A program made the position numbers and the translations under genes. A stretch of 64,000 bases of DNA from Thermococcus celericrescens (lineage in GTDB: Archaea > Methanobacteriota_B > Thermococci > Thermococcales > Thermococcaceae). Below are positions 1 to 64,000 of this stretch, piece by piece. Numbering within the stretch: the stretch's first letter is position 1; each line of letters starts with the position of its first letter. The stretch is from contig NZ_LLYW01000013.1 in NCBI RefSeq assembly GCF_001484195.1, forward strand, positions 1 through 64,000. The letters are read 5' to 3'. The notes beneath the pieces were generated by a model. The model saw only the letters and a list, made by a program, of their open reading frames with translations, had not been told where the DNA came from and made no database searches.

Positions 1-615
1 ACCTACACCACCCAGCTCACCGTCCTGACCATGCTCACCATCGAGCTCGCGAGGGTTCTCGGAACGGCGGATGAGGCGTACCTCTCCTCCCTGGAGGACG
101 GCCTTCAGAGGGTTCCCGACCTCGTGGAGAGCGTCCTTAAGCACGACGCTGCCCTCAGGGAACTCGCCGAGAGTCTCGCGGATAGGAGGGACTTCTTCTA
201 CATTGGAAGGGGCATAAACGTGCCAACCGCCCTCGAAGGGGCTCTCAAGCTCAAGGAGATAAGCTACATCCACGCCGAAGGTCTCAGTGCGGGCGAGCTG
301 AAGCACGGCCCGCTGGCCCTCCTCGAAGAGGGCGTCCCGGTCGTCGCGGTGGCCCCGAGCGGGAAGACCTTCGACAAGATGGTGGGCAACGTGGAGGAGT
401 CAAGGGCGAGGGGAGCGTTCATAATCGGCCTGGGGGACAGGGAGGAGCTGAGGCGCGTCTCCAGCGCCTTTATCGAGATGCCCGGTATCGACGAACTGCT
501 AACCCCCATCGTATACATCATACCGCTCCAGCTCATCGCATATCACCTGGCGGTTTTGAGGGGCAACGACCCCGACAAGCCGAGAAACCTGGCAAAGTCC
601 GTTACCGTTGAATGA
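1..615 (+). CDS. glmS: Glutamine-fructose-6-phosphate aminotransferase, C-terminal part (5' truncated by window)
   Basis: The frame is open from base 1 and ends with TGA at 613-615, so only about 204 C-terminal residues are seen. They form a sugar isomerase (SIS) domain: a YIGRG segment, the stretch [12 protein letters not shown], then [10 protein letters not shown], and the family's typical end [13 protein letters not shown]. GlmS makes glucosamine-6-phosphate from fructose-6-phosphate and glutamine in the cytoplasm, feeding amino-sugar and glycan synthesis. The next gene, aglB, starts 11 bp after the stop, which suggests one transcript linking sugar precursor supply to protein N-glycosylation. 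The N-terminal glutaminase domain lies outside the window. Confidence 0.93.
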
Positions 616-625
616 GGTGATCCGG

Positions 626-3490
626 ATGGTGAAAACAGAAATTAAGGAGAAGCGGAAGAAGAAAGGGGAAAACACTCCCCTCCCCGGATACTATCAAAAG
701 TTCAAAAGTTACGGCCTTCCGCTGATAGCACTCCTGCTCGCGTATCTGGGCTTCAAACTGAGGAACATAACCTCCAACTACAAGACCTTCCTTGACCCAG
801 ATACGTTCTTTCACTACGAGATGTACAGGCAGGCTATAACTGAGTGGATTCCCCAGTATTTCGCCTACGCCGACCCGCCGGCGGGAGTAAAAGCAGGCGG
901 CTACCTCGGTCTCTACACAGTCCAGGCAATATTTTACAAAATCGTATCCATATTCGGCTACGACCAGCTGGGAGCGTTCAAGCTCTGGCCGCCCTTCGTC
1001 GGAGCGATGACCATCGTGGCAGTGTACCTCCTTGGAAGGAAGCTCCACTCCAACTGGGCGGGCCTCTGGGCGGCGGCCTTCATGATGTTCTCCTACGCCA
1101 ACTTCAGCAAGACTTACTCCGGCAACAACCGCGGTGAAGGACCGTTCATGATGTTCTTCCTCTATGCGGTATTCTTCCTGCTGGTCTACCTCGACGAGAG
1201 GAAGTGGAACCCGAAGAAAATCCTCTCAGGTGTCCTGTTCCTGCTGACGAGCGTTCTCTACATGGCGGTCTGGACCGGAAGCCAGTTCGGTGTCGGAATT
1301 CTGCTCCTCTTCGCAGGGCTTACCGTGGTGGTATTCTTCACCTTCGGAATGATGGATGTCCTCAGGAGGTTCGTCAGGGACTTTTTCCCACTCTTTGGGC
1401 TCTCTCTTGTTATTGGACTAGTGTTCTCGTACACCAGGCTAGTGGGCATCAGAAGCTTCCTCGTGTTTGCTATTGAGGGCCTTGTAGCCCTGAGCGCTCT
1501 TGTCGCAATAATGATCTACGGCGAGCGGGTAGGCCTCAACTACTCTGACAAGAAGCACCGGTTTGGAACCATCATCGCCATAGCGATCCTTGGGTTCCTA
1601 GCGTTCTACGGATACTTTGGCAGGGACCTCCTCAAGTTCCTCGGCGGCGCCACCCAGTCGAATCCACTCTACCAGACCGTTGCCGAGCTCGCGAAAACGG
1701 ACTGGAAAACCATAGCGGCATACTACAGCGTCAAGAGCAATGACGCCATAATCTTCATACTATCCGCCGTCGGATTCATCACAGTGGCTGCAAGGTTCGT
1801 GAGGAAGCTCGTCAAAAACGACCTGACCGGTCACAAGGAGATATTCCTAGTATCTTACTACGCGGGTTCCCTCTACCTTCTCCTGCTCGCGGTTCGCTTC
1901 GTGTTCCAGGCTTCGGGAGCCATACTCCTCCTCGCGGGCGTTGCAATCGGCGAGGCGTTCCTCTTCGTGGAGACCATGAAGGAGAGCGCCACAACCAAGG
2001 CCCTCTACGCGGTACTTCTGATAATCCTCTTCCTGCCACTGCCCATCATTGGGGCCCAGTACACGGGAGACATCGCCAAAAGCACCGCCAAGGCCCAGGG
2101 TTCCGTCCCAGCCGAATGGATGAACACCCTGAACTGGCTGAAGGAGAACAGCCACCCGCTCGACAGCGCCACGAGCTGGTGGGACTACGGCTACTGGATT
2201 GAGTCAAGCCTCCTCAGTCACAGGCGCTCCGCCACCGACGGCGGTCACGCATACGACAGACGCTACATAGTCGCGGACTTCTTCTCCCACTACGGCAACG
2301 AGAGCGAGCAGGACTTCGAGGCCTGGGAGCTGAACTACATGATAGTCTGGCAGCAGGACATCTACAAGTTCAACGCCATAAGCTACCTCGGCGGTGCGAT
2401 AAACTACTACGAATACAGCCACATCCCGATGTTCCAGGTCGTGCCAATGCAGTACGTTAAGTACGCCAACGAGAGTGGAAAGACGGTTGTCTACCTTAAG
2501 ACGGCCGCGGGTGACAAGCAGCCAGCGATGACAGTGGATCTGGCCAGGGGACAGATTATTCAGGGCAGGGGAGACATTCCGTACGTCCTCTATCTCTTCG
2601 GCAACTATGGCATTCTGGCGTACCACAAGATAGCCTTCAGCAACTTTGTCAGGCTCGTGTTCCATATGCCGTACTCCCTCGAGCCGTGGGATGCTCAGAA
2701 GCTCTTCGCCAACTTCAAGCCGGTCCACAACGACGAAGGCGTCTCAACCTACGAGTTCAGGCCATTCGCTGTGTATAGAATCGATCGGTACGAGAACGGC
2801 ACCTGGAAGACATTCTACAGCACTATGGGCGGAGGAAAACTCCCGCTCGGAGAGCAGAAGCTCAGACTCTGGATTTCGGCCTTCGGCAGGGACGTCAAGG
2901 ACGCAGCCCTGGTCTTCGAGGCATACAACGGAACCGAGCTCATCAAGAGGGAGACCCTCGCTGAGGGCCTCGGCATAAACCACCTCAACGAGACCCCCGT
3001 GGAGGTCAGCCTCTTTGTCCCGAACGCCACCAAGTACCGCTTTGTCCTAATCCAGGACGGTCCCGTTGGAGTGCTCAACGGCGAGCCGAGGGTAAACGGG
3101 AAGGTCGCCAATCCAACCTACCTCTTGGGTGAAGGCCAGAGTGGTCAGCTCGAGCTCAAAGCCGCGTTCAGAAAGGACTACAGCAATGTGCAGCTTGCAC
3201 TCAGGGCGAGCATAGTTTACTACGTCGCCCCCAACGGCAAGGACATCTATCAGGATAAGTTCTATCTAGAACCCCACCAGGACATCATAACCTACGTTCC
3301 GGTCAAGGAGCTGAGCGTCAAGGCCGGTGACAACGTGATAACGGCGCAGGCTTCGATGCCGTCCGATGTGTTCAGTGCATACATCGAGAAGCTCTACCAG
3401 AAGTACGGTGAGGACAAGGTTGTCATAGTCAAGAAGCGCGTGGAGCCGGTGTTCATAACGAAGAAGGAGTACGTAATCTGGGAGGGCTGA
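626..3490 (+). CDS. aglB: Dolichyl-phosphooligosaccharide protein glycotransferase AglB (STT3 family)
   Basis: This 954-residue membrane enzyme transfers lipid-linked oligosaccharide to Asn in N-X-S/T sequons on the outer face of the membrane. The N-terminal half is a multi-span domain with an acidic DPD motif (about residues 57-59, first loop). The signature WWDYG, which recognises the sequon's +2 Ser/Thr, is at about 518-522, followed by a soluble beta-rich C-terminal domain. I use ATG 626 because GAGGTGAT lies just upstream; an in-frame TTG at 608 overlaps the glmS stop and is less likely. Length and layout fit the long AglB paralogue of Thermococcales. Many predicted secreted proteins of the integrated element are rich in sequons and would be its substrates (inference). 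Confidence 0.96.
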   Translation: MVKTEIKEKRKKKGENTPLPGYYQKFKSYGLPLIALLLAYLGFKLRNITSNYKTFLDPDTFFHYEMYRQAITEWIPQYFAYADPPAGVKAGGYLGLYTVQAIFYKIVSIFGYDQLGAFKLWPPFVGAMTIVAVYLLGRKLHSNWAGLWAAAFMMFSYANFSKTYSGNNRGEGPFMMFFLYAVFFLLVYLDERKWNPKKILSGVLFLLTSVLYMAVWTGSQFGVGILLLFAGLTVVVFFTFGMMDVLRRFVRDFFPLFGLSLVIGLVFSYTRLVGIRSFLVFAIEGLVALSALVAIMIYGERVGLNYSDKKHRFGTIIAIAILGFLAFYGYFGRDLLKFLGGATQSNPLYQTVAELAKTDWKTIAAYYSVKSNDAIIFILSAVGFITVAARFVRKLVKNDLTGHKEIFLVSYYAGSLYLLLLAVRFVFQASGAILLLAGVAIGEAFLFVETMKESATTKALYAVLLIILFLPLPIIGAQYTGDIAKSTAKAQGSVPAEWMNTLNWLKENSHPLDSATSWWDYGYWIESSLLSHRRSATDGGHAYDRRYIVADFFSHYGNESEQDFEAWELNYMIVWQQDIYKFNAISYLGGAINYYEYSHIPMFQVVPMQYVKYANESGKTVVYLKTAAGDKQPAMTVDLARGQIIQGRGDIPYVLYLFGNYGILAYHKIAFSNFVRLVFHMPYSLEPWDAQKLFANFKPVHNDEGVSTYEFRPFAVYRIDRYENGTWKTFYSTMGGGKLPLGEQKLRLWISAFGRDVKDAALVFEAYNGTELIKRETLAEGLGINHLNETPVEVSLFVPNATKYRFVLIQDGPVGVLNGEPRVNGKVANPTYLLGEGQSGQLELKAAFRKDYSNVQLALRASIVYYVAPNGKDIYQDKFYLEPHQDIITYVPVKELSVKAGDNVITAQASMPSDVFSAYIEKLYQKYGEDKVVIVKKRVEPVFITKKEYVIWEG

Positions 3491-3496
3491 GCCCTC

Positions 3497-3901
3497 CTAA
3501 TCCCTGACTATTTTTATCCCTCCTATGCCCCTAAGTCCGCTCTTCTCCGCGGTCCTCACAACCCCTGGCAGGAACCGAACCTTCGGCCGCAGCACGAGCG
3601 CCTCCACCTCTCTGAAGCCCAGCTTCCAGAGGGCAAAGGCCCTGTGGTGGCCGTCGAGGATATAGTAGCGCCTCCCGTAGGGTATGACTGTTATCGGGGC
3701 ATCGTACCCGTGTTTTATCTCCTCCAGCACCACGAGAAGCTTCACCTCACTGAGCTCCGCCTGTGTTGGGACGAGAAGCTCCACGGGCAGGAAAGAATAC
3801 TCCATCTCAAAATCGATACCGTAGGCCGCCCTGTATTCGTTCATTATGTGCTCCGCGCGTTTAAACGCCTCCTCCCGGGTTATGAGCCGTATCCTCCTCA
3901 A
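3497..3901 (-). CDS. ParB/Srx-like domain protein
   Basis: A 134-residue protein with the segment YYILDGHHRAFALWKLG, the ParB N-terminal nuclease/Srx-like signature (DGHHR), with a preceding basic and hydrophobic region. Function is unknown. Relatives in archaea are small stand-alone ParB-like or sulfiredoxin-like proteins rather than partition proteins. I place the start at a TTG (3899-3901) whose bases overlap the TGA of the upstream methyltransferase gene and which follows a GGAGG stretch. An in-frame start at 3958 would give 153 residues but overlaps the methyltransferase by 60 bp. It ends 6 bp from the convergent aglB stop. Confidence 0.7.
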   Translation of the reverse strand: MRRIRLITREEAFKRAEHIMNEYRAAYGIDFEMEYSFLPVELLVPTQAELSEVKLLVVLEEIKHGYDAPITVIPYGRRYYILDGHHRAFALWKLGFREVEALVLRPKVRFLPGVVRTAEKSGLRGIGGIKIVRD

Positions 3902-4569
3902 ACCTTCCTCCCCCTGACCGCCACGAACGCCGCAAGGTTCCTGCATTTCCTGTGGCACTTCCTGTCCGTTCCCTCGGCCAGTCCCGTGAAGGGCCAGAAC
4001 GAGGGGAAGAATATTACCCCCGCACTCTCAACCTCCCCGAATCCCGCCCCCAGGAGGAGCTCCTCAAGCTCGCTGGGAGTGTAAAAGCGAGCATAGCGGT
4101 AGGCTGTTTCAACGAAGAGGCTTTTAAGCCGTTTGAAGAGGAACCATACGCTGCGTCCGTTCATGGTGCCGATGACCGCCTCACCCCCCGGCCTCAGGAC
4201 GCGGTAAATTTCGGAGATGACGTTTTCCGGCTCGTGGATGAACTCGAACATCGTGACGCTCAGAACGAGGTCAAAGCTCCCATCCGGAAACGGCAGGCTG
4301 TAGGCGTCTCCTCTGACGCAGTTCAGGCCCTTCGAGCGCGCTACCCTCAGCATCCCCTCGCTGGCGTCGAGGCCGACGACGTCGAAGCCCATTCTTTTGA
4401 GCTCCAGGGTATAGTTCCCGGTCCCGCAGCCGAGGTCGAGGGCCCTTCCCCTTCTGGTCCGCAGCATGGAGAATATCAGCCACTTCTCCGTTCTGTCCAC
4501 GTAGCGGCCCGTCTTCGTCCGGTACCACCCGTCGTAGCGTTCGGCTATCCTGTCAAAGTACTCGACCAT
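3898..4569 (-). CDS. Class I SAM-dependent methyltransferase (ubiE/type 11-like)
   Basis: A 223-residue protein with SAM motif I LDLGCGTGNY (about 44-53), motif II VVGLDAS, the acidic GDAYSLPFPDGSFDLV segment and VLRPGG, typical of Methyltransf_11. The substrate cannot be told from sequence. It is the middle of a minus-strand run (MoaD-like, MTH1187-like, this gene, ParB-like) with junctions of 0-4 bp, so probably one operon. The C-terminus is rich in Cys and basic residues (TDRKCHRKCRN), which is unusual for the family and could be a small metal site. Confidence 0.85.
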   Translation of the reverse strand: MVEYFDRIAERYDGWYRTKTGRYVDRTEKWLIFSMLRTRRGRALDLGCGTGNYTLELKRMGFDVVGLDASEGMLRVARSKGLNCVRGDAYSLPFPDGSFDLVLSVTMFEFIHEPENVISEIYRVLRPGGEAVIGTMNGRSVWFLFKRLKSLFVETAYRYARFYTPSELEELLLGAGFGEVESAGVIFFPSFWPFTGLAEGTDRKCHRKCRNLAAFVAVRGRKV

Positions 4570-4851
4570 TCAGACGCCCACCTTGCCCTCGATTGTCGGC
4601 GGCTTATCAATGCGGTCGTCGATTTTGAGGCTTATCACGACGCGCTTTGCCCCCGCTTCCAGAATCGCCCTGTGGCATCTCTCAACCAGTTCGAGAATCT
4701 CATCCACCGGGCCCTCCACCACCGTCCCCATTGGACAGACCCTGTACTTCAGTCCGCTGGAGGCTATAACGTCGATAACCGGACGCAGGTACTCCCCGAC
4801 GCTGGGACTCTCCGTGCCGAGCGGGAAGAGGCAGAGCTCCGCGACCGCCAT
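4570..4851 (-). CDS. MTH1187/YkoF-like family protein
   Basis: A 93-residue protein of the MTH1187 family (formerly UPF0045/DUF77): AELCLFPLGT near the N-terminus, YRVCPMGTVVEG in the middle and VISLKIDDR near the end. Relatives form ferredoxin-like tetramers and some bind thiamin or its precursors. It begins right after the stop of the MoaD-like gene (start ATG at 4851) and ends just before the methyltransferase ATG, so it is translationally packed in the same operon. Confidence 0.85.
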   Translation of the reverse strand: MAVAELCLFPLGTESPSVGEYLRPVIDVIASSGLKYRVCPMGTVVEGPVDEILELVERCHRAILEAGAKRVVISLKIDDRIDKPPTIEGKVGV

Positions 4852-5133
4852 TCAACCACCCCCCGCGGGAGGGAATATGTGAACCACATCCTCCTCACTC
4901 AGCTCGGTATCGAGGCCCTTGAGGTGAAAAACGTTGTGGCCGTTGACGAGGACCATGCCGTCTATGGGCTTATCCGGGCCGACGCGGGGCGTTCCAAGGA
5001 GCTGCTTCTTTATCTCTGGGGTATAATGTTCGGCAAGGTAATCTATGAGCTCGCGGACGGTCCTCACCCCGTGAACCTCAACCTTCCGCCTGCCGATTAT
5101 CTCGCGGAACGTGGCATAGAACATGACCTTCAT
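4852..5133 (-). CDS. MoaD/ThiS-like ubiquitin-fold sulfur carrier (SAMP-like)
   Basis: A 93-residue beta-grasp protein ending in Gly-Gly after FPPAGG, the hallmark of MoaD/ThiS sulfur carriers whose C-terminus is adenylated and thiocarboxylated. It may serve molybdopterin synthesis or act as an archaeal small modifier. moaC lies 2 kb away in this window. An in-frame GTG at 5142 is possible, but ATG 5133 has AGGTGA five bases upstream and gives the usual MKVMFYATFRE start. Confidence 0.85.
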   Translation of the reverse strand: MKVMFYATFREIIGRRKVEVHGVRTVRELIDYLAEHYTPEIKKQLLGTPRVGPDKPIDGMVLVNGHNVFHLKGLDTELSEEDVVHIFPPAGGG

Positions 5134-5195
5134 CTGGGTCACCTAGGGGAGGTTGGACAAAAACCCTTAAAGTGATTTCGCCGTAGAACTATCAA

Positions 5196-5945
5196 ATGAC
5201 AGTACTAACCGTTGAACCCCCCGAGTACTATCCCGTGGTCGAAAAACTCTTCGCTGGGAACATCCGGGACGCCCTCGAAACCCTAGGCGTGGAGCTCGTG
5301 GGTATGAAAGTCGGCGTGAAGCCGGTTGGGAGGGTCATAAAGCTGGCATTCCTCTTCGAAATCCGCAGGCCCGAGACGTTTCTTCCCGGCGAGCTGGACT
5401 CGATAATATCGGGCCTCCTTGAGAAGCTAGCCGAGGACGCCACCCGCACGTTTGGGAGGCTGTACGACGCCAGGTTTCAGGTGGCGGGATTCAGAACCAT
5501 AGAGGCAGCCAGAAAGCCGCGGAAGGAAGAAGTCAGCCTCGTGGTAAGCTGCCCCGACGATATCAGGAGGACGATAGAACGACTGGGGAAGGGACTTGTA
5601 ATCTACCTGAAGGACAAGCGGGTTGAATTTTCCACCATCACGTTAACAATGCCCGTGGATGGAAGGCCCAAACTGACGATCACTCTGCTCGTTCCGGAGA
5701 AAAAGTCACCGCATGATAAAGAGGCCCTCGCAAGGGAGCTTGAACGCAAAGCAACCTCCTACCTCAGAACCCTCAACGCGGGATACATATCCGTGGAGGC
5801 CAAGGTTCTGGATCCAGGCGACAAGAAGATAGGGGTAATCATGAAAAAGCTCGACGAGATAGAAAAGGAAGCGGAGGAACTTTCAAGGATGGACGATATA
5901 AGGGAGCTTATGAGCGTCCTTGGAAAAGGGACTCCCGAGAGCTGA
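5196..5945 (+). CDS. Hypothetical protein (Thermococcales-type), about 249 aa
   Basis: I do not recognise a family. The 249 residues are charged, with no signal peptide or membrane segment. They look like two alpha/beta halves (about 1-110 and 111-200) followed by a helical, acidic tail with KKLDEIEKEAEELSRMDD that probably forms a coiled coil. The start is ATG 5196. The 3' end overlaps the convergent adk gene by 38 bp. Confidence 0.75.
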   Translation: MTVLTVEPPEYYPVVEKLFAGNIRDALETLGVELVGMKVGVKPVGRVIKLAFLFEIRRPETFLPGELDSIISGLLEKLAEDATRTFGRLYDARFQVAGFRTIEAARKPRKEEVSLVVSCPDDIRRTIERLGKGLVIYLKDKRVEFSTITLTMPVDGRPKLTITLLVPEKKSPHDKEALARELERKATSYLRTLNAGYISVEAKVLDPGDKKIGVIMKKLDEIEKEAEELSRMDDIRELMSVLGKGTPES

Positions 5946-6582
5946 TGTAATCCAGAAGAGGACGTATCCTCTTCCACACCTCCTCGACTCCCCCGTTTCC
6001 TTCTATCCTAACGTATATCCCCTTTCCCCGGTAGAATTTTATTATGGGCTCCATGTTTTTCGTGTATATGCTGTATCTGCGCTCAACGATTTCAGGCATA
6101 TCATCTTTTCTCTGAACCAGCCGCCCCCCGCAAAGGTTGCATATACCTTCCCGCTTTGGTGGATTGAACCTAACGTGATAGACGGCACCGCAGTTGGAGC
6201 ATATCCTCCTGCCGGAAATCCTTTCGATGCTTGTTTTCAGGTCTATGAATATCTCCATCGCAAGGTCAAGCTTGATGCCGTGATCGTAGAGGTAATTCTC
6301 AAGGGTTATCACTTGTTCGGGGGTTCTGGGGTACCCATCGAGGATAAAGTTGCTCCTCTGCCTGCGGAGCTTTGATATTATTAGAGTGTTCACTATCGTG
6401 TCGGGTATCAGCTCACCCCTCGATAGGTAGTTGTCCATCTCAACGCCAAGGGCGGTTCTCTTTTCGATCTCCGAACGGATTATGTCCCCTGAGGAGATGT
6501 ACGTCAGACCGTAGCGCTCGACTATCCGTTTGGCATGGGTGCTCTTTCCACTCCCGGGAGGGCCAAAGAGGAGTATGTTCAC
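5908..6582 (-). CDS. adk: Adenylate kinase
   Basis: A 224-residue nucleotide kinase: P-loop FGPPGSGKST at residues 6-15, SSGDIIR, the DGYPRT AMP-binding motif, and a LID with two CxxC pairs (CSNC and CNLC) that should bind zinc. It interconverts ATP + AMP and 2 ADP. The start is ambiguous: GTG at 6582 gives the normal MNILLFGPPG and has GGTGGTG just upstream, while GTG at 6591 would add three residues. The 3' end overlaps the convergent hypothetical gene by 38 bp. Confidence 0.93.
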   Translation of the reverse strand: MNILLFGPPGSGKSTHAKRIVERYGLTYISSGDIIRSEIEKRTALGVEMDNYLSRGELIPDTIVNTLIISKLRRQRSNFILDGYPRTPEQVITLENYLYDHGIKLDLAMEIFIDLKTSIERISGRRICSNCGAVYHVRFNPPKREGICNLCGGRLVQRKDDMPEIVERRYSIYTKNMEPIIKFYRGKGIYVRIEGNGGVEEVWKRIRPLLDYISSRESLFQGRS

Positions 6583-6692
6583 GGACACCACCAGTGATTT
6601 TCTCTGTACTTCTTCATTGAAATATTTTTTGAGTCGTCCACTCCAACAAATTTAAATTTTCCTAGTACACAGATACTAACAGGTTGAGTACC

Positions 6693-7202
6693 ATGATAAT
6701 CGGGAGGTTCCTGAGCCCGAGCTATCACATAAGAGTTCTCAAACTCGACAAGTTCAAACCGGAGGAGATAGTTAATGGGTTCCGCCGGAGGGGCGCCCAC
6801 GTCTCCGAATTCCCGAGGGACATCGATATCGAACTCGCCATAGAGTCGTTCATGGCCTCGAGCTACGGGGACTACGTTTACGTGCTGAAGTTTCCGAAGG
6901 GCCGGCTGTTCCTGGCGAGGCACACCAAACGGCTTCATGAAAAGAAATGGCCAAATTCGGGGCGCTACATCGCCCGCGATGAGAACGGGCTTAAGCGCTT
7001 CCTTCTGAGGGAGGTCTCAAGGAAATCAATGGTCATTATAGAGGTGCCCCGCATCATCATCTGGGGTGCCGTGTGGTGGCTGGTCTGGAACTACTTTGAG
7101 AGGTATCCGCTCGGAACGTTCCTGCTGTTCTTCGTCGGTTTCTTCCTCGACGACCTCTCGAAGGTGTTGGAGTACTTCGTCCTAGGCCACTGCAGGGATT
7201 GA
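6693..7202 (+). CDS. Hypothetical protein with C-terminal membrane segments
   Basis: A 169-residue protein. A soluble N-terminal domain of about 110 residues contains [11 protein letters not shown] and ends in a basic patch; it is followed by two hydrophobic stretches ([19 protein letters not shown] and [13 protein letters not shown]) predicted to span the membrane. No family is recognised. ATG 6693 follows AGGTTGAG; a TTG at 6684 is an alternative. A TATA-like AATTTAAATTT lies near 6648-6658. The 3' end is overlapped for 112 bp by the extended moaC reading frame on the other strand. Confidence 0.7.
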
Positions 7203-7666
7203 TTCGCTCCCTTCACCTTCTCGACCACGTGAATACCCTCTATCATCGTGAACGGATATTGACCGTTCTCGTCCTTCTCAACGGCCTTGACCATGTCCCA
7301 TATCGTCAGCAGGGCGACGGTGACGCCGGTGAGGGCCTCCATCTCAACCCCGGTCTTGTAGGTGGCGCGAACCTCGCAGGTGGCTTCTATGTAGTCTTCA
7401 CCGAACTCGAATGAGATGTCAACGCCCGTGAGGGGTATCGGATGGCAGAGCGGAATCAGCTCGGGCGTTTTCTTAACGGCCAGGATTCCCGCTATCTGGG
7501 CCGTTGCGATAACGTTCCCCTTCTTCGTCTTCCCGGATTTTATCAGCTCGATGGTTTCGGGCTTCAGTTTTATCCTGCCCTTTGCCAATGCCCTCCTAAA
7601 AACCTCGTTCTTATGGCCTACCTCCACCATTTTAACGCCCTTTTCATCAACATGGGTCAACTCCAT
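7091..7666 (-). CDS. moaC: Cyclic pyranopterin monophosphate synthase MoaC with C-terminal extension
   Basis: MoaC converts the cyclic GTP-derived 3',8-cH2GTP into cPMP in molybdopterin synthesis. Signature segments are [25 protein letters not shown] and the active-site stretch [17 protein letters not shown]. The start ATG 7666 has GGAGG eight bases upstream. The enzyme normally ends at about 155-160 residues, right after the VEKVKG segment. Here the frame continues for roughly 38 more residues (basic and Ser/Asn-rich), antisense to the neighbouring gene, giving 191 residues. The tail looks like read-through into non-native frame rather than a domain. Confidence 0.9.
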
Positions 7667-7712
7667 CCCAAACGCCTCCGGGAATGATAGTGAATACAAA
7701 AACAGAAAGGAT

Positions 7713-10526
7713 TCACCCCTTGGCGACGCCCATCGGGCGCATTCTCGCCACGAGGTTCGCTATTCCTGCCTGGTGGACGACGTTGACGACGTTGTCAACG
7801 CTCTTGTAAGCCCCTGGAGCCTCCTCGGCAACGACTCTGAGAGACGCCGCGCGGATGTAGATTCCCTGCCTTGCGAGCTCGTTCCTCAGCCTGTCGCCGC
7901 GGTACTGTCTCGTCGCGGCGTGCCTGCTCATCAGCCTTCCCGCACCGTGGCAGGAGCTACCGAAGGTCTCCTTCATCGAACCCTCCGCACCGGCCAGGAC
8001 GTAGCTCGCGGTTCCCATCGAGCCAGGAATCAGAACCGGCTGGCCGACGTCGCGGTAGGCCCTCGGCACGTCGGGGTGGCCGGCCGGGAATGCCCTCGTC
8101 GCTCCCTTCCTGTGAACCACGACCTTGACTTTCTTCCCATCGACCTCGTGCTCCTCGACCTTAGCTATGTTGTGGGCGACGTCGTAGACGATGCTCATCT
8201 CCATGTCCTCAGCCTTCCTCTTGAAGACCTCCTCGAAGCTCTCCCTGACCCAGTGGGTTATCATCTGCCTGTTGGCCCACGCGAAGTTGGCAGCGGCCTT
8301 CATCGCGGAGAAGTATCTCTGTCCCTCCTCTGTCTGGAAGGGAACACTGACAAGTTCTCTATCTGGCCACGGAACCCCATACTTCCGGTTGGCCTTCTCC
8401 ATTATCCTGAGGTAGTCGCTCGCCACTTGGTGCCCGAGCCCCCTGCTTCCGGTGTGAACCATGACAACGACCTGCCCCTCGAAGAGGCCGTAGGCTTCCG
8501 CTATCTTCTCGTCGAAGACCTTATCAACCACCTGAACCTCAAGGAAGTGGTTTCCTGAGCCGAGGGAACCGAGCTGTGGAGCGCCCCTTTGCTTTGCCTT
8601 CTGGCTGACGGCATTTGGATCCGCACCTTCCATCCTTCCGCCTTCCTCGAGGTGCTCCAAGTCCTCCTTCCAGCCGTAGCCGTTGTCAACTGCCCACTTG
8701 GCACCGTCAGCGAGAACGTCGTCAAGCTGCGTCCAGTGGAGTCTCACCCTTCCCTTGCTTCCCAGCCCGCTCGGGACGTTCTTGAAGAGCGTGTCCACGA
8801 GCTCCTTGATGCGAGGTCTTACTTCCTTCTCGGTGAGGTTGGTCCTGATTAAGCGGACGCCGCAGTTGTGGACGACAACGCCGTTGGCTATGAAGTTGTG
8901 GGCCTCGTGATAGACTCCGATGTCGTAGAGCCTTTTGGAGTCACTTTTTATCCTTTTGACTTCAATTACTGGATCAAGCACGAAGCCACCTTCAAGCCCG
9001 TAGGTCTTGAGAAAGCTCTCGAAGTCGGGTAGAAGTTCTCTCATCCTTCTGTTTCTCTGGACTAAGTTGCTCTCTGAGATGTTTTCTCCTATCACGATTT
9101 TTCTCCTCAAGTATTCCGCGAAGATCAGTGCGTAGGGTTTCTGGGCGGTGTATTCGTAGCCAATTCTGGAGAGGAAGTTGTACATCTCCCTCGTGTTGGA
9201 GTATATTACAAGCCTGTACATTACCCGATTGTCGTACTCTTTGACTTTTCTTACGTGCGAGGTGACTTCAAACTCCGCCAGCAGTTCTTTAATTGAATTT
9301 AGGAATCCCACGAGGCTTTCTTCGAGTTCTTTGGTCTTAACTGCAGTTAGGGATATGGAATTTGGCGTGTATTTATACTCATCTGAAATCAATGTCGGCT
9401 TGCTTCCGTCTGCACCGAAAAGCCCCGCTAGGAAGTTCCTCTTAACCCATTTGGGAGCCTTTTTGATCCATTCCGGAACGTCGAAGTCAACGTTGGTTTT
9501 CTTGCCCACCGGAGCACCCAGCTTAATGAGGAGTTTTGAAAACGCCTTTGATGTAACCTTTATCGAGTACTCAGTTCCCTCGGTCTCAAACTCTCCCCAT
9601 GCAGTCTTAACGTTCTCTTTTCTGATCCTTTTGTAGACTCTGGAGGCCCTGACGTTAAAGTAGAACTCGATATCCTTTCTAAGGGCCTCCAGTCCCACCT
9701 CGTCTCCGTAGAAGCCGGTGATTATCCGTTCCCTACCGTTCTTCTCGCGGTAAATGTTAAAGGACCCATCGCCTATAAAGTATCCCAGTATCCTTGCCAG
9801 AATCCCAATCCTTGGGTCGTTCATCCTCAGTGGGAGCAGTCCCCTCTCTTCCAAGTACTTAACCAGCTGTCTGTCTTCGTTTTTGAAATCTTCGCGAGTT
9901 AAGAGAACCCTCGGTTCGGGTTCTTCGTATTTCACTCCTTCGAATGGATAGACCGCAACTAAATCGCCGGGATTTAGGTCTTTTGCCATTATGTACCCGT
10001 TCTCTGTCAATACTGGATGGTCTCCCGAAGCCTTAAGGATTCTCCCACTTGCAAGATTTATTTCGTATATCTCCTCATCGGCGTCCCTCTCTGCAACCAG
10101 CATTATCCTTGAGTGATCGTTGTGGCCCTCCTTTGCGTCGTAAACCTTCAGTGGAACCTTTTTGAATGAATCGGGAAGATCTTTTACCTGGATCTTGAAT
10201 CCCAAATCACTTATGACCTCAGTCTCTTCGTGAAGACAATTCACATCGTATCCCACGCCCCCAGGGCTTATTATACCTTCTCTGGCGTCAAACGCCGCCA
10301 CTCCGCCAATCGGGAAGCCGTAGCCCTGGTGACCGTCGGGCATGACGATTGAGTACTTGTAGATGCCGGGCAGCATCGCAACGTTGGCAGCCTGCTCAAG
10401 GGTTCTGTCTCCCCTCATCTTCTCTATCAGCTGGTCGTCAGCGTAAACCCTGCCCGGAACGCGCATTCTCTTGTCGTACTTCGGTATCTCCCAGCGTATT
10501 TTATCTATCCTCTTCAGCGGCACCAT
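7713..10526 (-). CDS. rtcB: RNA-splicing ligase RtcB, intein-containing precursor
   Basis: The 937-residue precursor yields a host protein of 479 residues, the normal RtcB size, after removal of an intein (residues 97-554). RtcB joins 2',3'-cyclic phosphate and 5'-OH RNA ends in tRNA splicing and RNA repair, using GTP and Mn2+. Seen are [23 protein letters not shown] at the splice junction, [20 protein letters not shown], and the late HGAGR motif whose His is guanylylated. The ATG at 10526 is preceded by GGAGGTGGGAGG. It lies downstream of the genes for archease, its activator, and two RNA-modification proteins, as a likely RNA-processing operon. Confidence 0.96.
8865..10238 (-). mobile_element. 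Intein with LAGLIDADG homing endonuclease inside rtcB
   Basis: 458 residues begin with Cys ([10 protein letters not shown]) and end with [15 protein letters not shown] followed by extein Cys, all class 1 intein splice residues. Blocks seen are [12 protein letters not shown] (block B-like), two dodecapeptide motifs LGYFIGDGS and LAGLFGADG (DOD endonuclease active sites), and the final HN. The +1 extein residue is the RtcB Cys that binds the catalytic metal, so the ligase cannot work until splicing is complete. Confidence 0.95.
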
Positions 10527-10562
10527 CCTCCCACCTCCTGTTTAGATTACCCTAACGTTATT

Positions 10563-11027
10563 TTAAGCTTTCGTGGGGTCTTCGAGCTTCAGCCTCCTCT
10601 CCTTCGGCACGTAGTTTATGAGCCTGCCTTCCTTGGCCTTGGCCGAGCCGAGGTAGTAGGAGCGCCACTTGACTATCACCCATCCGTGAAGGTCTTTATC
10701 ATCAATCTCCACGCTCTCGCCGGCCAGATACCGCTTAGCCCTCCCGTCGTCCAGCTCAACGACGTTCTTTGTGGCTTTCGGCCCAACGAGGAAGGAACCT
10801 TCGATGCTCAGCCTTATCCCGTCGCTCTCCACCCTGCCGAAGTACACCCCGTTTCTGTCGGGGCCCCTGATTTCAAGGGAGCAGGGTTTCCAGGCGTAGA
10901 CCTTGTGATACCTCCCGCGTATCTCATAGAGGAGCTCCGGCGCATAGCCGTAGTTCTCAATGAGGAGCCTTTTGACGAGTTCGGCGTCATTTGTCTGCCC
11001 TATCTCCGCCCTCGGATTGTCGTTCAT
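10563..11027 (-). CDS. Stand-alone PUA/RsmF-type RNA-binding domain protein
   Basis: A 154-residue protein. The C-terminal half (ELDDGRAKRYLAGESVEI, then GWVIVKW, YLGSAKAKEGRLINYVPK) matches the PUA-like RNA-binding domain usually fused to the C-terminus of RsmF/NSUN-type m5C methyltransferases. Here it is a separate gene directly after such a methyltransferase: its ATG (11025-11027) overlaps the methyltransferase TGA. It probably works with that enzyme on rRNA or tRNA (inference). Frame continuation upstream of 11027 is antisense to nothing known and overlaps the methyltransferase, so I reject the longer start. Confidence 0.78.
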   Translation of the reverse strand: MNDNPRAEIGQTNDAELVKRLLIENYGYAPELLYEIRGRYHKVYAWKPCSLEIRGPDRNGVYFGRVESDGIRLSIEGSFLVGPKATKNVVELDDGRAKRYLAGESVEIDDKDLHGWVIVKWRSYYLGSAKAKEGRLINYVPKERRLKLEDPTKA

Positions 11028-11959
11028 GCCCCTCCCTCCGGCTTTACAATCTTTGCGATGAAAAACGCCTCGGTGTCGTTGTCGTTGGGATGAATCCTCA
11101 GGGCCTTTCTCAGCTCCTCCGAGTAGGTTCTCCCCTCCCACTCGAGGATCGGCTCGCTGGTCTTCACGGGCAGGTCTATGCGCTCGAGCCTCGCGTCGGT
11201 CTTCCGGAGCAGGTAATCGACGACCTCCTCGTTCTCTATGGGGTCTATGGTGCAGGTGGAGTAAACCAGCGTTCCGCCGGGCTTGAGCGCCCTGTAAGCT
11301 GCCATGATGAGCCTCTTCTGGATGTTCATGTACCGGACAACCTCTTTCATGCGCCACTCTGTCAGGAACCTCCATTTCTTCCGTATCATGCCAACCGAAG
11401 AGCACGGGGCATCCAGCAGGATCCTGTCAAAGCGATTCTCAAAGCGGGCAAAGTAAACGCCGTCCTTCACACTCACCCGGGTGTTCAAAACCCCCATCCT
11501 GTTGAGGTTCGCTATGAGAACGTTCGCCCTGCTTATTTTGGGGTCGTTGGCTATTATGCAGCCCTCGTTATTCATGTACTGAGCAATCTGGCCCGTCTTC
11601 GAGCCCGGCGCGGCGGCCATGTCGAGAACCAGCTCACCAGGTTTGGGGCCGAGGACGACGGGGGGTATCATGGAGCTCGCTTCCTGGCCAAAGATGAGGC
11701 CCAGGCTGTGCTCCGGCACCTTCGCGAGGTTGTCAACGTTGATGAAGAACCCCTCACGAACCCAGGGAACCGGTTCAAGCTCGAACTCCTCCTTAAGCCT
11801 CTCAACGACCACATCAAGCGGAGCCTTGAGGGTGTTCACCCTTATGCTCTGCCGCAGGGGTCGGATTATGAACTCCCAGAACTCGTCCGTGTCTTCAAGC
11901 ATCGAATAGCGCTCGTAAAAGGCGGGATTGGTCTCCTTAATCCTGTCCCTCGCGCTCAT
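11024..11959 (-). CDS. NOL1/NOP2/Sun (NSUN)-family RNA m5C methyltransferase
   Basis: 311 residues with SAM motif LDMAAAPGSKTGQIA, motif IV DAPCSSVG (catalytic-cycle Cys) and motif VI YSTCTIDPIENE (nucleophilic Cys in TCT). It should methylate cytosine C5 in tRNA or rRNA. The N-terminal region contains the RIRVNTLKAP-like segment (SIRVNTLKAP) of the family. Start ATG 11959 follows GGTGG, 9 bp after the archease stop. The usual C-terminal PUA is encoded separately by the next gene. Confidence 0.92.
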   Translation of the reverse strand: MSARDRIKETNPAFYERYSMLEDTDEFWEFIIRPLRQSIRVNTLKAPLDVVVERLKEEFELEPVPWVREGFFINVDNLAKVPEHSLGLIFGQEASSMIPPVVLGPKPGELVLDMAAAPGSKTGQIAQYMNNEGCIIANDPKISRANVLIANLNRMGVLNTRVSVKDGVYFARFENRFDRILLDAPCSSVGMIRKKWRFLTEWRMKEVVRYMNIQKRLIMAAYRALKPGGTLVYSTCTIDPIENEEVVDYLLRKTDARLERIDLPVKTSEPILEWEGRTYSEELRKALRIHPNDNDTEAFFIAKIVKPEGGA

Positions 11960-11968
11960 GGAACCACC

Positions 11969-12397
11969 TCAGATGTCCGGAACCAGCTGCGCCATCCATC
12001 TCCCGTCCGGCAGCTGTTCTATCTTCATCTCGTGGTAGGTTATCGCCTTCACCTCTTCCTTCGGCTCGTGCTTCTCGTAGTCGAGAACCTCGCCGCAGGC
12101 CTTCGCCCTGAGCCGGTAGCCTTCCCCGGCATTCTCTATCTCGACGTTAACGTCCCCAAAGACCAGACCATCCATGTCGTGAAGCACGAGAAGCTCCTCA
12201 AGGAAGTTGTACAGGAGCGCCATCAGGTCCTCGCCCTCGGCCTCGACCTCACGGCATTCTTTGCTCTCCACCTTCCTCACGTCAACCATCACATCAAAGA
12301 GCGCTAGGGCAACTGCTTCAAATGCCTCCTCGAGGCTCTCACCGTAGCCGCGGATGCCCACATCCGCCGTGTGCTCGTAGTGCTCCCACTCCCTCAT
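11969..12397 (-). CDS. Archease (RtcB activator)
   Basis: A 142-residue protein with [22 protein letters not shown] at the start (reported here as signature HTADVG), [16 protein letters not shown] and an acidic end LVPDI. Archease speeds guanylylation and turnover of the RtcB RNA ligase. It sits upstream of rtcB in the same strand with two RNA-modifying genes between them. The ATG at 12397 has GGAGGTGA upstream; a GTG at 12412 is possible but would put the Shine-Dalgarno inside the coding part. Confidence 0.93.
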
Positions 12398-12609
12398 TCC
12401 CTCACCTCCCACAGCCCTTTCTTTGAAAGCGCTGGCGGAAATTTCGTTACTTTTAAATCCGCCCCTTCAAGATGCCGAGCATCAATTAACGTCTCCTCAT
12501 GAGCGTCCGCACTTGAAACGTACTGAGCCTGCATCTCCTCCATCACTCTCAAGGCAGGTTTTCCCTTGGCTTTGACTGATCCAAAGGATGGCTCCCCCAC
12601 TACTGGCAC
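12394..12609 (-). CDS. Small hypothetical ORF upstream of archease
   Basis: Up to 71 residues from GTG 12609; internal ATGs at 12543 and 12534 are equally possible. The TGA overlaps the archease ATG, and the archease Shine-Dalgarno lies in its last codons, suggesting translational coupling. I do not recognise the protein; it is hydrophilic with no membrane segment. It may not be real. Confidence 0.35.
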
Positions 12610-12695
12610 CTATACTATCTCCGCTCACTGCTTAATAAACCCAACCATCGAAACCGTTAATTAGACCGCCGTCTAACCCTTCAGAGGTGGAGAAC

Positions 12696-13553
12696 ATGAG
12701 GGAAATAACGGCGCGAAGGATTATCGAGATGAAGGGGAAGGAAAAGATCGCGATGATAACCGCCTACGATTACCCGTCCGCACTGATAGCCGACAGGGCA
12801 GGGATGGACATCATCTTCATCGGCGATTCCCTAGGCATGGTTGTTTACGGCGAGGGGAACACGCTGAACGTTTCTATGGAGCAGATGGTCTTCCACACCA
12901 GGGCGGTCTCGAAGGCCGTCAAGAGGGCGCTCGTTCTGGCGGACATGCCCTTTGCGAGCTACGAGATAGACACCGACGAGGGCCTGAGGAACGCGGTTAG
13001 ACTGATACAGGCCGGTGCGGATGCCGTTAAGATCGAGGGCGGCTACGACCACAGGAAGCTCGTCAGAAAGCTCGTGCGCATGGGAATACCCGTCATGGGG
13101 CACACCGGGCTTACCCCGCAGCGCTATCTGAGGTTCGGGGGATACAGATTGATGGGGGAGACCGAGGAGGAGATCGAGGAAATCCTCCGCGACGCCAAGG
13201 CACTGGAGAAGGCGGGGGCCTTTGCGGTTGTCCTCGAGTTCACCCTCGCGGACGTGGCAAAACTCGTGACCGAAGAGATATCAATCCCCACGATCGGCAT
13301 TGGTGCCGGGCCGTGGGTCGACGGCCAGGTTCTCGTCTGGCATGACCTTCTCGGCATCTACGAGGAGACCCCACCCTTCGTCAAGAAGTACGCTGACATC
13401 GGCGGGATGATGCGCCTGGCGATTGAGAACTATCGTGAGGAGGTTAAGGGCGGCGCGTTTCCAGGCAGGGAGCACTACTGGGAGTTCCTCGATAAGGAGG
13501 ACTTCAGGAAAAAGGCCGCGCGTGCCCTGGAGAAACTGAGAGAGGAGGATTGA
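12696..13553 (+). CDS. panB: 3-methyl-2-oxobutanoate hydroxymethyltransferase
   Basis: A 285-residue TIM-barrel enzyme that makes ketopantoate from 2-oxoisovalerate and methylene-tetrahydrofolate for pantothenate/CoA synthesis. Diagnostic stretches are [53 protein letters not shown], and [21 protein letters not shown] 12696 has GAGGTGG upstream; GTG 12687 would give three more residues. It abuts the glycosyltransferase gene (TGA then ATG with no gap). Confidence 0.95.
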
Positions 13554-14222
13554 ATGCTGGATGAAAAACGGGTAAGCGTTGTGATTCCAGCGTACAACGA
13601 AGAAAAGCGCCTTCCCAGCGTTCTGGGCAGGATACCGGACTTTATCGATGAGGTAGTGGTCGTGGACGACGGCTCCGGCGATGGGACTTACAATGTAGCA
13701 CGGGCGTTCTCCGAGAAGGACCCCAGGACAAAGGCGATTAGACTCGAGAGGAACTGCGGCAAGGGCTGCGCAATGAGAAGGGGCGTTGAGGAGGCCTCTG
13801 GGGACGTGATAGTTTTCATCGACGCCGACGGACAGCACAGGCCGGAGGAGATAATAAAGCTCGTCGAGCCCATAGTCCGCGGTGAGGCCGATCTGGTGAT
13901 AGGGGCAAGGAAGGTCGAGGAGGCTGGAAAAAGGCCGCTGCACAGGAGAATCAGCAACATCCTGACGACACGGCTTATACGCCTCAAACTGGGGCGCTAT
14001 GTCTACGACACCCAGAGCGGGTTCAGGGCCTACAGACGGGAGTTCCTTCCGGAAATAGAGAGCGACCGCTACGAGGTTGAGACGGAGATGCTCCTGAAGG
14101 CCGCAAAGATGGGCGCCAGGATAAAGGAAGTTCCTGTGGGCATGATATACGACCCATCGAGGGAGGGCCGCTTCGGGATCAGGGACGTGTTCCGCTTCAT
14201 CAGGGCGTACCTTCGGTTTTGA
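13554..14222 (+). CDS. GT2 family glycosyltransferase (dolichol-phosphate sugar synthase-like)
   Basis: 222 residues of a GT-A fold: VSVVIPAYNEEKRLP, VVVDDGSGDGTY, IVFIDADGQH (DxD metal motif) and TQSGFRAYRRE. Length and motifs resemble Dpm1/AglD-type enzymes that load a sugar from a nucleotide onto dolichol phosphate. No membrane segments follow the catalytic domain. It directly follows panB and ends overlapping the convergent EamA gene by 23 bp. A role in the AglB glycan pathway is plausible but not shown. Confidence 0.87.
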   Translation: MLDEKRVSVVIPAYNEEKRLPSVLGRIPDFIDEVVVVDDGSGDGTYNVARAFSEKDPRTKAIRLERNCGKGCAMRRGVEEASGDVIVFIDADGQHRPEEIIKLVEPIVRGEADLVIGARKVEEAGKRPLHRRISNILTTRLIRLKLGRYVYDTQSGFRAYRREFLPEIESDRYEVETEMLLKAAKMGARIKEVPVGMIYDPSREGRFGIRDVFRFIRAYLRF

Positions 14223-15054
14223 CCTTACTTTTAACCTTTATCGCCCCCAAGGTTCCAGCGGTTATGAGGGCGAAACCAACGACATGATAGAGGGTCAGCG
14301 TCTCCCCCAGCAGCACACTGACGCCTATTGCAACCGCCGGGGCCGGGGTTATTATGGCCGTTGCCTTGGAGAGGTTGATGCGCTTTATCGATCCGTACCA
14401 CACGAGCTGACCGGCCGCTATCACCAGACCCTCTGCGATTACAAAGCCTGAGAACTCAAGTCCGGACGCAGCCGCCAGAGGCAGGAGAAGGAGGAACCCG
14501 AAGGTGTTACGAAGGGCCGCTATCGTCTGGGGGCTGTAGGGAAGCCTCTTGGCTATAACGTGGCCCAGCTGCCAGAAGAGGGGCACGAGGAGGAGCAGAA
14601 GATCACCCAGCCTGAGCTCAACCGAATGTCCCGGAACCATGATAAAAACCAGGCCCACCAGGATAACTAGGGAATACACCACAAGGCGCTTCGTTATCCT
14701 CTCCCCCAGGAGGAGCCACGCTAGAAGGAACGACCACAGAACCTCGCTCCTCGTTATGAGGGCGGCGTTTATTGCGGTGCTCATCCGGGCCCCAAAGGAG
14801 TACGCAAGATAGGCGAGCGCAGTTCCGAAGAAACCTACCAGAAACGCCGGTTTTATTCCGGCGGGATTTTCATGGATCTCATCCAGCCCCCCACTCCAGC
14901 CGACCGCTGTCCAGAGAATGAGAGATGCAAGCAGGGCAGAGAGGGCAGCGAAACTAATGGGACTGGTTGGGTTGGACTTTATAACAACCGGCTCAAGTCC
15001 GTATATCACCATCCCCAAGAGCGCCAGGGCGGTCCCCAGAGCTTCGCGCCGCAT
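14200..15054 (-). CDS. EamA/DMT-superfamily membrane transporter
   Basis: 284 residues with about ten hydrophobic helices in two EamA repeats (first about 5-138, second about 145-280, the latter ending PAVAIGVSVLLGETLTLYHVVG). The family exports metabolites or amino acids; the substrate is unknown. Start ATG 15054 (MRREALG); a TTG at 15060 is an alternative. The last residues are basic. Confidence 0.85.
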   Translation of the reverse strand: MRREALGTALALLGMVIYGLEPVVIKSNPTSPISFAALSALLASLILWTAVGWSGGLDEIHENPAGIKPAFLVGFFGTALAYLAYSFGARMSTAINAALITRSEVLWSFLLAWLLLGERITKRLVVYSLVILVGLVFIMVPGHSVELRLGDLLLLLVPLFWQLGHVIAKRLPYSPQTIAALRNTFGFLLLLPLAAASGLEFSGFVIAEGLVIAAGQLVWYGSIKRINLSKATAIITPAPAVAIGVSVLLGETLTLYHVVGFALITAGTLGAIKVKSKVKTEGTP

Positions 15055-15241
15055 ACCCAACCTTTGGTTCTCTGGGTTTATAAACCTCCCAGTAGTGCGC
15101 CTGGAAGCCGACCACGGGTGGATAGTACCTGCCGCCGCGGTGCTCCAACATCCTGGATTTTGTCCAAGTATGTATTAAAACAGCAAAAATTGGGGATATT
15201 GGTGATAAAATCGTCTAAAATCAAGACTTTGAGTCACAATG

Positions 15242-15249
15242 TTTAAATA
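15242..15249 (+). promoter_or_regulatory. TATA box (TTTAAATA)
   Basis: TTTAAATA lies about 36 bp before the ATG cluster of the small membrane protein gene, in an AT-rich stretch of the 224-bp intergenic region 15055-15278. No other feature is seen in that gap. Confidence 0.55.
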
Positions 15250-15278
15250 GGGCAGATACTATTTTGTAAATCGAGGGA

Positions 15279-15716
15279 ATGATGATGGCCGCGATAACCG
15301 TGAGGCCCCCGACCCTGAAAAAAATGGAAGCCCTCGGTTTCTCCCTCATGATAGTGGTAGCCGTGCTTATGGCCGCCGCGGTGTGGGGGGGCCCTCACAG
15401 GTTCCAAGAGGACGTCGTGCTGAACTCCGGGGAGTACTATCTTTACACGCTCAACGGTCATCAGTGGAGCACCGTGTACTTTTCGATAAAATCCACACAG
15501 CCGGTGACGGTCTGCATCACCGATGGAACTGGCGTTGAAATGCTCAAATCTGGAGAAGGGCCCCTGTGCTTCTTCAAGGCGGAGGACACAACCAGCATTG
15601 AGAAGATCTGGAGGTTCCCGGAGAAGGGTCCGCTCTACCTGGTGCTGGTCCCGGCCCCGGGTACTCGGCAGGCCATAGTCTCAATTACGGTAAAGAGCGG
15701 GCTGGTTCTGTGGTGA
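15279..15716 (+). CDS. Hypothetical membrane-anchored protein
   Basis: About 145 residues. A single N-terminal hydrophobic segment (GFSLMIVVAVLMAAAVWG, about 20-37) is followed by an outside domain of some 105 residues that looks beta-rich, like a small jelly-roll or lipocalin-like sensor. No family is recognised. Three ATGs in tandem (15279, 15282, 15285) leave the exact start open. It is the last chromosomal gene before the integrated element. Confidence 0.75.
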   Translation: MMMAAITVRPPTLKKMEALGFSLMIVVAVLMAAAVWGGPHRFQEDVVLNSGEYYLYTLNGHQWSTVYFSIKSTQPVTVCITDGTGVEMLKSGEGPLCFFKAEDTTSIEKIWRFPEKGPLYLVLVPAPGTRQAIVSITVKSGLVLW

Positions 15717-15745
15717 CCATCGGGATGATCTGACTCTGTCAAGGC

Positions 15746-16786
15746 TTGAACGTTAGGATCTCCACGGTTGCAACGTATAATAGGAGCCGTTACATAGAAG
15801 ACGCCATTTTACAGCGGCTTTCGACCAAAAGCGTGGCTTTTAGAAGGGAAGGACGGTTGTGGAGCCGGGAGCGGGATTTGAACCCGCGACCTGCGGATTA
15901 CGAGGGCGTCATCGCACTTAAAACGCTAAACGAAGTGTGGAGCCACGAGAAAAAGGCTTTTCTAAAGTGGCTTTCCCGTAAAATCGAGAGAGAACGGACA
16001 GTGAAGGACTACTACAACGCGCTTGAGACAATGTTCAATAACTATCAAATAACCTTGAACAAGAAGAGTATCAAAAGAACAATTGACACTCTCGGAAATA
16101 AGAAGAGGTACGTCTACGGTCTCAGGAACTTTCTCAAATATCTTGCAGAGAAGGAAATCCTCGACGAAGAGTTTTCCAAGATGCTCCAAGAGGCCGCAAA
16201 AGCAAAGCGGAGTGGTGTGAGAGAGGTTCACCTCAATGACTATGAAGTGTCTGAGGCCTGGAAGCGCATTCAGGACCGCCGCGAGGAGGCTAGGCTCCTC
16301 TTCAAGGCGATGGTTTTCTCGGGAGTCCGACTCGCTCAGCTCATCAGGATGTTCGAGAGCTATGACCCGGCGAGGCTCCAGTTTCCTCTTGAAGGTATTG
16401 CCAGGTATCCGATCAAAGACATCTCCGAGGGCAAGAAGAGGGGATTTTGGGCGTACTTCCCGGCTGACTTTGTGCCAGAGTTGAAGAAATTCTCGGCAAA
16501 GGAGACGACCGCTTGGAAGTGGGTTCGCTATGGCCGCGTTTCGGCGAATAGCATCAGGAAATGGCACTACAACTTCCTGATCCGCAGAGGTGTTCCGGCC
16601 GACATCGCAGACTTCATCCAGGGCCGCGAGGCGGAGACAGTAGGCGCCAGGCACTACCTCAACAAAACGCTTCTCGCCGACGAGTGGTATTCTGCCGTGG
16701 TTGAGGATTTGAAGCTTGTTTTGGAAGGCGGCTGGCGCTCCAAACGCGCCAGGTTGGGAATTTCCCTCAGGGGTGATGATAAATGA
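15746..16786 (+). CDS. SSV-type tyrosine recombinase, C-terminal fragment (IntC)
   Basis: The frame is open through attL but has no native start; residues encoded after 15905 are element-derived (293 codons). Joined in the circular form to IntN through the att site in the same frame, the integrase would be 365 residues. The catalytic domain shows an Arg in SGVRLAQL (box I candidate), a Lys in the GKKRGFWAYF beta-hairpin, SIRKWHYNFL with GVPADIADFIQGR (box II-like, archaeal type) and RHYLNKTLL with the likely nucleophilic Tyr. The assignment of each catalytic residue is by analogy. Separation from IntN means integration destroys the gene and traps the element unless the enzyme is supplied in trans. 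Confidence 0.88.
   Translation: MNVRISTVATYNRSRYIEDAILQRLSTKSVAFRREGRLWSRERDLNPRPADYEGVIALKTLNEVWSHEKKAFLKWLSRKIERERTVKDYYNALETMFNNYQITLNKKSIKRTIDTLGNKKRYVYGLRNFLKYLAEKEILDEEFSKMLQEAAKAKRSGVREVHLNDYEVSEAWKRIQDRREEARLLFKAMVFSGVRLAQLIRMFESYDPARLQFPLEGIARYPIKDISEGKKRGFWAYFPADFVPELKKFSAKETTAWKWVRYGRVSANSIRKWHYNFLIRRGVPADIADFIQGREAETVGARHYLNKTLLADEWYSAVVEDLKLVLEGGWRSKRARLGISLRGDDK
15776..15904. repeat. attL: left copy of 129-bp direct repeat with tRNA-Thr 3' fragment
   Basis: Identical base for base to 43347-43475. Bases 15860-15904 are the 3' 45 bp of tRNA-Thr including the encoded CCA (complement strand). Bases 15776-15859 are identical to part of the intN coding sequence and extend the repeat 84 bp beyond the tRNA end. 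Identity stops sharply at 15776. Confidence 0.95.
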
Positions 16787-17067
16787 GTGTCCTGAACTGG
16801 ATTTTTACCCTGCTCGTGCTCGGAGCGATGCTCTCTATACTATACGATATACTGTTCAGGCCCTGGAAGCTCATCAGAGAAGGCATCAATGACTTGGAGA
16901 GGCAACTCAAACTCCTCAACGGGCGCTTTGCCCGCTTGTGGGCTTTCATCATCGCGCCCTGGCTTTGGGGTGACGTGGAGCGGACTCGTGCTTTCGTTTC
17001 TCACAAGCTCACCCTGAAGAGGGCCGAGCTTGAGCTTTTTAAAAAGATACGGGAGGAGAGAAAATGA
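16783..17067 (+). CDS. Small membrane protein with amphipathic helix
   Basis: 94 residues. An N-terminal hydrophobic segment (LNWIFTLLVLGAMLSILYDIL) is followed by a basic, heptad-like helix. ATG 16783 overlaps the intC TGA. It is the first of a run of small membrane genes in the element; I recognise no family. Confidence 0.65.
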   Translation: MSVLNWIFTLLVLGAMLSILYDILFRPWKLIREGINDLERQLKLLNGRFARLWAFIIAPWLWGDVERTRAFVSHKLTLKRAELELFKKIREERK

Positions 17068-17198
17068 CTCCGCTCGGAATTATCTGGCTGTTTTTTGGTG
17101 GAGCGTTCGCGGTAGTGTTCTCTGCGCTGGCGTATGATGCTTTCACCGCCTGGTGGGAGGCCCGGAAGTGGGCCGAGCGGTACGGCAAGGAGGGATGA
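17064..17198 (+). CDS. Tiny single-span membrane protein, 44 aa
   Basis: ATG overlaps the previous TGA and follows GGGAGGAGAG. The 44 residues are one hydrophobic helix (GIIWLFFGGAFAVVFSALAY) followed by a Trp-rich charged tail (FTAWWEARKWAERYGKEG). Translational coupling with both neighbours supports it. Function unknown. Confidence 0.6.
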   Translation: MTPLGIIWLFFGGAFAVVFSALAYDAFTAWWEARKWAERYGKEG

Positions 17199-17202
17199 GG
17201 CC

Positions 17203-17352
17203 ATGATTAATCTCGCACCAGCCCTCAACAAGGCCCTCTATCAAGCAAGTTGCTACACGATTTGCCTTACTTTGACTTTCATTTTCGTGCTGACACTTGC
17301 TATGGTCACCCTCATGTTCGTGTTGATCTACTTGAAAAAATGTAGGAGGTGA
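17203..17352 (+). CDS. Small membrane protein, 49 aa
   Basis: MINLAPALNKALY leads into a long hydrophobic stretch (TICLTLTFIFVLTLAMVTLMFVLIY reported as residues 19-43) and ends KKCRR, so one membrane span with a basic cytoplasmic end. The ATG is 4 bp after the previous stop. A longer start at 17134 would overlap the 44-aa gene and is not favoured. Confidence 0.6.
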   Translation: MINLAPALNKALYQASCYTICLTLTFIFVLTLAMVTLMFVLIYLKKCRR

Positions 17353-17359
17353 GCGGAGG

Positions 17360-17527
17360 ATGGCCCGGGAGAAGCTGAATGGTTCTGGTGCTTTTGTTTG
17401 GTCGGTTAGCATCGATAAGGAGACCCATAGTATGATTAAGAAGCTTGCAAAAGAGACTGGAGTAAACAACCAGTCAGCAGTCGTCAGGATGGCGATTAGA
17501 GAGCTCTACAGGAAAATCCTTGGGTAA
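17360..17527 (+). CDS. Ribbon-helix-helix DNA-binding protein, 55 aa
   Basis: Short beta strand AFVWSVSIDKETHSM followed by KKLAKETGVNNQSAVVRMAIRELYRKI (two helices) fits the RHH/CopG fold: strand residues that enter the major groove, then helix-turn-helix dimer core. ATG overlaps a GGAGGTGAGCGGAGG Shine-Dalgarno region. It probably regulates this end of the element. Length fits the small plasmid RHH regulators. Confidence 0.72.
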   Translation: MAREKLNGSGAFVWSVSIDKETHSMIKKLAKETGVNNQSAVVRMAIRELYRKILG

Positions 17528-17742
17528 ATCCCTGTATTTTTATTTAATCCTTAACTAACCATTCCCTAACGCTTTTCTAATATTCTTAAATATCATCGCC
17601 GTAATTTCTATTTTAGGCACACTCGGGCCTTCCTCCGCTCTAATCAGTTCTGTGAAATCGCATTCATAGTTGAGGGCTGAGCCGAAAGGGAGAACACTCC
17701 CGCGGTGATGAGGCCCGCCGATAGTCCTCCGGAGGCGGTAGT
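17528..17742. other. Intergenic region with AT-rich promoter-like stretch
   Basis: 215 bp without a gene. It starts AT-rich (TTTTTATTTAATCC, TTCTTAAATATC near 17583-17594, a TATA candidate for the downstream block) and becomes GC-richer before the Shine-Dalgarno GGAGG at about 17730. I see no clear hairpin or tRNA. Confidence 0.4.
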
Positions 17743-17934
17743 ATGGACACTCTTGAGAAGCTTGAGCGGGAAGTTGAGTTTTGGAAGCGGTACAACTCGC
17801 AGCTTTCTGAAATGCTGAACGGGCTACAGAAGGAAAAGGCGAAGGCGGTTCGGGTTCTACAGCAGAAGCAGGCTGAGCTCGCACGTTTGAAGCAAGTCCG
17901 CATGGCAAAAGCGCGGAAGGTGATGGCAGTATGA
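17743..17934 (+). CDS. Coiled-coil protein, 63 aa
   Basis: Entirely helical, charged heptads: LEKLEREVEFWKRYNSQL then LQKEKAKAVRVLQQKQAEL. ATG 17743 follows GGAGGCGG, and the stop overlaps the next gene's ATG. It opens the operon of membrane proteins and probably acts as a coiled-coil adaptor (inference). Confidence 0.65.
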   Translation: MDTLEKLEREVEFWKRYNSQLSEMLNGLQKEKAKAVRVLQQKQAELARLKQVRMAKARKVMAV

Positions 17935-18284
17935 AGCCGAAGAGCCTCGCGCAGCTCATCATCTTCTTCGTGCTCGTCGGAGCGTGGTACTACATCGCCT
18001 GGCCGCTCATGACGAAGGAAGCCTTGGCGATTGGAGCGGTTGGCGGTGTCATCATGCATTGGGCGCTCACGAACAAGGGGAACAGGGCAATCGTCCTCAT
18101 CGAGCCGTTCACATCAGGCTGGCGCGTGCTACTCTACGACATGATGCTCTTGAGCTTCCTGGCGGCGCTCTGGCAGGCGAACGGCACGGCTCTTCTCGAC
18201 GCTCTGAAGAACAGCGTTCAGAACCTCGCGCTTCTCCTCGGGCTTGTGGGCGCAATCGGCGTTGACTACGGCGTGGAGGGATGA
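17931..18284 (+). CDS. Small integral membrane protein, 117 aa
   Basis: Three to four hydrophobic segments (LIIFFVLVGAWYYIAWPL, ALAIGAVGGVIMHWAL, LLYDMMLLSFLAALW, LALLLGLVGAIGVDYGV). It overlaps the coiled-coil gene by 4 bp. No family recognised; conserved-type membrane gene of the pT26-2-like block. Confidence 0.72.
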   Translation: MKPKSLAQLIIFFVLVGAWYYIAWPLMTKEALAIGAVGGVIMHWALTNKGNRAIVLIEPFTSGWRVLLYDMMLLSFLAALWQANGTALLDALKNSVQNLALLLGLVGAIGVDYGVEG

Positions 18285-18287
18285 AGA

Positions 18288-20123
18288 ATGAAGAAGACGG
18301 CGGTTTTGCTCGCTCTGTTGGTGCTCGGCTCGCTTTTGGCGGTAGGGACGGGGCAGGTTTCGGCTTTGACGGTAACTAAACATGAGTATGTTGGGCCGTT
18401 GTCATATGAGACTTTTCCTGTTGTTGTCTGGATCAATAGCACGCTTGCATCACAGTACGGGTTATCTAGTGCGGGATGGTATCTGTTTGGTGGGAGCAGG
18501 TATTCGTCTGATAGGGTTACGATAACAATTGACGGTCAGCAGCTAACTCTTTCGCCGCAGAATAATATCAACAGGGCGTACTGGTTTATCACTTCTAACA
18601 AGACGATAGGCGATGTTTACTTGGGAGATACAAAACTGACGAAGGTTGTTGCTGTTGCTGCTACTGAGACTAGTATCAGTGCTGGAGGTACAAAGTCTAT
18701 TTACACAACTGGATATTTGTGGGTGTACGGAGGTTCTGAGGTGTCTGTTGAGGGGATACCTGCATCTGACACGTCTGGCTTGAGGGTGCTTTATGTTGAG
18801 AGCGATGCGGGTAATATTGCAATTCATAATTCTGACAGTCAATATACTCACATTGTAGTATACCTTACTGGATACCCATTGACTGCTGTAACCTTTCACT
18901 TTAGCGACGGCCTCACCGGTCAGGCCCTTTCAGGGGTTACGGTGAAGGAAGGGGATTCCACGCTTGGCACTTTGAATGATGGAGACACACTGGAACTTCC
19001 AGTAAGCCAGCACACGCTAACTTTCGAGAAAAGCGGGTATTGGAGCACCACGGCGACGGTGGACGTTCAGAACGACACTTCTCTCTCCGTCGTTATGTAT
19101 CCCTCTTCAGCCGCCTTCAAGTTCGAGAACTTCCCCGAGAGCATCAACATTCTTGAAAACACGATTTACACGCTCACCTTCACACTCTCGCCGATCACGA
19201 CTGACGCGGCTTATAACACCTACCTGTCCATAAGCGGCCTCACCAGTCTCCTCGAAGTTCAGAAAGACGGCTCCACAATCAGCCCCGAGAGCGGCAAGTA
19301 CTACCTCGGCGACATTTCCTCGCCTGTTCAGGTCAGCATCAAGTTCAAGGCCGGCGCGGTCGGCCAGCACGGGTTCACTCTGAGCGTTGAGAGCCACGAC
19401 GCCATCATGTCAAAGACCTACACGACGACGAAGCAGGTCACTTATACCGTCGAGCCGCTCCCGTTTTCGGTTCAGATGCCGCAGGAATGGCAGGTCGGCC
19501 AGAATGAGCTGAGAATCAGCGAGAGCAGCGGCCAGAGCTACCTCATCACGGCAGTTCTGAAGGACAGCTCTGGAAATGAGGTCTGGAGTGACTCCCACGC
19601 CTTCAGCCCCTACGAAGCGTACTCCTTCAGCGTCAACGTGCCGAGCGAGGGCGCCTATACCCTGGAACTCCAGTGGAACGGCCAGACGGCCAGCTACGAC
19701 GTCACCGTGAACCCTGCCATCTCACTCACCACGAAGACCCTCACGGTCGAGAAGGGCGGCGAGGGCACGATTGTCCTCCACTTCAAGAACCCGAGCTCCA
19801 GCGTGCAGTACTACACGATCAAGGTGAGCGGCGGCTTCCTGCCGAGCGAGATCAACCAGAGCATTTCAGTTGCTCCACTAACGGAGAAAGACGTCAGCAT
19901 TGCCTTCGCCGTGCCGGAAGACCTGACCTACGACGCCTACGAGCTGAACGTCCAGGTTCTCCAGGGCAACGCGACGGTCTTCCAGGACAAGGTGGCCGTT
20001 AGCATCAGCGATTCTGGAGGATTCAGCCTGCTCGGCGGCGGCTCGAGCGGGAACACCTGGCTCTGGATCGGCGCCGGCGGGCTCGGGCTACTCACACTCA
20101 TAGCCCTCGCGAGGAGGAGGTGA
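18288..20123 (+). CDS. Large secreted, C-terminally anchored surface protein
   Basis: 611 residues. Signal peptide KKTAVLLALLVLGSLLAVG (2-20) with likely cleavage after QVSA; beta-rich ectodomain; a carboxypeptidase-regulatory/PEGA-like domain at about 205-270 (LSGVTVKEGDSTLGTL, then HTLTFEKSGYWST); further Ig-like repeats; and a C-terminal Gly/Ser linker, hydrophobic helix (WLWIGAGGLGLLTLIAL) and ARRR stop-transfer end. Bases about 18370-18900 use many GTT, GCT, TCT and TTT codons, whereas 18900-20120 is strongly G/C-ending. The exposed N-terminal half therefore looks replaced by recombination. Confidence 0.82.
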   Translation: MKKTAVLLALLVLGSLLAVGTGQVSALTVTKHEYVGPLSYETFPVVVWINSTLASQYGLSSAGWYLFGGSRYSSDRVTITIDGQQLTLSPQNNINRAYWFITSNKTIGDVYLGDTKLTKVVAVAATETSISAGGTKSIYTTGYLWVYGGSEVSVEGIPASDTSGLRVLYVESDAGNIAIHNSDSQYTHIVVYLTGYPLTAVTFHFSDGLTGQALSGVTVKEGDSTLGTLNDGDTLELPVSQHTLTFEKSGYWSTTATVDVQNDTSLSVVMYPSSAAFKFENFPESINILENTIYTLTFTLSPITTDAAYNTYLSISGLTSLLEVQKDGSTISPESGKYYLGDISSPVQVSIKFKAGAVGQHGFTLSVESHDAIMSKTYTTTKQVTYTVEPLPFSVQMPQEWQVGQNELRISESSGQSYLITAVLKDSSGNEVWSDSHAFSPYEAYSFSVNVPSEGAYTLELQWNGQTASYDVTVNPAISLTTKTLTVEKGGEGTIVLHFKNPSSSVQYYTIKVSGGFLPSEINQSISVAPLTEKDVSIAFAVPEDLTYDAYELNVQVLQGNATVFQDKVAVSISDSGGFSLLGGGSSGNTWLWIGAGGLGLLTLIALARRR

Positions 20124-20127
20124 GGAG

Positions 20128-22209
20128 ATGAACGTTTATGTTCCGTTTCCGTCTTTTTATCTTGAAATTAAGCGCAAGAGAGTGGACAGGGCTTTCAGGA
20201 CAATCGCCACAATAGTGGTAGCAGTTCTGATCTTGGCGGCTTTCGCAGCGGGAGCGGGAATAGGGTACTATCATGCTAAAGGTGGAGAGAAGAAGGGCAC
20301 TGCCGTTGGGGAGGACGCTAATAAAAACGCCACACGGAAGGATATACTCAATGGTACGGATTATGCGGAATGGTTGAAGCTCTCAACAAAGGCTCAACAG
20401 GAGGCATACGTGCAGCTTGCCAAATATACTCAGCAACTTATGAGTGATTTTGTGAGCTATGACTATCAGCAGCAGGGATCGCTCGGAGATCTGAAAGTAC
20501 AAGTATATGGCCCCGACAAAGTCTATGGTTTCAGTGCGTTTCCAGTCCAAATCAAGATAACTGTGGATAAGAAAAAACCAGATTGGGCCTACTTGCACCT
20601 GCACAGTGTTAAAGTTTACGTCATAAACACTGAAACCGGGCAGAAAATCTGGACGAGGACGTGGTCATGGTCTGGAGACGACGTTCCACTCCTTAACGGC
20701 GATGAATTCGTTTTGGGGACCGTACTCAAGGTTCCCGACGATTATGCCTACATGGTCCGTGACGCAGTGTACTCCGGAAACTTCAACAGGGCAGTATACC
20801 ACAATCTAACAAACGCAGTAGTGCCACGTTTTGAAATCGGGGTCGAGATTGATGCACAAAGAGAAATGTGGGAGTGGAAGACTGCAGACAGCCAAGAAGA
20901 GTGCAATAACCTCGCAGGAGGTAAGGAGCATGTCTATGACAGTAACTCCTCAACATGTTACATCCTCACTGACATGGTTGACACCGACGTCACTGGCGAA
21001 ACAACCAGCGCCTACATGCATACCTCTGGAGTCCCTGACTTTGGACAGTGGGGCAATTTAACTGCGAGCGCTCCAAAGAGCATGTTAAATTCTGAGTACG
21101 TGGAAATGTATCAAATCTTCCAGCAGCGGCTTTACGGGGCCCTGTCTAACTTTGAAGTCATCAGTATGGCGACGCCAATTCACGTGATGGACTCAACGGC
21201 AAACTGGAAGTTCATATTTGAAGCCGTTCCAGATTACTTTGACCCGCTAACAAAAATCAACGGAAAACTCCCGGTTTTTGGCGACGACTTCAGGATTGCC
21301 GTTGCGAGAATTATCAAAGGCGGACAAACTTGGGAAATAGCCTACACCAAGTCCACTAAAATGACCGACTTTACCACATCATATGAACTAGGCCTGCCCG
21401 TGAAGTACACCTCAACAAACGACACAATAGACTACGTCGTCGCGGGCCTGGCTTATCTTGAGCTCACACGTGACGATGGAACCAAAATCCCTATATGGTA
21501 CATGGTGGTGCCGAAGGTCTCTGTCCAGGAGAACATTGAGGTAGCGTTCAAAGACAGCAGAATACGACCCCTCGTCGAGCTCACGAACAAGTCCCAAGTC
21601 TCTGATGCAGACATCCAAGCGGCGCAGCAGCTTGTTGATACTATCAAACAGGAACTCGAAAAGAAGAAGCTCCAGGCTGATGAACTTAGGGCAAAAGCTG
21701 AGACAATGAATATTCCTGAGGGCATTGAGTATGCAAAGAGGGCGAAAGACGCGTATGAGAACTCCGAGAGGGGCCTTGACAAATATCTTGAGGAAGTCAA
21801 GAAGGGCAAGGATGGGAAGTGGGCGCTCAACTGGCTGAACTACGCGAGAAAGATGGAAGACGCCGGTGACTTCTGGCTGAACGCGGCGATAAAGATAACC
21901 AATGGCCTCAAAGAGCAGGCCGAATGGAATGCAGAACAGGCGCAGAACATTGAAGGCCTTGCAAAACAGTACGAACCACACTTTGACATCTATGGATTCC
22001 TTCAGAACGGGATACAGTTACCCTTCGGATTGACACTTGTGGATGTCCTCGTGATAATCATTGCAGCGGCGGTTACCTGGTTCGGCAGACAATTCCTTGG
22101 GCCAATAGGCTCGATCCTTGGATTGGTCATCCTCGTGGGCTGGTTCTCCGGCAAATTCATCGGAGAACACCTGTTAGGCGGACTTTTTGACAAGCTGAAG
22201 TTTTGGTGA
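20128..22209 (+). CDS. Large membrane protein with extracytoplasmic and coiled-coil domains
   Basis: 693 residues. A basic N-terminus and one transmembrane helix (IATIVVAVLILAAFAAGAG, about 27-45) anchor a large polar domain containing WTRTWSWSGDDVP. A helical, coiled-coil region follows (about 490-600, QELEKKKLQADELRAKAE), and then three closely spaced hydrophobic segments (VDVLVIIIAAAVTWF, GSILGLVILVGWFSG). It is the largest protein of the element. Position between surface protein and multispan proteins suggests a structural part of an envelope-spanning assembly (inference). Confidence 0.8.
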   Translation: MNVYVPFPSFYLEIKRKRVDRAFRTIATIVVAVLILAAFAAGAGIGYYHAKGGEKKGTAVGEDANKNATRKDILNGTDYAEWLKLSTKAQQEAYVQLAKYTQQLMSDFVSYDYQQQGSLGDLKVQVYGPDKVYGFSAFPVQIKITVDKKKPDWAYLHLHSVKVYVINTETGQKIWTRTWSWSGDDVPLLNGDEFVLGTVLKVPDDYAYMVRDAVYSGNFNRAVYHNLTNAVVPRFEIGVEIDAQREMWEWKTADSQEECNNLAGGKEHVYDSNSSTCYILTDMVDTDVTGETTSAYMHTSGVPDFGQWGNLTASAPKSMLNSEYVEMYQIFQQRLYGALSNFEVISMATPIHVMDSTANWKFIFEAVPDYFDPLTKINGKLPVFGDDFRIAVARIIKGGQTWEIAYTKSTKMTDFTTSYELGLPVKYTSTNDTIDYVVAGLAYLELTRDDGTKIPIWYMVVPKVSVQENIEVAFKDSRIRPLVELTNKSQVSDADIQAAQQLVDTIKQELEKKKLQADELRAKAETMNIPEGIEYAKRAKDAYENSERGLDKYLEEVKKGKDGKWALNWLNYARKMEDAGDFWLNAAIKITNGLKEQAEWNAEQAQNIEGLAKQYEPHFDIYGFLQNGIQLPFGLTLVDVLVIIIAAAVTWFGRQFLGPIGSILGLVILVGWFSGKFIGEHLLGGLFDKLKFW

Positions 22210-22221
22210 GGTGGTGAAAAG

Positions 22222-22701
22222 ATGGCGGACGGGAAGGGCGGGGGCGCCGGCCCCCGTTTTTCCGGATGGAGTTTCCGGCTAGTAGTGATGGTCGCAATGG
22301 CATTGATAGCGTGGTACGCGGGCCAGCACAACGTTACAGCGCAGGAGTTCAATGAGGCTTTCGCTAGCATTCCAGTGACCGCCATCCTGCTAGCAATGTT
22401 CTTCGACTACGGGCTGGACAGTGGAAAGCTCTACGACAAGATGATCAAAAAGCCAAGCAACCGCATGCTCGGGCTGGTTTACGCCATACTGGCCACGGGG
22501 GTGTTCTTCTTCGCCTTCCTGTGGCTGATATCGGGCAGCATCCAGGCAGCCAGCGCTGCGGCAGTGGTGGCCTCGGCCCTGGTAGCGCTGATAGTGCTCA
22601 TGCCAAGGACTGGAACCAGCGAGTGGCTCCTCTGGCTCTGGCTGGCTGAAACGCTCGTGACTGCCGGAAAGTTCCTGACAATCCTACCGGGGGTGCATTG
22701 A
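22222..22701 (+). CDS. Four-span membrane protein A (paralogue of the next gene)
   Basis: 159 residues with four hydrophobic segments. It shares order and motifs with the following protein: the VTAQEFNEAFASIPV / VTVGDYVTAIAKTPV segment after the first span, then a short polar loop with Lys/Asp, and the LIVLMPRTGTSEWLLWLWLA / YIVMPETGDDELILFLWIA segment before the last span. ATG 22222 has GAGGTGGTGAAAAG upstream. Function unknown. Confidence 0.78.
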   Translation: MADGKGGGAGPRFSGWSFRLVVMVAMALIAWYAGQHNVTAQEFNEAFASIPVTAILLAMFFDYGLDSGKLYDKMIKKPSNRMLGLVYAILATGVFFFAFLWLISGSIQAASAAAVVASALVALIVLMPRTGTSEWLLWLWLAETLVTAGKFLTILPGVH

Positions 22702-22702
22702 A

Positions 22703-23260
22703 GTGGTTGATTGGGCTGCTCAAGGAGCGAAATTAAGGACCACGGACTACTTGGCTAAAGTAATAATCGTTGCAGTGCTCGGTGGATTCGGGCTGATGTG
22801 GGCCGCCAACAAAGCAGTCACGGTCGGGGACTATGTTACTGCAATCGCAAAGACACCAGTGTGGATTGTCCTTGCAATAGAGCTCCTTGACAAGTTCTCT
22901 GACAAGAAGGACTACACATATTGGGGCATCACAATGAGCAGGAGATACGGCGGTCACCCCGTTCTTTGGGGCATCATTATCGCAGTGCTCGCATTCGCAG
23001 GAACCCTCTACGTCATGACTGGAACGATAGCAATGAACATGAGTTCGTACTCTGCTGGAGTCCTGTTAGCAGCAATAACCTACTCCCTCTACATAGTCAT
23101 GCCGGAAACCGGAGACGACGAGCTGATCTTATTCCTCTGGATAGCGGCCACTATTGCCACGAAAGGCCAATACCTCAATGAGGCCGTCTTCAGCCTGCCC
23201 TTCATCAGCAAGCTCGTGAACGTCGTGATCAGCAAGGTTCCGATTTCACTACCCATCTGA
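22703..23260 (+). CDS. Four-span membrane protein B (paralogue of the previous gene)
   Basis: 185 residues starting at GTG 22703, one base after the upstream stop. The topology is the same as protein A, with the shared MPxTG-x(3-4)-L-x-L-W motif before the last helix and an extra C-terminal amphipathic tail (LPFISKLVNVVISKVPISLPI given as the last 21 residues, 165-185). Likely a tandem duplication that has diverged, perhaps giving two subunits of one membrane complex. Confidence 0.78.
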   Translation: MVDWAAQGAKLRTTDYLAKVIIVAVLGGFGLMWAANKAVTVGDYVTAIAKTPVWIVLAIELLDKFSDKKDYTYWGITMSRRYGGHPVLWGIIIAVLAFAGTLYVMTGTIAMNMSSYSAGVLLAAITYSLYIVMPETGDDELILFLWIAATIATKGQYLNEAVFSLPFISKLVNVVISKVPISLPI

Positions 23261-23271
23261 GGTGACTCGCA

Positions 23272-23607
23272 ATGCTCGGCAGGGTTGCAGCGGCTCTCAC
23301 TGCCTACCTCCTCTGCATTTTCCATTTCAGCGACGCAATGACTTCAGTAGCCGGCCTCTTCGGCCTCACGGGCTTTTGGGCGCTCTTCATACCCTCGGCC
23401 CTGATCGGCCTTGCAGTCTACAGAATAGCCGACCTGGACAATTGGGGGCTGTGGGACGCGGCCAGCTTCCTTATCGTGGGCAGTATTGCGATGCTTGCAA
23501 TGACTTCAGACCCTAAAGCAACGATGTTCGAGCTCGTCAAGGGTGTGGTTTCATTCAGCGTTGCAGCCATACTCGGTGCACTCGCCCTCCGCGGAGATGG
23601 GCGCTGA
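23272..23607 (+). CDS. Small multispan membrane protein, 111 aa
   Basis: Four hydrophobic segments with few charges (AALTAYLLCIFHF, GLTGFWALFIPSALIGLAVY, ASFLIVGSIAMLAMT, VVSFSVAAILGALAL). ATG 23272 after GAGGTGACTC. The TGA overlaps the next ATG. No family recognised. Confidence 0.7.
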   Translation: MLGRVAAALTAYLLCIFHFSDAMTSVAGLFGLTGFWALFIPSALIGLAVYRIADLDNWGLWDAASFLIVGSIAMLAMTSDPKATMFELVKGVVSFSVAAILGALALRGDGR

Positions 23608-23849
23608 TGGACGCGAACAGTCTCATCTCTCAAGGGCAAGAACTCGCTCACACTCACCCGTACCTCGCCCTCGGGATTATCCTAATCTTCATCGGCGTCC
23701 TGGCAAAGGGCAAGGTGAGTCTAGTATTCTATGCCCTCGGTGCTCTAGCGCTCTTAAAGTCATTCGGGTTAGTTGACACTTTCTTTTCTTTCCTGAAAGA
23801 AGTCCCGGACATGCTCAAAGAAGCGATCGGAGGATTAGGAGGTGTTTGA
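23607..23849 (+). CDS. Small membrane protein, 80 aa
   Basis: Two hydrophobic segments (YLALGIILIFIGVLAKG and VSLVFYALGALALLKSFGL) with an amphipathic C-terminal helix. ATG shares its first base with the upstream TGA. Layout is pilin- or holin-like in size but no motif proves either. Confidence 0.68.
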   Translation: MDANSLISQGQELAHTHPYLALGIILIFIGVLAKGKVSLVFYALGALALLKSFGLVDTFFSFLKEVPDMLKEAIGGLGGV

Positions 23850-23852
23850 AGA

Positions 23853-24671
23853 ATGAGAAAGAAGGAAAGACAGCTTATAACAATCGGCCTGGTGGTCCTC
23901 TTCGCCGCAATCGCCTGGTGGGCGTACGGCCACCAGAGCGGCGGAGGCTGGTTCGACCTTAGCGGCTGGCTCAACGACGAGAACAACACCACGACCGACA
24001 ACGCGACCACCTACCAGCTCGCCGTGAGCGGCCTCGCGGCGACCGTCGATCAGCAGACTGGTCACGTGACCGTTAGCTTCAGCCTGACGAACGAGGAGCA
24101 CTTCAACATCAGCAGTGTCCAGGTTCTCTACGCGCTCAACGTCGCCGACCCGAACAACGCGAGCTACACCACCCTCACGGCAACCGAAACCAATAGCACC
24201 TGGAGCGCTGAAATCCCGGCCAGCTTCGGCGATGTCGTCTACTACAAGGTCGAGGTCACTTATGACACCGACAAGATCCTTGTAAGTGACGTCCAGAGCA
24301 TCACTGTCACTGACACGACCGCTCCGACTCTGAATTCAGTCAGCATCAACTATAACAGCACCGCGGGCGTCTTCGACCTGACCTTCAACGCCACTGACAA
24401 CGACGCCATAGCGACCTACTACGTCTACTACCTCGACCTCGGGACCAACAACACCCTGCCGGCCAACGCGACCTTCAGCGTCGTGAACAGCACCACCCCG
24501 GAGCTTAACATCTCCAACATTACGGACGGCCACTACTACGCGCTCTACTTCGTCGTTGAGGATCTGAGCAACAACAAGGCCATGCTCTACAACGAGACCG
24601 ACCCGTACATCATCCTCACCAACAGTACCGCGACCTGGCCAGTCGAGATAACCGAACAGGCCTCGAGCTGA
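23853..24671 (+). CDS. Heavily sequon-rich surface protein with Ig/FN3-like folds
   Basis: 272 residues: a single N-terminal signal-anchor (LITIGLVVLFAAIAWWAYG, about 8-26), an Asn/Thr-rich linker (ENNTTTDNATT), then two beta-sandwich-like domains (about 50-150 and 155-265). About 15 N-X-S/T sequons are present, so it is probably one of the most heavily N-glycosylated proteins here, via AglB. G/C-ending codons match the second half of the 18288-20123 gene. Function unknown, likely surface-exposed. Confidence 0.75.
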   Translation: MRKKERQLITIGLVVLFAAIAWWAYGHQSGGGWFDLSGWLNDENNTTTDNATTYQLAVSGLAATVDQQTGHVTVSFSLTNEEHFNISSVQVLYALNVADPNNASYTTLTATETNSTWSAEIPASFGDVVYYKVEVTYDTDKILVSDVQSITVTDTTAPTLNSVSINYNSTAGVFDLTFNATDNDAIATYYVYYLDLGTNNTLPANATFSVVNSTTPELNISNITDGHYYALYFVVEDLSNNKAMLYNETDPYIILTNSTATWPVEITEQASS

Positions 24672-24682
24672 GGTGGGCTGAA

Positions 24683-25171
24683 ATGTACGCCCACCGCTCC
24701 TCCCCTTCATTTTCCAGAGTGATTCTACGCCTGTTTGCGATAGTTAGTCTAATTTTTTTGCTCGGATTCGGCTATTCGACATTTGCCGAGCACGACGAGC
24801 TCAAAGAGAGACTCTATGAACTCGGTTACCCCGAGAGCGGCTACATCTTCACCAACAACACGATTCTGTGGGCCGACGGGCACTTAACAATCGTCCAGGG
24901 CGCTTATGTCGAGGACTACCCAATCACCGCGGAGCAGGCGTACGAGATCGCGAGGAACTACCTTGCGAGCTACAACAAGAAGCTGAAAGAATACGACTCC
25001 AGCTACCATCTTGAGCCCGAGAAGAAGTCTCTGGCGGAAAAAGAGGAGAACGGGAACCGCTATTGGGTCTTTGAAGTCTACCTCCACACTGGCGGGAGCA
25101 AGATATTCACAGGCTTCGCTTACGTCAATCGCAAAACCGGAACGGTCAAGATGAAGGGCCTCTTGGGGTGA
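24683..25171 (+). CDS. Secreted PepSY-like domain protein
   Basis: 162 residues. One N-terminal membrane/signal helix (VILRLFAIVSLIFLLGFGYS) precedes a domain with ITAEQAYEIARNYLASY and a later WVFEVYLHTGG-x-FAYVNRKTGTV, the pattern of PepSY (helix then strand, with conserved D/RKTGxV). PepSY domains inhibit or chaperone secreted proteases and ligands. Stop overlaps the next gene. Confidence 0.68.
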   Translation: MYAHRSSPSFSRVILRLFAIVSLIFLLGFGYSTFAEHDELKERLYELGYPESGYIFTNNTILWADGHLTIVQGAYVEDYPITAEQAYEIARNYLASYNKKLKEYDSSYHLEPEKKSLAEKEENGNRYWVFEVYLHTGGSKIFTGFAYVNRKTGTVKMKGLLG

Positions 25172-25176
25172 TGGTC

Positions 25177-25635
25177 ATGAGAATTTGGAACTTTCTCATG
25201 GTTCTAGTGTTGATTTCAGGAATAATGGCTTCGGCCGGCTGCATTAGGCAGGACGGGGGCGCTCTCATCATAGACTTCAACAACGAAACTTACACCCTGC
25301 CCCTGCCAGGAAACAACACTACAACATCAAACGAGACAAACAGCCCCACCTCAACTCCAACATTGTACACGTACACCGAACAGGTCCAAGTAGGGGAAGA
25401 ATTAGTCATTAAAGAGCTGAACTTCACGATCCGGCCAGATTATGACTTCACAAAAGGCAAATTCTTCTTCATAACGCCGAGCGGAGTTTATTGGGAGCCA
25501 ATGAACATCACTGTCGGCAACGTCACGATTCTTGGAAAGGAGTACTTTGTCGGAACGACTGTCTACATGGTGGAAATCACAATCCAAAGCCCTGAACAGC
25601 TGACGATTGTAGTGAAAGAGGTGAATGAAGCATGA
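25177..25635 (+). CDS. Putative lipoprotein
   Basis: 152 residues with signal peptide and lipobox-like IMASAGCIRQ (Cys at about 21), Thr/Ser/Asn-rich linker with several sequons, then a beta-rich domain. ATG 25177 is preceded by GGGGTGATGG; GTG 25168 overlaps the previous stop and is an alternative. Probably membrane-tethered on the outer face. Confidence 0.7.
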   Translation: MRIWNFLMVLVLISGIMASAGCIRQDGGALIIDFNNETYTLPLPGNNTTTSNETNSPTSTPTLYTYTEQVQVGEELVIKELNFTIRPDYDFTKGKFFFITPSGVYWEPMNITVGNVTILGKEYFVGTTVYMVEITIQSPEQLTIVVKEVNEA

Positions 25636-26453
25636 GCTTCAGAGGTATGAAGTTACTAGTTCCTGTTATATTATATATGATAATAGGCTTCGGGTCAGCT
25701 TCGGCGGCATCATTCTACAAGTGGAGCGGGAGCCTCGAGGTCAGGCAGAGCATCTACATTGAGGACCTCACCATCACAGTCGACCAGGACAACGCAACTA
25801 AGGAACTCGCCCTCATCGTCAGAGATGATGGCAGTATTCTCGGCCTGCTCAAAGCCGGTGAGGACGGCGAGTTTGAAGGGCTGAGCATCAGCTTCAACGA
25901 GTTCAACGGCTACGGCGTAATTGACATCTCGAGCGAAAAGCCCTTTGCCGTGACATTCAATGCGACAGAGGACTATCAGAAGCAGATTGACGGGCTGAAG
26001 CAGGAGAACGCGCAGCTCAAGAGCGAGAATGAAAAGCTCTCGAAGCAGGTTCAGAGCCTTCAGACTGAGAACAAGCAACTCAAGCAACAGGTCTCCGACC
26101 TGAAGAACAAGCTGAAGAACCAGCCCAACACCGCCGAGCTGAACGCGAAGCTCGTGAACCTCACAAAGGAGAACCGCGCCCTAAAGGCCGAGCTGGCGAA
26201 CATGACGAACAAGTACAACGCCGTCAAGGCGAAGGCTGACTTTCTCGAGCAGCAGAACGAGGAATACCGCAAGATGATTCAGAGCCTGCTGAAAGAGACT
26301 GCACAGGGGAGCGAGCAAGACTACGTCGAGAAAGCGAAGAAGGAGAAGCTCATCGGCTCCGTGCTGCTGAAGAGCATAGTGTTTGCCCTAGTGGTCGTGG
26401 GGCTGATTGGATACGGCCTGTACAGGAAAAAGAGGAGTTGGGAGTTAACATAG
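25632..26453 (+). CDS. Secreted coiled-coil protein with C-terminal membrane anchor
   Basis: 273 residues: signal peptide (LLVPVILYMIIGFGSASA), small beta domain (about 27-110), a long heptad coiled coil (about 112-230; QIDGLKQENAQLKSENEKL, then LKQQVSDLKNKLKN) and a C-terminal transmembrane helix (LLKSIVFALVVVGLIGYGLY) with KKRS cytoplasmic end. The stalk-like shape suits a surface spacer or adhesin-like part of the assembly (inference). Overlaps the lipoprotein gene by 4 bp. Confidence 0.77.
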   Translation: MSFRGMKLLVPVILYMIIGFGSASAASFYKWSGSLEVRQSIYIEDLTITVDQDNATKELALIVRDDGSILGLLKAGEDGEFEGLSISFNEFNGYGVIDISSEKPFAVTFNATEDYQKQIDGLKQENAQLKSENEKLSKQVQSLQTENKQLKQQVSDLKNKLKNQPNTAELNAKLVNLTKENRALKAELANMTNKYNAVKAKADFLEQQNEEYRKMIQSLLKETAQGSEQDYVEKAKKEKLIGSVLLKSIVFALVVVGLIGYGLYRKKRSWELT

Positions 26454-26578
26454 CTATAACACAGGAGGAGGCGGGAGTTTTGAGGGGAAAAGGCCGACGG
26501 CAGGGAAGGAATCGTGTAAAAACATTATGTGTGTGAAAGGGGTTATTTTATTTTCAGTAAAGAAATGGAGGGGTTAGC
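26454..26578 (+). promoter_or_regulatory. Intergenic promoter region before the ATPase gene
   Basis: 125 bp. TTATTTTATTTTC at about 26543-26555 is a TATA candidate, and GGAGGGG at about 26567-26573 is the Shine-Dalgarno for GTG 26579. It suggests the ATPase operon can be transcribed separately from the membrane block. Confidence 0.4.
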
Positions 26579-28009
26579 GTGGAGTATGTTAGCAACAATC
26601 CAGCCTCATGGGAACCCGTGACTAAAGGACGCCTAAACGAGATTTACCTAGGGCGAGGCGTCTCAAGCATCTTCAACCCCTACACCGGCAAAAACACCCT
26701 TGACAGGTGGTTGGGCATAAATGAGGACGACGCGAACCATGTGCTCTTCCTTGGCCCTTCAGGGTTCCAGAAGTCCACGACAATGAAAGCATTCCTACAA
26801 GAGCTCTGGCTGAACACTAGGTGGGGTCGAAATCAAGAACCCCCTCTCATCATCGTGTTTGAGAGGAAGTATGACAGGGCAAAAGCACAGTTGGTCAAGC
26901 GGACCTTTTATCAGCTCTTAAGGGAGCGCGGAGAAGGCTGGCTTAGGGCCAGAATGGACCAAGTTACCGAGCTTAAGCTTTACATCCAGATGCTTGAACT
27001 TCCTGCCTATGAGGGCCAGCTCGGCCTAATGGGCGACTTTGCACTCGGGTGGGAAAATATCCTCGGCTGGTTGAAGTACGACAAACAGCACACCCTCTTT
27101 AGCCTGTTCGGGATAAAGCCTCAAGCTTTCCCGATTCGCAGGTTTGTCTTCAACCCGACGCGGAACCCGCATCACATTGCCCTTGACTCGGGGCCAGAAA
27201 CCGAGGTCATTGCGACCTTCCTCAAGTACGAGCGCCTGGACTTCGAGGACGTGGCCAAGGTAGTCAACATCAACCCCAACACCATTTACGCGCAGATAAT
27301 CAAGTCCGCGTGGGACGAGGAAAAAGCCAGGGATCCTGACGAGCTGGTCTTTGAAGCCAAGAGGATTTACGATGAAATGCTTGAGTTTCTCGAGGTGGAG
27401 AACAAGAAGCCACCCACGAGCTTATGGGGCGTTTACAACGTTGCTAAGAGCCTCAAAAAGGTTCGTTGGCTAAAAACGAGTGGCAAGGACCTCTTCGAGC
27501 AGTTGGACAACACGAAAATCAACGTGATTGACTTTAGCCAGAACTCCGACCTGACCGAGAGCGCAAAGAACATCATCTTCAAGAAAGTCGTAGAGTGGGT
27601 TTTGAACGAATACGTCCAGGAGAAGGAGACGGCCGTCTTCATCGCTGGCGATGAGATCCAGAATTACCTCCGCTCCCGGTGGGGCAAGGCAATGGCCGCC
27701 AAGCTCTTCAGAGAAGGCCGTTCCAACCAGGTGAACTTTCTCGCCGCCACACAGTACTTGCACTCCCTCCCATCTGAACTCATATACGGAGCCAGCCACA
27801 TCGCCATTCTCGGGACTCTCGCTTCAGCTGACGATTACACGCTCCTGAAAAAGGTCGTTCCTGATTTTGACGTCAGCTTTGAGCGTATCGTTGCTTCTTC
27901 GCCCTCGGAAGTTGAGGAATTGAAGAGGAAGTACCGCGGGCGCGGGTATTTCATTTATAACAAGTTCTTCACCGAGCGGATCCATTTCCGCCCTTCACAA
28001 ACCCTGTGA
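26579..28009 (+). CDS. VirB4/HerA-FtsK-type ATPase of the element
   Basis: 476 residues from GTG 26579. P-loop GPSGFQKST at residues 59-67 (Phe-Gln in place of the usual small residues), an inserted middle region, and Walker B AVFIAGDEIQ with D358-E359, followed by an arginine-finger region (RSRWGKAMAAKLFREGRS) and ATQYLHSLPSELIYGASH, similar to TraG/VirB4-HerA motor ends. Such motors drive DNA transfer, secretion or DNA packaging. Following the membrane/secreted block it is the natural energy source for that apparatus. pT26-2 relatives carry a comparable ATPase (knowledge-based). Confidence 0.82.
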   Translation: MEYVSNNPASWEPVTKGRLNEIYLGRGVSSIFNPYTGKNTLDRWLGINEDDANHVLFLGPSGFQKSTTMKAFLQELWLNTRWGRNQEPPLIIVFERKYDRAKAQLVKRTFYQLLRERGEGWLRARMDQVTELKLYIQMLELPAYEGQLGLMGDFALGWENILGWLKYDKQHTLFSLFGIKPQAFPIRRFVFNPTRNPHHIALDSGPETEVIATFLKYERLDFEDVAKVVNINPNTIYAQIIKSAWDEEKARDPDELVFEAKRIYDEMLEFLEVENKKPPTSLWGVYNVAKSLKKVRWLKTSGKDLFEQLDNTKINVIDFSQNSDLTESAKNIIFKKVVEWVLNEYVQEKETAVFIAGDEIQNYLRSRWGKAMAAKLFREGRSNQVNFLAATQYLHSLPSELIYGASHIAILGTLASADDYTLLKKVVPDFDVSFERIVASSPSEVEELKRKYRGRGYFIYNKFFTERIHFRPSQTL

Positions 28010-28020
28010 GGTGAGTTGAG

Positions 28021-28803
28021 GTGCTCGAGTGGTTGAGGAGGAAAAAGAAAAGAGAAGATGGCCTTCCAAGGAGGAATTATTATATCGAACCCCAAAGCGG
28101 GCTCCAAGAGAAGGTCCTTGAGCGGGCCGAACAGACCGAACAGAAGTTGATGCACGAGGAAAAGCCAGTCCTCCAGGACTGGAGGCAGAAACAGGCCGTC
28201 CGGTCCCTAAAGTTTGTGAGAACTCACCACCAAGTTCTGAAGGTTTACTACAAATTCAAAAGCGGCGACAGCATGGTGAAAGAGATCGTAACCCTTGGCT
28301 ACGTCCAGGGCGTTGCGATAGCTCCCAACAACATGCTCGTGATTGCCTACACTCCAAGGCCGCCAAGCTGGCTTGATGAAGTGTTTCTGTCCCTTGCTAG
28401 GGTTCTTGGTAGAGGGCCACAACAGAAGCTCCTCTGGACCTTCCCACAGTTCGCCCCACTCTCTGCCATGGATACAACGATAATCGTGGAGACCTCTAGG
28501 ATAATGAGCACGGTGTGGGGCGACTTTGCAATGCCTCCAGAACTGAGCGAGGAGCAAATAGCAGCCTTCTATGCAATCTACCAGAAGAGCCAGACGCTCG
28601 AGGCCCTGATTGATAACGTGCTCAAGAAGACCGGTTCGCTCGTGAACACGGCTCTGGACATTAACCCGTTCGTCAAGAGCTACCAGCTCATCGAGAAGAC
28701 CAAGAACCAGAAGAAGAAAGAAGAGCGCTTCAAGGTGGCCGAAGGTGGAGAAATCATCCTTAGCAGAGGAGAGAAAGACATTTGGGAGGAATTCAACATA
28801 TGA
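28021..28803 (+). CDS. Hypothetical protein linked to the ATPase
   Basis: 260 residues from GTG 28021, with basic N-terminus WLRRKKKRED, no signal peptide, and a region of alternating strands (VYYKFKSGDSMVKEIVTLGY, ending in GVAIAPNNMLVIAYTPRP) followed by helices. No family recognised. Its position directly after the ATPase and 4-bp overlap with the next gene suggest a cytoplasmic partner of the motor. Confidence 0.72.
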   Translation: MLEWLRRKKKREDGLPRRNYYIEPQSGLQEKVLERAEQTEQKLMHEEKPVLQDWRQKQAVRSLKFVRTHHQVLKVYYKFKSGDSMVKEIVTLGYVQGVAIAPNNMLVIAYTPRPPSWLDEVFLSLARVLGRGPQQKLLWTFPQFAPLSAMDTTIIVETSRIMSTVWGDFAMPPELSEEQIAAFYAIYQKSQTLEALIDNVLKKTGSLVNTALDINPFVKSYQLIEKTKNQKKKEERFKVAEGGEIILSRGEKDIWEEFNI

Positions 28804-29168
28804 GTGAGGTAGCTGAACCAACCACCCCTCCACAGGACGGACAGAAGGTCCTTGCAAAGGATCTCTTCAAGGAAATAATTGAACAGCAGGAAACCGTTGA
28901 AGTTCAAGAAGAGCTCCCTCAAGATGAAGCGGTAGCCGTTGAAGAGAAGAAGCAAAAGAAGAGCAGTGGAAAGCGCCGTTACATCTCCATCACCGACAGA
29001 ACTAACTCGGCGCTGATGCTCCTCGTGCTCCGGAGACTGAAGACAGCGGAGGAGTACTCGTTCCAGCCCGACGTCAAGGAGAACATCCGCGAGGCTGTAG
29101 TGCTTTTGAAAAGAATCATCGAAGAGAACGAGGATATGTTTCCGGGAGTGCTAAGGTCTAAACCTTAA
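28800..29168 (+). CDS. Hypothetical acidic/basic two-part protein, 122 aa
   Basis: The N-terminal 55 residues are low-complexity (Gln/Glu-rich, then EEKKQKKSSGKRR), followed by a compact helical domain (YISITDRTNSALMLLVLRRLK to the end). A disordered basic linker plus small helical domain suits a nucleic-acid-binding accessory. ATG 28800 overlaps the upstream TGA. Function unknown. Confidence 0.65.
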   Translation: MSEVAEPTTPPQDGQKVLAKDLFKEIIEQQETVEVQEELPQDEAVAVEEKKQKKSSGKRRYISITDRTNSALMLLVLRRLKTAEEYSFQPDVKENIREAVVLLKRIIEENEDMFPGVLRSKP

Positions 29169-29176
29169 CTTCTTCC

Positions 29177-29221
29177 TTTTCTACCGTAGAAAACTTTATA
29201 AGGTAAAGCCTTCTACAGTAT
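29177..29221 (+). promoter_or_regulatory. TATA box with flanking operator-like palindromes
   Basis: TTTTCTACCGTAGAAAA (29177-29193) is a perfect 8+1+8 inverted repeat that abuts the TATA box CTTTATAAGG (29194-29203). A second, imperfect half-palindrome TTCTACAGTA lies at 29211-29220 before the Shine-Dalgarno GGTGGAG. The layout is that of an autoregulated promoter. Confidence 0.7.
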
Positions 29222-29234
29222 AACGGTGGAGAAA

Positions 29235-29435
29235 ATGCTCAAGGTTCAGGTCCGCAAGCAAATCAAGAGACAGAAAAAGAGGGGCAAAATCTATAACGTC
29301 GAGCAGAGGCTTATCTACATTCCCTCCAAAGCCAAACTTCCAGAGGAAGTTTACATCCTCACTCCAGAAGAGATTAGAGAGCTGGCCGAGCTGATTCCAG
29401 AGGAGAAGAGGCCGAGCTGGCTGGTGATGGAATGA
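29235..29435 (+). CDS. Small basic protein, putative antitoxin-like partner
   Basis: 66 residues: basic N-terminal half (KVQVRKQIKRQKKRGKIY), then IPSKAKLPEEVYILTPEEI and an acidic end. ATG 29235 follows GGTGGAG; a GTG at 29226 is an alternative. It has its own operator-flanked promoter and overlaps the next gene by 4 bp, the arrangement of toxin-antitoxin pairs. Sequence alone does not prove a function. Confidence 0.55.
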   Translation: MLKVQVRKQIKRQKKRGKIYNVEQRLIYIPSKAKLPEEVYILTPEEIRELAELIPEEKRPSWLVME

Positions 29436-29917
29436 AGACACTCGTGATCTCCGTGGACAGGAGCAGAGAGAAAAGAACAATCTATGCCCTCGTTGAGATA
29501 GATTATAATAATCTCGGTGAACTCAGAAAACGTGGAGGTTGGCTTAAGCACATTGCAGAACTTAGAAAACAAGAAAAGAGGAACTACATCGCGAAATTCC
29601 CAAAAAGGTTTGATAGCATTAAGCCACTCCTCAAACGAGTTATCGTGACACCCTTCTTCAACGAGATCAAAGATGAAATAATGAACCTGGATAAGGAGAT
29701 TAGAGTCCTCATAGTGGATGATGCCGTTCTCAAAAAGCTCAAAGAGTATAAGAGCCGGAAAAACGTCTTCAAAGAGAGTGTTGCTAAGGGAAGGTGGGAA
29801 TTCCGCCACGTGGTTCTTCTCACCGACAACATTGCATACATAAGCAGAGAGATCCATGAAAAGAACCCAAATCCTAACGCTCTCAAAAAAGAACTTCGTA
29901 AAAGAGGAATATTGTGA
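29432..29917 (+). CDS. Hypothetical protein, second gene of a two-gene unit
   Basis: 161 residues with an N-terminal TLVISVDRSREKRTIYALVEIDY: strand-Asp-strand as in RNase H-like or PIN-like folds. Later come RVLIVDDAVLKKLKEY and HVVLLTDNIAY, three hydrophobic strands each followed by acidic residues. The pattern D10, D90-D91 and D132 could be a metal site (inference). It may be the effector of the unit; there is no recognised family. Confidence 0.58.
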   Translation: MKTLVISVDRSREKRTIYALVEIDYNNLGELRKRGGWLKHIAELRKQEKRNYIAKFPKRFDSIKPLLKRVIVTPFFNEIKDEIMNLDKEIRVLIVDDAVLKKLKEYKSRKNVFKESVAKGRWEFRHVVLLTDNIAYISREIHEKNPNPNALKKELRKRGIL

Positions 29918-30050
29918 CGCCCTTCTCACGGTGCGTCCCCGGCTTCATGAGGATCTGCCAGGGCCACCACTCAAAGGGCCCGCCAACTCCGTCCCCAACG
30001 GGACTTCATGCTCATGCGGCTCATCGCCCGATCATTCTCACGGGCTCGCC
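29914..30050 (-). ncRNA. Candidate GC-rich structured RNA
   Basis: About 137 nt, far more GC-rich than its surroundings, between two converging genes. On the minus strand a TATA-like CCTTTATATATTTG (30068-30081) sits about 25 nt upstream of the GC-rich block. Stems seen: GCCCG/CGGGC around a UGAGAAUGAU loop resembling a kink-turn/K-loop, GUCCC-GUUG-GGGAC, GGGCC/GGCCC and GACGC/GCGUC. The last stem is directly followed by ACA, as in box H/ACA RNAs. No long ORF fits. The exact ends and class are not proven. Confidence 0.45.
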
Positions 30051-30067
30051 TATAGATAAACCCAACA

Positions 30068-30081
30068 AATATATAAAGGTT
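30068..30081 (-). promoter_or_regulatory. TATA box for candidate ncRNA
   Basis: CCTTTATATATTTG on the minus strand, spaced about 25 nt from the start of the GC-rich block. It lies just beyond the 3' end of the minus-strand membrane gene, so it is unlikely to serve that gene. Confidence 0.5.
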
Positions 30082-30084
30082 TCC

Positions 30085-30888
30085 TCACGGCAACCGACCG
30101 ACCTCGCGACCATCGACCTTAAAGATCCACTGCCAGGTCCACGTCCAGGAGAACTTCCGCTCAATCTCGAGCGTGTGCTCATCATTAGGGCCAATCTTGA
30201 AGGCCGCATGCTTATCTACCCTCTCGGGCACCTCTATGCCATTGACTCTTATCTTCAATTTGCCCCAATACCACGGTTGAAACTCATAGACAGCCTCTCC
30301 GTCGTCTATCGTCAATATCGGCGCGTTTCCGATTATCATAAGAACTATCATGAGCACCGCAATGATTATGCCCACAAAAGCCATTTCAAGGGCCCACCAG
30401 TTGACGTCCGGAGTGTAAACCTGAGCAACCACTGCCACTTTCTTGGAGATAAGCGTGCTGAAAGAGTTGTCAAACTTTATGATGTACTTACCCTCGCGGG
30501 GGGGCTTGAATTCAATGCTAAACTGGCCTATGAGCCTCCCATAATCCTTAACCGTTTGCCCCGTGCCTGCATCCACGACAAACACACGGATGTCATTGTT
30601 GCCCCCCTGCACAGTTCCATTTATCACGAGGTAGGATTCACCGCTTGTTTCCCACTGTAATTCCCTCATGTCCTTGGGAAGAACCGTGAAATAATAACTC
30701 TTGCTCGGACCAGGAGAATAATCCTTCCAATATGCCATTCCAACCCCGAAGAGGACCAATCCTATCATAAACCATGCCAATAGCACTCCCCACGTCCTGA
30801 CGCGGCGCTTACTCACTCTAATTCCAGAAGGGGGCTTCAACGACCTCGGCTCAGCAACCTTCTTCAAACTAGGTATCTCATCACTCAT
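30085..30888 (-). CDS. Membrane protein with extracytoplasmic beta domain
   Basis: 267 residues, minus strand. A basic cytoplasmic N-terminus (SKRRVRTW), a transmembrane helix (VLLAWFMIGLVLFGVGMAYW), and an outside domain of about 100 residues with YYFTVLPKD, DIRVFVVDAGTG and GKYIIKFDNSFS (emp24/GOLD-like beta-sandwich pattern). A second hydrophobic helix (MAFVGIIIAVLMIVLMIIG) and a C-terminal cytoplasmic beta domain with YEFQPWYWGKLKIRVNG follow. It is one of the few minus-strand genes in the element. Function unknown. Confidence 0.75.
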   Translation of the reverse strand: MSDEIPSLKKVAEPRSLKPPSGIRVSKRRVRTWGVLLAWFMIGLVLFGVGMAYWKDYSPGPSKSYYFTVLPKDMRELQWETSGESYLVINGTVQGGNNDIRVFVVDAGTGQTVKDYGRLIGQFSIEFKPPREGKYIIKFDNSFSTLISKKVAVVAQVYTPDVNWWALEMAFVGIIIAVLMIVLMIIGNAPILTIDDGEAVYEFQPWYWGKLKIRVNGIEVPERVDKHAAFKIGPNDEHTLEIERKFSWTWTWQWIFKVDGREVGRLP

Positions 30889-31024
30889 CCAGGGCCCTCC
30901 TCCGCTCTTTTTGACAATGCAATACCCATATTACGAGCATGTATAAGAGCATTGCGGTACTCGCGCCAGAGACAAATACACCAAAGGCTTTTTATCCTTC
31001 TTTCATACTATTAGTGGTGATGCC

Positions 31025-32185
31025 ATGCGGAGGAAGGCCCTAGCGCTAAGCCTTGCGATAGTGCTCCTGGCCTCAATAATCAGCGGGTGCATCGGTAGTG
31101 GGGGGACCAAAACCATTACAGTTACTAAAACAGTCGGGCCGGAAGAGGATAGCAAGGCTCCAACGGCTACGAGCACCTCTCCAACTTCAACTCAAATGAC
31201 GGATACTACAAGCACTACATTGACACAGGTAGACAAAGATGAAACCACATGGCAAACAGTTCCAAAACCTGAAAGCTGCAACAACTGGAGGGAAGATTTC
31301 GAGAAAGCCATTTATTGTGCCCTAACTCCTAGCACACTACAGCAATTGGGTCAAATGCTTCAGTCCACCATAGCTCCCCAAGCAACAACACCAAGTGAGA
31401 AAGTGTACTATGCACTGAGCTACGGCACGGTAACCGTCGCAATAGACGATGTTAAAGAAAACAGAAGTATGGAAATCGGGCATTATTATGATATCAAAGC
31501 TCCACTCGAGACCCTAGAAAGCAAAGGAGGTTCCAGAGCTGACATTGCACTCTTATATACTGGATTCTTCCTGAATATCTTCGATGAGGCTTACATCTTC
31601 TATGCGATTGAAAACGAGACCAAATTCGACGTGGAAGCGGGCTTCTACTATGAGGACATCAATTACACCACACTCTGGCCATACCCATTCCCCCTACCGT
31701 TTACACAGTATGAAAGACTCGCAGCAATGCATGGGCACTTCGAAATCCGCGATGTTATCATGTACCGGATCAAGAAACAGCCGACGGGCGAAATCATGGT
31801 CGAAAAACGATACATCCCAATCAAAGAAAGGGCAGAGTGGGACTCTCAATTCCACAAGAGCGGGATGTACCTAACAGCACAGAACCTCCAAAAACTCCAG
31901 GAGGACATGAACGCGCTGTTTGGCCAAGCAATGAAACAACAGGGATATAACTACAAACACGACCCCAATCTTCAGTACGACTACCAGGCTAAGGTCTACA
32001 GATACACATATACCTTTGGAGACTTCTTTTACAGCAAGCCATTCCACAAAGAATTCGCGACAGGAATGCTGATCGCCCTGCTTTCTGGCTCAGGAGTCGG
32101 AAATGATCTAGCAAAATACTCAAAATACCACATCGAAGTCGCACCGTCTCTAGACGACTTGGTCCTAATGCTCTACGTCAAGTGA
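31025..32185 (+). CDS. Putative large lipoprotein
   Basis: 386 residues. Signal peptide with lipobox ASIISGC (Cys about 22), Ser/Thr-rich linker to about residue 70 (likely O-glycosylated spacer), then a mixed domain with paired Cys (ESCNN, AIYCAL) and many aromatic residues. It stands alone with its own AT-rich upstream region (CTTTTTATCC, about 30988-30997, a TATA candidate). No family recognised. Confidence 0.78.
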   Translation: MRRKALALSLAIVLLASIISGCIGSGGTKTITVTKTVGPEEDSKAPTATSTSPTSTQMTDTTSTTLTQVDKDETTWQTVPKPESCNNWREDFEKAIYCALTPSTLQQLGQMLQSTIAPQATTPSEKVYYALSYGTVTVAIDDVKENRSMEIGHYYDIKAPLETLESKGGSRADIALLYTGFFLNIFDEAYIFYAIENETKFDVEAGFYYEDINYTTLWPYPFPLPFTQYERLAAMHGHFEIRDVIMYRIKKQPTGEIMVEKRYIPIKERAEWDSQFHKSGMYLTAQNLQKLQEDMNALFGQAMKQQGYNYKHDPNLQYDYQAKVYRYTYTFGDFFYSKPFHKEFATGMLIALLSGSGVGNDLAKYSKYHIEVAPSLDDLVLMLYVK

Positions 32186-32340
32186 AATCCTTACTCCTTT
32201 TCTTTATCCATTATCTCACATTTCCTGGCAATATCACTCAACAAACTGAAAAATCACTGAAACCAGCACCTCGAGAAATTCCCTCAGCAGAGAATTTTTC
32301 GCAATCTTTATTTAATTAAATAAAGAACATCATAACAATC
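32186..32340. promoter_or_regulatory. Intergenic region with 22-bp perfect palindrome
   Basis: 155 bp. A perfect 22-bp palindrome of T/A-rich sequence centred on AATT covers 32305-32326, 14 bp before ATG 32341. It can be both TATA element and operator of the AbrB-leader gene. Confidence 0.5.
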
Positions 32341-32562
32341 ATGGTGACAGGGGCGGGCAACATGGCGGGCGAACCTAGCGACAGGATCATCGAGCCACTG
32401 GCGAAGTTTCACGTGAGTGTGGAAGAGGGCCACATAAATCCATTAGTGGACTCTTATGGACACATAAAACATTTAATAAAAGTGTATCCCATAATAATTG
32501 GTGTGCACAGATGGAAGGCCCTTCGAAAGAGCTACAAGAGAAGTACGATCAGACTTTCTTAA
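32341..32562 (+). CDS. Truncated AbrB-type leader protein
   Basis: 73 residues from ATG 32341, or 67 from ATG 32359. The N-terminal RIIEPLAKFHV matches KIIEPLAKFHA of the intact AbrB-type protein at 34889, but the DNA-binding strand (TTKGRITIPKETR) is missing and the rest is unrelated. It is probably a degraded copy or a leader peptide whose TTT/GTG codons overlap the next gene. Confidence 0.45.
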   Translation: MVTGAGNMAGEPSDRIIEPLAKFHVSVEEGHINPLVDSYGHIKHLIKVYPIIIGVHRWKALRKSYKRSTIRLS

Positions 32563-32891
32563 ACTTTCTCAAAAATACTGGAGAAATGTTAATCTCATAT
32601 GGTGAGCTTGAAAAGCTCTCTGAACAAATTTATGGCAAGAAGCCCGATCAAATAGACCTAACAAAACTCTTTGATTGGGATGAATTGAGAAATCGCATAG
32701 AGGACACTGATCCAGAGATTATCAAAAAACTTGCAGTAGCCATGTTTGAGATGATAACAATCTCCAATAAACTCCAAAACTTAAACAACCTACCTCCCGA
32801 AGAAAAGATTGACGTTGGAAAGCGGCTAAAAGAAATCGCTAAAATCCTTGAAGAAATAGATAAAACCTGTCAAAAGGAGGGCACTCAATGA
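32511..32891 (+). CDS. Hypothetical helical protein of the AT-rich cassette
   Basis: 126 residues, nearly all helical and charged (GEMLISYGELEKLSEQIY, KRLKEIAKILEEID). Low GC and A-ending codons unlike the rest of the element point to recent transfer. Its TGA overlaps the next ATG, tying the three-gene cassette 32511-33803 together. No family recognised. Confidence 0.62.
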   Translation: MEGPSKELQEKYDQTFLNFLKNTGEMLISYGELEKLSEQIYGKKPDQIDLTKLFDWDELRNRIEDTDPEIIKKLAVAMFEMITISNKLQNLNNLPPEEKIDVGKRLKEIAKILEEIDKTCQKEGTQ

Positions 32892-33325
32892 CAACACCTG
32901 AAACAGTCATACATCAAAATGGCATATTTTTCCCACCGATCACATACTCCAACCCATTCGAGAAAATAAAAAACGCTATCATGAACATAATATACATTGG
33001 TATTAAACCGCTAGAGGCTTCGCTCCAAGCTAGTATCAGTAAGGAATTCCTACAATTACCAGAGAACGTTCAATATAGCACTTTTATAACAACACTCCAC
33101 TTACTTGAGAGACTCCCAACAAGATACATACCCCAAAAAATTATCCTAGAAGTCGACCCTGAGAATAGCACAACCCCCACAATAGTTCTCAAGTATTCAC
33201 ATTCGCTAAGTACAAGAGAAGAAAACACCATACTCAAAATAATCTCCCAACTGAAATACGAACTCCTAACCAAGCATGATGATCCAAGTGCTCTCCTCAC
33301 TCAGATAGTTTTAGAATACCCCTAA
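32888..33325 (+). CDS. Hypothetical protein of the AT-rich cassette
   Basis: 145 residues, no signal peptide. Contains IYIGIKPLEASLQASISKEFL and then beta segments RYIPQKIILEVDPEN and PTIVLKYSHSLS. It does not show nucleotidyltransferase motifs, so it is not an obvious MNT partner of the HEPN-like protein that follows 10 bp later. Function unknown. Confidence 0.6.
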   Translation: MTTPETVIHQNGIFFPPITYSNPFEKIKNAIMNIIYIGIKPLEASLQASISKEFLQLPENVQYSTFITTLHLLERLPTRYIPQKIILEVDPENSTTPTIVLKYSHSLSTREENTILKIISQLKYELLTKHDDPSALLTQIVLEYP

Positions 33326-33335
33326 GGGAGCCGAA

Positions 33336-33803
33336 ATGAAAGCGCAGGACTTCCGAGAATTAGCAACCCGCTTGGACAACTTCAACCCTGGACTATATGC
33401 TGAAGCAAAAATCCGAACCCAAATCAGCCGATACTATTACTACATCTTCCTCCATCTTAGGGATGAAATAATACTCAAGTACGATAAAAGACAAAAAACC
33501 AAAGAAAAACTCACCAAAGGCTCGGTACATAGTGCACTCGGAACGTATCTGGCAAAAATCGTAATAACACTGAAAACTCTCAAAGTCGAAGACTATATTA
33601 TAAGAGATTTAACAGACCTGATAACCAACTTAGACCAACTCAAAAAGGACAGGACAGACTCCGACTACCAACTCGACTTGCCCATAAGCACTAAACGGTT
33701 AGAAAACGCTGAAAAAAGAGTCGCTAAAATCGAGAGATACATCCCCCTATTAGACAAAGCCATCAACAACCTATCCGAAAAAGGGAAGTTGCCTCCCGTC
33801 TAG
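33336..33803 (+). CDS. HEPN-like protein, possible RNase or its inactive relative
   Basis: 155 residues, all helical. SRYYYYIFLHLRDE at 31-44 resembles helix 1-2 of HEPN proteins (S-x-x-YY-x-x-F), His65 lies in GSVHSALGTYL, and KDRTDSDY (R106, D110-Y111) matches the HEPN R-x3-DY motif. The canonical R-x4-6-H is not complete, so catalysis is uncertain. HEPN proteins are common toxins and defence RNases. Position in an AT-rich foreign cassette with overlapping genes supports an accessory defence or TA role (inference). Confidence 0.6.
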   Translation: MKAQDFRELATRLDNFNPGLYAEAKIRTQISRYYYYIFLHLRDEIILKYDKRQKTKEKLTKGSVHSALGTYLAKIVITLKTLKVEDYIIRDLTDLITNLDQLKKDRTDSDYQLDLPISTKRLENAEKRVAKIERYIPLLDKAINNLSEKGKLPPV

Positions 33804-33901
33804 ATTTCTCACACTCCCTCCTACAACCCGCAAAATGTTTTAATACTTTCCGGGCAATTTCCAAATTAGCTATTCGCTAATACTACCACGGAGGCCCTTC
33901 A

Positions 33902-33955
33902 ATGCCCGAGAACCAGGCTAAAATCATCGAACCTTTGGCGAGATTATTCTGCTGA
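33902..33955 (+). pseudogene. AbrB-type leader remnant, 17 codons
   Basis: An ATG after CACGGAGGCCC starts PENQAKIIEPLARLFC and stops at once. The residues match the N-terminus of the intact AbrB-type protein at 34889 (NTKIIEPLAKFH), so this is a third, broken copy, separating the HEPN-like cassette from the next gene. Confidence 0.55.
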
Positions 33956-34021
33956 TGATGAGGATAGTGAGCCCAAAATCTTATTAACCTCAAAAGTATT
34001 ACTTTGGGTTGAGGTGACACT

Positions 34022-34768
34022 ATGTATTCTATACGAGATGTTCAAGATATAATCTCCCATATAGTCTCTACCAAAGGGCATGTAGGAGTTCGGGACAGAG
34101 GCATAGAGATCCACATCCACGGAGGCCTTTCCGGCCAAGAATTCAGAGAGATAGAAAACACGGCCTGGAAAGGTGGGCTGGTCTTAGACAGGATATACTA
34201 CCACAGAAACAGCGACAGCCTCGCAATTAGGTTCAGAAAGCTAAGGGAATGGGGTGAAACCATGAGGAAAATATTCGAAGTATGGGCCCAAATCTCCAAG
34301 TCCAAAAGATACACCATTGACATCGTGGACCACCTAAGACAATTAATCGAATGGGAATTTGACGAACCCTACGAAGACTACATCACCCTAATCTCAGAGC
34401 AAATAGCCCGCGCCGAGCTCTTAGGAATAGCACAAAACCCCGACGGAACCTCTGGAGGCAAATACATCTTCTACCTCATGGAAATACAATGCCTCGGAAA
34501 CAGCCTCTACTTCATCGTAATGGCCAAAAAATACTACTGCAAAGACCAGAAAAAGGAATGCTCCCACCTTCACTCGTTGTATGTAGAACCCCAAGACTAC
34601 AAACACCTACTGCAAGTGATGACACTAATCAGAAAACTCGATGATCTAAATGGTAAAGCCCTGGATAAAGTCCTAAGAGACCTCCCACAAGATACACAGG
34701 ATAAAATTTGGGACAAATACCTGGCAACAATGGAGTCCCAAATCAAAGGAAACCTCCAGCTCCTTTAG
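34022..34768 (+). CDS. Hypothetical protein of the accessory island
   Basis: 248 residues. N-terminal part contains GIEIHIHGGLSGQEFREIE and a basic strand; the middle is helical; a Cys/His-rich insert YYCKDQKKECSHLH (about 180-193) could bind zinc. No family recognised. Codon use is AT-rich like the HEPN-like cassette. ATG 34022 follows GAGGTGACAC. Confidence 0.65.
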   Translation: MYSIRDVQDIISHIVSTKGHVGVRDRGIEIHIHGGLSGQEFREIENTAWKGGLVLDRIYYHRNSDSLAIRFRKLREWGETMRKIFEVWAQISKSKRYTIDIVDHLRQLIEWEFDEPYEDYITLISEQIARAELLGIAQNPDGTSGGKYIFYLMEIQCLGNSLYFIVMAKKYYCKDQKKECSHLHSLYVEPQDYKHLLQVMTLIRKLDDLNGKALDKVLRDLPQDTQDKIWDKYLATMESQIKGNLQLL

Positions 34769-34888
34769 TGGAAAAAGTTTAAACCTTCCATCTCCTAGTC
34801 TAAGCCAAGCAAACATTTCCCTAAGTGAGTAATTTAATAAATAACAAACACATACTTTAGGACACTGTTAAGACAGGAGGCCCACATC

Positions 34889-35320
34889 ATGGCCGAACAG
34901 GATAATACTAAAATCATCGAACCACTAGCGAAATTTCACGCCCAACCCACCACCAAAGGCCGAATCACCATTCCCAAAGAAACCCGCCGAGTCTTCGGCA
35001 TCGAAGAAGGCGACTACCTCGAACTAATCGTCCGCAAACTCGACCAACAGACCAAGAAGCCAACGAAAAGGGCAGTAGTGATAATTAAACTAAATATCAC
35101 TGGCCAAGGAGTCATTCCAGCAGAACTCATTAGAAAAATGGATATAAAAATCAAAAAAGATGTCCTGGAAATTCTTTTAGTCCAGTTCTTTAAACCAGAA
35201 GAGGTTCTAAAAGGAAGGATTGTATTCGAGAAATATGTACAAGACCTCTTGAAAAAAGGATATGCCATCATCTCCGAAGAGGATGAAAGGAACACTATCC
35301 AGTTTGACTTCAAAGTGTGA
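34889..35320 (+). CDS. AbrB/SpoVT-type DNA-binding protein
   Basis: 143 residues. N-terminal leader DNTKIIEPLAKFHAQP is followed by the swapped-hairpin AbrB core TTKGRITIPKETRRVFGIEEGDYLE (positions about 21-45) and a second, longer domain (NITGQGVIPAELIRKM to the end) that resembles a degenerate second hairpin. It probably autoregulates and may control the nearby origin. ATG 34889 follows ACAGGAGGCCCAC. It is the only intact copy of three with this leader. Confidence 0.75.
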   Translation: MAEQDNTKIIEPLAKFHAQPTTKGRITIPKETRRVFGIEEGDYLELIVRKLDQQTKKPTKRAVVIIKLNITGQGVIPAELIRKMDIKIKKDVLEILLVQFFKPEEVLKGRIVFEKYVQDLLKKGYAIISEEDERNTIQFDFKV

Positions 35321-35371
35321 GTGCTTATTTTTTGACTTCTTAATTTAATTACTAACCAAAGTTGTCGAAAA

Positions 35372-35705
35372 GGTCACATAATCCGCATGTGACCCAATGT
35401 GACCTCGTGTGACCTATGTGACCCTACCCTTATTTTCCTTTATTTCAAAAAAGAAAGAATCATAGAGGAGTTTAGGTCACATGATTTTTGTCCCTAAAAA
35501 CACCCTATATGTGTTTTTTCTTGGTTAGATTAACCTAATTTTGAACATATGTTCAATTTCAAAGCAAAAATCCTCAAAAAACAAAATAATAAGGGGGGGT
35601 GTTTTTCTGGCGTGTGACCTTGTGACCTTAAAGTGGGGTTTAAATCGCTTTTTTCGCCAAAAGAAGGAAAATAAGCCCTGGTCACAAGGGTCACATGGGG
35701 TCACA
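35372..35705. promoter_or_regulatory. Putative replication origin with TGTGACC iterons
   Basis: Eleven copies of TGTGACC or its complement GGTCACA occur in this 334-bp stretch. Direct copies start at 35388, 35398, 35408 and 35417 (10, 10 and 9 bp apart) and at 35613 and 35621; inverted copies start at 35372, 35475, 35680, 35689 and 35699. The clusters bracket an AT-rich core (about 35482-35610) holding the palindrome TTGAACATATGTTCAA (35541-35556) and a 10-bp inverted repeat AAAAACACCC/GGGTGTTTTT (35496-35505, 35597-35606). Spacing of one helical turn and position upstream of rep fit an iteron origin. Confidence 0.75.
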
Positions 35706-35811
35706 TACATCTTGGTGTAACCTTATGTGGCCCTTCCTTAATGAGTTCTCAATTTTGTATAATGTTAGTCAAGAATAACCACAAAAAGCTTTTATAGTTT
35801 GTACTAAAATT

Positions 35812-35824
35812 AAGTACTGTACTT
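35812..35824. promoter_or_regulatory. Operator-like palindrome before the RHH gene
   Basis: AAGTACTGTACTT is a near-perfect inverted repeat about a central T, 21 bp before the ATG of the small RHH gene; half-sites GTAC recur at 35801 and 35832. A TTTTATAG box at about 35790-35797 is the likely TATA element. Probably bound by the encoded RHH protein. Confidence 0.55.
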
Positions 35825-35845
35825 AGATAACGTACGGTGGTCGCA

Positions 35846-36007
35846 ATGCCTCGCGAGGGATACAAGAGTATTGCGGTTCGTGAAGACACGTACCAGCTCT
35901 TCCAGCGCTACCGCGGGAAGCTCTTCATGGAGAAAGGCCGGAAAGTGACGGAAGACGAAACCCTGCGGGAACTTCTCTCCCACGTTCTGCCCGAGATAAA
36001 AACCTAA
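35846..36007 (+). CDS. Small RHH-like regulator upstream of rep, 53 aa
   Basis: 53 residues: strand segment YKSIAVREDTYQLFQRYRGK then helices ETLRELLSHVLPEI, the ribbon-helix-helix or small antitoxin pattern. ATG 35846 follows GGTGGTCGC. Stop lies 15 bp before rep, so the two are co-transcribed. Likely a copy-number or rep regulator acting on the palindrome just upstream (inference). Confidence 0.65.
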   Translation: MPREGYKSIAVREDTYQLFQRYRGKLFMEKGRKVTEDETLRELLSHVLPEIKT

Positions 36008-36022
36008 CCGAGGCGAAGACTC

Positions 36023-38119
36023 ATGGACCAGGAGGAAGTCAGAATCTACATCGAAACCTCACCGCTCCTCATGGCCTTCCAGGAACTGCTCAAGGAAGCC
36101 AGAACCTTAGAGGACGAGAACTACCTTCCAGCCGAGTTCAGGGGCTACCCGCTCGACTACATTGACTTCTACACCGTCATCTTCAAGCGCAGAGGAAGAT
36201 ACTATTGGATTCTCGACTATCACAGGCCCCGTGTGATCCTCCACAGAATCATTAGGAGAAAGGTCGTGGACGAGGAGGGCAAGCCTGTAAAGGACGAGGC
36301 CACGGGTGAGCCTGTTGTTGAGGAAGTTCCAATCCACGAGCAGACAATCCTTAACCTCGTGCCCATTGAGATACGGGCCTTCAGAGACTTCACTCTCGAA
36401 CTCGCCGCGAGGGAACTCGGAAGGAGCCCGCCAATCCTCTACCAGTGGACTGTCGCACTCAACAGCTGGAAGGGCCCGGTAATTCAGGAGCTTGAGCCTG
36501 TTTTGGCGGTGGAGCTCCTTGACAGGCTGAAGGAAATCGGTGGCCTGTTCTCCAGCGAGCCTCTAGCAAAGGAGGCTATTGACACGATTCTAACCCTCGC
36601 CCGCTACCTCAACGCCCTCCGTGTCGAAGACCGCCCAATGGCTCCTGGCATCTACTGGAACCCCAATACAGGCCAGCTTGAGGCGTATGACTTCGCCACG
36701 AGCATGCCCTCACCCGAGGAAGTCAAAGAGGCTCTCCTTTTGCTCGACGAGATATCAAGGACTGTGAACAAAACCTCGTGGCGCGAGAGCTGGCCCTACA
36801 AGTTCGGCAGGGCCATTAAATGGGCGCTCGTGGGTGGCCTTGGCTACGCATACAAGGTCTACAACGAGAAGCGGCGCTGGATTCCTTACTTATTATTAAT
36901 AGGAGAGTCTCAAACCGGCAAGACCCACAGCGTTGGAAGGGTCATCGCGGAGATGTGGTCCTCTCCGTTCACCTCCTCAGGTGCTTCATGGAGCCTCTAC
37001 ACTCTCAGTGAGCTGATTGCCTCAAGGGCGAGTGTCCTCATTCTGAACGAGGCGGCCAACCTCTTCCGCTCCCTCAACAGGGGCGACGAGGACGACAACC
37101 TGTTCAACTTGCTCAAGAACGCTCCGGAGCAGTACCTCTTCCGCTTCAAGAGCTACAAGGGCTCAATCAAAATCTACCCCTCGCTGGCCACGTTCGTTTT
37201 CACGGCCAATATGAGTGCTCCTCGGAACGAGGCCATTAGGAGGCGTTTTCTCACCGTCGAGTTCACGAAGGTGGACAAGATTCCGAAGGAGGCTCAGGGG
37301 AGGTTTGAGCGCGAGATTGTGCCAAAGATGGGCGTCCTCTCGGCAATCGGCAGGTTTGTTTTCAACCTCGTGAAGGCTGACCCTAAGCTCCTCGACAACC
37401 ACTGGATTGATCTGGCGGAGCTTCTTGTTAGGGCAGTGTACTCCTACGCAGGTCTGCCTGTTCCTCAGTGGCTCAGGGAGGCAAGCCTTGAGGAGAACTT
37501 CATCGAGGAGCTTGAGGCCGAGAAGGTTGAGTACGTGACGACGTGGCTTAGGAGGCACTTCAACGAGCTTTACCTCAAGAACGTCAAGAAGAGCTTCGAG
37601 GACAGGGCTGACTACATCCGCGAGCGCGTTGAGTACGTTCTCCGGGCGAATTACAGCGAGTATTTCTATCTCAGGGACGGCGAGGTTATCATCTTCAGGA
37701 GCCTCCTCGATGCTTTGAAGGCTGACAAGAAGGACCTCGACATCTACAGCTTCCAAGACCTTTCCAGACTCATGGATTGGACATACACTTTCAAGAAACT
37801 ACATGGACGTTCTTACCGCGTCGCCGTTGTTCCTCTCCAGGACTTCCTTGACCAGGTCGCGCCGATGGAGCGGGAGGAGTATGGGGCCGAGGTTTTCAGC
37901 GTTCTGGACGAGGTCGTGAACGTTCTGGCGATGCAACCGCTGTCCTTTGAGGAGCTGGCTGAGCAGACGAGGATTCCTGAGACTATCCTTAGGACGGCTC
38001 TGGACGTTCTAAAGACTAAGGGCGTGGTCTTCGAGGCGGGCGATAAGCTGGTTCTGGACCGGAAGAAGGCGGTTGCTGAGGGGTTTAACATCGTTTATTT
38101 GGGCGAATCGCGCGCATGA
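36023..38119 (+). CDS. Replication initiator/helicase Rep (AAA+/SF3-like)
   Basis: 698 residues. The N-terminal about 270 residues form a Rep-specific domain with no motif I can name. ATPase core follows: Walker A GESQTGKTHS at 294-303, Walker B-like VLILNEAANLF (N342-E343), sensor-1 FVFTANMS and an Arg-finger region RNEAIRRRFLTVEF. A winged-helix tail (LSFEELAEQTRIPETILRTA, about 640-685) ends it. The combination is that of plasmid/viral initiator helicases and of the pT26-2 Rep family (inference). The iteron region lies immediately upstream. Confidence 0.8.
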   Translation: MDQEEVRIYIETSPLLMAFQELLKEARTLEDENYLPAEFRGYPLDYIDFYTVIFKRRGRYYWILDYHRPRVILHRIIRRKVVDEEGKPVKDEATGEPVVEEVPIHEQTILNLVPIEIRAFRDFTLELAARELGRSPPILYQWTVALNSWKGPVIQELEPVLAVELLDRLKEIGGLFSSEPLAKEAIDTILTLARYLNALRVEDRPMAPGIYWNPNTGQLEAYDFATSMPSPEEVKEALLLLDEISRTVNKTSWRESWPYKFGRAIKWALVGGLGYAYKVYNEKRRWIPYLLLIGESQTGKTHSVGRVIAEMWSSPFTSSGASWSLYTLSELIASRASVLILNEAANLFRSLNRGDEDDNLFNLLKNAPEQYLFRFKSYKGSIKIYPSLATFVFTANMSAPRNEAIRRRFLTVEFTKVDKIPKEAQGRFEREIVPKMGVLSAIGRFVFNLVKADPKLLDNHWIDLAELLVRAVYSYAGLPVPQWLREASLEENFIEELEAEKVEYVTTWLRRHFNELYLKNVKKSFEDRADYIRERVEYVLRANYSEYFYLRDGEVIIFRSLLDALKADKKDLDIYSFQDLSRLMDWTYTFKKLHGRSYRVAVVPLQDFLDQVAPMEREEYGAEVFSVLDEVVNVLAMQPLSFEELAEQTRIPETILRTALDVLKTKGVVFEAGDKLVLDRKKAVAEGFNIVYLGESRA

Positions 38120-38130
38120 GGTGGTTCGGA

Positions 38131-38313
38131 ATGAGGGCTGTGGTTGTTGGTCCCGCGTTCCCGCGGGAGTTTCGGGCCAGGGTGGAAGTCCAGTCTAGGG
38201 GTGACGTGGAGAGGATTGCCAGGATGGCAGGCGTGCCGGTGCTGGAGAATTCCGCCACGTGGTTCTGCGTGGTGGATGGGACGGTTTACGTTGCCATGAA
38301 GCGGAGGAGGTGA
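38131..38313 (+). CDS. Small hypothetical protein, 60 aa
   Basis: ATG 38131 has GAGGTGG upstream; ATG 38116 overlaps the rep TGA and is an alternative. Alternating strands and a basic KRRR end, single Cys. First of a train of tiny overlapping genes. No family. Confidence 0.55.
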   Translation: MRAVVVGPAFPREFRARVEVQSRGDVERIARMAGVPVLENSATWFCVVDGTVYVAMKRRR

Positions 38314-38319
38314 AGGCCG

Positions 38320-38457
38320 ATGTCTGAGCCTGGCTATTTGGAGGAGTTGTTGGAGATGCTGGAGAGTCCGGACGAGGAAGAGCGCTGGCTGGCCATGGAG
38401 TTGCTCGACGATCTTGAGGAGGAGTTGTTCTTCCTTCAGGTCACGGGGGGATTGTGA
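38320..38457 (+). CDS. Tiny acidic protein, 45 aa
   Basis: ATG 38320 after GGAGGTGAAGG. Very acidic helical peptide (LEELLEMLESPDEEERW, LLDDLEEEL) with no Lys or Arg besides one Arg. A DNA-mimic or adaptor is conceivable but unproven. Stop abuts the next ATG. Confidence 0.55.
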   Translation: MSEPGYLEELLEMLESPDEEERWLAMELLDDLEEELFFLQVTGGL

Positions 38458-38649
38458 ATGGGGAAGCGTGGTCGTCCTCCGGTGGTAAAGCCCTGGCTGG
38501 TGACTATCAGCGGGAAAACCGCCAGGAAAATCGTAATCCTCGCTCGGACTCGACAGGAAGCGGAAGAAAAAGCCCGCTTCATGGTCAAGCAGAGTTTTCC
38601 GTTCTCGACTTTTTCAGTTAGGAGGTACTACGGGAGGGTTAGCGCATGA
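38458..38649 (+). CDS. Small basic protein, 63 aa
   Basis: Very basic: KRGRPPVVKPWLV (AT-hook-like GRPP) then KTARKIVILARTRQEAEEKA. A DNA-binding role is plausible. ATG follows directly on the previous TGA; the TGA overlaps the next gene. Confidence 0.6.
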   Translation: MGKRGRPPVVKPWLVTISGKTARKIVILARTRQEAEEKARFMVKQSFPFSTFSVRRYYGRVSA

Positions 38650-38858
38650 CTGAAGTTTTGCCCGAAAAGGTCAGCATTACCAAGCCTTCCGAGGTGCCCG
38701 GTGCCGTGGTGCTGAGCCTCACAACGCCAGCCTCGTGGGAGGATTTCCAGGGCTTCCTGAAGGCGGTTGAATCTCTGCAAAGTGATGGTTTCGTTGTTCG
38801 CTCGGTCGAGTCGAGCTACAAGCTGTTCCGCGTATGGTTGAGGAGGGAGGAGGGATGA
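38646..38858 (+). CDS. Small hypothetical protein, 70 aa
   Basis: Alpha/beta domain: VSITKPSEVPGAVVLSL, then WEDFQGFLKAVESL, then VVRSVESSYKLFRVWL, a strand-helix-strand of ferredoxin-like type. Overlaps both neighbours by 4 bp. Function unknown. Confidence 0.6.
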   Translation: MTEVLPEKVSITKPSEVPGAVVLSLTTPASWEDFQGFLKAVESLQSDGFVVRSVESSYKLFRVWLRREEG

Positions 38859-39529
38859 GCAGGCCAAGGATTTTTGACCTCTATGGTGCTGTCGTCGGCG
38901 AAATCATGGAGTGGGGCCAGCTCTTGCCCGAAGAGCTTGCCCAAGTGCCGCTCCCGGAGTGGTTCCTTGAGATGATGGTGCTGAGGAGGGCAGTGTATCC
39001 AGACCAGGTCAAGAGGTACATTGTGGAGTTTGCCGCCCACGGCCTTGTCAAGTTCCGTTCCGCCGTGCCGAGGATGCCAGATTACCCGTCTTGGCTTCCG
39101 AAGGTCTTCGATCAGCCAGTTGATGTCGTTTACCTGATTCCAACCTCGAACGTGCCGCCTGTCACGATCCTGAATAGGGTTGAAGAATTCACTAAGGCGG
39201 CTTTTCGTAGGGGCAGGCTGGACAAGGAAGAGGGAGGGGTAATAGTCGGATGGAATGACGCGAAGCGCCTCAACGTAATGTTGCTTACAACAACTCAGCT
39301 TTCACGGGCCCTCTTTAATCATATTAGGGATCCTCTGCCAAACGAGGTCGCGTACAATTTCTATCACTACGCGCTCAGGTCACTACAGTGGTTCTTCAGG
39401 TTCCTTCAAGAGAGGGGAGTGCTGAGGATGGAGGACGAGGGCATTAGGCTTCTTGTTTCTCTCGGTGAGGCTGTTGAGAAGGTTGACGAGTACCTTGTAA
39501 GCCTGACGGGAGGCGAAAGCCATGAGTGA
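38855..39529 (+). CDS. Hypothetical protein, 224 aa
   Basis: Largest gene of the small-gene train: N-terminal helical WGQLLPEELAQVPLPEWF, central region with VVYLIPTSNVPP, then LRSLQWFFRFLQERGVLRMEDEG, a winged-helix-like end. May be a transcription or replication accessory. ATG 38855 overlaps the upstream TGA; the longer 38834 start would run into the previous gene. Confidence 0.62.
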   Translation: MSRPRIFDLYGAVVGEIMEWGQLLPEELAQVPLPEWFLEMMVLRRAVYPDQVKRYIVEFAAHGLVKFRSAVPRMPDYPSWLPKVFDQPVDVVYLIPTSNVPPVTILNRVEEFTKAAFRRGRLDKEEGGVIVGWNDAKRLNVMLLTTTQLSRALFNHIRDPLPNEVAYNFYHYALRSLQWFFRFLQERGVLRMEDEGIRLLVSLGEAVEKVDEYLVSLTGGESHE

Positions 39530-39767
39530 GGCGGACTTCTGGAGTTGGGTCGCTTCGGAGAAGCGCAAGCTGGATGTTGCCTTAGAGCAGCCCGTGGAAG
39601 TGCCGACCCTGCTTGAGTACGTCGAGCGCGAGCTCCAGATTGCCAGGGACACGGCGTTCTCCCTCTCTGCTCGCGGCGAGAAGGAGAACGCGGCCTACTG
39701 GTCTGGCTACGCGGATGCATTGGAGGACCTGCTGAAGAGGATTGAAAGAAGGGAGGTGAGGGCATGA
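39522..39767 (+). CDS. Small helical protein, 81 aa
   Basis: Helical and charged (LLEYVERELQIARDTAFSL, AAYWSGYADALEDLLKRI). Overlaps the previous gene by 8 bp and the next by 4 bp. No family. Confidence 0.58.
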   Translation: MSEADFWSWVASEKRKLDVALEQPVEVPTLLEYVERELQIARDTAFSLSARGEKENAAYWSGYADALEDLLKRIERREVRA

Positions 39768-39952
39768 GTGAGTACTCATTCACCTTTGTGAAGATAGATG
39801 GGGAATGGATGGATGAGGACGATGCGATAGAGGAGTATGGCATGAGCTACGTTGACATGGTTGAGGACTCCTTCGAGCTCAAGGTCGAGGCCGAGAACTG
39901 GAAGGACGCTGAGGAGAAGATCCGCATCGCTGCGGAGGCGCTGAGGAGGTGA
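39764..39952 (+). CDS. Small acidic protein, 62 aa
   Basis: Acidic: KIDGEWMDEDDAIEEYG, then FELKVEAENWKDAEEKIR; ATG in TGAGTGAG overlap. Strand-helix pattern. No family. Confidence 0.57.
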   Translation: MSEYSFTFVKIDGEWMDEDDAIEEYGMSYVDMVEDSFELKVEAENWKDAEEKIRIAAEALRR

Positions 39953-39956
39953 GGGC

Positions 39957-40133
39957 ATGAAAAAGAGATGGTTTGTTTTGACGACGTACACGCCGGCAGG
40001 AAACATTGCGGAGTTGACGGAGTTTGACAACGTCTTGAAGGCAACGGACTATGCACTCGAAAACAAGGGCGTCATCATCTCTGAGAAGAACATTGACGAC
40101 ATCATCAAACTGTTAGAGGAGGTGAGGGCATGA
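39957..40133 (+). CDS. Small hypothetical protein, 58 aa
   Basis: ATG 39957 has GAGGAGGTGAGGG upstream and the TGA overlaps the next ATG. KKRWFVLTTYTPAG then ELTEFDNVLKATDYALEN: strand, helix, strand; resembles the previous small alpha/beta proteins. Function unknown. Confidence 0.57.
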   Translation: MKKRWFVLTTYTPAGNIAELTEFDNVLKATDYALENKGVIISEKNIDDIIKLLEEVRA

Positions 40134-40315
40134 GCGTAATAGTCCAGCTCTGGAAGAAGGGGCATGAGGGAGAGCCATATTCTCTGATAGGCACGAGAAG
40201 AGTGGAAAGTCCTGAGGAGTTGAGGTACCTCGAGGAGCACTATGATGTCGAGTGGATTGGCATCGCAGACGACCAGGTCGAAAATTCTTCGACCAGGACG
40301 GGGGGCCGCTCATGA
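40130..40315 (+). CDS. Small hypothetical protein, 61 aa
   Basis: SVIVQLWKKGHEGEPY, then SPEELRYLEEHYDVEWIGI, alpha/beta, ending in a Ser/Thr/Arg tail. GAGGAGGTGAGGGC precedes the ATG. Overlaps next ATG by 4 bp. Confidence 0.57.
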   Translation: MSVIVQLWKKGHEGEPYSLIGTRRVESPEELRYLEEHYDVEWIGIADDQVENSSTRTGGRS

Positions 40316-40679
40316 TTCTCCGTCAGGAATTCTCCCCTCTCACCGCCCACCTACTCCTCGAGCACCCCGAGGCTAGCTGGACTTCGACGGCTGGTTCGAC
40401 TACTACATGCTCGAGGTTCGCCCCGGCAGGGGCCTGCACCACATCTACCTCACGCCGTGGGCGCGCTCGTGGAAGCTCAGCATGGAGTGCGAGGATCCGG
40501 CGAACTGCAGCGACGTGCTCAGCATTCGCGGGGACGTGGAGTTGCACTACCTGCGGCGCCCGGCCGACCCGTATGTTCCTGGCCCTGAGGAGATGTGGAA
40601 TATGGTCCGGGAGGAGGTTGGCCTTCCTCCTGTCGCGTTCCCCTCGAGCCGGACGCACGTCATCACGTGGGCGCCTTGA
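40312..40679 (+). pseudogene. Small plasmid gene with apparent single-base frameshift
   Basis: ATG 40312 overlaps the previous TGA and reads ILRQEFSPLTAHLLLEHPEA; from about 40375 coding sense continues one frame back as LDFDGWFDYYMLEVRPGRG to WAP at 40679. One missing base near GCTAGCTGGAC (about 40370-40382) would join them into a protein of about 122 residues. The shorter ATG 40407 ORF (90 residues) is the alternative. Function unknown. Confidence 0.55.
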
Positions 40680-40725
40680 GGGCGAACTGGACCTGGAAGG
40701 TGACCTGGCACCGGGGGGTGAGAGT

Positions 40726-40896
40726 ATGAGCTTCCAGACGGCTCTGGAACTCTACTCTGAAAGGGAGCGGCAGGAGCGCAGAAAAATCCTCGCGGCGGCG
40801 CAGGGCTTGAAGAAGCGCGTTCAGGCGTTTCAGAGAACCTACCGCAAGGACATCATGCGGGAAGTCATGGAGGTCCTCCTTGGGGGTGACGAGTGA
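40726..40896 (+). CDS. Small helical basic protein, 56 aa
   Basis: ATG 40726 with GGGGGGTGAG upstream. LELYSERERQERRKILAAA and KKRVQAFQRTYRKD make a basic helix pair, possibly nucleic-acid binding. It abuts the methylase gene. Confidence 0.55.
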   Translation: MSFQTALELYSERERQERRKILAAAQGLKKRVQAFQRTYRKDIMREVMEVLLGGDE

Positions 40897-41486
40897 TGGT
40901 TGCGGCTCTCTATCGTCTCCACCCCCAACAGACCTCGCTGAGAGATGCACTGCGGGCGGCGGAGCTGGCAGGCTTGGACGGACAGGTTGTGCTGGACCCC
41001 TTTGCCGGCACTGGCACGCTCGTCTATGCCGCTGCCCGGGCCGGTGCAAGGTTTGTTGTCGGCTCGGATATAGAGGATTGGAGTGAGTACCTTCGCCCGC
41101 AACTCTCAGAAGTTCAGAATTTCGCGCTGTATTGGCGCGTTGATGCAATGCATGCTGTCAAACGCTTTGAGCATGATGTCCTCTTCACGGACCCGCCGAA
41201 CCCGGCCCGCGTCGATGGGTCCGCACCGATTTCACTCGTGAGGGACTTCGGCATCAGCGGCTCTCAGTTGAAGAGTATGTTCAGCTTCAACGAGCGCAAT
41301 CTCATGGGTAGGGAGTGGGTCACAGTTACTTATGTAGTGAGGCTCATTCGCTATGAGCTTGAGCAAGGAAGGCGAGTCGTTGTTCATGCTTTCAGGGATT
41401 CTGGCAGGGATTTCGACTGGAAGAAGATTCTACGTAGGCACTTTCACGTGAGGACGATCTACGACGATTATGTGGAGGTGGTCTGA
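40896..41486 (+). CDS. DNA methyltransferase-like protein
   Basis: 196 residues. Motif I VLDPFAGTGTLVYAA and motif IV-like VLFTDPPNPARVD, in the order of amino-methyltransferases (N6-adenine or N4-cytosine type; DPPN rather than DPPY). The N-terminal LYRLHPQQTSLRDALRAA is like the start of archaeal TRM11/DNA-methylase relatives. ATG overlaps the upstream TGA (TGATG). The target-recognition domain seems minimal. It is directly followed by a nuclease-like gene. Confidence 0.72.
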   Translation: MVAALYRLHPQQTSLRDALRAAELAGLDGQVVLDPFAGTGTLVYAAARAGARFVVGSDIEDWSEYLRPQLSEVQNFALYWRVDAMHAVKRFEHDVLFTDPPNPARVDGSAPISLVRDFGISGSQLKSMFSFNERNLMGREWVTVTYVVRLIRYELEQGRRVVVHAFRDSGRDFDWKKILRRHFHVRTIYDDYVEVV

Positions 41487-42013
41487 TGGCTGCAGCTCGG
41501 GCCGAGATGGTCAGGCTTTCCGCCGACGCCGGAAAGCCCATTTACAAACCGTTCTTTGATTATATGCGCCGCTCTCTCCTCGACATGGAGAACAGGTACC
41601 TCTTCAGTGACTTGATCGAGTACCTGTTCCCTGGTGGGTTTGCCCTCTATGATGTGGATTCCATAGCTTTTGACAAGGAGTCGAGAGAGCCTGTTGCAGC
41701 CTTCGAGTTGAAGCGGAAGAGCTGGCGGGTTGCTCAGCGTGCATGGGAGAATGGCATGATTGAAGTGAACGGCTACCAGTTCCTCAGGCTAAAGAGGCTC
41801 TCAAGGCGCTTCAGCGTGCCTTTGTTTTACTTCATTTGGGCCGGTGAGAAGTTTGCAGTGTTCAAAGTTGACGATGTTTGGGCTGACTTGGAGCGGAAGT
41901 ACGAGGGGACCTCGGCGGAGGACTTGTACGCTGTGATACCGCTTGAGAGCGTCCAGGTGGCTGAGGACTTTACCGAGCTGAGGAGGATAATGGAGGGCGT
42001 CTTGGGGAGGTGA
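41486..42013 (+). CDS. PD-(D/E)XK nuclease-like protein
   Basis: 175 residues. YDVDSIAFDKESREPVAAFELKRKS has the D-x(13-16)-E-x-K pattern (about D58, E75, K77) of PD-(D/E)XK nucleases, followed by NGYQFLRLKRLSRRFSVPLFYFIW with the family's downstream helix and strand. The gene overlaps the methylase TGA, so the two are translated together. It could be the cutting half of a small restriction-modification pair or a DNA-repair nuclease; the sequence does not decide. Confidence 0.65.
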   Translation: MAAARAEMVRLSADAGKPIYKPFFDYMRRSLLDMENRYLFSDLIEYLFPGGFALYDVDSIAFDKESREPVAAFELKRKSWRVAQRAWENGMIEVNGYQFLRLKRLSRRFSVPLFYFIWAGEKFAVFKVDDVWADLERKYEGTSAEDLYAVIPLESVQVAEDFTELRRIMEGVLGR

Positions 42014-42020
42014 TGGGGTG

Positions 42021-42263
42021 ATGGTGAGGGTGGTAATAGTGATTGAGACTGGAGCCAGAACCGACGTCTTGAGACCTTTCGGCGAGATAGAAGTGCCAGT
42101 AACATACGACGAGTTTTACTTTGACGCTCCAGAGGGCCTCAGCGATGATGAACTCCTCGAATTTGTGAGGAAGATGCAGAAGAAACTCTACGATGAAAGT
42201 GGCATGTTCGTCCACGGCCCGGTTTTCGTTGAGGGTCGGGACGAACCAATTGGGCGGGTGTGA
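42021..42263 (+). CDS. Small hypothetical protein, 80 aa
   Basis: ATG 42021 (GTG 42018 possible) after GGGGAGGTGATGGGGTG. VRVVIVIETGARTDVLRPF, then YDEFYFDAPEGLSDDELLEFVRKMQ; alpha/beta, acidic. No family. Confidence 0.57.
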   Translation: MVRVVIVIETGARTDVLRPFGEIEVPVTYDEFYFDAPEGLSDDELLEFVRKMQKKLYDESGMFVHGPVFVEGRDEPIGRV

Positions 42264-42275
42264 GGTGACGGGGCG

Positions 42276-42593
42276 ATGAATGAGTTTGAGGGTTTCAAAA
42301 ATGCTGTTGTCAGGAACTGGAAAAAGCGGCGCCTTCCGAGCTTTATCAGGAAAAGAGCCCTCGACGTTACTTACACTTACAGCTATGAGACTCGGGAGAC
42401 GTACATTGTTGCGTGGATGCAGTTCGGGAGCAAAATCTATGTTGTTGACATTGAGTATTCGTATGAGCGCGGTTGGCTTGAGCTCGCAATTTCAGAGCTT
42501 CCAGCACCGTACTCAAAGCTGAAGGGTTTCGACCCACTTCTTGTTCCTCCAGGAAAGAGTATTTACCGGTACGAGGTGAAACAGGGTGCTTAG
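42276..42593 (+). CDS. Small hypothetical protein, 105 aa
   Basis: Basic N-terminus (RNWKKRRLPSFIRKRALD) then a beta-rich part with TYTYSYETRETYIVAWMQ and KIYVVDIEYSYERG. It may bind nucleic acid. Last gene of the train before an intergenic region dense with palindromes. Confidence 0.58.
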   Translation: MNEFEGFKNAVVRNWKKRRLPSFIRKRALDVTYTYSYETRETYIVAWMQFGSKIYVVDIEYSYERGWLELAISELPAPYSKLKGFDPLLVPPGKSIYRYEVKQGA

Positions 42594-42801
42594 CGTTAAC
42601 TTTCATACGTATGTTAACAGCGATAATAACAGCACCGCGTTATTATCATTCTTTCCAAAAACTTTCCCGTGTGACCACAAGGTGAAACGGCACAAATCCA
42701 GAATACTTGCACCACGGTGCAGTATTCTCCCCCAACTCGCTCACCACAACTTGAAGAATAATGTGAATTCCCTCGCAGTTAATAACTGAGGTGGTGTAAG
42801 T
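42594..42801. promoter_or_regulatory. Intergenic region with three palindromes
   Basis: 208 bp with CATACGTATG (42604-42613), the hairpin GATAATAAC-8 nt-GTTATTATC (42622-42630, 42639-42647), one isolated TGTGACC (42670-42676) and a near-perfect inverted repeat at 42701-42727 (arms GAATAC-T-TGCACC and GGTGCAGTATTC). These may be terminator, operator for the wHTH gene, or a second origin-like site. Confidence 0.5.
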
Positions 42802-43155
42802 ATGCCGAGGAAAAGGCGCCTGCCTGATGTCGTGACCCTGAAACTCCCCACTTATGAACAGCCGGGAGACATTTTTGACGTGATCTTTGAAAGTGAAGAA
42901 GCCCGCAAAATGGCCGAACAGATTGTAGAGTACATCAAAAAGAACAAACGCATGGGTTGGGAAGAGTACAGAGAGCTCTTCCCTCCAGAGAAGCATTACC
43001 TCTACTTCCGCGTCATGAAACGCATGGAGGCCCTTGGCCTCATTGGTCGTGGGGCTTACAACACGTACATCCTCTCCAAGAAGTTCTGTGATAGGTTAGA
43101 GTATCTCTCGAAGCTCTGGCTCTTCAAGATTGGAAAAGCCGAGGAACTCTGGTGA
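42802..43155 (+). CDS. Winged-helix-like DNA-binding protein
   Basis: 117 residues. MAEQIVEYIKKNKRMGWEEYRELFP, then YFRVMKRMEALGLIGRGAYNTYILS resembles a winged helix (helices then a wing strand). It precedes intN and may regulate excision/integration. ATG 42802 after GAGGTGGTG. Confidence 0.62.
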   Translation: MPRKRRLPDVVTLKLPTYEQPGDIFDVIFESEEARKMAEQIVEYIKKNKRMGWEEYRELFPPEKHYLYFRVMKRMEALGLIGRGAYNTYILSKKFCDRLEYLSKLWLFKIGKAEELW

Positions 43156-43206
43156 TTATCATGACCGCAATGGCTATATCCAGTCCGCAGGTATTACCTC
43201 AGTGTA

Positions 43207-43231
43207 GCCACATGTGGCCACGTGTGGCCAC
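43207..43231 (+). promoter_or_regulatory. Operator-like tandem repeats upstream of intN
   Basis: GCCACATGTGGC (43207-43218) overlaps two direct copies of TGTGGCCAC (43213-43221 and 43223-43231), each centred on the palindrome TGGCCA and spaced 10 bp. They are followed by ACAATATTG, a weak TATA, and the Shine-Dalgarno GGAGGAGGG. Probably a binding site for an element regulator or the RHH part of the integrase. Confidence 0.55.
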
Positions 43232-43259
43232 ACAATATTGGGCGGAGGAGGGCCTTGAA

Positions 43260-43496
43260 ATGGTCAAGAGGAAGCCGAAAAGAGCACGTATACCAATTCA
43301 CATCACACTTAGTCCGCAGGTCATCGAAATGCTCGATAAAGCCACTTATAATAGGAGCCGTTACATAGAAGACGCCATTTTACAGCGGCTTTCGACCAAA
43401 AGCGTGGCTTTTAGAAGGGAAGGACGGTTGTGGAGCCGGGAGCGGGATTTGAACCCGCGACCTGCGGATTACGAGTCCGCCGCCCTGCCGAGCTAG
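43260..43496 (+). CDS. Integrase N-terminal fragment (IntN) with RHH domain
   Basis: 78 residues in the integrated state. The first about 47 residues (RARIPIHITLSPQVIEML, then RSRYIEDAILQRL) have a ribbon-helix-helix pattern, unusual at the start of a tyrosine recombinase. The frame then passes through the att site (residues about 58-72, ERDLNPRPADYE) and stops in the tRNA gene. In the circle it continues in frame with IntC. ATG 43260 follows GGCGGAGGAGGGCC. An open frame reaching back to 43152 is not favoured because of the palindromes in it. Confidence 0.85.
   Translation: MVKRKPKRARIPIHITLSPQVIEMLDKATYNRSRYIEDAILQRLSTKSVAFRREGRLWSRERDLNPRPADYESAALPS
43347..43475. repeat. attR: right copy of 129-bp direct repeat
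   Basis: Identical to 15776-15904. Bases 43431-43475 are the 3' part of the intact tRNA-Thr; the other 84 bp are intN coding sequence. Confidence 0.95.
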
Positions 43497-43507
43497 GCTA
43501 CCCCGGC
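43431..43507 (-). tRNA. tRNA-Thr (anticodon CGT)
   Basis: Minus strand, 77 nt with encoded CCA. Acceptor GCCGGGG/TCCCGGC (one G-U), anticodon stem GCGGA/TCCGC with loop CTCGTAA (anticodon CGT, reads ACG), and T stem GCGGG/CCCGC with TTCAAAT. Discriminator U73 is as usual for archaeal tRNA-Thr. It is the integration target; the tRNA stays intact because the att repeat supplies its 3' end. Confidence 0.96.
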
Positions 43508-43547
43508 ACCCGATGTTAAAGACCAGCGGGGAGTTTATAAGCTTTTC

Positions 43548-44362
43548 TCAGGGACCACCAAGGAGCCCCCCGAAGATGGCCAGGGCCCTGGCGGGATCGG
43601 CCGCCACTATCAGGACTATGACCGCGAGGAGGAAGTTTAAGACGGTGACCCTCTGGAGCGAGGAAACCTCCCACCGGTATATGACCTCGGATATCCTTGC
43701 GCTCCATTCCCAGGAGGTCTTTGACACGGCAATACCAAGGAGGAAGCCGGCAATGACATCGTAGATCCAGTGGTGCCCCAGGAACACCGTTGCGAACGGT
43801 ATAAGGCTGTTCGTGAGTATCAGGACCTTTCCGCCGAGGCGCTTCCGGTATTTCCACAGGGTGATTATGTTTATCATTATGAACGTGTTGTGAAGGGAGG
43901 GGAGGACGAATTCCTGCCTCGTCAGGAGGGTATTGTTGGAGGTGTAGCCGGGCAGGTTGTAGACTATATGCGGAGCGTAGATGTGGGCTATCAGGTATAC
44001 CGAGCCCGCGACGCATACGCCATCAGATACCGGGCAAGCAGCCGGTCGGACGCCTCTAGATCCCTCAGATACAGCAGGAGGTAAGCAACGATAAGGGCTA
44101 TGGAACCGGCGAAGCCGAGATAGTACACGACAGTAAAGAGTGCGTGGAGGGGCGGCACACCCTTGGTGAACTCCACCAGGCCAACGATCAGATCCCTCGA
44201 TGTGAGGGGGAGTCTGAGAAACTGTGGCGTTAAGTCCACACTCCAGCGCCCGATGACGCCGTACAGAACGCCGAAGGCAACCCATCCAAAGTAGCTGAGG
44301 AAGAACGCGTTCAGCCTTACTAACACCTCCGGATCTTCAAGGCGCCGCTGGAGCATGTTCAT
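43548..44362 (-). pseudogene. PAP2-superfamily membrane phosphatase, frameshifted
   Basis: The N-terminal frame (start ATG 44362, NMLQRRLEDPEVLVRLNAF) runs through several membrane spans to ARYLMAYA near 44010. The sense then continues in another frame as VCVAGSVYLIAHIYAP to 43548. A single missing base near TGGCGTATGC (about 44008-44018) explains the break. PAP2 active-site motifs are in the second part: PSLHNTF and FLGHHWIYDVIAG (variants of PSGH and SR-x5-H-x3-D). The full protein of about 270 residues would dephosphorylate lipids such as polyprenyl pyrophosphate or phosphatidate-type substrates. Confidence 0.78.
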
Positions 44363-44470
44363 AACTTCTACCCCCAAGTAGTCAAGCCTTTAACTTCGCC
44401 TTCTTGAACACTGCAGGTTTGACTCCAAGCCTTAAAAACCTTACACCCCAACCTGTGATGGTGAAAGGGC

Positions 44471-44917
44471 ATGGAGATTCCGAACTACGGGAACCTGGAG
44501 ATAAATGCGGTACTTTTTGACCTGAACGGCACCCTGGCGGAGGGCGGAAGGATCGATGACGAAGTTAAACACCTCCTAGAGAGGCTCGCGGAAAAATACA
44601 CGGTCGTCGTTCTGAGCGCGGACACCTTTGGAACACTGGAGGAGGAGTTCAAAGGTCTTCCTGTGAGGATCGAGAGGGTTTCGAGCGGTGCTGAAAAGGC
44701 GGAAATCGCGAGGGGCTACGAACCCTACATAGCGGTAGGCAACGGAAACAACGATGTGGCCATGCTTGAGAGCGCGGAGTTGGCCTTCTGCATAATAGGG
44801 CCGGAGGGAGCGACAACCGACGCCCTCCTCGCCAGCGACGTAGTGGTGAGGGACGTTAAGGACGCCATAGGCATGCTCCTCGACGAGAGAAAGCTCATAG
44901 CAACGCTCAGAGGGTGA
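44471..44917 (+). CDS. HAD-superfamily hydrolase (soluble P-type ATPase-like)
   Basis: 148 residues: FDLNGTLAEGG (motif I, normally D-x-D-G-T; here the second Asp is Asn), VVVLSADTFG (motif II), Lys in GAEKAEIARGY (motif III) and VGNGNNDVAML (motif IV, G-x3-N-D). Such small HAD proteins in archaea are linked to metal ATPases. The Asn at the acid/base position suggests a phosphatase with reduced or altered activity. A TATA-like CTTAAAAACC lies near 44431-44440. Confidence 0.8.
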   Translation: MEIPNYGNLEINAVLFDLNGTLAEGGRIDDEVKHLLERLAEKYTVVVLSADTFGTLEEEFKGLPVRIERVSSGAEKAEIARGYEPYIAVGNGNNDVAMLESAELAFCIIGPEGATTDALLASDVVVRDVKDAIGMLLDERKLIATLRG

Positions 44918-44920
44918 GTT

Positions 44921-45550
44921 ATGGACTACAGAACGCTGAAGGGTATCGGAACAGCGGAGCTGGTGATCAAGAAGTCGGTCTTCATAGGCTACGCATCACC
45001 CGCGGAGACGGAGGATGAAGCGAGGGAGTTCATCGCAAAAATCAAAGCCCACCACAGCGACGCCACTCACAACGTTTCCGCATACCTCATCAATGATGGA
45101 AAGAACTTCGCCGTTCGCTACGATGACGACGGCGAGCCGAAGGGTTCGGCGGGAAAGCCCGTGCTCAAGGTTATCCAGAACAGGGGGCTGAGCAACGTTG
45201 TCGTCGTTGTTACCCGCTACTTCGGCGGCATAAAGCTCGGCTACGGCGGTTTGGTCAAAGCATACAGCGATACGGCAAGTTTGGCCATCGAAAACGCGGG
45301 TATCATTGAGGTGTACGAGACGGAGCGCTTCCAGGTCACCTTCCCCTATAGCCTCTTTCACACTGTCAGGGAAACCGTTGAAAAGGCTGGAGGAGGGGTT
45401 GTTAAGGAGGACTACGGCGAGCTGGTGACGTTCACCGTTGAAACGAGGAAAGGAGAGGCGGAGAAGCTGATGGAGCTTTTGACGGAGAGGACGAGGGGAA
45501 GGGTTCGGCTGAGGAGGCTCTTCATGAGCTCCTTCGAGGGGAGTCTTTGA
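44921..45550 (+). CDS. YigZ/IMPACT family protein
   Basis: 209 residues: SVFIGYASPAETEDEAREFI, KAHHSDATHNVSAYL, DDDGEPKGSAGKP (signature) and VVVVTRYFGGIKLGYGGL. The family is related to IMPACT translation regulators and ribosomal protein S5-fold proteins; the reaction is unknown. ATG is 4 bp after the HAD gene stop, so they form an operon. 3' end abuts the IS605-derived element. Confidence 0.9.
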   Translation: MDYRTLKGIGTAELVIKKSVFIGYASPAETEDEAREFIAKIKAHHSDATHNVSAYLINDGKNFAVRYDDDGEPKGSAGKPVLKVIQNRGLSNVVVVVTRYFGGIKLGYGGLVKAYSDTASLAIENAGIIEVYETERFQVTFPYSLFHTVRETVEKAGGGVVKEDYGELVTFTVETRKGEAEKLMELLTERTRGRVRLRRLFMSSFEGSL

Positions 45551-45565
45551 GTTTTTACATCCCAT

Positions 45566-45975
45566 CTGACCTCCTTCCCGCCGTGAGGGGCGAGGGTTCC
45601 AACGAGTTAACCCCTCGCCAATGGCGGGAAGGTTTTCGGGCACTCATTCACCTACTCCTCTCGCGAGTTTCGGTTCAGCCCGAAGGCCCGGTCTCACGCC
45701 CATTACCCCTACCGGCAAAACCAGATCGGGGTTATCGTCCCAACGGCCACCAATCAGCCCTAACCGCTCAAAGGCGGTCTTTTGAAAGGACGCCTAACGG
45801 CGTCTTCCTCCCGAGGACGGGAGGACACGCTGAAACCCCCTCTCACCGGGTTCTTTTGAGTGGCCCCTCCGAGGCCTTACTACCTTACAGAGTTTAAAAG
45901 GGTTTCGACTAATTAAAGGCGGGATTGTTGATTACTGCATCCCCGCCCTAAAGGGCGAGGCTTTCGGAAGAAAAA
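45566..45975 (-). mobile_element. Short IS200/IS605-type non-autonomous element (MITE-like)
   Basis: About 410 bp without an ORF. Its end at 45566-45618 is, in reverse complement, nearly the same as the right end of the tnpB remnant at 51238-51291 (CTCGTTGGAACCCTCGCCC and the terminal GGAGGTCAG). The other end carries the palindrome GCCCTAAAGGGC (45951-45962) typical of IS605 subterminal hairpins. Several further hairpins lie within. It probably derives from a tnpB element by internal deletion. The left end on the helicase side is estimated. Confidence 0.6.
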
Positions 45976-48673
45976 TGTCATCCCTGCTCCCGGAAGGAGA
46001 CCCTTCCAGAACCCTCTCCCAAACCCTTATCGCGGCCCATTTGTCTAAGAACTCGTTGAAGGTGCCGCACTTCGGGGAGAGCGTGCAGACGGGGCAGCCG
46101 TCCTGGCAGGAACAGGAACGAAGGTGCTCAAGGCTTTTCTCCATCAGCCTCGCAGCGTTCTCGTAGATTATCGGTGCGAGGCCCGCTCCCCCCTCGTTGC
46201 CGTCGTAGATGAACACGACCGGCCTTCCAGCGTGGGGTAAGCCCGGGAAGCTCGCGTAGCTGTAGCCCCCGAGCTCCCTCGAATCCACGTAGGTAAAGAT
46301 GGGGGCGATTTTTATCATGTTGTGCTCTATCGCGTGAAGCGCCGAGCCGATTCCGTCCTTGCTGTCGATCATCTTCTTTATCGCAAAGGTCAGCTCTTCA
46401 TCGCTGATTCCAAGCCCCTGGAGGGCATCGCCGATGCTCTTCTTTATGACGTGTGTGGTCGTCCCGAGGTAGAGCGGGAAGAGCTTCCTCCTGTCGAGGT
46501 TGCCGTAGAGGGTGAAGGCAAGGTCTTCAAAGCCCTTCTCGGCAGCCACATCGAAGAACTCCCCGAACTCCTCGCTCGTGACTTCCCTTATTGAGTCCGG
46601 AAAGACTAGCCATATTCCCTCCGTCTCAAACTCCCGGACGTAGGGTTCCTCGAACTCCACCTTCGCGAACTTCTCCCAGTTGAGGATCGAGAAGTCCTCC
46701 TCGGCCTCGATCCTCTCGCCGGTCATCGGGGAGTGTATCTCGCCACGCAGGATGCAGTCCTCCTTCAGCCTGACCAGCTCACCGACGTAGTTCCCAGTGT
46801 CTGCCCCTTTGACGGCGAATCCGGTGTAGACGTGCCTGACCATCAGCCGGCCGAGATGAATCTCCACTCCCCTGTAGGTTTTCTCGTCCCGGCTCTCAAG
46901 TATCTCGACCTCCTCACTCTTGGCCACGAAGGTTTCCACGTCCCAGAAGCGGTTAAGTCCCCTCGCGAAGACGAAGTGGAACTTTCCGAGGGCGAGTCTG
47001 TCCCTGGCCATGTAGAGCTCTCCCCTCGAGAAGTAGGCCATCCCCGGCAGGAGCGAGCGGTGGTACTCGTCGGAATCGACCTCCTCGATGATGTAGCCCT
47101 TGAGCTTGAGCCAGTTGATGAAGTTGAGCAACTCCCTGAGCGAGGATTTCTCCATCAGCTTGCCCCTTATCCAGGGCTCGTCCTTGACGAGGAAGAACGT
47201 CTCATCACTCGCCGTCCTCAGAGAGGAGTAGCTGAAGGCCGGCTTCCTCAGGCGAATCTCGAGCTTGCCAGTGAGCGGATTTTTCTTCAGGTCAGCCTTC
47301 CGTTCGATGACGAGCCTTTCGGCTATCTTCCTCTCGAACTCGTCAAGCTCGTCCCAGTCGATTATTCCCAGCTCGGTGAGGAGGTAGTGAAGGTGCTTCT
47401 CGGCTATGCGCTCGTTCTCGAGGTTTACCGGCATGTACTCGATTATTCCCCGCTCCAGCCTCTCAACGAGCTCGTCGAAGTGCTCTCGGTAGTAGTAGTC
47501 GAGACCGTTCTTTCTGAGGACTATGGCGTTGAGGGCCTCCCTGTCGGCGCTCCTTCCGGCCCTGCCGAAGCGCTGGATGAGGGAGAAAAGCCCGTCCGGA
47601 GGGATGCCGTAGTTGATGACTGCATCAAGGTCGCCGATGTCTATGCCGAGCTCAAGGGCGTTGGTTGTGAGCAGGACGAGCAGTTTGCCCTCCTTGAAGT
47701 CCCGCTCTATCTCCCAGCGGACGTTCTTGGGCAGGGTTCCCTTGTAGGTACTCGTTTTGTGAAATACCGGCGAGCCGAGGAGGAAGCGGAGGAGCTTTTC
47801 GGTTCCCCTTCTGCTGTCGAAGAAGACCAGCGTCTTGATTTTCTCACCGACGAACCTCTCGATAGCACTCCTTATGAGCTGCCTCTCGTCGAGGTTCCTC
47901 GGCTCGAAGAGGACCAGATATCTCCGGGGAAATGGATTCGTGGCACCGTTTACCGCCTCGAAGTTCTTCCGGAAGAGCTTCTCCGCGAACTCCTTCGGGT
48001 TCCTAAGCGTTGCCGAGAGCGCTATGGTTTGGGGCTTTGCTCCGAGTCTCCTTAGCCTGAAGTCGAGGCGGCGGAAGAGGTAGGCCGCGTTGCTCCCGAA
48101 GACGCCCCTGTAAACGTGAAGCTCGTCAACGACCAGGTAGCGGAGGTTTCTGAGGAGCCACTCGTAGTCCCTCCAGCGGCGCAGGATGTTGTAGTGGAGC
48201 ATGTCCGGGGTCGTGAAGATAACCCTCGGCTTCTCGCGGAGGAGCTCCCTCCTCTCCTCCCACGGAACATCGCCCGTCAGGATCCTCGCGCTCACGTGCT
48301 TTCCGGTGAGGTGGTAAAAGACGAGGTTCTGGATGGAAAACTTTTCGAGCTGGTTGTTTATGAGGGCCCTCGTGGGGTATATGAGCAGGTAGGTCGCGCG
48401 GGGGTTGGATAGATAGGAATCGAAGATGGCCAATCGGAATATCTCGCTCTTGCCGCTGGCCGTTGGCGTCGTGACGACGATGTTCTCCCCGGAGTAAAGC
48501 CTCTCGAGGGCCTCGACCTGATGACGGTAGAGGGTAAAGCCGAGTTCTTCGAGGAGGGTGTTTACCTCGGGGTTGTTGAACCGAAAATCGCCGAACTCGC
48601 CTTCCTTTGGAGGAAAAACGTGAACCCTCGCTATCTCGGACTTGAGGGGCTTGAGCGTCTCGAAGAGGGACAT
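45932..48673 (-). CDS. SF2 DEAD/DEAH-box helicase with DUF1998-type Cys-rich tail
   Basis: 913 residues of the COG1205 helicase type (MrfA/Hrq1 relatives). Motif I TTPTASGKSE, motif II VDELHVYRG (DELH), motif III SATLRNP, motif VI LIQRFGRAGRSA, and a C-terminal Cys cluster SCSCQDGCPVCTLSPKCG (DUF1998) that should bind metal. These enzymes unwind DNA, some in mitomycin or crosslink repair. The final 12 residues (LPKASPFRAGMQ) are encoded by the end of the IS605-derived element, so the native tail has been replaced. Start ATG 48673. Confidence 0.88.
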   Translation of the reverse strand: MSLFETLKPLKSEIARVHVFPPKEGEFGDFRFNNPEVNTLLEELGFTLYRHQVEALERLYSGENIVVTTPTASGKSEIFRLAIFDSYLSNPRATYLLIYPTRALINNQLEKFSIQNLVFYHLTGKHVSARILTGDVPWEERRELLREKPRVIFTTPDMLHYNILRRWRDYEWLLRNLRYLVVDELHVYRGVFGSNAAYLFRRLDFRLRRLGAKPQTIALSATLRNPKEFAEKLFRKNFEAVNGATNPFPRRYLVLFEPRNLDERQLIRSAIERFVGEKIKTLVFFDSRRGTEKLLRFLLGSPVFHKTSTYKGTLPKNVRWEIERDFKEGKLLVLLTTNALELGIDIGDLDAVINYGIPPDGLFSLIQRFGRAGRSADREALNAIVLRKNGLDYYYREHFDELVERLERGIIEYMPVNLENERIAEKHLHYLLTELGIIDWDELDEFERKIAERLVIERKADLKKNPLTGKLEIRLRKPAFSYSSLRTASDETFFLVKDEPWIRGKLMEKSSLRELLNFINWLKLKGYIIEEVDSDEYHRSLLPGMAYFSRGELYMARDRLALGKFHFVFARGLNRFWDVETFVAKSEEVEILESRDEKTYRGVEIHLGRLMVRHVYTGFAVKGADTGNYVGELVRLKEDCILRGEIHSPMTGERIEAEEDFSILNWEKFAKVEFEEPYVREFETEGIWLVFPDSIREVTSEEFGEFFDVAAEKGFEDLAFTLYGNLDRRKLFPLYLGTTTHVIKKSIGDALQGLGISDEELTFAIKKMIDSKDGIGSALHAIEHNMIKIAPIFTYVDSRELGGYSYASFPGLPHAGRPVVFIYDGNEGGAGLAPIIYENAARLMEKSLEHLRSCSCQDGCPVCTLSPKCGTFNEFLDKWAAIRVWERVLEGSPSGSRDDIFLPKASPFRAGMQ

Positions 48674-48798
48674 GGGGGTAAATTGGAAAGAACGGCTAAA
48701 AAAGTAGCGGCACCCTCCGTAGAGCGGGCAAAGCTTTCCTCCGACCCCCGTTTCAAAAGGCCTTTAAGGTCATGGCGCGTTTCTCTTTTGGTGGTGAT

Positions 48799-50256
48799 AT
48801 GAGGGCGTACGTTACGGCTGTAGGAACCTCCCCAGAGGCCGTTTTTAACCCACTCTGGTGCCTTGCCGAGTGCCATTCCTGGGTCCCGGATGAGGTTTAC
48901 CTGCTCTGGAATGATAATGTCGCGGGGGAGCTCGGGGAAGTTTATGAGTTGATCAAACGGCTCTCCACTGCCTACGGCGCGGATATAAAGGTAATCGCCG
49001 ACGAGTCATTGAAGTTCGACGAGGCCGATGCCGTTGAGTTCAGGGAGAAGGTCGGGAGCTTGGTTGAGGCGCTGAAGGGGAAAGGCTATGATGTTGTGGT
49101 GGACATAACCCCCGGCAGGAAGTTCATGAGTGCCCTGCTCCTGGGTGCGGCGATGGCAAAGAACGCCGACGACGTCACGTACCTCCACCTGCGGGAGTGG
49201 ACAAAGTACGTCGGAAGGCTTCTCTTTGAGGTTCCGATGGTAAAGCAGAGGCTCTTTACGGGACGCGAGCTGGCGGGCGTTAATGGAACGCTGGATAAGG
49301 CGAGAAGAAAGAAAGAATCCCCAGGGGTTTTCAAGATTGATAGAGAGCACATAATGGCGGTTCTCAATTCCCTCCATATCGATGGTGTAACGCGCTTCCC
49401 GCTCAAGGTACGAAACACGATCATTGGAAGCGTGACCCTCGGGGAAACTGCAAGTGTAAGGATCCCGGATTACATAGACCTCGACGACCAGCTCCACGGC
49501 GGGCACACGATGGTCAAGGAGGCCCTCATAGCGGGAGGGATGGCCAAGTTAAAAAACTGGGAGGAACTTGTCTCCATGGTGAAGCGGCTGAAGGGGGACG
49601 GAAGACCGCTGTACATCGGCTTCGACACCAACGCCCTCTACTTCCGCCTTCCCTCAAAGCTCCTCGGCGAAGGAAGGTTCTACTCCGGCGGAAGCCTGAT
49701 TTTTGATTTCGTGTACTCCGATGAGGTAGCCCTGGAGGTCGGAAGGGCGGTAAACGACAAGCTTCCCTACGACAGGGCCCTTGGTGTGTATTCTAATCAG
49801 CCGAAGCCCAGGGCAAGACTGGCATCCCTTGGAAGAGTAGAGCTCGAGAGGCTCAGGGAACGCGGGGCGGAGAGGGCAGACTCCAGGGAAAACTTCCACG
49901 GGGACACCAAGATAGCCCTCGACTACAAGGTCTTCGCCGAGGAAAAGGATTCAAACGTTCTGGTGATTACCCTTGACGACAGGGCGTACGCAGAGATGGA
50001 GAGCCTGAAGGGAAGCGGACTGATACCGTTTAAACTTGAGTGGAGCTTTTCCTTCGGAGAGACCTTTGAGGGGACTTGGGAGGAGCTGAGGGACACCCTC
50101 TACGCCCTGGCAGCAACCCTCGGCGAGCTGAACCTTCACGGCTACAAGCTCCGTGGCCTGTGGCACGGCAAAAGCTCGACCGATTGGAAAAATGAAACTG
50201 TGGAGCTGAGGGGCTTCGAGTACGGAAGGCTCTTTAGGGTTCTTGGGGCCCTTTGA
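48799..50256 (+). CDS. CARF domain protein with C-terminal PIN-like nuclease domain
   Basis: 485 residues. N-terminal CARF domain: AVGTSPEAVFNPLWCL, VYLLWNDN, and the ligand-site motif DITPGRKFMSAL (about 102-113). A wHTH-like linker follows (IMAVLNSLHIDGVTRFP). The C-terminal part reads YIGFDTNALYFRL (Asp about 276), GDTKIALDY (Asp 369/375) and VLVITLDDRAYAEME (Asp 393-394): the spaced acidic residues of a PIN RNase. CARF domains bind cyclic oligoadenylate made by Cas10, so this is probably a ligand-activated RNase effector of the nearby type III system. ATG 48799 follows GGTGGTGAT; an earlier ATG 48772 is less likely. Confidence 0.82.
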   Translation: MRAYVTAVGTSPEAVFNPLWCLAECHSWVPDEVYLLWNDNVAGELGEVYELIKRLSTAYGADIKVIADESLKFDEADAVEFREKVGSLVEALKGKGYDVVVDITPGRKFMSALLLGAAMAKNADDVTYLHLREWTKYVGRLLFEVPMVKQRLFTGRELAGVNGTLDKARRKKESPGVFKIDREHIMAVLNSLHIDGVTRFPLKVRNTIIGSVTLGETASVRIPDYIDLDDQLHGGHTMVKEALIAGGMAKLKNWEELVSMVKRLKGDGRPLYIGFDTNALYFRLPSKLLGEGRFYSGGSLIFDFVYSDEVALEVGRAVNDKLPYDRALGVYSNQPKPRARLASLGRVELERLRERGAERADSRENFHGDTKIALDYKVFAEEKDSNVLVITLDDRAYAEMESLKGSGLIPFKLEWSFSFGETFEGTWEELRDTLYALAATLGELNLHGYKLRGLWHGKSSTDWKNETVELRGFEYGRLFRVLGAL

Positions 50257-50282
50257 GCCTTTTGTTTATCATTCTAACATAG

Positions 50283-51199
50283 GGTTTCAGGACTCTCCGG
50301 TCCATTCTTTCCATTCTCCGAAAGAAACGAAACGGAGAACTCCCCTCATGGCTGAAACCAAGACCACCAAACTACCTCAAAGAGGGCAGGAAGAGAAAAC
50401 AGTTAATCGTCCTCAGGAACGATCAATACAGAATTGAAGGCAACAAGTTGATCCTCAAAGGCCTTGGAAAATTTAAACGCCTTGAAATCCAATTCAAGGG
50501 GAGAATTCATCTCAAGGGAAAGCAGGAGCGGTTAGAAATCCAGTATGATGACGTTAAACGCAAGAGGTATGCTCACATCTCCAGTTCAAAAGTTGGGGGA
50601 AGACTGAAAGGAGAAGAGGGGATTGAACTCCCAAGACAGCCGAAAGGAAACCTCTCGGCAGGAATTGATTTGGGTATTAACAACTTGATAGCGGTGTATG
50701 TGGAAAGTGGCTAAAGCTTTCTCGTGAGTAGCCGACCTTTAAAGAGCATGGCCTTCTACTGGCAGAAGAGAATAGCCGAATACCAATCAAAACTTAACAA
50801 ATCAAGAGCAAAGAAAAGCAGGAAACTAAAAAGAATGCACGAAAAGGCGAAACTCCAAGCTAAACACTACATCAATACTGCCCTGAGACAAACCGTCAGG
50901 AAACTCCATGAGTTGGGAGTTTCAAAAATCGTCGTCGGTTATCCTAAGGGAACTGCCAGAAACCCTGAGAAAGGCAGGAAGCAGAATTTTCTCCTCTCCC
51001 ACGTCTGGCGGTTCTCCATAAAGGGGCTCGCTTTGTTCGTGGTCTTTATTCGTGTCCCGCAACGGGGCTTATCTCCAACGCTGATTTGGCTGGAGCCTTC
51101 AACATTTTGAAAAAAAGCCGTGAAAACAATAACCCCGGATTTGGGTGGCTTGTTCGCCCAAAGGAAGGCCCGGCCAGAGGGGCTGAAAGCCCGCTTTGA
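50283..51199 (+). pseudogene. IS605-family TnpB pseudogene
   Basis: N-terminally truncated TnpB with stops and frame changes. Frame pieces read ILSILRKKRNGELPSWLKP, then NDQYRIEGNKLILKGLGK, then AGIDLGINNLIAVYVESG (RuvC-I Asp) followed by a stop at 50712. The C-terminal zinc-finger/RuvC-III area is frameshifted: RVPQRGL, then LISNADLAGAFNILKK (RuvC-III Asp) and a Pro/Arg-rich tail ending 51199. TnpB is the RNA-guided nuclease of IS605 elements, ancestor of Cas12; this copy cannot be active. The left end of the IS is missing. Confidence 0.8.
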
Positions 51200-51291
51200 G
51201 TTGGGTTTGAATGAAGCCCCCAAACTTTCCCGTCCGTGGTGAGGGATTAATTCGTTGGAACCCTCGCCCTTCAGGGCAGGGAGGAGGTCAG
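51200..51291 (+). repeat. IS605 right end with omega-RNA-like hairpins
   Basis: After the tnpB remnant come GGAACCCTCGCCC-TTCA-GGGCAGGG hairpin and the terminal GGAGGTCAG, shared with the MITE at 45566. In active IS605 elements this end is also the 3' scaffold of the TnpB guide RNA, with the guide read from the flank (here 51292 onward). Confidence 0.65.
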
Positions 51292-51324
51292 CTGTGGGAA
51301 AGGGAGTATCATACTGGTGGGACA

Positions 51325-51353
51325 GTTTCCAAACCCGCAGGTAGTTCTGAAAC
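51325..51353 (-). CRISPR. Solitary CRISPR repeat next to a leader
   Basis: 29 bp, minus-strand sense GTTTCAGAACTACCTGCGG then GTTTGGAAAC; two changes from the intact repeat at 58358-58386. Only one repeat remains. A 33-bp stretch (51292-51324), possibly a partial spacer, separates it from the IS605 right end. The leader follows on the other side. Confidence 0.7.
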
Positions 51354-51505
51354 GGTTAACTTTTCGCCCCGTTGAGCATTTAATACCCTGCAGAACTCTT
51401 ATATAAGCATTACGCTCTCCTGAGCGCCCGGAAAGTAAGGCCTCTCGGGCTCCAGCCATAACTACCCCCGCGCCGAAACAATTAACTGACGCTATCTCGG
51501 CACTG
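51354..51505 (-). promoter_or_regulatory. CRISPR leader 1
   Basis: About 150 bp adjoining the solitary repeat are colinear with 58387-58545 (shared GGTTAACTTTT, then CTTATATAAGCATTACGC, CCATAACTA, CGAAACAATTAAC). The TATATAAG block on the minus strand is the probable array promoter. The remaining 51506-51739 shows only loose similarity to the other leader's flank and no gene. Confidence 0.65.
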
Positions 51506-51739
51506 AACGCGGCACCCGGTCAAAGCTTTATGCTTCGTATGGAATACACCGGACGGGGGCATTGTGCAGCCAGCGGTGTGGAGTTCTCTGGAATTGCCCA
51601 TAGAAAGCGCGCGGAACGCCCCGACATCGCCCGCGGAGGCACAGAAAACCCCATTTTGGGCTGATTTTAAATCCGTCCAATTCCGCCCCGTTTCACGTCT
51701 AAGGGCGCTCAACGTTCAAAACCTTAAATAAACCCCACG

Positions 51740-52045
51740 CTACTCCAGAAGCTCATCAACGTTTAGGGGCACCACATCGCCGACCTTCACGTTGCCGCCA
51801 TGTACTTCAACCACAACCGCACCGCCGAGCCTCGGGTCATAAGTGGCGACCCAAAGTGTTGGGTGGTACCAGTGAACGAGGAAGGCGTAGAGCCATATGG
51901 GGCCACGTCCGCTGAGCACCACGCCCCGGCTTCCCTTTACCGTGGGGGGCTTCAGGGACTTAAGTTCCTCCGGACTCACGTGCCCGTCCGTCTCAAAGTG
52001 AACAAGGGTGAAATCCTCAAGGTCAACAGTCTTAAAGCTCAGCAT
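51740..52045 (-). CDS. csx3: Csx3 (Crn3-type cyclic oligoadenylate ring nuclease)
   Basis: 101 residues: FTLVHFETDGHVSPEEL, GSRGVVLSGRGPIWLYAFL and VATYDPRLGGAVVVE, the Csx3 pattern (conserved GRGP-IW, His/Asp-rich). Csx3 proteins cleave cyclic tetra-adenylate and so switch off CARF effectors. ATG 52045 has GGGAGGTGT upstream; a longer start at 52129 is rejected. It lies 80 bp after csm5 on the same strand and closes the csm operon. Confidence 0.85.
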   Translation of the reverse strand: MLSFKTVDLEDFTLVHFETDGHVSPEELKSLKPPTVKGSRGVVLSGRGPIWLYAFLVHWYHPTLWVATYDPRLGGAVVVEVHGGNVKVGDVVPLNVDELLE

Positions 52046-52125
52046 CCCCCACACCTCCCGATTCATCCCTTCCGCGGATGGTTCCGGCTTGATATACCCC
52101 AGAATAAAAATTTTGGGGAACCGGG

Positions 52126-53241
52126 TCACTCCCGGAGGAGCACCCAGCCCATGGGCTTTCTGTTGGCGACCCTCCTCGTCCGTGGAAAGTCACTTGAGAG
52201 CCTTTTGGTCACAGGGTTCCTGCCAAGTTTGAGCTTCCTTCTGATGTATTCAAACATATGGCTGTCAAAGAAAAGGGCTCCCAGGGTCATTGAGTACCAG
52301 CCGGAACCCCAGCCGAGCCTAAGCCTGTGTCCGTTCAGCCCTTTCAGCCCCCTGTAAAAGCGTTCGATGTCCCCGCTGAAGCTATCGTACTTTTTCAACT
52401 GGTCTCTCCTCAGCTCGAAGGATATTATCTCCCTGCTGAAGCTATCAACGGCACGCCATATCAGGTTCTCGAAGTCCTCCTTGCCGGACATCTCCTCGGC
52501 CAGCAGACCGTTGAAGGTTCCCGTCTTCAACCCCCTCTCTAGGAGCTCCCCATCAATCCTAAGCTCCATCTCAACGCTCAGCCCCTCGATACCCTCGACG
52601 TACTGCGGTATTCTTCCGGCCCCCACGGTCGCGACCTCGTAAACGGTCAGGTGTTTTGGGCCGAACGGTTTTCCGTCCCTGATTACGAGGGCTCTCATTG
52701 GGTCGTGCTTCGGCTCATATCTCCTGTCATTCCCCCTCCGAGCGTAGCCGAAGACGAGCGTTTCCAGTCTCTCGCCCACCCACTTGGGGGATACCCTCCT
52801 CATCTCCAGCAGGCCATTCAGGAAAGCGTCCAGCTCCCTGGCCCTGTCCTTGATCACCTCATAAAACACCGCCGTTCTTATGGGGCCCTTGAGGGACGAG
52901 CCTGGCACGTAAGGCTTTCCAGAGGTCTTTATGAACTCCCAGATTTTCATACTCTTGGGTCTGATGCTTCCGTTTACGGGAAGGATGTATCTGGACACGT
53001 CACCGGGGGCTATGCCGTATCTTTTGAGGTATCTCTCCCAGATGTAGTGGCTTCCTCCACTCTCAACGTTCCGGAGTTCGTCCAGTATCTCCTCCATGTC
53101 CGCCCCGAGTTCAATGAGTCTCTCCAGGAGCCCCTCAGTGTCGAGTATATGTATGGTCCCGTTTTTTCCGGGCAGTATATCCACCACGGTGAGTGTATCG
53201 CCGCTGCCTACGTGCACGGGGGAGATGGCTTCCAGTATCAT
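52126..53241 (-). CDS. csm5: Csm5, type III-A RAMP protein
   Basis: 371 residues with RAMP features: EAISPVHVGSGDTL, YVPGSSLKGPIRTAVF and the terminal Gly-rich GHRLRLGWGSGWYS. Caps the 3' end of crRNA in the Csm complex. ATG overlaps the csm4 stop. Confidence 0.9.
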   Translation of the reverse strand: MILEAISPVHVGSGDTLTVVDILPGKNGTIHILDTEGLLERLIELGADMEEILDELRNVESGGSHYIWERYLKRYGIAPGDVSRYILPVNGSIRPKSMKIWEFIKTSGKPYVPGSSLKGPIRTAVFYEVIKDRARELDAFLNGLLEMRRVSPKWVGERLETLVFGYARRGNDRRYEPKHDPMRALVIRDGKPFGPKHLTVYEVATVGAGRIPQYVEGIEGLSVEMELRIDGELLERGLKTGTFNGLLAEEMSGKEDFENLIWRAVDSFSREIISFELRRDQLKKYDSFSGDIERFYRGLKGLNGHRLRLGWGSGWYSMTLGALFFDSHMFEYIRRKLKLGRNPVTKRLSSDFPRTRRVANRKPMGWVLLRE

Positions 53242-54167
53242 TTCAGCATCACCCTAACTGGGAACGCCTTGCCATAGACGTGAACCTTGTGACCTATCTC
53301 CTTGGAAAAGTTGCCGTAGTCGTCGAGGTCAATAACAGCCCCCGCATCCTTGGATGAAACGATACTTCCCTCCCTGGCGAATAGCATTGTTGGTTTCCTT
53401 CTCGGTGTCCCCGTTTTCGTGTTCACCCAGCCTGAACGTTTCACCGGTTCCCAGTACACCAGCTCATCCCTGCTCCGCGGGAGGGTCAGTGAAAGGGTAA
53501 CGAAGGAATCCCCATTAGACTCCCTTATCTCCACGTCTTTGACCTCGACGTTAAAGAGCCCGAGTCCCCATGTCCTCTTTCCTCCGAGCCCCTCGTCACC
53601 GAGGAATCTAACCGCGGGAAGCACGTATTTCCTGAATACAGACCCGTCCCCGTCGTAGAGGAAGTACAGACCGGCACTTTCCTCAAAGAAGACCTGCGTG
53701 AGATAGTATATCGAGGAGTTTGAGGTGACCCTGTCGAGAGCGACTTTGGGAACGTCCGCTACTTTAAAGGGCATTCTTTCGGGGAGCAGTTCGATTATTC
53801 TCTCGGGATCAATGTTCCTATTTATCACATCCTCAAAGACCTTCTTTGGGAGGAACTTTGACTTCTTGAACTTTTTAGAGACCCTATAGTTCTCCCGGCT
53901 CCCCATGGCGGTCTTGGCCACGAGGGAATCCGCATGGAGAGGCTTGGGAAGGTAGTACTCTCTGCCTCTGAATGGATAAAGGGATGAAAACCTCGCCCTG
54001 CCTGATGATACCGCATCAATCAGCCCGTCCAGTGGAATCCCCATTGCAGACAGCGCGTTGCCCATCGCACCGAAGAGCGTATCTGAGTGGACGGGAACGT
54101 CAACGCTGTCCGTCGAGCCCATGCCGACGTGGAGCGGGGACCTGAAGTGTAGCTTCACAGCCTTCAT
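53238..54167 (-). CDS. csm4: Csm4, type III-A RAMP protein
   Basis: 309 residues: KLHFRSPLHVGMGS at the start, VPVHSDTLFGAMGNALSA, ARFSSLYPFRGREYYLPKP and the Gly-rich FLGDEGLGGKRTWGLGLF. Csm4 binds Cas10 and the crRNA 5' tag. csm3 ends 7 bp upstream. Confidence 0.9.
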   Translation of the reverse strand: MKAVKLHFRSPLHVGMGSTDSVDVPVHSDTLFGAMGNALSAMGIPLDGLIDAVSSGRARFSSLYPFRGREYYLPKPLHADSLVAKTAMGSRENYRVSKKFKKSKFLPKKVFEDVINRNIDPERIIELLPERMPFKVADVPKVALDRVTSNSSIYYLTQVFFEESAGLYFLYDGDGSVFRKYVLPAVRFLGDEGLGGKRTWGLGLFNVEVKDVEIRESNGDSFVTLSLTLPRSRDELVYWEPVKRSGWVNTKTGTPRRKPTMLFAREGSIVSSKDAGAVIDLDDYGNFSKEIGHKVHVYGKAFPVRVMLK

Positions 54168-54174
54168 GCCGCGG

Positions 54175-55026
54175 TTACCCTCCTTCTATCTTGAATACCT
54201 CATCGAAGGATTCCCTCACCCCCTCGACTTTGGTGGGCATCTTAAGAAGAACCCGCTCGCCTTCCTCTCCGGTGTAATATCCCAGGGGCCGGAATGTTAT
54301 GCTCTCGATTGTGAACTCCACCTTTCCGTAGCCCCTCGAACCGGAACCACCGAGATAGCTGTCTTCCAGGAGCTTCATGGCGGTGAGAAGGTTCCGGAGG
54401 TCGTCTTCCCACTGGGTGAGATCTTCAACGTTGTATATTATCTCAAAGTGGAATTCGGCGCCCGCGACGACTCTTTCGTTGGTTCTGGGGTTCGCCGCCG
54501 AGGTAACCCTGTCTATCGCCACTTCGGTCTTGGCCTCCGTTATCTGCTCTCCATCCCTCCATCTGTTCTCCCACTCCTTGGTCAGCTCAGCGTCCCTTAC
54601 GATGAGTCCGGACGGAAAGTTGGAGTTGCCGCTCGCCCCAAAAAGCCTGCACACCGGACAGTTGATGGCAGTGTTGTGATCGTTGCAGACGTGAATCACA
54701 ACCTTGCCAACAGCCTTGTTGAAGAACCTGCGACATTTCTTGTCCTTTATCTCCTTGACTGTACAATAGCCTGGCTCATAGGGAAGGTTTATCTCCCCCT
54801 TTTCGAGACGGGTGTTGGTCAGTATCTCGAGGAGGCCCCTCATCTTGCCTTTCAGGGATGAGCCAGGAATGTATGGCAGACCGGTTACGGGGTTCTTTAT
54901 GACGGGGTTGTCGATTCCCCCTATCTCCGAAACCTCTTTCTGGGCGCCTATGTGCAGACCGGTGACGGCCTTTATCTTGCCCGTCAGGATAACCTTACCG
55001 TATATTCGCCGGTTCATCCCGCTCAT
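54175..55026 (-). CDS. csm3: Csm3, backbone RAMP and target-RNA nuclease
   Basis: 283 residues: AVTGLHIGAQKE, GGIDNPVIKNP (catalytic Asp that cuts target RNA at 6-nt intervals), YIPGSSLKGKMRGLLE, CPVCRLFGASG (zinc-type Cys pair) and GSGSRGYGKVEF (G-loop). The intact active-site Asp suggests RNA cutting could still work. ATG overlaps csm2 stop. Confidence 0.93.
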   Translation of the reverse strand: MSGMNRRIYGKVILTGKIKAVTGLHIGAQKEVSEIGGIDNPVIKNPVTGLPYIPGSSLKGKMRGLLEILTNTRLEKGEINLPYEPGYCTVKEIKDKKCRRFFNKAVGKVVIHVCNDHNTAINCPVCRLFGASGNSNFPSGLIVRDAELTKEWENRWRDGEQITEAKTEVAIDRVTSAANPRTNERVVAGAEFHFEIIYNVEDLTQWEDDLRNLLTAMKLLEDSYLGGSGSRGYGKVEFTIESITFRPLGYYTGEEGERVLLKMPTKVEGVRESFDEVFKIEGG

Positions 55027-55601
55027 TTATCACTCCCTCCAAAGAAGCGATGATAGGCTATAACCGCCTGGACAAAATCGTAAAATATCTTGTACAATTT
55101 TCTGTCGGGGTTTTCCATGAGTTCCTTCAGGAGGGGATCTAGAACACGGTGTATCGCCTCAAGAGGCTCCCTTTCCTTCTGTTTCTCCGCTTTGCCAACG
55201 GCGTAAGCCATAAGAAACCTCATCCTGGCGAGTTTTGCCTTTGTGTCCTCCTCCTTGGCGGAGTAGTTTTTAAAGTCCAGCTCGATGTTCCTAGCAAGCT
55301 CGAGAACCTTCCGTACCTGGTTGGTCTTAAGGTTCAGAGCCACCAGATAGGCGGAAACCCAGATCGCCCATTCGAGTCTCTTCTCGGGAGTCTGACCGAA
55401 GAATCCCTTTCCGTTTTCCAGTTCCCTCAGGGCCGACTCAAACCTTTCTTTCAGCTCCTTTTTGATCGCCCCTGAGCAGTTCCCGAGGGCTTCCTTTAGG
55501 AGGAATACATTGGGCTCCCCGCGGGAGAACGAGCCCCTGTATTTCGAACAATCCTCCCTGGGTCTCCCCCCAGGGCTCCCACTACCTCTGCCCCAGTTCA
55601 T
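55023..55601 (-). CDS. csm2: Csm2, small subunit
   Basis: 192 residues, helical: KRLEWAIWVSAYLVALNLK, then NQVRKVLELARN and MRFLMAYAVGKAEKQKE fit Csm2. The Gly/Arg-rich N-terminus (about 25 residues) is probably disordered. Forms the inner filament against target RNA. Confidence 0.85.
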   Translation of the reverse strand: MNWGRGSGSPGGRPREDCSKYRGSFSRGEPNVFLLKEALGNCSGAIKKELKERFESALRELENGKGFFGQTPEKRLEWAIWVSAYLVALNLKTNQVRKVLELARNIELDFKNYSAKEEDTKAKLARMRFLMAYAVGKAEKQKEREPLEAIHRVLDPLLKELMENPDRKLYKIFYDFVQAVIAYHRFFGGSDK

Positions 55602-55608
55602 TACGGTT

Positions 55609-57982
55609 TCACCTCCTAACGGCCATCAGAAGGATTTTGAGTATTCCATCAATCCAAAATATCTCCTGCGGTTCCCCTGCGCGGTATTTCCGGACGTCCA
55701 GGGCTACAATGTCCTTCATGCTTTCGTCCAGCCCCGCGCGGGAGAGGTGGTACGCTGCGAGGTAGCTCCATGAGACGCCGAGCGGATCCATTGAATAAAG
55801 CTCCCTGAACTCAAGGAGCTTCCACAGGGCGGACTTGGGGACTTCTTTGCCGTTGAGGGCTAGTTTCCCTGCCCCAATGTGGAAGGGTTTTCCGTACTTC
55901 CTCCAGAGTTCCGAGTAAAGGCCCCACGGGTACGATACAGTGAATGTCCCGTCTTCCGGGATGCTCCTTCCCATCAGGCATATTCTGTCCTTGCCCTCAT
56001 CTTTGGCCGTTTCGAGCCGCTCCTCCGTCACAATCGCCATTCTTTCAACCTGGTAGCTGTGAGGGAATGTCCCTATCCCTGCGGAGAGTGTTACGTTGGG
56101 GTTCCTCCCCGTGTATTCCCTCAAGAGTTCCCTTATCCTGAAGGCAAGGTTGAAAATCTCGTTCCACGCACCGAGGATGAACAGGTCGTCTCCCCCCGCG
56201 TAAACCACAACTATGTTTGCTTTTGTCCCGTGGTTTCCGGGATGCTTTTCGGCTCCGAGTTCCCTTGCCGTTGGAAGTTCCGGCAGATTCCGGCCGATGG
56301 AGACCTCCCCCCGGATTATTGAGTTGAGGTATGCCTTAAAGAAGTAGTCGAGGAGTCTCGACAGGTTTGCCACAAGCGCGGGGTTTGTCTTGGGCAGGCC
56401 AGTCCCAAAGATGAGGCCGAGGTCGTCAACGTCCGCCTTGAGAACCGCTATCCTGCCGGCACCTACGGAGTTTTCGGCGAGCTTTTCGAGGTCCATTATG
56501 TTTCCGTCCTCAGTCAGCTTGGCGTAGTCTGCCACCACATAGGGGATTGGGACGTATCCAGCCGGAACCCCCCGAGGATCCAGCGTGTTTCTCAGGAGAA
56601 CCTCGGAGCCCTCCGGGAAGCTCACGGACTCGAGCAGTTTGGCGCTGTCCAGCCAGTGGAACCTTGAGAAAGGAAGCTCAACGGATTTCCTGTGATCCTC
56701 TCTGAAGTCCTTTCCCGTCCTGACGAAGACCTCGGTCTTTGGAAGCTTTCCGCCGAGATGCCAGAGTTCGTAGCACGTCCTGCAGAGATGGAGCACCGGC
56801 TCGCCCGTTTCGGGGTCGCTTATGACAAACCTCTCGAACTCGGAGCGGGTGATCTGTTTTCTGCACACATCGCACTCCTCGGATTTGCGATAGCCCTCCG
56901 TATCAACGAACCGGTCGATGGCATCGAGGAAGCGGCGCATCTTCCGTTTTCCGAGGAGCTCCTTGAGTTCCCCCCAAAGGGACCCCCTTTGAAGTCCCTG
57001 ATTTCCTCGGGGGAGACATCCAGCCAGTCGATGGCCAGGTACAGTGAACCGTCAAACTTCCCAAGCAAAAAAGTCTCAAGCTCTTTCCGGATTTCCTTCA
57101 GAGTCTCCCTTGCCCGTTTGGTGTTGGGGGCTATTATCGTGAATGAACCGCCTCCGTTATACAGAACGCTCGCCCTCGTGAGTCCGAGCCGCTTGATGAT
57201 TTCGAGGACCACGTCCCAGCCAAGAAGATCGAGGTACACGGACCTGGCGCGCAGATGCTTCAGCGCACCCTTGGATGTTATACTGAAGATGAACCTCTGT
57301 ATCCCGGAGAGGTCACCTTCCACGAGGAGAAACGGTCTTTCGGAGGTTGCTCCACTTTCCTCCTCGCGCCAGTACAGATAAAGCGCAGTTGCGAGCGCGG
57401 CCACCATGCGGGCGCTGTCGTAGAAGGACACCGCCGAACCGGAACAGGCCGGGAGAAACGTGGTGTATGTTTCGAGTATCGCCATGACTGCGCTGGGTTC
57501 GGGAGTGAAATCTCTCCCCCTGAGCTCCTCCGCGAGTTCATCAATCCGCTCCCTGTACTCCTCCGCATTGACTTCCACCTTCTCTTCGGGGAGCGGGAGT
57601 CCTTTCCGGAAGTCGAGCCTCTGGGGGCGGTAATACATGTTCCTGGGCTGCCCTTTCCGATGTCTATAATGCTGAAAACCGAGAGCAGTGCTCCCAGGCC
57701 GCTTTTTCCATCACAGTCGCCGGCGAGCTTTGAGGCCAGCATAACAGCCTTTCCGAACCTGCGAAGCTCCTCGTCGGTGGAAACACCTTCGAATTTTTCC
57801 CAGCCATCGAGCAGAAGGGCGAGGGGTGCGATTCTTCTGTACTCCTCCCGACCGGAGCTTTCGGCGATGGAATTCAGGAATTCATAGCCAAGCCTCCCAG
57901 GGGGACCGTTTTGGAGGGGCGCGAGAAGCCGGCCGATGGAGTGGAGAAGCGCACCCGTAACGAGAACCTCGATGTCCCTCAC
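55609..57982 (-). pseudogene. cas10: Csm1/Cas10, frameshifted
   Basis: GTG 57982 has GGAGGTGAT upstream. Frame 1 gives the HD-like domain (GALLHSIGRL: the catalytic His-Asp is His-Ser). Sense then switches near 57646-57654 (GGCAGCCCAGGAAC) and again at a G6 run near 56970-56975 (TTTGGGGGGAACTC), each by one base. Fixing both gives about 790 residues: HD-like, palm 1 (LVEGDLSGIQRFIFS), zinc site (CDVC...CRTC), palm 2 with GGDD (VYAGGDDLFIL) and a small C-terminal domain. The GGDD cyclase that makes cyclic oligoadenylate looks intact. As written the gene cannot make full Cas10; sequencing error in homopolymers is possible. Confidence 0.85.
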
Positions 57983-58108
57983 CGAATCACCTCCACGGTA
58001 CCGGGGATGAGCTGGAACCTGCAGACCAATGCCCCGGAACATATTGGTGCGCACTACCGGTGTTTCTGGTTACCCGATGCATCGTAGTGGGCACTTTGTA
58101 ACTCTGTC

Positions 58109-58127
58109 CGCGAGGATATAAAAACAT
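58109..58127 (-). promoter_or_regulatory. TATA box for the csm operon
   Basis: Minus-strand GTTTTTATATCCTCG, about 130 nt before the GTG of csm1. The array region is 90 bp further upstream, so the operon has its own promoter. Confidence 0.5.
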
Positions 58128-58216
58128 TTCCACACAGTTGGGAGATTATCCATCAATGTCGTCCCTCGTCGCGGGGTCAAGCTTAATCCCCGCAGGTAAT
58201 TGAAGCGAAAAGAGCG

Positions 58217-58386
58217 ATTTCCCAAACCTCAGGTAGTCCTGAAATCTGACAGCAAGAAGAGCACTATGAGGCCAGTGACAGAGCCTCCGTTTCCAAACCA
58301 GTGGGTGGTTCTGAAACTTGGAGGAGTAGGGAGCTGGGTTGCATTAGACCTCGCTCTGTTTCCAAACCCGTAGGTAGTCCTGAAAC
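58217..58386 (-). CRISPR. Vestigial CRISPR array, three repeats and two spacers
   Basis: 29-bp repeats at 58358-58386 (intact sequence, leader-proximal), 58289-58317 (four differences) and 58217-58245 (heavily degenerate, indel-shifted). Spacers are 40 bp (58318-58357) and 43 bp (58246-58288). Degeneracy increases away from the leader, as expected for the oldest end. Sense strand of repeat: GTTTCAGGACTACCTACGG then GTTTGGAAAC. Confidence 0.85.
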
Positions 58387-58545
58387 GGTTAACTTTTTCA
58401 CTCCTTTTAAGCGTTTAATACTCAGCAGAACCCTTATATAAGCATTACGCCCCTCAGAGCGCCCAAAAAATAAGGCATCTCCTGCCCCTACCATAACTAA
58501 CCCCACTCCGAAACAATTAACCGACACCATCCCCAGCGCCGGAAG
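58387..58545 (-). promoter_or_regulatory. CRISPR leader 2
   Basis: Colinear with the leader at 51354. CCTTATATAAGCATTACGC contains the TATA element. 58546-58780 has no gene and only scattered similarity to the flank of leader 1 (a CCGTCCAATT block is shared). Confidence 0.65.
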
Positions 58546-58875
58546 GCAGAAAAAGACCACAAAAACGCCCGCCGTATGAACGGACGGTGCAGGCCAAGCT
58601 TGAGTAGTGGCAGAGCCATCTTTCTTGAAATCACTCATGAATATGGTATGGAAACCCCCACTCGCCCCACGGGGACACTGGACTGCTCCGTTCATGGGCG
58701 ATTCCAAACCCGTCCAATTTGGCTGTTTTTAACGGAATAACACATGGAGCGCCGCCGTTAAGCTGATAAACCTGGGAGACCCCTTACCCCAGTGCCCGGA
58801 ATTCCCATGGAGCCCCCACACCTTCTCGAAAGGTTTTTATCCCTTTCAACCCAAGTGGGTTGCTGGTGTTTCAGG

Positions 58876-59622
58876 ATGAGGATAAAGCTCGACCTGGAGC
58901 CCGATGAAAGCTTTCCCTTCTATGCCGTTGGAAAACACGCAGTTCAGGCGATGATATACACCCACCTCTCGGGGACGGAATACGAGTCGCTCCACGACAG
59001 GAGAGGATTCAAGTTCTTCACTTTCTCGGACATCTTCCCCAGCGGCCGTTTTCAGCCCGGAGAAAGGAAGAGCCTGATAATCAGCTCCCCGGACGGGGGC
59101 TTCATAGAGACCCTCTACGAGAGGCTCCTGCCGAACGAGAAGATTTACCTCGGAAGGCACGCGCTGAACGTCGTCTCAATCAAGAAGTTCAGCCTGAGGC
59201 CTGGGAAGGCCTTCATAACCGGCTCTCCAGTGGTGCTTTCGGCTCCCGGTCGCGGGCGCTTCTTCACCTTCCACCACCACAGGAGCCTGCCCTACTTCAT
59301 CGAAAAGCTCACCGAGAACGCCATCAAGAAATACGAGGCATTCACGGGCGAAAGCCTCACCCTCGACTCCCCCATCTTCACCGCCATGGTTCCGAGGCTC
59401 AGGAAAAAGGGCTGGTTCGACATCTACGTGAGGGTGAACATCAGGGGGCGCTACTTCGACGTCCCCGGCACGACTTGGGAGTACCTGGAGGCCCCGATAA
59501 ACCTCGACAACCGGGAGTTCTACTCATTTCTGATGGACGCGGGCATAGGTGAACTTAACTCCCTCGGTTTCGGTTTCATAAATCCCCTCAGGGGGAGAAG
59601 AGTCACGGGTGGGGCCAGTTGA
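58876..59622 (+). CDS. cas6: Cas6 pre-crRNA endoribonuclease
   Basis: 248 residues: RIKLDLEPDESFPFYAVGKHAVQAMIY, with His in the first ferredoxin-like fold, and the C-terminal Gly-rich loop GELNSLGFGFINPL that binds the repeat. It processes array transcripts. ATG 58876; a longer start at 58792 has no support. Divergent from the csm operon, with a TTTTTATCCC promoter-like box at about 58836-58845. Confidence 0.92.
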   Translation: MRIKLDLEPDESFPFYAVGKHAVQAMIYTHLSGTEYESLHDRRGFKFFTFSDIFPSGRFQPGERKSLIISSPDGGFIETLYERLLPNEKIYLGRHALNVVSIKKFSLRPGKAFITGSPVVLSAPGRGRFFTFHHHRSLPYFIEKLTENAIKKYEAFTGESLTLDSPIFTAMVPRLRKKGWFDIYVRVNIRGRYFDVPGTTWEYLEAPINLDNREFYSFLMDAGIGELNSLGFGFINPLRGRRVTGGAS

Positions 59623-59703
59623 GGAACGCCCTCGGTGGGCTGATACTCCTCGTCGAGATGCTGCCGTGATAGCGGCTCACGCGGCATTAAAAAGAAAACT
59701 GCT

Positions 59704-60837
59704 CTAAAGCCGCCGGTTCAGGGAACGCGCCATCTCGTTGAGCAGGTCTTTTAGTGAGTAAACGTCCAGATCAACGCGGTAGAGGCTCTCCTCCGGCGCA
59801 ACGTCCTGAATCTCCTGCTTCGTGTACTCGGCCTGGCAGTCGCCCTTTATAGCCTCAAGGGCCATCGCGACGCTCACGAGCGTTTTTCCGCCGGTTACGT
59901 CGAAGGTAACTTCACCGCTCTCTTTCTTCAGTATCTCCCCGAGGGCTCCCTTTATAGCCTCCCTGCACTCCTCCACGTCGTCGAAGTTTCCGGCGGGAAC
60001 CATCACGAACTCGATAACACCCTCCCCGCTACCGATGCTCTCTCTCCTGCCGTCCGGCCACCTGATGAGAACCGGCCTTCCCGTGCACTCCGAGAGCTTC
60101 AGGAAGAAGGCCCTCATCTTGGCCTCGAAGGCGGAACCCTGCGCATCGAATCCCCTCTCACTCAGGTATTCCCGAGCGTACTGGGTCGTTCTGTCATCTT
60201 TCCAGTTGAGGATAGATTCTGAGACGAGGAGGAAGACCCTCTCAAGCCTCGGGAGATGGTAGCTAATCGCCTGAAATAGGGGAACTATATTCTGTCTCTT
60301 CTGTCTCTTTGGTCCGTTGTTGAGCTCCGCGCTGTTCCTCCTGAGCATATCGCAGTCGGCATGGAGAACCCTGTCCGCGTCCCAGCTTGGAATGCTCAGA
60401 GCGGTGACGAGGTACCGCGTTTTCCTGAGTTCCCGCCTTTCACTCCTCTTCTGCTTTGGCTCCACCAGCCAGTATGTCAGCAGGGCTATGGAGGATGTGT
60501 AGAGTATCGCCCCAATGGTCCCGAGGGGTTCACCGTTCGATACGCTGTCGGGAAGCCACGCCGTCAGGACGCCCGCGAGCAGTATGAACAGCAAAACTCC
60601 CAGGAGGCTCTCAACCTGACCGAGCACTAGTCCTATAAACTGCACAGACAGGAAGGCCTCCAGTCCCACTTCTGACTTCTTCCGGGCTCGGTGATACATG
60701 AACAGAGAGATAACAAAGACTATCACCGACGCTATCAAAAACGGAGGGTATCTCACTATGTTGGAGGGCACATAGAACGCAGCGAGGGGAATCAACAGGA
60801 GCACCATCCAGAGGAGGTCTCTTCTATTGAGCCGCAT
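59704..60837 (-). CDS. Membrane-anchored CARF protein (four helices + CARF-like domain)
   Basis: 377 residues from ATG 60837. Four hydrophobic helices (LLWMVLLLIPLAAFYV, FLIASVIVFVISLFMY, LLGVLLFILLAGVLTAWL, ILYTSSIALLTYWLV) in the first about 130 residues, a basic linker (KQKRSERRELRKTR), then an alpha/beta domain starting YLVTALSIPSWDADRVLHAD and ending with EVTFDVTGGKTLVSVAMALEA, the ligand-loop pattern of CARF domains. It looks like a cyclic-oligoadenylate-gated membrane effector comparable in logic to Cam1/Csx23. No nuclease motif is seen. A start at 60915 would overlap ABCE1 and is rejected. Confidence 0.72.
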   Translation of the reverse strand: MRLNRRDLLWMVLLLIPLAAFYVPSNIVRYPPFLIASVIVFVISLFMYHRARKKSEVGLEAFLSVQFIGLVLGQVESLLGVLLFILLAGVLTAWLPDSVSNGEPLGTIGAILYTSSIALLTYWLVEPKQKRSERRELRKTRYLVTALSIPSWDADRVLHADCDMLRRNSAELNNGPKRQKRQNIVPLFQAISYHLPRLERVFLLVSESILNWKDDRTTQYAREYLSERGFDAQGSAFEAKMRAFFLKLSECTGRPVLIRWPDGRRESIGSGEGVIEFVMVPAGNFDDVEECREAIKGALGEILKKESGEVTFDVTGGKTLVSVAMALEAIKGDCQAEYTKQEIQDVAPEESLYRVDLDVYSLKDLLNEMARSLNRRL

Positions 60838-60898
60838 GGATTGAGATATCCCGCAACCCTTTAAAACCCTCTCCCTCAGCCTAACCCGGTGGTGAGTG

Positions 60899-62674
60899 AT
60901 GAGGATAGCGGTCATCGATTACGACAGGTGTAACCCCGACAAGTGCGGCAACTTCCTGTGCGAGCGCGTCTGTCCGGTCAATCGAATGGGCGGAGAGGCG
61001 ATAATCATAGACGAGGAGAACTACCGCCCGGTGATCCAGGAGGCGAGCTGTACGGGCTGCGGAATCTGTGTGCATAAGTGTCCCTTCAACGCGATAACCA
61101 TAGTGAACCTCCCGGAGGAGCTTGAGGAGGGCTGCGTCCACCGCTATGGAGTAAACGCCTTCGTCCTCTACAGGCTTCCGGTGGTCAAGGACGGCATGGT
61201 CGTCGGTATCCTCGGACCGAACGGAACCGGTAAGACCACCGCGGTTAAGATACTCGCCGGCCAGCTCCTGCCGAACCTCTGCGGCGACAACGAGGATTGG
61301 GACAACGTCATCAGGGCATTCCGCGGCAACGAGCTCCAGAACTACTTCGAGAAGCTCAAGAACCGGCAGATTAAACCTGTAGTCAAGCCCCAGTACGTGG
61401 ACTTAATCCCCAAGGCGGTTAAGGGCAAGGTTCGGGACCTGCTCAAGAAGGCCGACGAGGTTGGAAAATTCGATGATGTGGTCAGAGAGCTTGAGCTGGA
61501 GAACGTCCTCGACAGGGACATAAAACACCTCTCCGGCGGTGAGCTTCAGCGCGTGGCCATAGCCGCGGCGATACTCAGGGACGCGCACTTCTACTTCTTC
61601 GATGAGCCGTCCAGTTACCTCGACATAAAGCAGAGGCTCAAGGTGGCCAGGATAATCCGCCATCTGGCCGATTCGGGCAAGGCGGTTCTCACCGTTGAGC
61701 ACGACCTGGCGGTTCTGGATTATCTCAGCGATGTCATTCACGTCGTCTACGGTAAGCCCGGCGCCTACGGTATATTCTCCCAGCCGAAGGGCACGCGCAA
61801 TGGAATAAACGAGTTCCTGCGCGGCTACCTGAAGGACGAGAACGTCCGCTTCAGGCCCCAGGAGATAAGGTTCACCAAATCCAGCGAGAGGAAGAGCCAG
61901 GAGGGCGAGATACTGGTTGAGTACCCGAGGCTGGTGAAGGACTACGGCGGCTTCAGGCTCGAGGCCGAGCCCGGAGCGCTCTACATGGGCGAAGTCGTGA
62001 GCATCGTCGGCCCCAACGGAATCGGTAAGACCACCTTCGTGAAGATGCTCGCGGGCGTCGAGAAGCCCACCGAGGGAGAGGTCGATTGGGAGCTGAAGGT
62101 TTCCTACAAGCCGCAGTACATCAAGGTCGACTACGAGGGGACCGTCTATGATCTCCTGAGCAAAATAAACGCGGGGAAGCTCCTCAACAGCTTCTACAAG
62201 ACGGAACTTCTCAATCCGCTCGGAGTTCCGGACCTCTACGACAAGCAGGTGAACGAGCTGTCGGGCGGTGAACTTCAGAGGGTTGCAATAACCGCGGCAC
62301 TCATCCGCGACGCGGACCTGTACCTGCTCGACGAGCCCTCCGCGTACCTCGACGTCGAGCAGAGGTTGGCGGTTTCAAGGGCGATAAGGCACCTGATGGA
62401 GAAGGAGGGCAAGACCGCCCTCGTCGTCGAGCACGACGTTCTCATGATAGACTACATCAGTGACAGACTCATGGTCTTCGAGGGCGAGCCAGGGAAGCAC
62501 GGTAAGGCACTGCCGCCCACCGGGATGCGCGAGGGCATGAACCGCTTCCTCGCGGGGGTCGGCATAACCTTCAGACGCGACCCGGACACGGGCAGGCCCA
62601 GGGCCAACAAGGAGAACAGCGTCAAGGACAGGGAGCAGAAGGAGATAGGCGAGTACTACTACGTCGCCCCGTGA
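60899..62674 (+). CDS. ABCE1/Rli1 ribosome-recycling ATPase
   Basis: 591 residues: two [4Fe-4S] ferredoxin motifs (RCNPDKCGNFLCERVCP; SCTGCGICVHKCP), ABC1 with GPNGTGKTT and LSGGELQRV, a hinge, ABC2 with GPNGIGKTT and LSGGELQRV, and FFDEPSSYLD / LLDEPSAYLD Walker B. Splits 70S ribosomes after termination. ATG 60899 follows GGTGGTGAG; promoter TTTAAAACCC near 60860. Divergent from the CARF membrane gene. Confidence 0.97.
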   Translation: MRIAVIDYDRCNPDKCGNFLCERVCPVNRMGGEAIIIDEENYRPVIQEASCTGCGICVHKCPFNAITIVNLPEELEEGCVHRYGVNAFVLYRLPVVKDGMVVGILGPNGTGKTTAVKILAGQLLPNLCGDNEDWDNVIRAFRGNELQNYFEKLKNRQIKPVVKPQYVDLIPKAVKGKVRDLLKKADEVGKFDDVVRELELENVLDRDIKHLSGGELQRVAIAAAILRDAHFYFFDEPSSYLDIKQRLKVARIIRHLADSGKAVLTVEHDLAVLDYLSDVIHVVYGKPGAYGIFSQPKGTRNGINEFLRGYLKDENVRFRPQEIRFTKSSERKSQEGEILVEYPRLVKDYGGFRLEAEPGALYMGEVVSIVGPNGIGKTTFVKMLAGVEKPTEGEVDWELKVSYKPQYIKVDYEGTVYDLLSKINAGKLLNSFYKTELLNPLGVPDLYDKQVNELSGGELQRVAITAALIRDADLYLLDEPSAYLDVEQRLAVSRAIRHLMEKEGKTALVVEHDVLMIDYISDRLMVFEGEPGKHGKALPPTGMREGMNRFLAGVGITFRRDPDTGRPRANKENSVKDREQKEIGEYYYVAP

Positions 62675-62896
62675 TTCTTTTTTCTGTTTGCTCTTTCCCA
62701 AACCCTCTTCGGCCAAAATCACGGGGTTTTGTGCCCCTGTAAACTTAAATAAACGTTGACTAACGTTGTTTAACGATAAGCTATGAAAAAGCCCGTAAAG
62801 AGGGACTATGCTGAACAGACATGAATCTAAGACTACGATTTCGTGAAAAAAGCTTAAATATGACAGTCTTCAAAAAGAAAAGCGAGGTGAAGCGCC
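62675..62896 (+). promoter_or_regulatory. Intergenic promoter region of surface-protein gene
   Basis: 222 bp. Two copies of AACGTTG (62752-62758 and 62762-62768, 10 bp apart) with a further TTTAACG form an operator-like patch. TATA box CTTAAATATG (62853-62862) lies about 35 bp before ATG 62897 with Shine-Dalgarno GAGGTGA at 62884. No gene is seen. Confidence 0.5.
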
Positions 62897-64000
62897 ATGG
62901 TGTGGAAAAAAGCTATTGCATTGCTCTTTGGTTTGATGATGGTGGCGACGACCGTGTCCTTCGGCCACGTGTCCGCCGCAGATACCAGCGTGACCGTCAT
63001 ACTCGTCAGCGACAACGAGGCTGACTGCACACTGGCCCAGTACCTCGCCAACATGACCGGCGCGGTGGTCGTGACGACCCCCTGGGGGGTCTATGACCCG
63101 AACGTCACGGCGAACGTGATGAGCTACGGCCCGGATAATGTTATAATAATTGGGGGACCCGATGCCGTCGTCGATAGGTATCTGGATGATCTCGGGGAAC
63201 TCAACATCACCGTCGAGCGCTGGTGGGGCAGGAACCGGTACGAGACCAACCTGGCGGTCATAGGAAACGCAACCGCCAAGCTCAGGATAAAGTTTGAGAA
63301 CAATGTGATAGTGGTTCCCGGCAACGACACCGCCGCGATCAAGGTCGCCCTCAGGAAGGCCGTGAAGGTTCACGGGGTGATAATCTTCGCCAACGACACC
63401 ACCAACATAACCAGAGTCATGATGAAGATAGAGGCCCACCCGAAGAACATGACCCTCATCAGAAGCCAAGTCATGATGGAAATGGCCGAGAGACTCAGGG
63501 AGAGGTTCGAGAACCGCGTCGGGGCCAACGTCACAGAGATCGATGTCAACATAACCCCTGAGATGGCGATGGAGGCCATTAACACGAGCGAAGAGCGCAT
63601 TGCCTCCGCCGAGGAACTGCTCGCGAACGTTACCCTGCCGCCCCAGATGGACCGGGTCGCGGAGAAGATGCTGAACCTCGCCAAGAAGGAGCTTGAGAGA
63701 GCCAGGAACGCCTATGACGACGGTGAGTACGGAAGGGCCTACGGGCAGGCGACGGCCGCAAAGGCCCACGCCGAGTTCGTCATAAGGATGGCCTCGAAGG
63801 AGTGGCAGAACAGGGTGAGGATCGACGCCGCTGTGATGGCGAGGGTGTTCCTGCACCGCGTGGAGATACAGCTCAGGATCATGGAGAAGTCGGGAATGAA
63901 CGTCACCAAGATAGAGACCCTCGTTGACCAGCTCAAGACCGCCATCGAGAACAAGGACTACGACGCTATCGATGCCCTGATGGCGCAGATCAGGCAGGAG
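62897..64000 (+). CDS. CWB2-domain surface protein (3' truncated by window)
   Basis: At least 368 residues; no stop before the end. Signal peptide (KAIALLFGLMMVATTVSFG...VSA), then a cell-wall-binding-2-like repeat: VILVSDNEADCTLAQYL, NVIIIGGPDAVVD, ERWWGRNRYETNL. The following region is rich in charged helices (SAEELLANVTLPPQMDRV, KELERARNAYDDGEYGRAY) and sequons. Probably secreted or S-layer-associated. Confidence 0.85.
   Translation, partial: MVWKKAIALLFGLMMVATTVSFGHVSAADTSVTVILVSDNEADCTLAQYLANMTGAVVVTTPWGVYDPNVTANVMSYGPDNVIIIGGPDAVVDRYLDDLGELNITVERWWGRNRYETNLAVIGNATAKLRIKFENNVIVVPGNDTAAIKVALRKAVKVHGVIIFANDTTNITRVMMKIEAHPKNMTLIRSQVMMEMAERLRERFENRVGANVTEIDVNITPEMAMEAINTSEERIASAEELLANVTLPPQMDRVAEKMLNLAKKELERARNAYDDGEYGRAYGQATAAKAHAEFVIRMASKEWQNRVRIDAAVMARVFLHRVEIQLRIMEKSGMNVTKIETLVDQLKTAIENKDYDAIDALMAQIRQE

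What the first reader, a model, noticed from the sequence alone, without database searches (positions are those of the whole stretch)
16783..28803. Element-encoded membrane/secreted assembly with a VirB4/HerA-like motor
At least 15 consecutive genes encode small multispan proteins, sequon-rich surface proteins, a stalk-like coiled-coil protein, a lipoprotein, a PepSY-like protein, then a P-loop motor. Together they look like an envelope-spanning apparatus for DNA transfer, vesicle release or attachment. No capsid gene is evident. The function of this block in pT26-2-like plasmids is not settled to my knowledge.
Basis: inference. Interest (0 to 1): 0.72.

Follow-up and report, generated by a model that had tools for sequence, protein, structure and literature searches.

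The report
Plasmid transfer machine with exchangeable parts
A block of about 15 genes in a mobile element of a heat-loving archaeon (the known but unexplained pT26-2 plasmid core) encodes surface proteins, membrane proteins and a DNA-pumping motor; comparing 27 such elements shows that its outermost recognition head, a second surface protein and its motor are swapped independently between elements, which fits a machine or particle that carries the plasmid into new cells.

Summary
The gene block is real and lies in a complete integrated element bounded by a 135-bp att repeat. It is the conserved region of the pT26-2 plasmid family, already published as a putative secretion or DNA-transfer module (PMC6972569), so the block itself is not new. 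The motor is HerA-clade by sequence and predicted structure; VirB4 is not specifically supported. No virion, type IV pilus, relaxase, pleolipovirus or fusellovirus component was recognised.

What I did not find in the papers held is that the "core" is a mosaic. In T26-5p (window 18288-20123) the N-terminal ~180 residues are unrelated between elements (14 head families in 26 elements, ~14% identity), while the stalk behind them is mostly 55-84% identical, up to 88%. T26-6p has six allele classes and the motor pair g14-g15 four types. All three assort independently of the other genes, and each motor type is rejected as a clade in the exterior-gene tree. All 27 Thermococcales elements compared are different combinations.

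Haloarchaeal plasmids spread in self-encoded vesicles (pR1SE/apHPV) share this plan: variable head, conserved base, HerA-like motor. I favour a membrane-particle transmission module (0.45) over a conjugation-like channel (0.27). Transfer itself is untested.

The parts
15770..15904 (+). left att repeat of the integrated element, inside the integrase ORF
   Evidence: 99% identical to 43341-43475
15746..16786 (+). long fragment of the split integrase, Int(C)
   Evidence: PF16795 E 9e-49
16783..17067 (+). g1, 94 aa, one N-terminal TM helix; patchy conservation
17931..18284 (+). g3, T26-4p-like small membrane protein
   Evidence: alignment A8, 38-86% identity to Thermococcales homologues, 40% to pMEFER01
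18288..20123 (+). g4, T26-5p: signal peptide, exchangeable head, conserved stalk, C-terminal TM and RRR tail
18363..18887 (+). exchangeable head domain of T26-5p (residues 26-200), found in no other of 94 genomes
18894..20040 (+). conserved stalk of T26-5p
   Evidence: 59-77% identity in alignment A13
20128..22209 (+). g5, T26-6p: N-terminal TM, two Ig-like domains, helical domain, C-terminal TM hairpin; one of six allele classes
   Evidence: PF22092, PF22265, PF20984; PDB 2wb7
22222..22701 (+). g6, T26-7p paralogue, four TM helices
22703..23260 (+). g7, second T26-7p paralogue
23272..23607 (+). g8, T26-8p, four TM helices
23607..23849 (+). g9, T26-9p: two hydrophobic helices joined by a basic loop (pilin-like outline)
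   Evidence: pMEFER01 equivalent
23853..24671 (+). g10, T26-10p: TM anchor and sequon-rich ectodomain
   Evidence: 15 sequons, P 0.0005
24683..25171 (+). g11, T26-11p, anchored; weak PepSY resemblance
25168..25635 (+). g12, sequon-rich protein with a lipobox-like ASAGC motif
   Evidence: sequence
25632..26453 (+). g13, T26-13p: signal peptide, small domain, coiled coil, C-terminal TM
26579..28009 (+). g14, T26-14p: HerA-clade P-loop ATPase, motor type A
28021..28803 (+). g15, T26-15p, cytosolic partner that diverges together with the motor
28782..29168 (+). g16, found only in elements with motor type A
36023..38119 (+). t26-22p-like replication-associated protein
   Evidence: homologue in pT26-2 and pGE2
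43152..43496 (+). short fragment of the split integrase with the right att copy 43341-43475, overlapping tRNA-Thr 43431-43507 (-)

Best explanation
The block is the transmission module of a pT26-2-family element. It most likely builds element-specific membrane particles (vesicle- or pleomorphic-virion-like) that carry the element's DNA to new cells. T26-5p is the recognition spike: an exchangeable head on a conserved, membrane-anchored stalk. T26-6p, T26-10p, T26-13p and the lipoprotein form the rest of the exterior; T26-4p, 7p, 8p and 9p are the membrane part. The HerA-clade ATPase with its partner T26-15p drives DNA into the particle. Shown here: gene content, predicted topology, HerA kinship of the motor, and independent exchange of head, T26-6p and motor. 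Inferred: that the head binds a recipient's surface, that DNA is the cargo, and that a particle rather than a cell-cell channel is made.
For: Head swap on a conserved stalk, as in the replaceable lectins of Thermococcales spindle viruses (PMC12934983). Vesicle-borne haloarchaeal plasmids (apHPV/pR1SE) have the same plan: a large vesicle protein with variable N-terminal and conserved C-terminal domains, lectin/SH3/S-layer-like surface proteins, and a conserved HerA/VirB4/packaging-like ATPase (PMC10818511). HerA-clade motor. Mostly membrane-anchored or secreted products. No relaxase or coupling protein among 29 element proteins scanned. Vesicles with DNase-resistant DNA from T. gammatolerans are reported in PMC6972569.
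Against: No particle has been shown for any pT26-2 element. No sequence relation to apHPV, pleolipovirus or fusellovirus proteins was found. The subtilisin-like protease of apHPVs is not seen in the block. T26-9p looks at least as much like a conjugative pilin. Head swapping would serve a mating channel equally well.
Confidence: 0.45

Rival explanations
1. A contact-dependent DNA-transfer channel, working like conjugation or the Ced/Ted systems. T26-9p would be a VirB2/CedA1-like two-helix pilin, T26-7p and T26-8p the pore, the HerA-type ATPase the motor, and the T26-5p head the partner-recognition adhesin, as TraN is in F-like plasmids.
For: All T26-9p family members inspected are short, with two hydrophobic helices joined by a loop holding K/R; the pMEFER01 copy has the same outline and sequons at its C-terminus. 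CedA1/TedC pilins share a fold with VirB2 without sequence similarity (PMC9905601). TraN variants set recipient specificity (PMC9246713).
Against: No Pfam, PHROG or PDB match of T26-9p to VirB2/TrbC/CedA1. The motor's 50 best PDB matches are HerA-type, none VirB4. No relaxase or VirD4 seen.
Confidence: 0.27
2. A surface system that serves the host cell or element competition (adhesion, contact-dependent antagonism, protein secretion) rather than DNA transfer.
For: The core persists in integrated copies without replication genes, and deletion of TKV2 or TKV3 slows T. kodakarensis growth, as cited in PMC6972569. Variable recognition domains also occur in adhesins and antagonism systems (general knowledge).
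Against: The elements examined at full length (window, pT26-2, pGE2, pMEFER01) all carry an integrase and/or replication genes; the motor belongs to a DNA-translocase clade; no toxin or effector domain was found.
Confidence: 0.15
3. The mosaic is mainly an artefact of gene conversion between co-resident copies or of assembly, and says nothing about function.
For: The TKV2/TKV3-like pair in one genome (L049, L062) is identical from T26-5p to T26-8p and unlike in the motor; an inversion between TKV2 and TKV3 is published.
Against: The pattern is seen between different genomes, several of them single-contig; heads have no detectable similarity between elements with 80-88% identical stalks; related heads recur beside unlike motors; every motor type is rejected as a clade in the exterior tree.
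Confidence: 0.05

Closest known systems
pT26-2 plasmid family conserved region (t26-4p to t26-15p; Soler 2010, Badel 2019 PMC6972569)
   Same: Same genes, same order, T26-6p with its own Pfam domains, type I split integrase, t26-22p-like protein.
   Different: Motor type A, 37% identical to T26-14p of pT26-2; duplicated T26-7p; a head family of its own; extra gene g16.
apHPV plasmids (pR1SE type) that spread in self-encoded vesicles of haloarchaea (PMC10818511)
   Same: Plan: large surface protein with variable N-terminal and conserved C-terminal part, several surface proteins, conserved HerA/VirB4/packaging-like ATPase.
   Different: No sequence relation found (tblastn of the motor against plasmid records finds pT26-2-family elements only); no subtilisin-like protease in the block; vesicle transfer shown there, not here.
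Ced/Ted DNA-import systems and conjugative T4SS (PMC9905601)
   Same: Two-helix protein with basic loop, polytopic proteins, HerA/VirB4-superfamily ATPase.
   Different: No sequence match of T26-9p to VirB2/CedA1; motor nearest HerA; no VirD4 or relaxase found.
Pleolipoviridae
   Same: Broad plan: four-TM protein, anchored spike, P-loop ATPase.
   Different: No profile similarity for any component other than the P-loop.
Lectin proteins of Thermococcales spindle-shaped viruses (PMC12934983)
   Same: Anchored surface proteins whose recognition domains are gained, lost or replaced between close relatives.
   Different: No T26-5p head or stalk found in viral contigs or phage records; only two of ten heads tested give even weak laminin-G hits.

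Membership tests
pT26-2 plasmid family | Seven core genes t26-5, 6, 7, 11, 13, 14, 15 in conserved order | tested here: met
   All present in order
pT26-2 plasmid family | Type I (split) integrase with att at a tRNA gene, as in Thermococcales members | tested here: met
   135-bp att repeat, split integrase, tRNA-Thr
pT26-2 plasmid family | Core inherited as one unit (claim in PMC6972569) | tested here: not met
   Motor types rejected as clades in the exterior tree; head and T26-6p uncorrelated with neighbours. A claim about the family, not a criterion of membership.
apHPV (pR1SE-type vesicle plasmids) | Homologues of the pR1SE core proteins | tested here: inconclusive
   pR1SE record not held; tblastn of the motor against plasmids finds no haloarchaeal record
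apHPV (pR1SE-type vesicle plasmids) | Subtilisin-like protease (ORF7) in the core | tested here: not met
   No such Pfam hit in the block
apHPV (pR1SE-type vesicle plasmids) | Core proteins present in DNA-carrying vesicles | not testable with these tools
   needs vesicle proteomics
Conjugative T4SS / Ced-Ted | VirB4/CedB-type ATPase | tested here: inconclusive
   HerA models and structures match best, VirB4-type model weaker, no VirB4 in the 50 best PDB matches
Conjugative T4SS / Ced-Ted | VirB2/CedA1-like two-helix pilin | tested here: inconclusive
   T26-9p outline fits; no sequence match
Conjugative T4SS | Relaxase and VirD4 coupling protein | tested here: not met
   None among 29 element proteins scanned with Pfam; about ten small ORFs were not scanned
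Pleolipoviridae | VP3-, VP4- and VP8-like proteins | tested here: not met
   hhalign probabilities at or below 8% except 33% over 23 P-loop residues
Fuselloviridae / spindle-shaped viruses | Two-helix major capsid protein of VP1/VP3 type | tested here: not met
   SSV1 VP3 has a sequon-bearing loop and basic C-terminus, T26-9p a basic loop; no profile match
Type IV pilus / archaellum | Secretion ATPase, PilC/FlaJ-like platform, class III pilins | tested here: not met
   No such Pfam hit in the block; class III signal peptides not tested

The most novel reading that the evidence does not exclude
A transmission machine built by free recombination of parts: elements of hyperthermophilic archaea exchange an extracellular recognition head, a second surface protein and a DNA-motor cassette independently of each other behind a shared exterior, giving each element its own combination. 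This would be a vesicle-type transmission system of Thermococcales, unrelated by sequence to pR1SE but convergent with it in plan.
Probability: 0.35. Interest if true: 0.8.

Novelty: new member of a known kind. Interest (0 to 1): 0.58.

Why it matters
How pT26-2 plasmids move has been open since 2010. The mosaic pattern points to the part of the machine that should touch other cells (the T26-5p head) and supplies natural pairs that differ in few parts (for example L058/L040 with near-identical exterior but different head, T26-6p and motor; the TKV2/TKV3-like pair in one genome with identical exterior and different motors). This turns 'what does this block do' into a direct test. If it is a vesicle system, a second archaeal lineage would have reached the same plan as pR1SE.

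Tried and rejected
(a) T26-15p structure: low confidence (pLDDT 65) and no PDB match at E<0.001; the idea that it is a split-off VirB4 N-terminal domain is untested. (b) A VirB2-like stretch at the C-terminus of T26-6p (8exh, E 0.61): treated as chance for a hydrophobic hairpin. (c) PDB hits of the T26-9p profile to designed apolar coiled coils: composition artefact. (d) phrog_7035 (up to 1e-103): an unannotated family whose source I could not see. (e) Relatives outside Thermococcales and Methanococcales: none in genome contigs (which also missed Methanococcales and is therefore insensitive) or in the phylum. (f) Link of heads, stalk or motor to viruses: none found; the seven-member head profile was too diverse for a pattern scan. 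(g) Recent head exchange between orders: the pMEFER01 head resembles that of L045 (E 3e-14, 29%), but its stalk is about as diverged (34%), so this is better read as an old shared head type than as transfer. (h) The first g3 identity column was contaminated by T26-5p ORFs and was redone.
Full report
OBSERVATION. The window lies in a Thermococcales genome (2.34 Mb, 73 contigs; 94 genomes of the order searched). It is part of an integrated element with a 135-bp direct repeat at 15770-15904 and 43341-43475, the right copy overlapping tRNA-Thr(CGT), and an archaeal integrase split between the two ends. The element is therefore about 27.7 kb and apparently complete, with a t26-22p-like protein at 36023-38119 and a weak DNA-methylase hit at 40893.

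IDENTITY OF THE BLOCK. Gene by gene it is the conserved region of the pT26-2 family: T26-4p at 17931, T26-5p at 18288, T26-6p at 20128 (three Pfam domains named after it; PDB 2wb7 E 1e-86), duplicated T26-7p at 22222 and 22703, T26-8p at 23272, T26-9p at 23607, T26-10p at 23853, T26-11p at 24683, a lipoprotein at 25168, T26-13p at 25632, T26-14p at 26579 and T26-15p at 28021. Badel and colleagues (PMC6972569) described this region in 2019 as a putative secretion system, named VirB4/HerA and B204 as motor analogues, and proposed vesicle or contact transfer. In the elements I aligned the order is conserved; truncated contigs account for most missing genes. The Methanocaldococcus plasmid pMEFER01 also has positional equivalents of T26-9p (MDV start, two hydrophobic helices, basic loop) and T26-10p (TM plus sequon-rich ectodomain), which are not in the published seven-gene core.

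THE MOTOR. All 20 family members hit the HerA central domain (best 4e-11); the VirB4-type AAA_10 model hits 12 (best 7e-5) and the TrwB domain 12 (best 0.002). An AlphaFold2 model (mean pLDDT 78.5, pTM 0.81) has as its 50 best PDB matches HerA proteins and HerA-type translocases (archaeal HerA, HerA-NurA, TdpAB, SIR2-HerA, DndH), E from 1e-10, none VirB4. TM-scores of about 0.45 show a distant relation. Among predicted viral structures there are HerA-like and packaging ATPases, weaker. Working like a HerA-type DNA translocase is well supported; calling it VirB4 is not.

THE CORE IS A MOSAIC (new here, as far as the held papers show; Soler 2010 was not held). First, T26-5p. Across 23 sequences the signal peptide is conserved, residues 31-180 have 13-20% mean pairwise identity, and residues 211-570 have 63-79%. 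By blastp at E<1e-5 the heads of 26 elements fall into 14 families; pairs with stalks 80-88% identical have heads with no detectable similarity. At DNA level the change is abrupt on both sides: L058 against L040 is 88-100% identical in nearly all windows from -360 to +60, 13-42% in nearly all windows from 60 to 720, and 75-100% from 1080 to 2040 relative to the ORF start used. Head types recur in elements with unlike motors: L039/L043 head 77%, motor 38%; L052/L060 head 82%, motor 39%; L054/L059 head 72%, motor 38%. This is replacement, not fast point mutation. The window's own head occurs in no other of 94 genomes. Two of ten heads tested give weak laminin-G hits (E 0.02 and 0.04); the rest give none.

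Second, T26-6p. Pairwise identity is below 45% in 81% of pairs, yet reaches 89% between the window and L059 and 82% between the window and L047. It forms six classes at 50% identity, and its divergence is uncorrelated with either neighbour (r -0.02 with the T26-5p stalk, P 0.57; 0.09 with T26-7p, P 0.09).

Third, the motor. Four types (A, B, C1, C2) are separated by long branches; type A, the window's, is one clade at 100% support. T26-14p and T26-15p diverge together (r 0.76, P 0.0005) but hardly with T26-11p (r 0.14, P 0.06); the link with T26-8p is weak but present (r 0.27, P 0.001). Holding each motor type together on the T26-10p/T26-11p tree is rejected (AU p 3e-46, 1e-4, 5e-5, 1e-64; the groups were defined on the motor tree, and the tests use quick trees). 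g16 occurs only with motor A. The pair in one genome (L049, L062) is 97-100% identical from T26-5p to T26-9p, then 39% in the motor. Other pairs, such as L058/L040 (exterior 93%, motor 32%, T26-6p 32%, head 17%), come from different genomes. The internal positive controls g10-g11 (0.76), g11-g13 (0.80) and g14-g15 (0.76) show that the statistic sees linkage where it exists. Scoring motor, head, T26-6p, T26-7p, T26-8p and T26-11p types gives 27 distinct combinations in 27 Thermococcales elements (two elements lack a head because their contigs end). Badel and colleagues reported congruent core trees and a core kept as one unit, though they noted transfers between Thermococcales genera; with this larger set that does not hold.

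WHAT IT DOES. A swapped head on a conserved anchored stalk is what recognition proteins facing a variable partner look like. Three precedents were read: lectin proteins of Thermococcales spindle viruses, with non-homologous replacement (PMC12934983); TraN variants in conjugation (PMC9246713); and ORF6 of vesicle-borne haloarchaeal plasmids, with variable N-terminal and conserved C-terminal domains, in a module that also has a HerA/VirB4/packaging-like ATPase and lectin/SH3/S-layer-like surface proteins (PMC10818511). The last is the closest match in plan, so I favour a membrane-particle mode of transmission; sequence relation to it was not found. The conjugation-like rival gains from T26-9p: about 80 aa, N-terminal amphipathic stretch, hydrophobic helix, basic loop, hydrophobic helix in the members inspected, the outline of CedA1/VirB2 pilins, which themselves lack mutual sequence similarity. 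The SSV1 coat protein differs: sequon-bearing loop, basic C-terminus. Profile comparison with pleolipovirus and SSV1 proteins is negative.

LIMITS. Topology comes from hydropathy only. One genome per species limits the view of recent exchange. Methanococcales could be represented by pMEFER01 only. Pairwise-identity correlations treat related elements as exchangeable; the AU tests are the stronger evidence. No result here shows that DNA moves or that any head binds anything.

Noticed in passing
30085-30888 (-): Two-TM protein with a weak GOLD/emp24 hit (E 0.004), conserved in opposite orientation downstream of the block in many elements, annotated emp24/gp25L/p24 family in pGE2. A possible accessory of the module.
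   Followed up: partly
28782-29168 (+): g16 occurs only in elements with motor type A, so that motor cassette has three genes; what the extra protein does is unknown.
   Followed up: partly
L038:3541-3819 (-) and L038:2630-3124 (-): pMEFER01 carries unrecognised positional equivalents of T26-9p and T26-10p, so the shared core is probably larger than seven genes.
   Followed up: partly
40893-42013 (+): Weak DNA-methylase hit (PF01555, E 2e-5) next to a protein of unknown family that looks nuclease-like by eye; possibly a restriction-modification pair on the element.
   Followed up: no
7713-10526 (-): Long RtcB-like ORF that appears to contain an intein (CLHEET...VVHNCG); outside the element.
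   Followed up: no
31025-32185 (+): Predicted lipoprotein of 386 aa in the variable region, with homologues in a few other elements (L046, L062).
   Followed up: no

Follow-up and report, generated by a model that had tools for sequence, protein, structure and literature searches.

Mirror-image repeat arms with a changing unit at a candidate Rep-read origin of the pT26-2-family plasmid TceDSM17994_IP1

The integrated element and its repeat array

The window, the whole 64,000-nucleotide stretch of Thermococcus celericrescens DNA that was analysed, contains a 27,571 bp integrated plasmid bounded by exact direct repeats, one of which overlaps a tRNA-Thr gene (Table 1). Its coordinates and contig (NZ_LLYW01000013) agree with those of TceDSM17994_IP1 of T. 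celericrescens DSM17994 in a survey of the pT26-2 family (Badel et al. 2019; PMC6972569), where the element is credited with a t26-22p-like Rep and a single predicted ori. From this listing, the att site at tRNA-Thr, and a Rep that shares 93% identity with t26-22p, the element is the pT26-2-family plasmid TceDSM17994_IP1. Close to the right att site (AGCCACATGTGGCCACGTGTGGCCACAC), TGTGGCCAC recurs at window positions 43205-43235, possibly as an integrase regulatory site.

Upstream of the genes for a ribbon-helix-helix-like (RHH) protein and Rep lies an array of the heptamer TGTGACC and its complement GGTCACA. The initial annotation had counted eleven sites at 35372-35705, spaced 8-10 bp within clusters around an AT-rich core, and all of this is borne out: exactly 11 perfect copies are present, the spacing is 8-10 bp, and the core is 69% AT versus 49% for the whole element. 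The window as a whole holds 16 copies versus 6.2 expected, 11 of them in this interval, and the top count for any 7-mer per 350 bp in 60 block shuffles of the window was 3-5. The array is far beyond chance, and it is single-copy in the genome. The helical phasing that had been proposed is approximate only, the 8-10 bp periods being shorter than 10.5. More striking is a regularity that had been missed, a fixed spacing of 57-59 bp between outer and inner units.

Table 1. Coordinates of the element ends, genes, and array features in the window
Feature	Position	Strand	Remark
att repeat, left end of element	15776..15904	+	129-bp exact direct repeat
AbrB/MazE-fold regulator, t26-20p position	34889..35320	+	PF04014, E 8e-11; DNA-contact loop QPTTKGR
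Outer-left array, outward-pointing unit GGTCACA	35372..35378	-	
Outer-left array, TGTGACC units	35388..35423	+	At 35388, 35398, 35408, 35417; period 10, 10, 9
Left spacer	35424..35474	.	51 bp; start-to-start 58 bp
Inner-left unit GGTCACA	35475..35481	-	Single here, two in some relatives
AT-rich core	35482..35612	.	69% AT; presumed unwinding region; includes ACACCCTATATGTGTTTTTTC
16-bp palindrome TTGAACATATGTTCAA	35541..35556	.	Read from sequence
Inner-right pair of TGTGACC	35613..35627	+	At 35613 and 35621
Right spacer	35628..35679	.	52 bp; start-to-start 59 bp
Outer-right array, GGTCACA units	35680..35705	-	At 35680, 35689, 35699
Two degenerate outward units	35716..35732	+	TGTAACC (35716), TGTGGCC (35726); mirror the left outward unit
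TATA-box-like TTTTATAGTT, RHH-rep promoter	35790..35799	+	TATA-like box at corresponding place in all relatives
Putative operator, tandem 17-bp palindromes GTACTAAAATTAAGTAC T GTACTTAGATAACGTAC	35801..35835	.	17+1+17 form, other letters in relatives
RHH-like protein, t26-21p homologue, 53 aa	35846..36007	+	No Pfam match; RHH call from residue pattern
Rep, t26-22p homologue, 698 aa	36023..38119	+	P-loop helicase and two predicted C-terminal winged helices
Rep residues 577-601, hypervariable recognition helix and wing of winged helix 1	37751..37825	+	Candidate iteron-reading element
att repeat, right end of element	43347..43475	+	Overlaps tRNA-Thr 43431-43507

Layout and repeat unit among relatives

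A search of 94 Thermococcaceae genomes and plasmid records yielded eight comparable loci: the window, pT26-2, pGE2, TKV3 of T. kodakarensis (genome G023), and loci in genomes G042, G066, and G090 (two, G090a and G090b). Both G090 contigs end inside RHH and Rep is missing from that assembly, so two of the eight loci lack Rep. The G090 breaks fall at an identical 55 bp (G090:C20:1-55 and C13:55261-55315), suggesting that identical downstream rep genes were collapsed in assembly.

The expectation that one heptamer would recur upstream of rep in relatives did not hold; nearly every relative carries a different heptamer in the same layout. pT26-2 has zero copies of TGTGACC, and the one copy in pGE2 lies outside its array region. 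The unit is TGTGACC in the window, TGTTACC in G066 and G090a, TGTAACC in pGE2, TGTCATA in pT26-2, TGTCATG in G090b, and TGTGACG/A in TKV3 and G042. All fit TGTNAYN, usually preceded by A, with TGT invariant and only the 3′ letters varying. In all eight loci the array sits between the AbrB and RHH genes and reads in the same order: an outward unit, then, 16-18 bp further, 3-4 inward units with a 9-10 bp period, then, 57-59 bp start-to-start from the outer array, 1-2 opposing units, followed by the core and the mirror image of the whole. The outer-to-inner distance keeps to 57-59 bp in 16 of 16 arms (sd 0.7), and core length ranges over 78-151 bp. This layout stands next to rep in every Rep-bearing locus (6/6). 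A degenerate form of the array pattern, run against the 94 Thermococcaceae genomes, matched only these loci and three mixed-unit singles; a reversed control gave two matches.

The spacers of diverged pairs are identical only at or near the level of shuffled sequence, so shared ancestry of their letters does not account for the fixed length. The 58 bp amount to ∼5.5 helical turns and, to offer an idea only, also lie near the length of DNA wrapped by an archaeal histone tetramer. The core is ∼80% identical among the window, pT26-2, G042, and G066 (the core-A relatives) and diverged in the other loci. The 16-bp palindrome given in the initial annotation is indeed present in the window, but it is no general origin part: only pT26-2, G042, and G066 retain it, in imperfect form, whereas pGE2, TKV3, and the two G090 loci lack it. 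Because the core is retained while the window spacers share only ∼55% identity with those of pT26-2 and G042, and the left spacers of G042 and TKV3 match at 92% identity, the arms seem to have been swapped as modules on either side of a core that stayed in place. Viral contigs searched with Rep, a Rep alignment, the TKV3 Rep, RHH, and the core pattern gave no match, and phage records held no similar DNA and only distant Reps.

Candidate readers of the heptamers

Three neighbouring proteins vary among these loci (Rep, RHH, and AbrB), as do two DNA motifs (the iterons and the promoter palindromes), and Mantel-type distance tests did not single out the iteron-reading protein. AbrB undergoes whole-protein replacement between classes. 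The distance between AbrB loops follows that between iterons (r 0.53, p 0.004, eight loci), as would be expected if AbrB read the heptamers, but it correlates equally with the promoter operator (r 0.54). This putative operator consists of 17-bp palindromes 18 bp apart, directly following the RHH TATA box, and the same form with other letters occurs at the corresponding promoters of relatives, TKV1 included. The window and G066 share both the loop QPTTKGR and an operator half-site. TKV3 and G090b agree in both AbrB loop and operator yet carry different iterons, and AbrB is therefore assigned to the palindrome. The tandem palindrome appears to be an AbrB operator, and AbrB is very improbable as the heptamer reader.

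AbrB-type genes also occur in stacks. Three lie in tandem upstream of one origin in G042 (G042:C1:301477-302789, L084): one is near-identical to t26-20p of pT26-2 (loop QSKLRPQGK), one is of the window and G066 type (QPTTKGR), and the proximal one is of its own type. Only the G042 operator form is present in the region examined, which may reflect repressor-based immunity or leftover modules. Stacks of several such genes recur in Thermococcales elements, TKV2 (L091) and other AbrB loci among them, for example at G023:C1:336892-341914 and G063:C163.

The small RHH protein is a more serious rival to Rep. It could read the heptamers, coat both arms cooperatively, and recruit Rep, the variable winged helix of Rep then touching something else. 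The 9-10 bp tandem period would suit RHH filaments, and RHH varies as sharply as Rep, mainly in its DNA-contact strand: among the window, pT26-2, and G042, pN is 0.39-0.45 in codons 2-13 versus 0.01-0.05 in codons 14-53, and the two G090 loci differ likewise, both contigs ending in the identical 55 bp inside RHH directly after the swapped strand. Moreover, TGTNACC units accompany YKSI-type RHH strands, and other units accompany W-type strands. However, pT26-2 and TKV3 have identical RHH strands (pN 0, pS 0.87) and different iterons (TGTCATA versus TGTGACG/A), which argues against RHH as the sole iteron reader; conversely, TKV3 and G042 have common iterons and different strands. The invariance of TGT is also restricted to one side of the unit, and an invariant TGT with variable 3′ letters points to an asymmetric mode of reading more than to a symmetric RHH dimer. 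We consider RHH an unlikely reader of the heptamers.

Rep itself varies in a single narrow segment. In a scan of four Reps (∼86-94% identical), variation peaks at residues 577-601, with 29 per 25 columns where the mean is 5.1 (0 of 2000 permutations). There, pN is 0.23-0.31 versus 0.02-0.06 for residues 1-570, or ∼4-17 times higher. A model of full-length Rep had low quality (pLDDT 53), and the C-terminal domain alone was therefore used. The predicted model of residues 502-698 (pLDDT 86) contains two winged helices, in the first of which residues 577-601 make up helix 3 and the wing; structure matches to this model cover winged helix 2 and barely probe winged helix 1. Since the core is near-identical in the window, pT26-2, G042, and G066 despite their differing Rep segments, the target of the segment is unlikely to be the core, and iterons and operators are the DNA parts that vary. 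Residue 592 (K/R/T) is the sole Rep column matching the iteron classes ACC/ACG/ATA, a match that is only suggestive given that whole-segment distance does not follow iteron distance (r = -0.02, six loci). Rep shows no conflict with the iterons of the kind that RHH strands show, but with a nil overall correlation over six loci, Rep as reader is a preference and not a demonstration. The array is most likely an iteron-type origin read by Rep, with RHH as the serious rival.

Origin function and proposed mechanism

Archaeal plasmid origins are poorly defined. The location of this candidate is not new: pT26-2 belongs to the same family and has the same AbrB-ori-RHH-Rep order as the window element, and cumulative GC skew had already placed its ori in the homologous intergenic interval, between t26-20p and t26-21p (PMC6972569). 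That survey reports an ori for the window element but gives no consensus for it, and its comparison of oris revealed no conserved sequence or location (PMC6972569). Here the layout is conserved while the unit changes, which explains the absence of an ori consensus. The pGE2 cumulative GC-skew minimum (18128) falls inside its own array (18030-18350); those of pT26-2 and the window element lie ∼1.7 kb downstream of theirs. The proposal of a candidate origin for this plasmid family thus draws support from adjacency to rep, the pT26-2 ori prediction, and the pGE2 minimum, but the heptamer fails as a family marker. The evidence for origin function is positional, and marker-frequency data from T. 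kodakarensis, in which no initiation was seen at integrated TKV3 and spikes there were ascribed to recombination (PMC5663688), count against over-reading it.

The array otherwise resembles an iteron-type origin in having many short oriented repeats beside rep and an AT-rich segment, and in being tied to the same rep in relatives. The repeat sequence is not conserved beyond TGTNAYN, but a conserved heptamer is not required of iteron origins, iterons being replicon-specific. Classical bacterial iterons have longer periods than the 9-10 bp seen here, which counts against an iteron reading. A CRISPR-like array, transposon ends, and a terminator array were also considered; none matches the mirror arrangement next to rep. 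Repeat arrays are common targets of RHH proteins encoded beside them, and this array lies 140 bp upstream of RHH; it might instead be a partition centromere or regulatory array of the RHH protein. We find this improbable: a scan of eight neighbouring proteins recognised no ParA-like gene; TKV1 carries an RHH-AbrB pair with promoter palindromes but has no such array between the two genes; and an origin is favoured by the mirrored arrangement about an AT-rich core, the association with this type of Rep, and the GC-skew prediction in print.

We regard it as probable, on the sequence comparisons above, that the array is a Rep-read replication origin with mirror half-origins, core melting, and modular change of unit. 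Two mirror-image half-origins would flank the AT-rich core, each with 3-4 outer inward heptamers and 1-2 inner opposing ones 58 bp apart. Rep would bind the heptamers through its C-terminal winged helix; each half would nucleate one helicase assembly, the 58-bp spacer being bent or looped, and the paired assemblies would melt the core and start bidirectional replication. Plasmids would diversify when the heptamer changes on both sides at once, the parts of the initiators that read DNA changing to match. Rep synthesis would probably be under separate control, through AbrB bound to the tandem palindrome of the RHH-rep promoter. The fixed 58-bp spacing makes the assembly model testable, and the constant layout with a changing unit offers a rule for locating pT26-2-family origins and predicts which plasmids can coexist. 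The variable segments point to residues that may set initiator specificity, and the 93%-identical Reps allow a direct swap comparison.

More tentatively, we conjecture a rigid mirror scaffold with an exact 58-bp arm and interchangeable modules, namely the word, the initiator segment that reads it, the RHH strand, and the AbrB-operator pair, whose exchange would generate many compatible replicons. Accumulated AbrB genes might then repress incoming relatives, acting as plasmid immunity; G042 holds AbrB genes of two other replicon types besides its own.

Bacterial iteron plasmid origins, such as those of RK2, F, and pSC101, likewise have short repeated units by an AT-rich region next to rep, with a presumed winged-helix Rep as reader. 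Their iterons, however, are direct repeats of greater length that mostly lie to one side of the AT-rich region, whereas the array described here has 7-bp units in mirror-image arms with an invariable gap of 58 bp, and its Rep is a P-loop helicase. Archaeal chromosomal Orc1/Cdc6 origins resemble it in their inverted binding sites around an AT-rich unwinding region, but use another initiator and longer ORB sequences. The orf56/orf904 operon of Sulfolobus pRN1 similarly joins a small regulator to a helicase Rep with a C-terminal winged helix (PMC4234260); unlike the window, its origin is a stem-loop downstream of rep, stated without iteron structure, and unlike the pRN1 Rep, t26-22p has no recognised PrimPol domain. 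Phage P4 alpha, described in the same paper, is likewise a helicase with a C-terminal DNA-binding domain acting at origin repeats, but is bacterial, with a Toprim primase and another repeat arrangement.

Similar spacing occurs in other units elsewhere. TKV1 of G023 (L093 6615-6736) has eight TCCCCAA/TTGGGGA units ∼9-10 bp apart within the reading frame that follows RHH, and these may be iterons of another replicon type. In a small plasmid of G022 (L009 2860-2920), a distant Rep relative is followed downstream by TTGCATC units ∼9-10 bp apart.

Follow-up and report, generated by a model that had tools for sequence, protein, structure and literature searches.

The 64,000-nt stretch of DNA analysed here (the window) encodes, beside a type III CRISPR operon, a protein in which membrane spans are followed by a predicted CARF domain; it belongs to the CARF8--CARF_TM family and is called CARF-TM below. 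We take it, with a probability of roughly 0.7, to be a membrane effector that serves type III systems of the signalling-only kind and is gated by a cyclic oligoadenylate, probably cA4. In this role it would probably disable the cell membrane when a virus attacks.

The CARF-TM gene lies at 59704–60837 on the minus strand (377 aa; ATG start, TAG stop; identified as an ORF and by the PADLOC profile PDLC01944), exactly where an earlier, sequence-only reading of the window had put it. An upstream ATG at 60915 allows a longer reading; ATG 60837 is the likely start, since in the closest homologue (genome G034) a TAA stands two codons ahead of the equivalent position. The membrane and CARF halves of the protein are both under purifying selection. 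Compared with G034, dN is 0.197 and dS 1.28 over residues 1–130, dN is 0.198 and dS 1.31 over residues 137–377, and for residues 77–98 (22 codons) dN falls to 0.02.

CARF domain and membrane domain

The CARF domain is assigned to residues 137–363 (59749–60429, minus strand), for which the top ranks of a VIA-align comparison are CARF proteins. CARF ligand loops are of the motif type [DNH]xTGG[KT]. In CARF-TM the loop DVTGGKTLVS forms residues 313–322, and its DVTGGK (residues 313–318; 59884–59901, minus strand) conforms to that type; T315 and G317 do not vary in alignment A1, which holds 11 members of the family. In an 18-row set TSG replaces TGG in five rows and TMG does so in one.

PADLOC profiles indicate more than a chance motif: CARF, Csx1 and Csm6 profiles match across the 11 members. 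Thirty PADLOC families match at least one member (E ≤ 0.001) and, among the matches listed (25 of the 30), all are named CARF, Csx1 or Csm6; PDLC01944, PDLC01168, PDLC01941 and PDLC01970 each match all 11. The window protein is matched by PDLC01944 (CARF8--CARF_TM) at E 5e-90, residues 7–375 aligning to positions 5–334 of a 339-position profile. This profile spans the membrane part too, so the order of spans followed by CARF was already present in a public library: CARF-TM belongs to a catalogued PADLOC family and its architecture is not new. The CARF8 label is said to originate with Makarova et al. 2020. A membrane-associated CARF protein had been noted as early as 2014 (PMC4012209).

Other libraries gave less. 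No Pfam family was found at E ≤ 0.05 (six matches at E 0.053–0.94 all fell under the cut-offs), and NCBIfam gave no match to the protein. A phmmer search of the PDB with the whole protein gave none at E ≤ 10. Searching the PDB with the family profile returned seven non-significant matches (E 0.48–1.9), five of them CARF ring nucleases and two unrelated proteins, one of the unrelated ones being the best of the seven.

An AlphaFold model built from a two-row alignment has a mean pLDDT of 54.9, with block means of 73–89 at residues 191–280 and values below 50 in the membrane part and at the C-terminus; around the TGGK loop pLDDT is about 50, so the putative ligand pocket is poorly modelled. Foldseek found seven matches at E ≤ 0.001, each to a Csm6 chain. 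VIA-align with residues 137–363 retrieved Csm6, Can2, Cdn1, Csx1-Crn2, Card1, Csa3 and Cam1, the Cam1 entries at Z 8.2–8.4 (8t65_B: Z 8.4, rmsd 3.3, 134 aligned). Ranks 1–26 are CARF proteins, counting 1xmx (VC1899), which we take to be one. The best Z is 9.5 and the first unrelated row stands at 7.4, a modest margin for any single row, so it is the unbroken series of CARF proteins that carries the fold case. On these comparisons the soluble part is predicted to have the CARF Rossmann-like fold. The CARF-like domain claimed from the sequence thus stands, profile and fold comparison both placing it among CARF proteins, and neither gave a sign that a CARF fold is absent.

The N-terminal membrane domain covers residues 1–130 (60448–60837, minus strand) and has about four spans (6–24, 27–45, 77–95 and 107–125). 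It is assigned by hydropathy and charge pattern, and helices are seen in low-confidence structure models (mean pLDDT 53 when the membrane part is modelled alone). A Kyte–Doolittle scan of A1 called exactly four spans in eight of the 11 members. The window protein was given five, the extra one weak (residues 55–73; 1.39), and this segment may be an interfacial or re-entrant helix. One member shows three spans, its start having been set downstream of span 1 for the analysis, and one shows five, of which one is a false call within the CARF domain. Across the eight rows with four spans, zero to two basic residues (K + R) are found in the outer loops (1 and 3) and three to seven in the inner loop (2), which fits a cytoplasmic position of both termini. 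The earlier description of a four-helix membrane protein therefore agrees with hydropathy, which finds about four N-terminal spans and a soluble remainder; the membrane domain, described there as the N-terminal half, is the N-terminal third.

The most conserved part of the membrane domain is residues 62–97 (60547–60654, minus strand), ending in the motif AWLPD in the third span. Ten of the 35 positions at 62–96 do not vary in A1, compared with 25 of the other 342, and every one of the 18 rows in the tree set has [AQ]W[LF]P[DE]. Such invariance appears to exceed what a passive anchor would need, and by conservation the stretch 62–96 with its AWLPD end is the best candidate for a gate.

Locus, spread and link to type III systems

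Between 48.8 and 60.8 kb the gene order is CARF-PIN, an IS605 OrfB remnant, csx3, csm5, csm4, csm3, csm2, cas10, cas6 and CARF-TM, so that cas10, csm2–5, cas6 and csx3 all lie within 12 kb of CARF-TM. Next to it is cas6 (58792–59622, plus strand; TIGR01877, E 7.6e-30). The genes cas10/csm1 (55609–58054), csm2 (55023–55601; TIGR01870, E 1.1e-17), csm3 (54175–55026; TIGR02582, E 1.2e-66), csm4 (53238–54167; TIGR01903, E 1.5e-77), csm5 (52126–53241; TIGR01899, E 2.8e-56) and csx3/crn3, for a ring nuclease (51740–52129; TIGR02579, E 1.1e-32), are all on the minus strand. The CARF-PIN effector gene (48772–50256, plus strand; PADLOC PDLC01973, E 1.4e-208) is co-inherited with CARF-TM. The IS605 OrfB (TnpB-like) remnant is in two pieces at 50448–51110, inside the CRISPR locus.

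A 125-nt leader-like sequence occurs in two copies, 81% identical, within 51325–51496 and 58213–58531. Beside one lies a single CRISPR repeat (51325–51353) and beside the other a mini array of three repeats, one degenerate, at spacings of 72 and 69 (58213–58386); both are placed on the minus strand, the array from its leader-like side. On the far side of CARF-TM and divergent from it is an ABCE1/RLI-like gene (60896–62674, plus strand). The same neighbour flanks CARF-TM in G034, G004, G001, G031, G018, G089 and G073, and this flank may be a fixed insertion site.

A first search covered 61 genomes and found a match in 12, the window's own included. Extending it with PDLC01944 to 115 genomes of the phylum gave 19 matching genomes in two genera, the second of which appears to be Pyrococcus; 18 are counted as carriers and the other, G001, holds a remnant. 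Among the 18, CARF-TM is open in 16, carries one in-frame stop in G023 and has a frame break in G073. In the G073 copy (L056:9500-10813) the frame changes within the membrane domain, and the CARF-PIN nearby is no more than a fragment. The G001 remnant (L017:9867-10256, also L005) comprises the first 132 residues, that is the membrane part, and ends in stops. A pattern scan of genome contigs returned one relative. Two other archaeal phyla held no full-length member, with short, partial matches to the CARF part in 2 of 23 and 10 of 398 genomes, and no relatives were found in viral contigs, plasmids or phages.

Cas10, counted over curated cut-offs (Cmr2 in 19 genomes, Csm1 in 26, both in nine), is present in 36 of the 115 genomes: in all 18 carriers (in G070 as a fragment) and in 18 of the 97 others, among which G001 is counted. 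The association is overstated by its Fisher value of 1.9e-11, the genomes being related. In the same genus as the window, CARF-TM lies within about 13 kb of a cas10 in 14 of 14 carriers; in the second genus the distance is about 18–24 kb in three (G065, G067 and G071), and the contig of G070 is too short to judge. Cas10 is present despite the disrupted CARF-TM in two of the 18 carriers (G023 and G073). The CRISPR link, first claimed from the cas6 and csm neighbours, is thus strong across the phylum. Consistent occurrence away from type III loci was looked for and not seen, the sole copy without a Cas10 over the cut-offs being the decayed remnant of G001.

The subtype varies. III-B is found in twelve of the 14 same-genus carriers; the two others, the window and G018, carry only III-A. 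A tree of 18 rows, from which G023 was left out and to which G073 contributed a piece, divides into two main clades. The window's row (G000) groups with G034, a III-B carrier, in the first, and G018 with the III-B carrier G031 in the second, where the four rows from the second genus also fall; in these four the Cas10 closest to CARF-TM is III-A. An association specific to type III-A was considered and rejected, given the 12 III-B carriers and the III-A-only cases that adjoin III-B carriers. G033 has two CARF-TM genes in tandem (L016:8732-11152), one from each main clade, and their products possibly form a heteromer.

The reading frame of the window's own cas10 is interrupted near 57640 and near 56985, which splits the gene over three frames, and the pathway here may be broken or mis-sequenced. 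One reading, which concerns the window's genome only and is compatible with an effector role of the family, is that the type III arm is dead here, Cas10 being a pseudogene, the arrays shrunken and the intact effector a leftover. We hold this to be a serious possibility, short of probable. In its favour are the two breaks, no second Cas10 having been found in the genome, and the repeats, reduced to one mini array and one lone repeat with no further copy genome-wide at up to two mismatches. Against it, the three Cas10 pieces are otherwise open and retain CxxC pairs and GGDD; the break near 56985 adjoins six consecutive G, and sequencing errors are common at such places in a draft like this one of 73 contigs; and CARF-TM, CARF-PIN and csx3 are all open. 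The breaks were not accepted as proof of a pseudogene, as breaks elsewhere in the window fit error and decay alike. One region at 39527–42010 shows many frame changes and includes a DNA-methylase-like piece at 40893–41483; decay, sequencing errors and overlapping genes are all possible causes.

HD-less Cas10, the CARF-PIN partner and the proposed mechanism

The HD motif of the window's Cas10 reads LLHSIGR, where the HD-bearing Csm1 of relatives reads LLHDIGK; G018 Csm1 reads LLPLGR at the position that HMMER aligns with HDIGK in solved Csm1 chains. The Cmr2 of 11 same-genus carriers begins with an EVAPSKIL-like sequence, against HDPPDK in HD-bearing controls (G065 copy a and G105). These 11 do have an inner HD dipeptide at about 141–183 (in G004 there is also one before its start), which is part of the PDH motif and is not the N-terminal HD, as alignment of G010 Cmr2 with 4w8y indicates. 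The Cmr2 of G089 has an N-terminus without HD, and its GGDD part is on another contig. G065, G067 and G071 each have an HD-less Cmr2 far from CARF-TM, and the Cas10 closest to CARF-TM there is a Csm1 that keeps HD, present in G067 as an open piece of 380 aa that lacks GGDD.

With G070 left out, an HD-less Cas10 is present in 17 of 17 assessable carriers and in 3 of 18 Cas10-bearing non-carriers (G072, G090 and G104, where an HD-less Cmr2 occurs alongside an HD-bearing Csm1); the other 15 have HD-bearing Cas10 only. The Fisher value is 2.9e-7, over counts from related genomes that are not independent. Among the 17, the HD-less Cas10 shows GGDD in 15, and the broken gene of the window has it as well. 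Hoikkala et al. filtered for new effectors by a clear cyclase, no HD and no known effector (PMC11229360, in its available text), and the CARF-TM pattern, matching that filter, is the one expected of an effector.

CARF-PIN is the second companion. Of the 11 same-genus carriers in the 61-genome set, 10 have a long match to CARF-PIN (that of G010 with an internal gap), whereas none of the 26 other same-genus genomes does (Fisher 3e-8). Eight of the 10 were read in the DNA and had no stop within the best span, bar one at the very end in G034. The exception without a long match is G023, whose CARF-TM carries the stop; G001, with the CARF-TM remnant, has no CARF-PIN. A full CARF-PIN is thus missing from the genome or locus of all three disrupted CARF-TM copies (G001, G023 and G073), and the two genes seem to decay together, as in G073. 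Their relative orientation may be convergent, divergent or on the same strand. In the second genus CARF-PIN lies about 6–7 kb from CARF-TM in G065, G067 and G071; for G089 and G070 its presence was judged only within short contigs.

As a gated effector, CARF-TM would act as follows. An HD-less Cas10 would sense viral target RNA and make a cyclic oligoadenylate, most likely cA4, which would bind the cytoplasmic CARF domain, presumably at the interface of a CARF dimer. The movement would be passed to the four-span domain, where a pore would open or the membrane barrier would otherwise be broken; cell growth would stop and virus spread would be prevented. The CARF-PIN nuclease would act in parallel, and Csx3 would remove the ligand. 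Gating of this kind is plausible by analogy with Cam1 (PMC10808066), Cap1 (PMC12642688) and Csx23 (PMC11014256), which are reported to be cA4-activated membrane effectors, with depolarization reported for Cam1 and Cap1 (PMC10808066; PMC12642688). For the ligand, cA4 is the best guess given the csx3 in the operon, Crn3/Csx3 being described as degrading cA4 (PMC12830947), the product profile of P. furiosus Cmr, where cA4 is reported as the most abundant product at about twice cA3 (PMC7192623), and a survey whose available text reports no cA3- or cA6-activated effectors in archaeal loci (PMC11229360). Several observations weigh against the reading: the weak structure model, the split Cas10 of the window, the HD motif kept by the Cas10 closest to CARF-TM in the second genus, the three genomes that have an HD-less Cmr2 but no CARF-TM, and the two carriers in which CARF-TM is disrupted beside a Cas10.

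Two other roles were weighed. CARF-TM could be a membrane-anchored ring nuclease or buffer, whose CARF domain slowly cleaves or sequesters cyclic oligoadenylate and whose spans are a mere anchor. Some CARF domains are reported to cleave their ligand, for example that of T. onnurineus Csm6 (PMC7192623), and the PDB matches of the family profile include the ring nucleases Sso2081 and Sis0455 (E 0.88–1.9, non-significant). We consider this role improbable, as the operon already has a ring nuclease gene in csx3, constraint on the membrane domain equals that on the CARF domain, residues 62–96 are the richest in invariant positions, and the family model that covers the full length is a CARF_TM one. 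It is similarly unlikely that CARF-TM senses cyclic oligoadenylate as a membrane transporter or signal relay, for example to export the ligand or to signal to neighbours, in place of a growth-arresting pore: four spans per subunit, against one in Cam1, and the intercellular signalling speculated for SAVED membrane proteins (PMC9704534) would suit it, whereas no Pfam family matches the protein at E ≤ 0.05 and the characterised membrane effectors of the pathway depolarize or perturb the membrane.

The gated-effector reading has a bolder form, in which CARF-TM represents a new structural class of archaeal channel gated by cyclic oligoadenylate. Each subunit would have four spans and a further helix, re-entrant or interfacial, with AWLPD as the gate; CARF-TM and CARF-PIN would be the two halves of an obligate module standing in for the DNase arm that HD-less Cas10 lacks, and the tandem paralogues of G033 would form a heteromer. 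We offer this combination as speculation, with the odds rather against it.

Comparison with known systems

The PADLOC family CARF8--CARF_TM (PDLC01944) has the same order of spans then CARF as the window protein, and nothing excludes the latter from membership. General searches of the open-licence literature yielded no tested function for the family and no tested four-span CARF protein. Nor did they turn up in print the ties of CARF-TM to HD-less Cas10 and CARF-PIN, or its sharing between III-A and III-B.

Cam1 of Nitrosococcus halophilus, as described in the available text of its report, is like CARF-TM a type III ancillary protein with an N-terminal membrane part and a C-terminal CARF domain; it has 206 aa and one 24-residue span, whereas CARF-TM has 377 aa, about four spans and the AWLPD motif (PMC10808066). 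The sequence-only reading had contrasted the two. Its point on span number is borne out, whereas the order it took to be distinctive, helices first and CARF last, is identical in Cam1 (PMC10808066), and an arrangement new with respect to Cam1 is rejected on the same ground.

Cap1 of Parafilimonas terrae likewise has spans followed by a sensor, of cA4 in its case, and its locus resembles the window's in being type III-A with a Csx3-like ring nuclease (PMC12642688). The accessible description gives it two spans, a divergent CARF-like domain and DUF4579 (PMC12642688), against about four spans in CARF-TM, for which no Pfam match to DUF4579 is listed at E ≤ 1. Csx23 of Vibrio cholerae is reported to be membrane-bound and cA4-activated and shares the type III association of CARF-TM (PMC11014256). 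Its soluble domain is described as a novel non-CARF fold, unlike that of CARF-TM, which is CARF by profile and fold comparison, and its AF2 tetramer has eight membrane helices, two per subunit, against about four in CARF-TM (PMC11014256).

The tie to HD-less Cas10 is close enough to offer a clean test of the hypothesis that signalling-only type III systems depend on paired effectors, a nuclease and a membrane protein. The tested membrane effectors of the CARF type in the literature searched are bacterial proteins only, whereas the CARF-TM family is archaeal and from hyperthermophiles, and its heat-stable proteins would be good material for the structure of a multi-span CARF channel.
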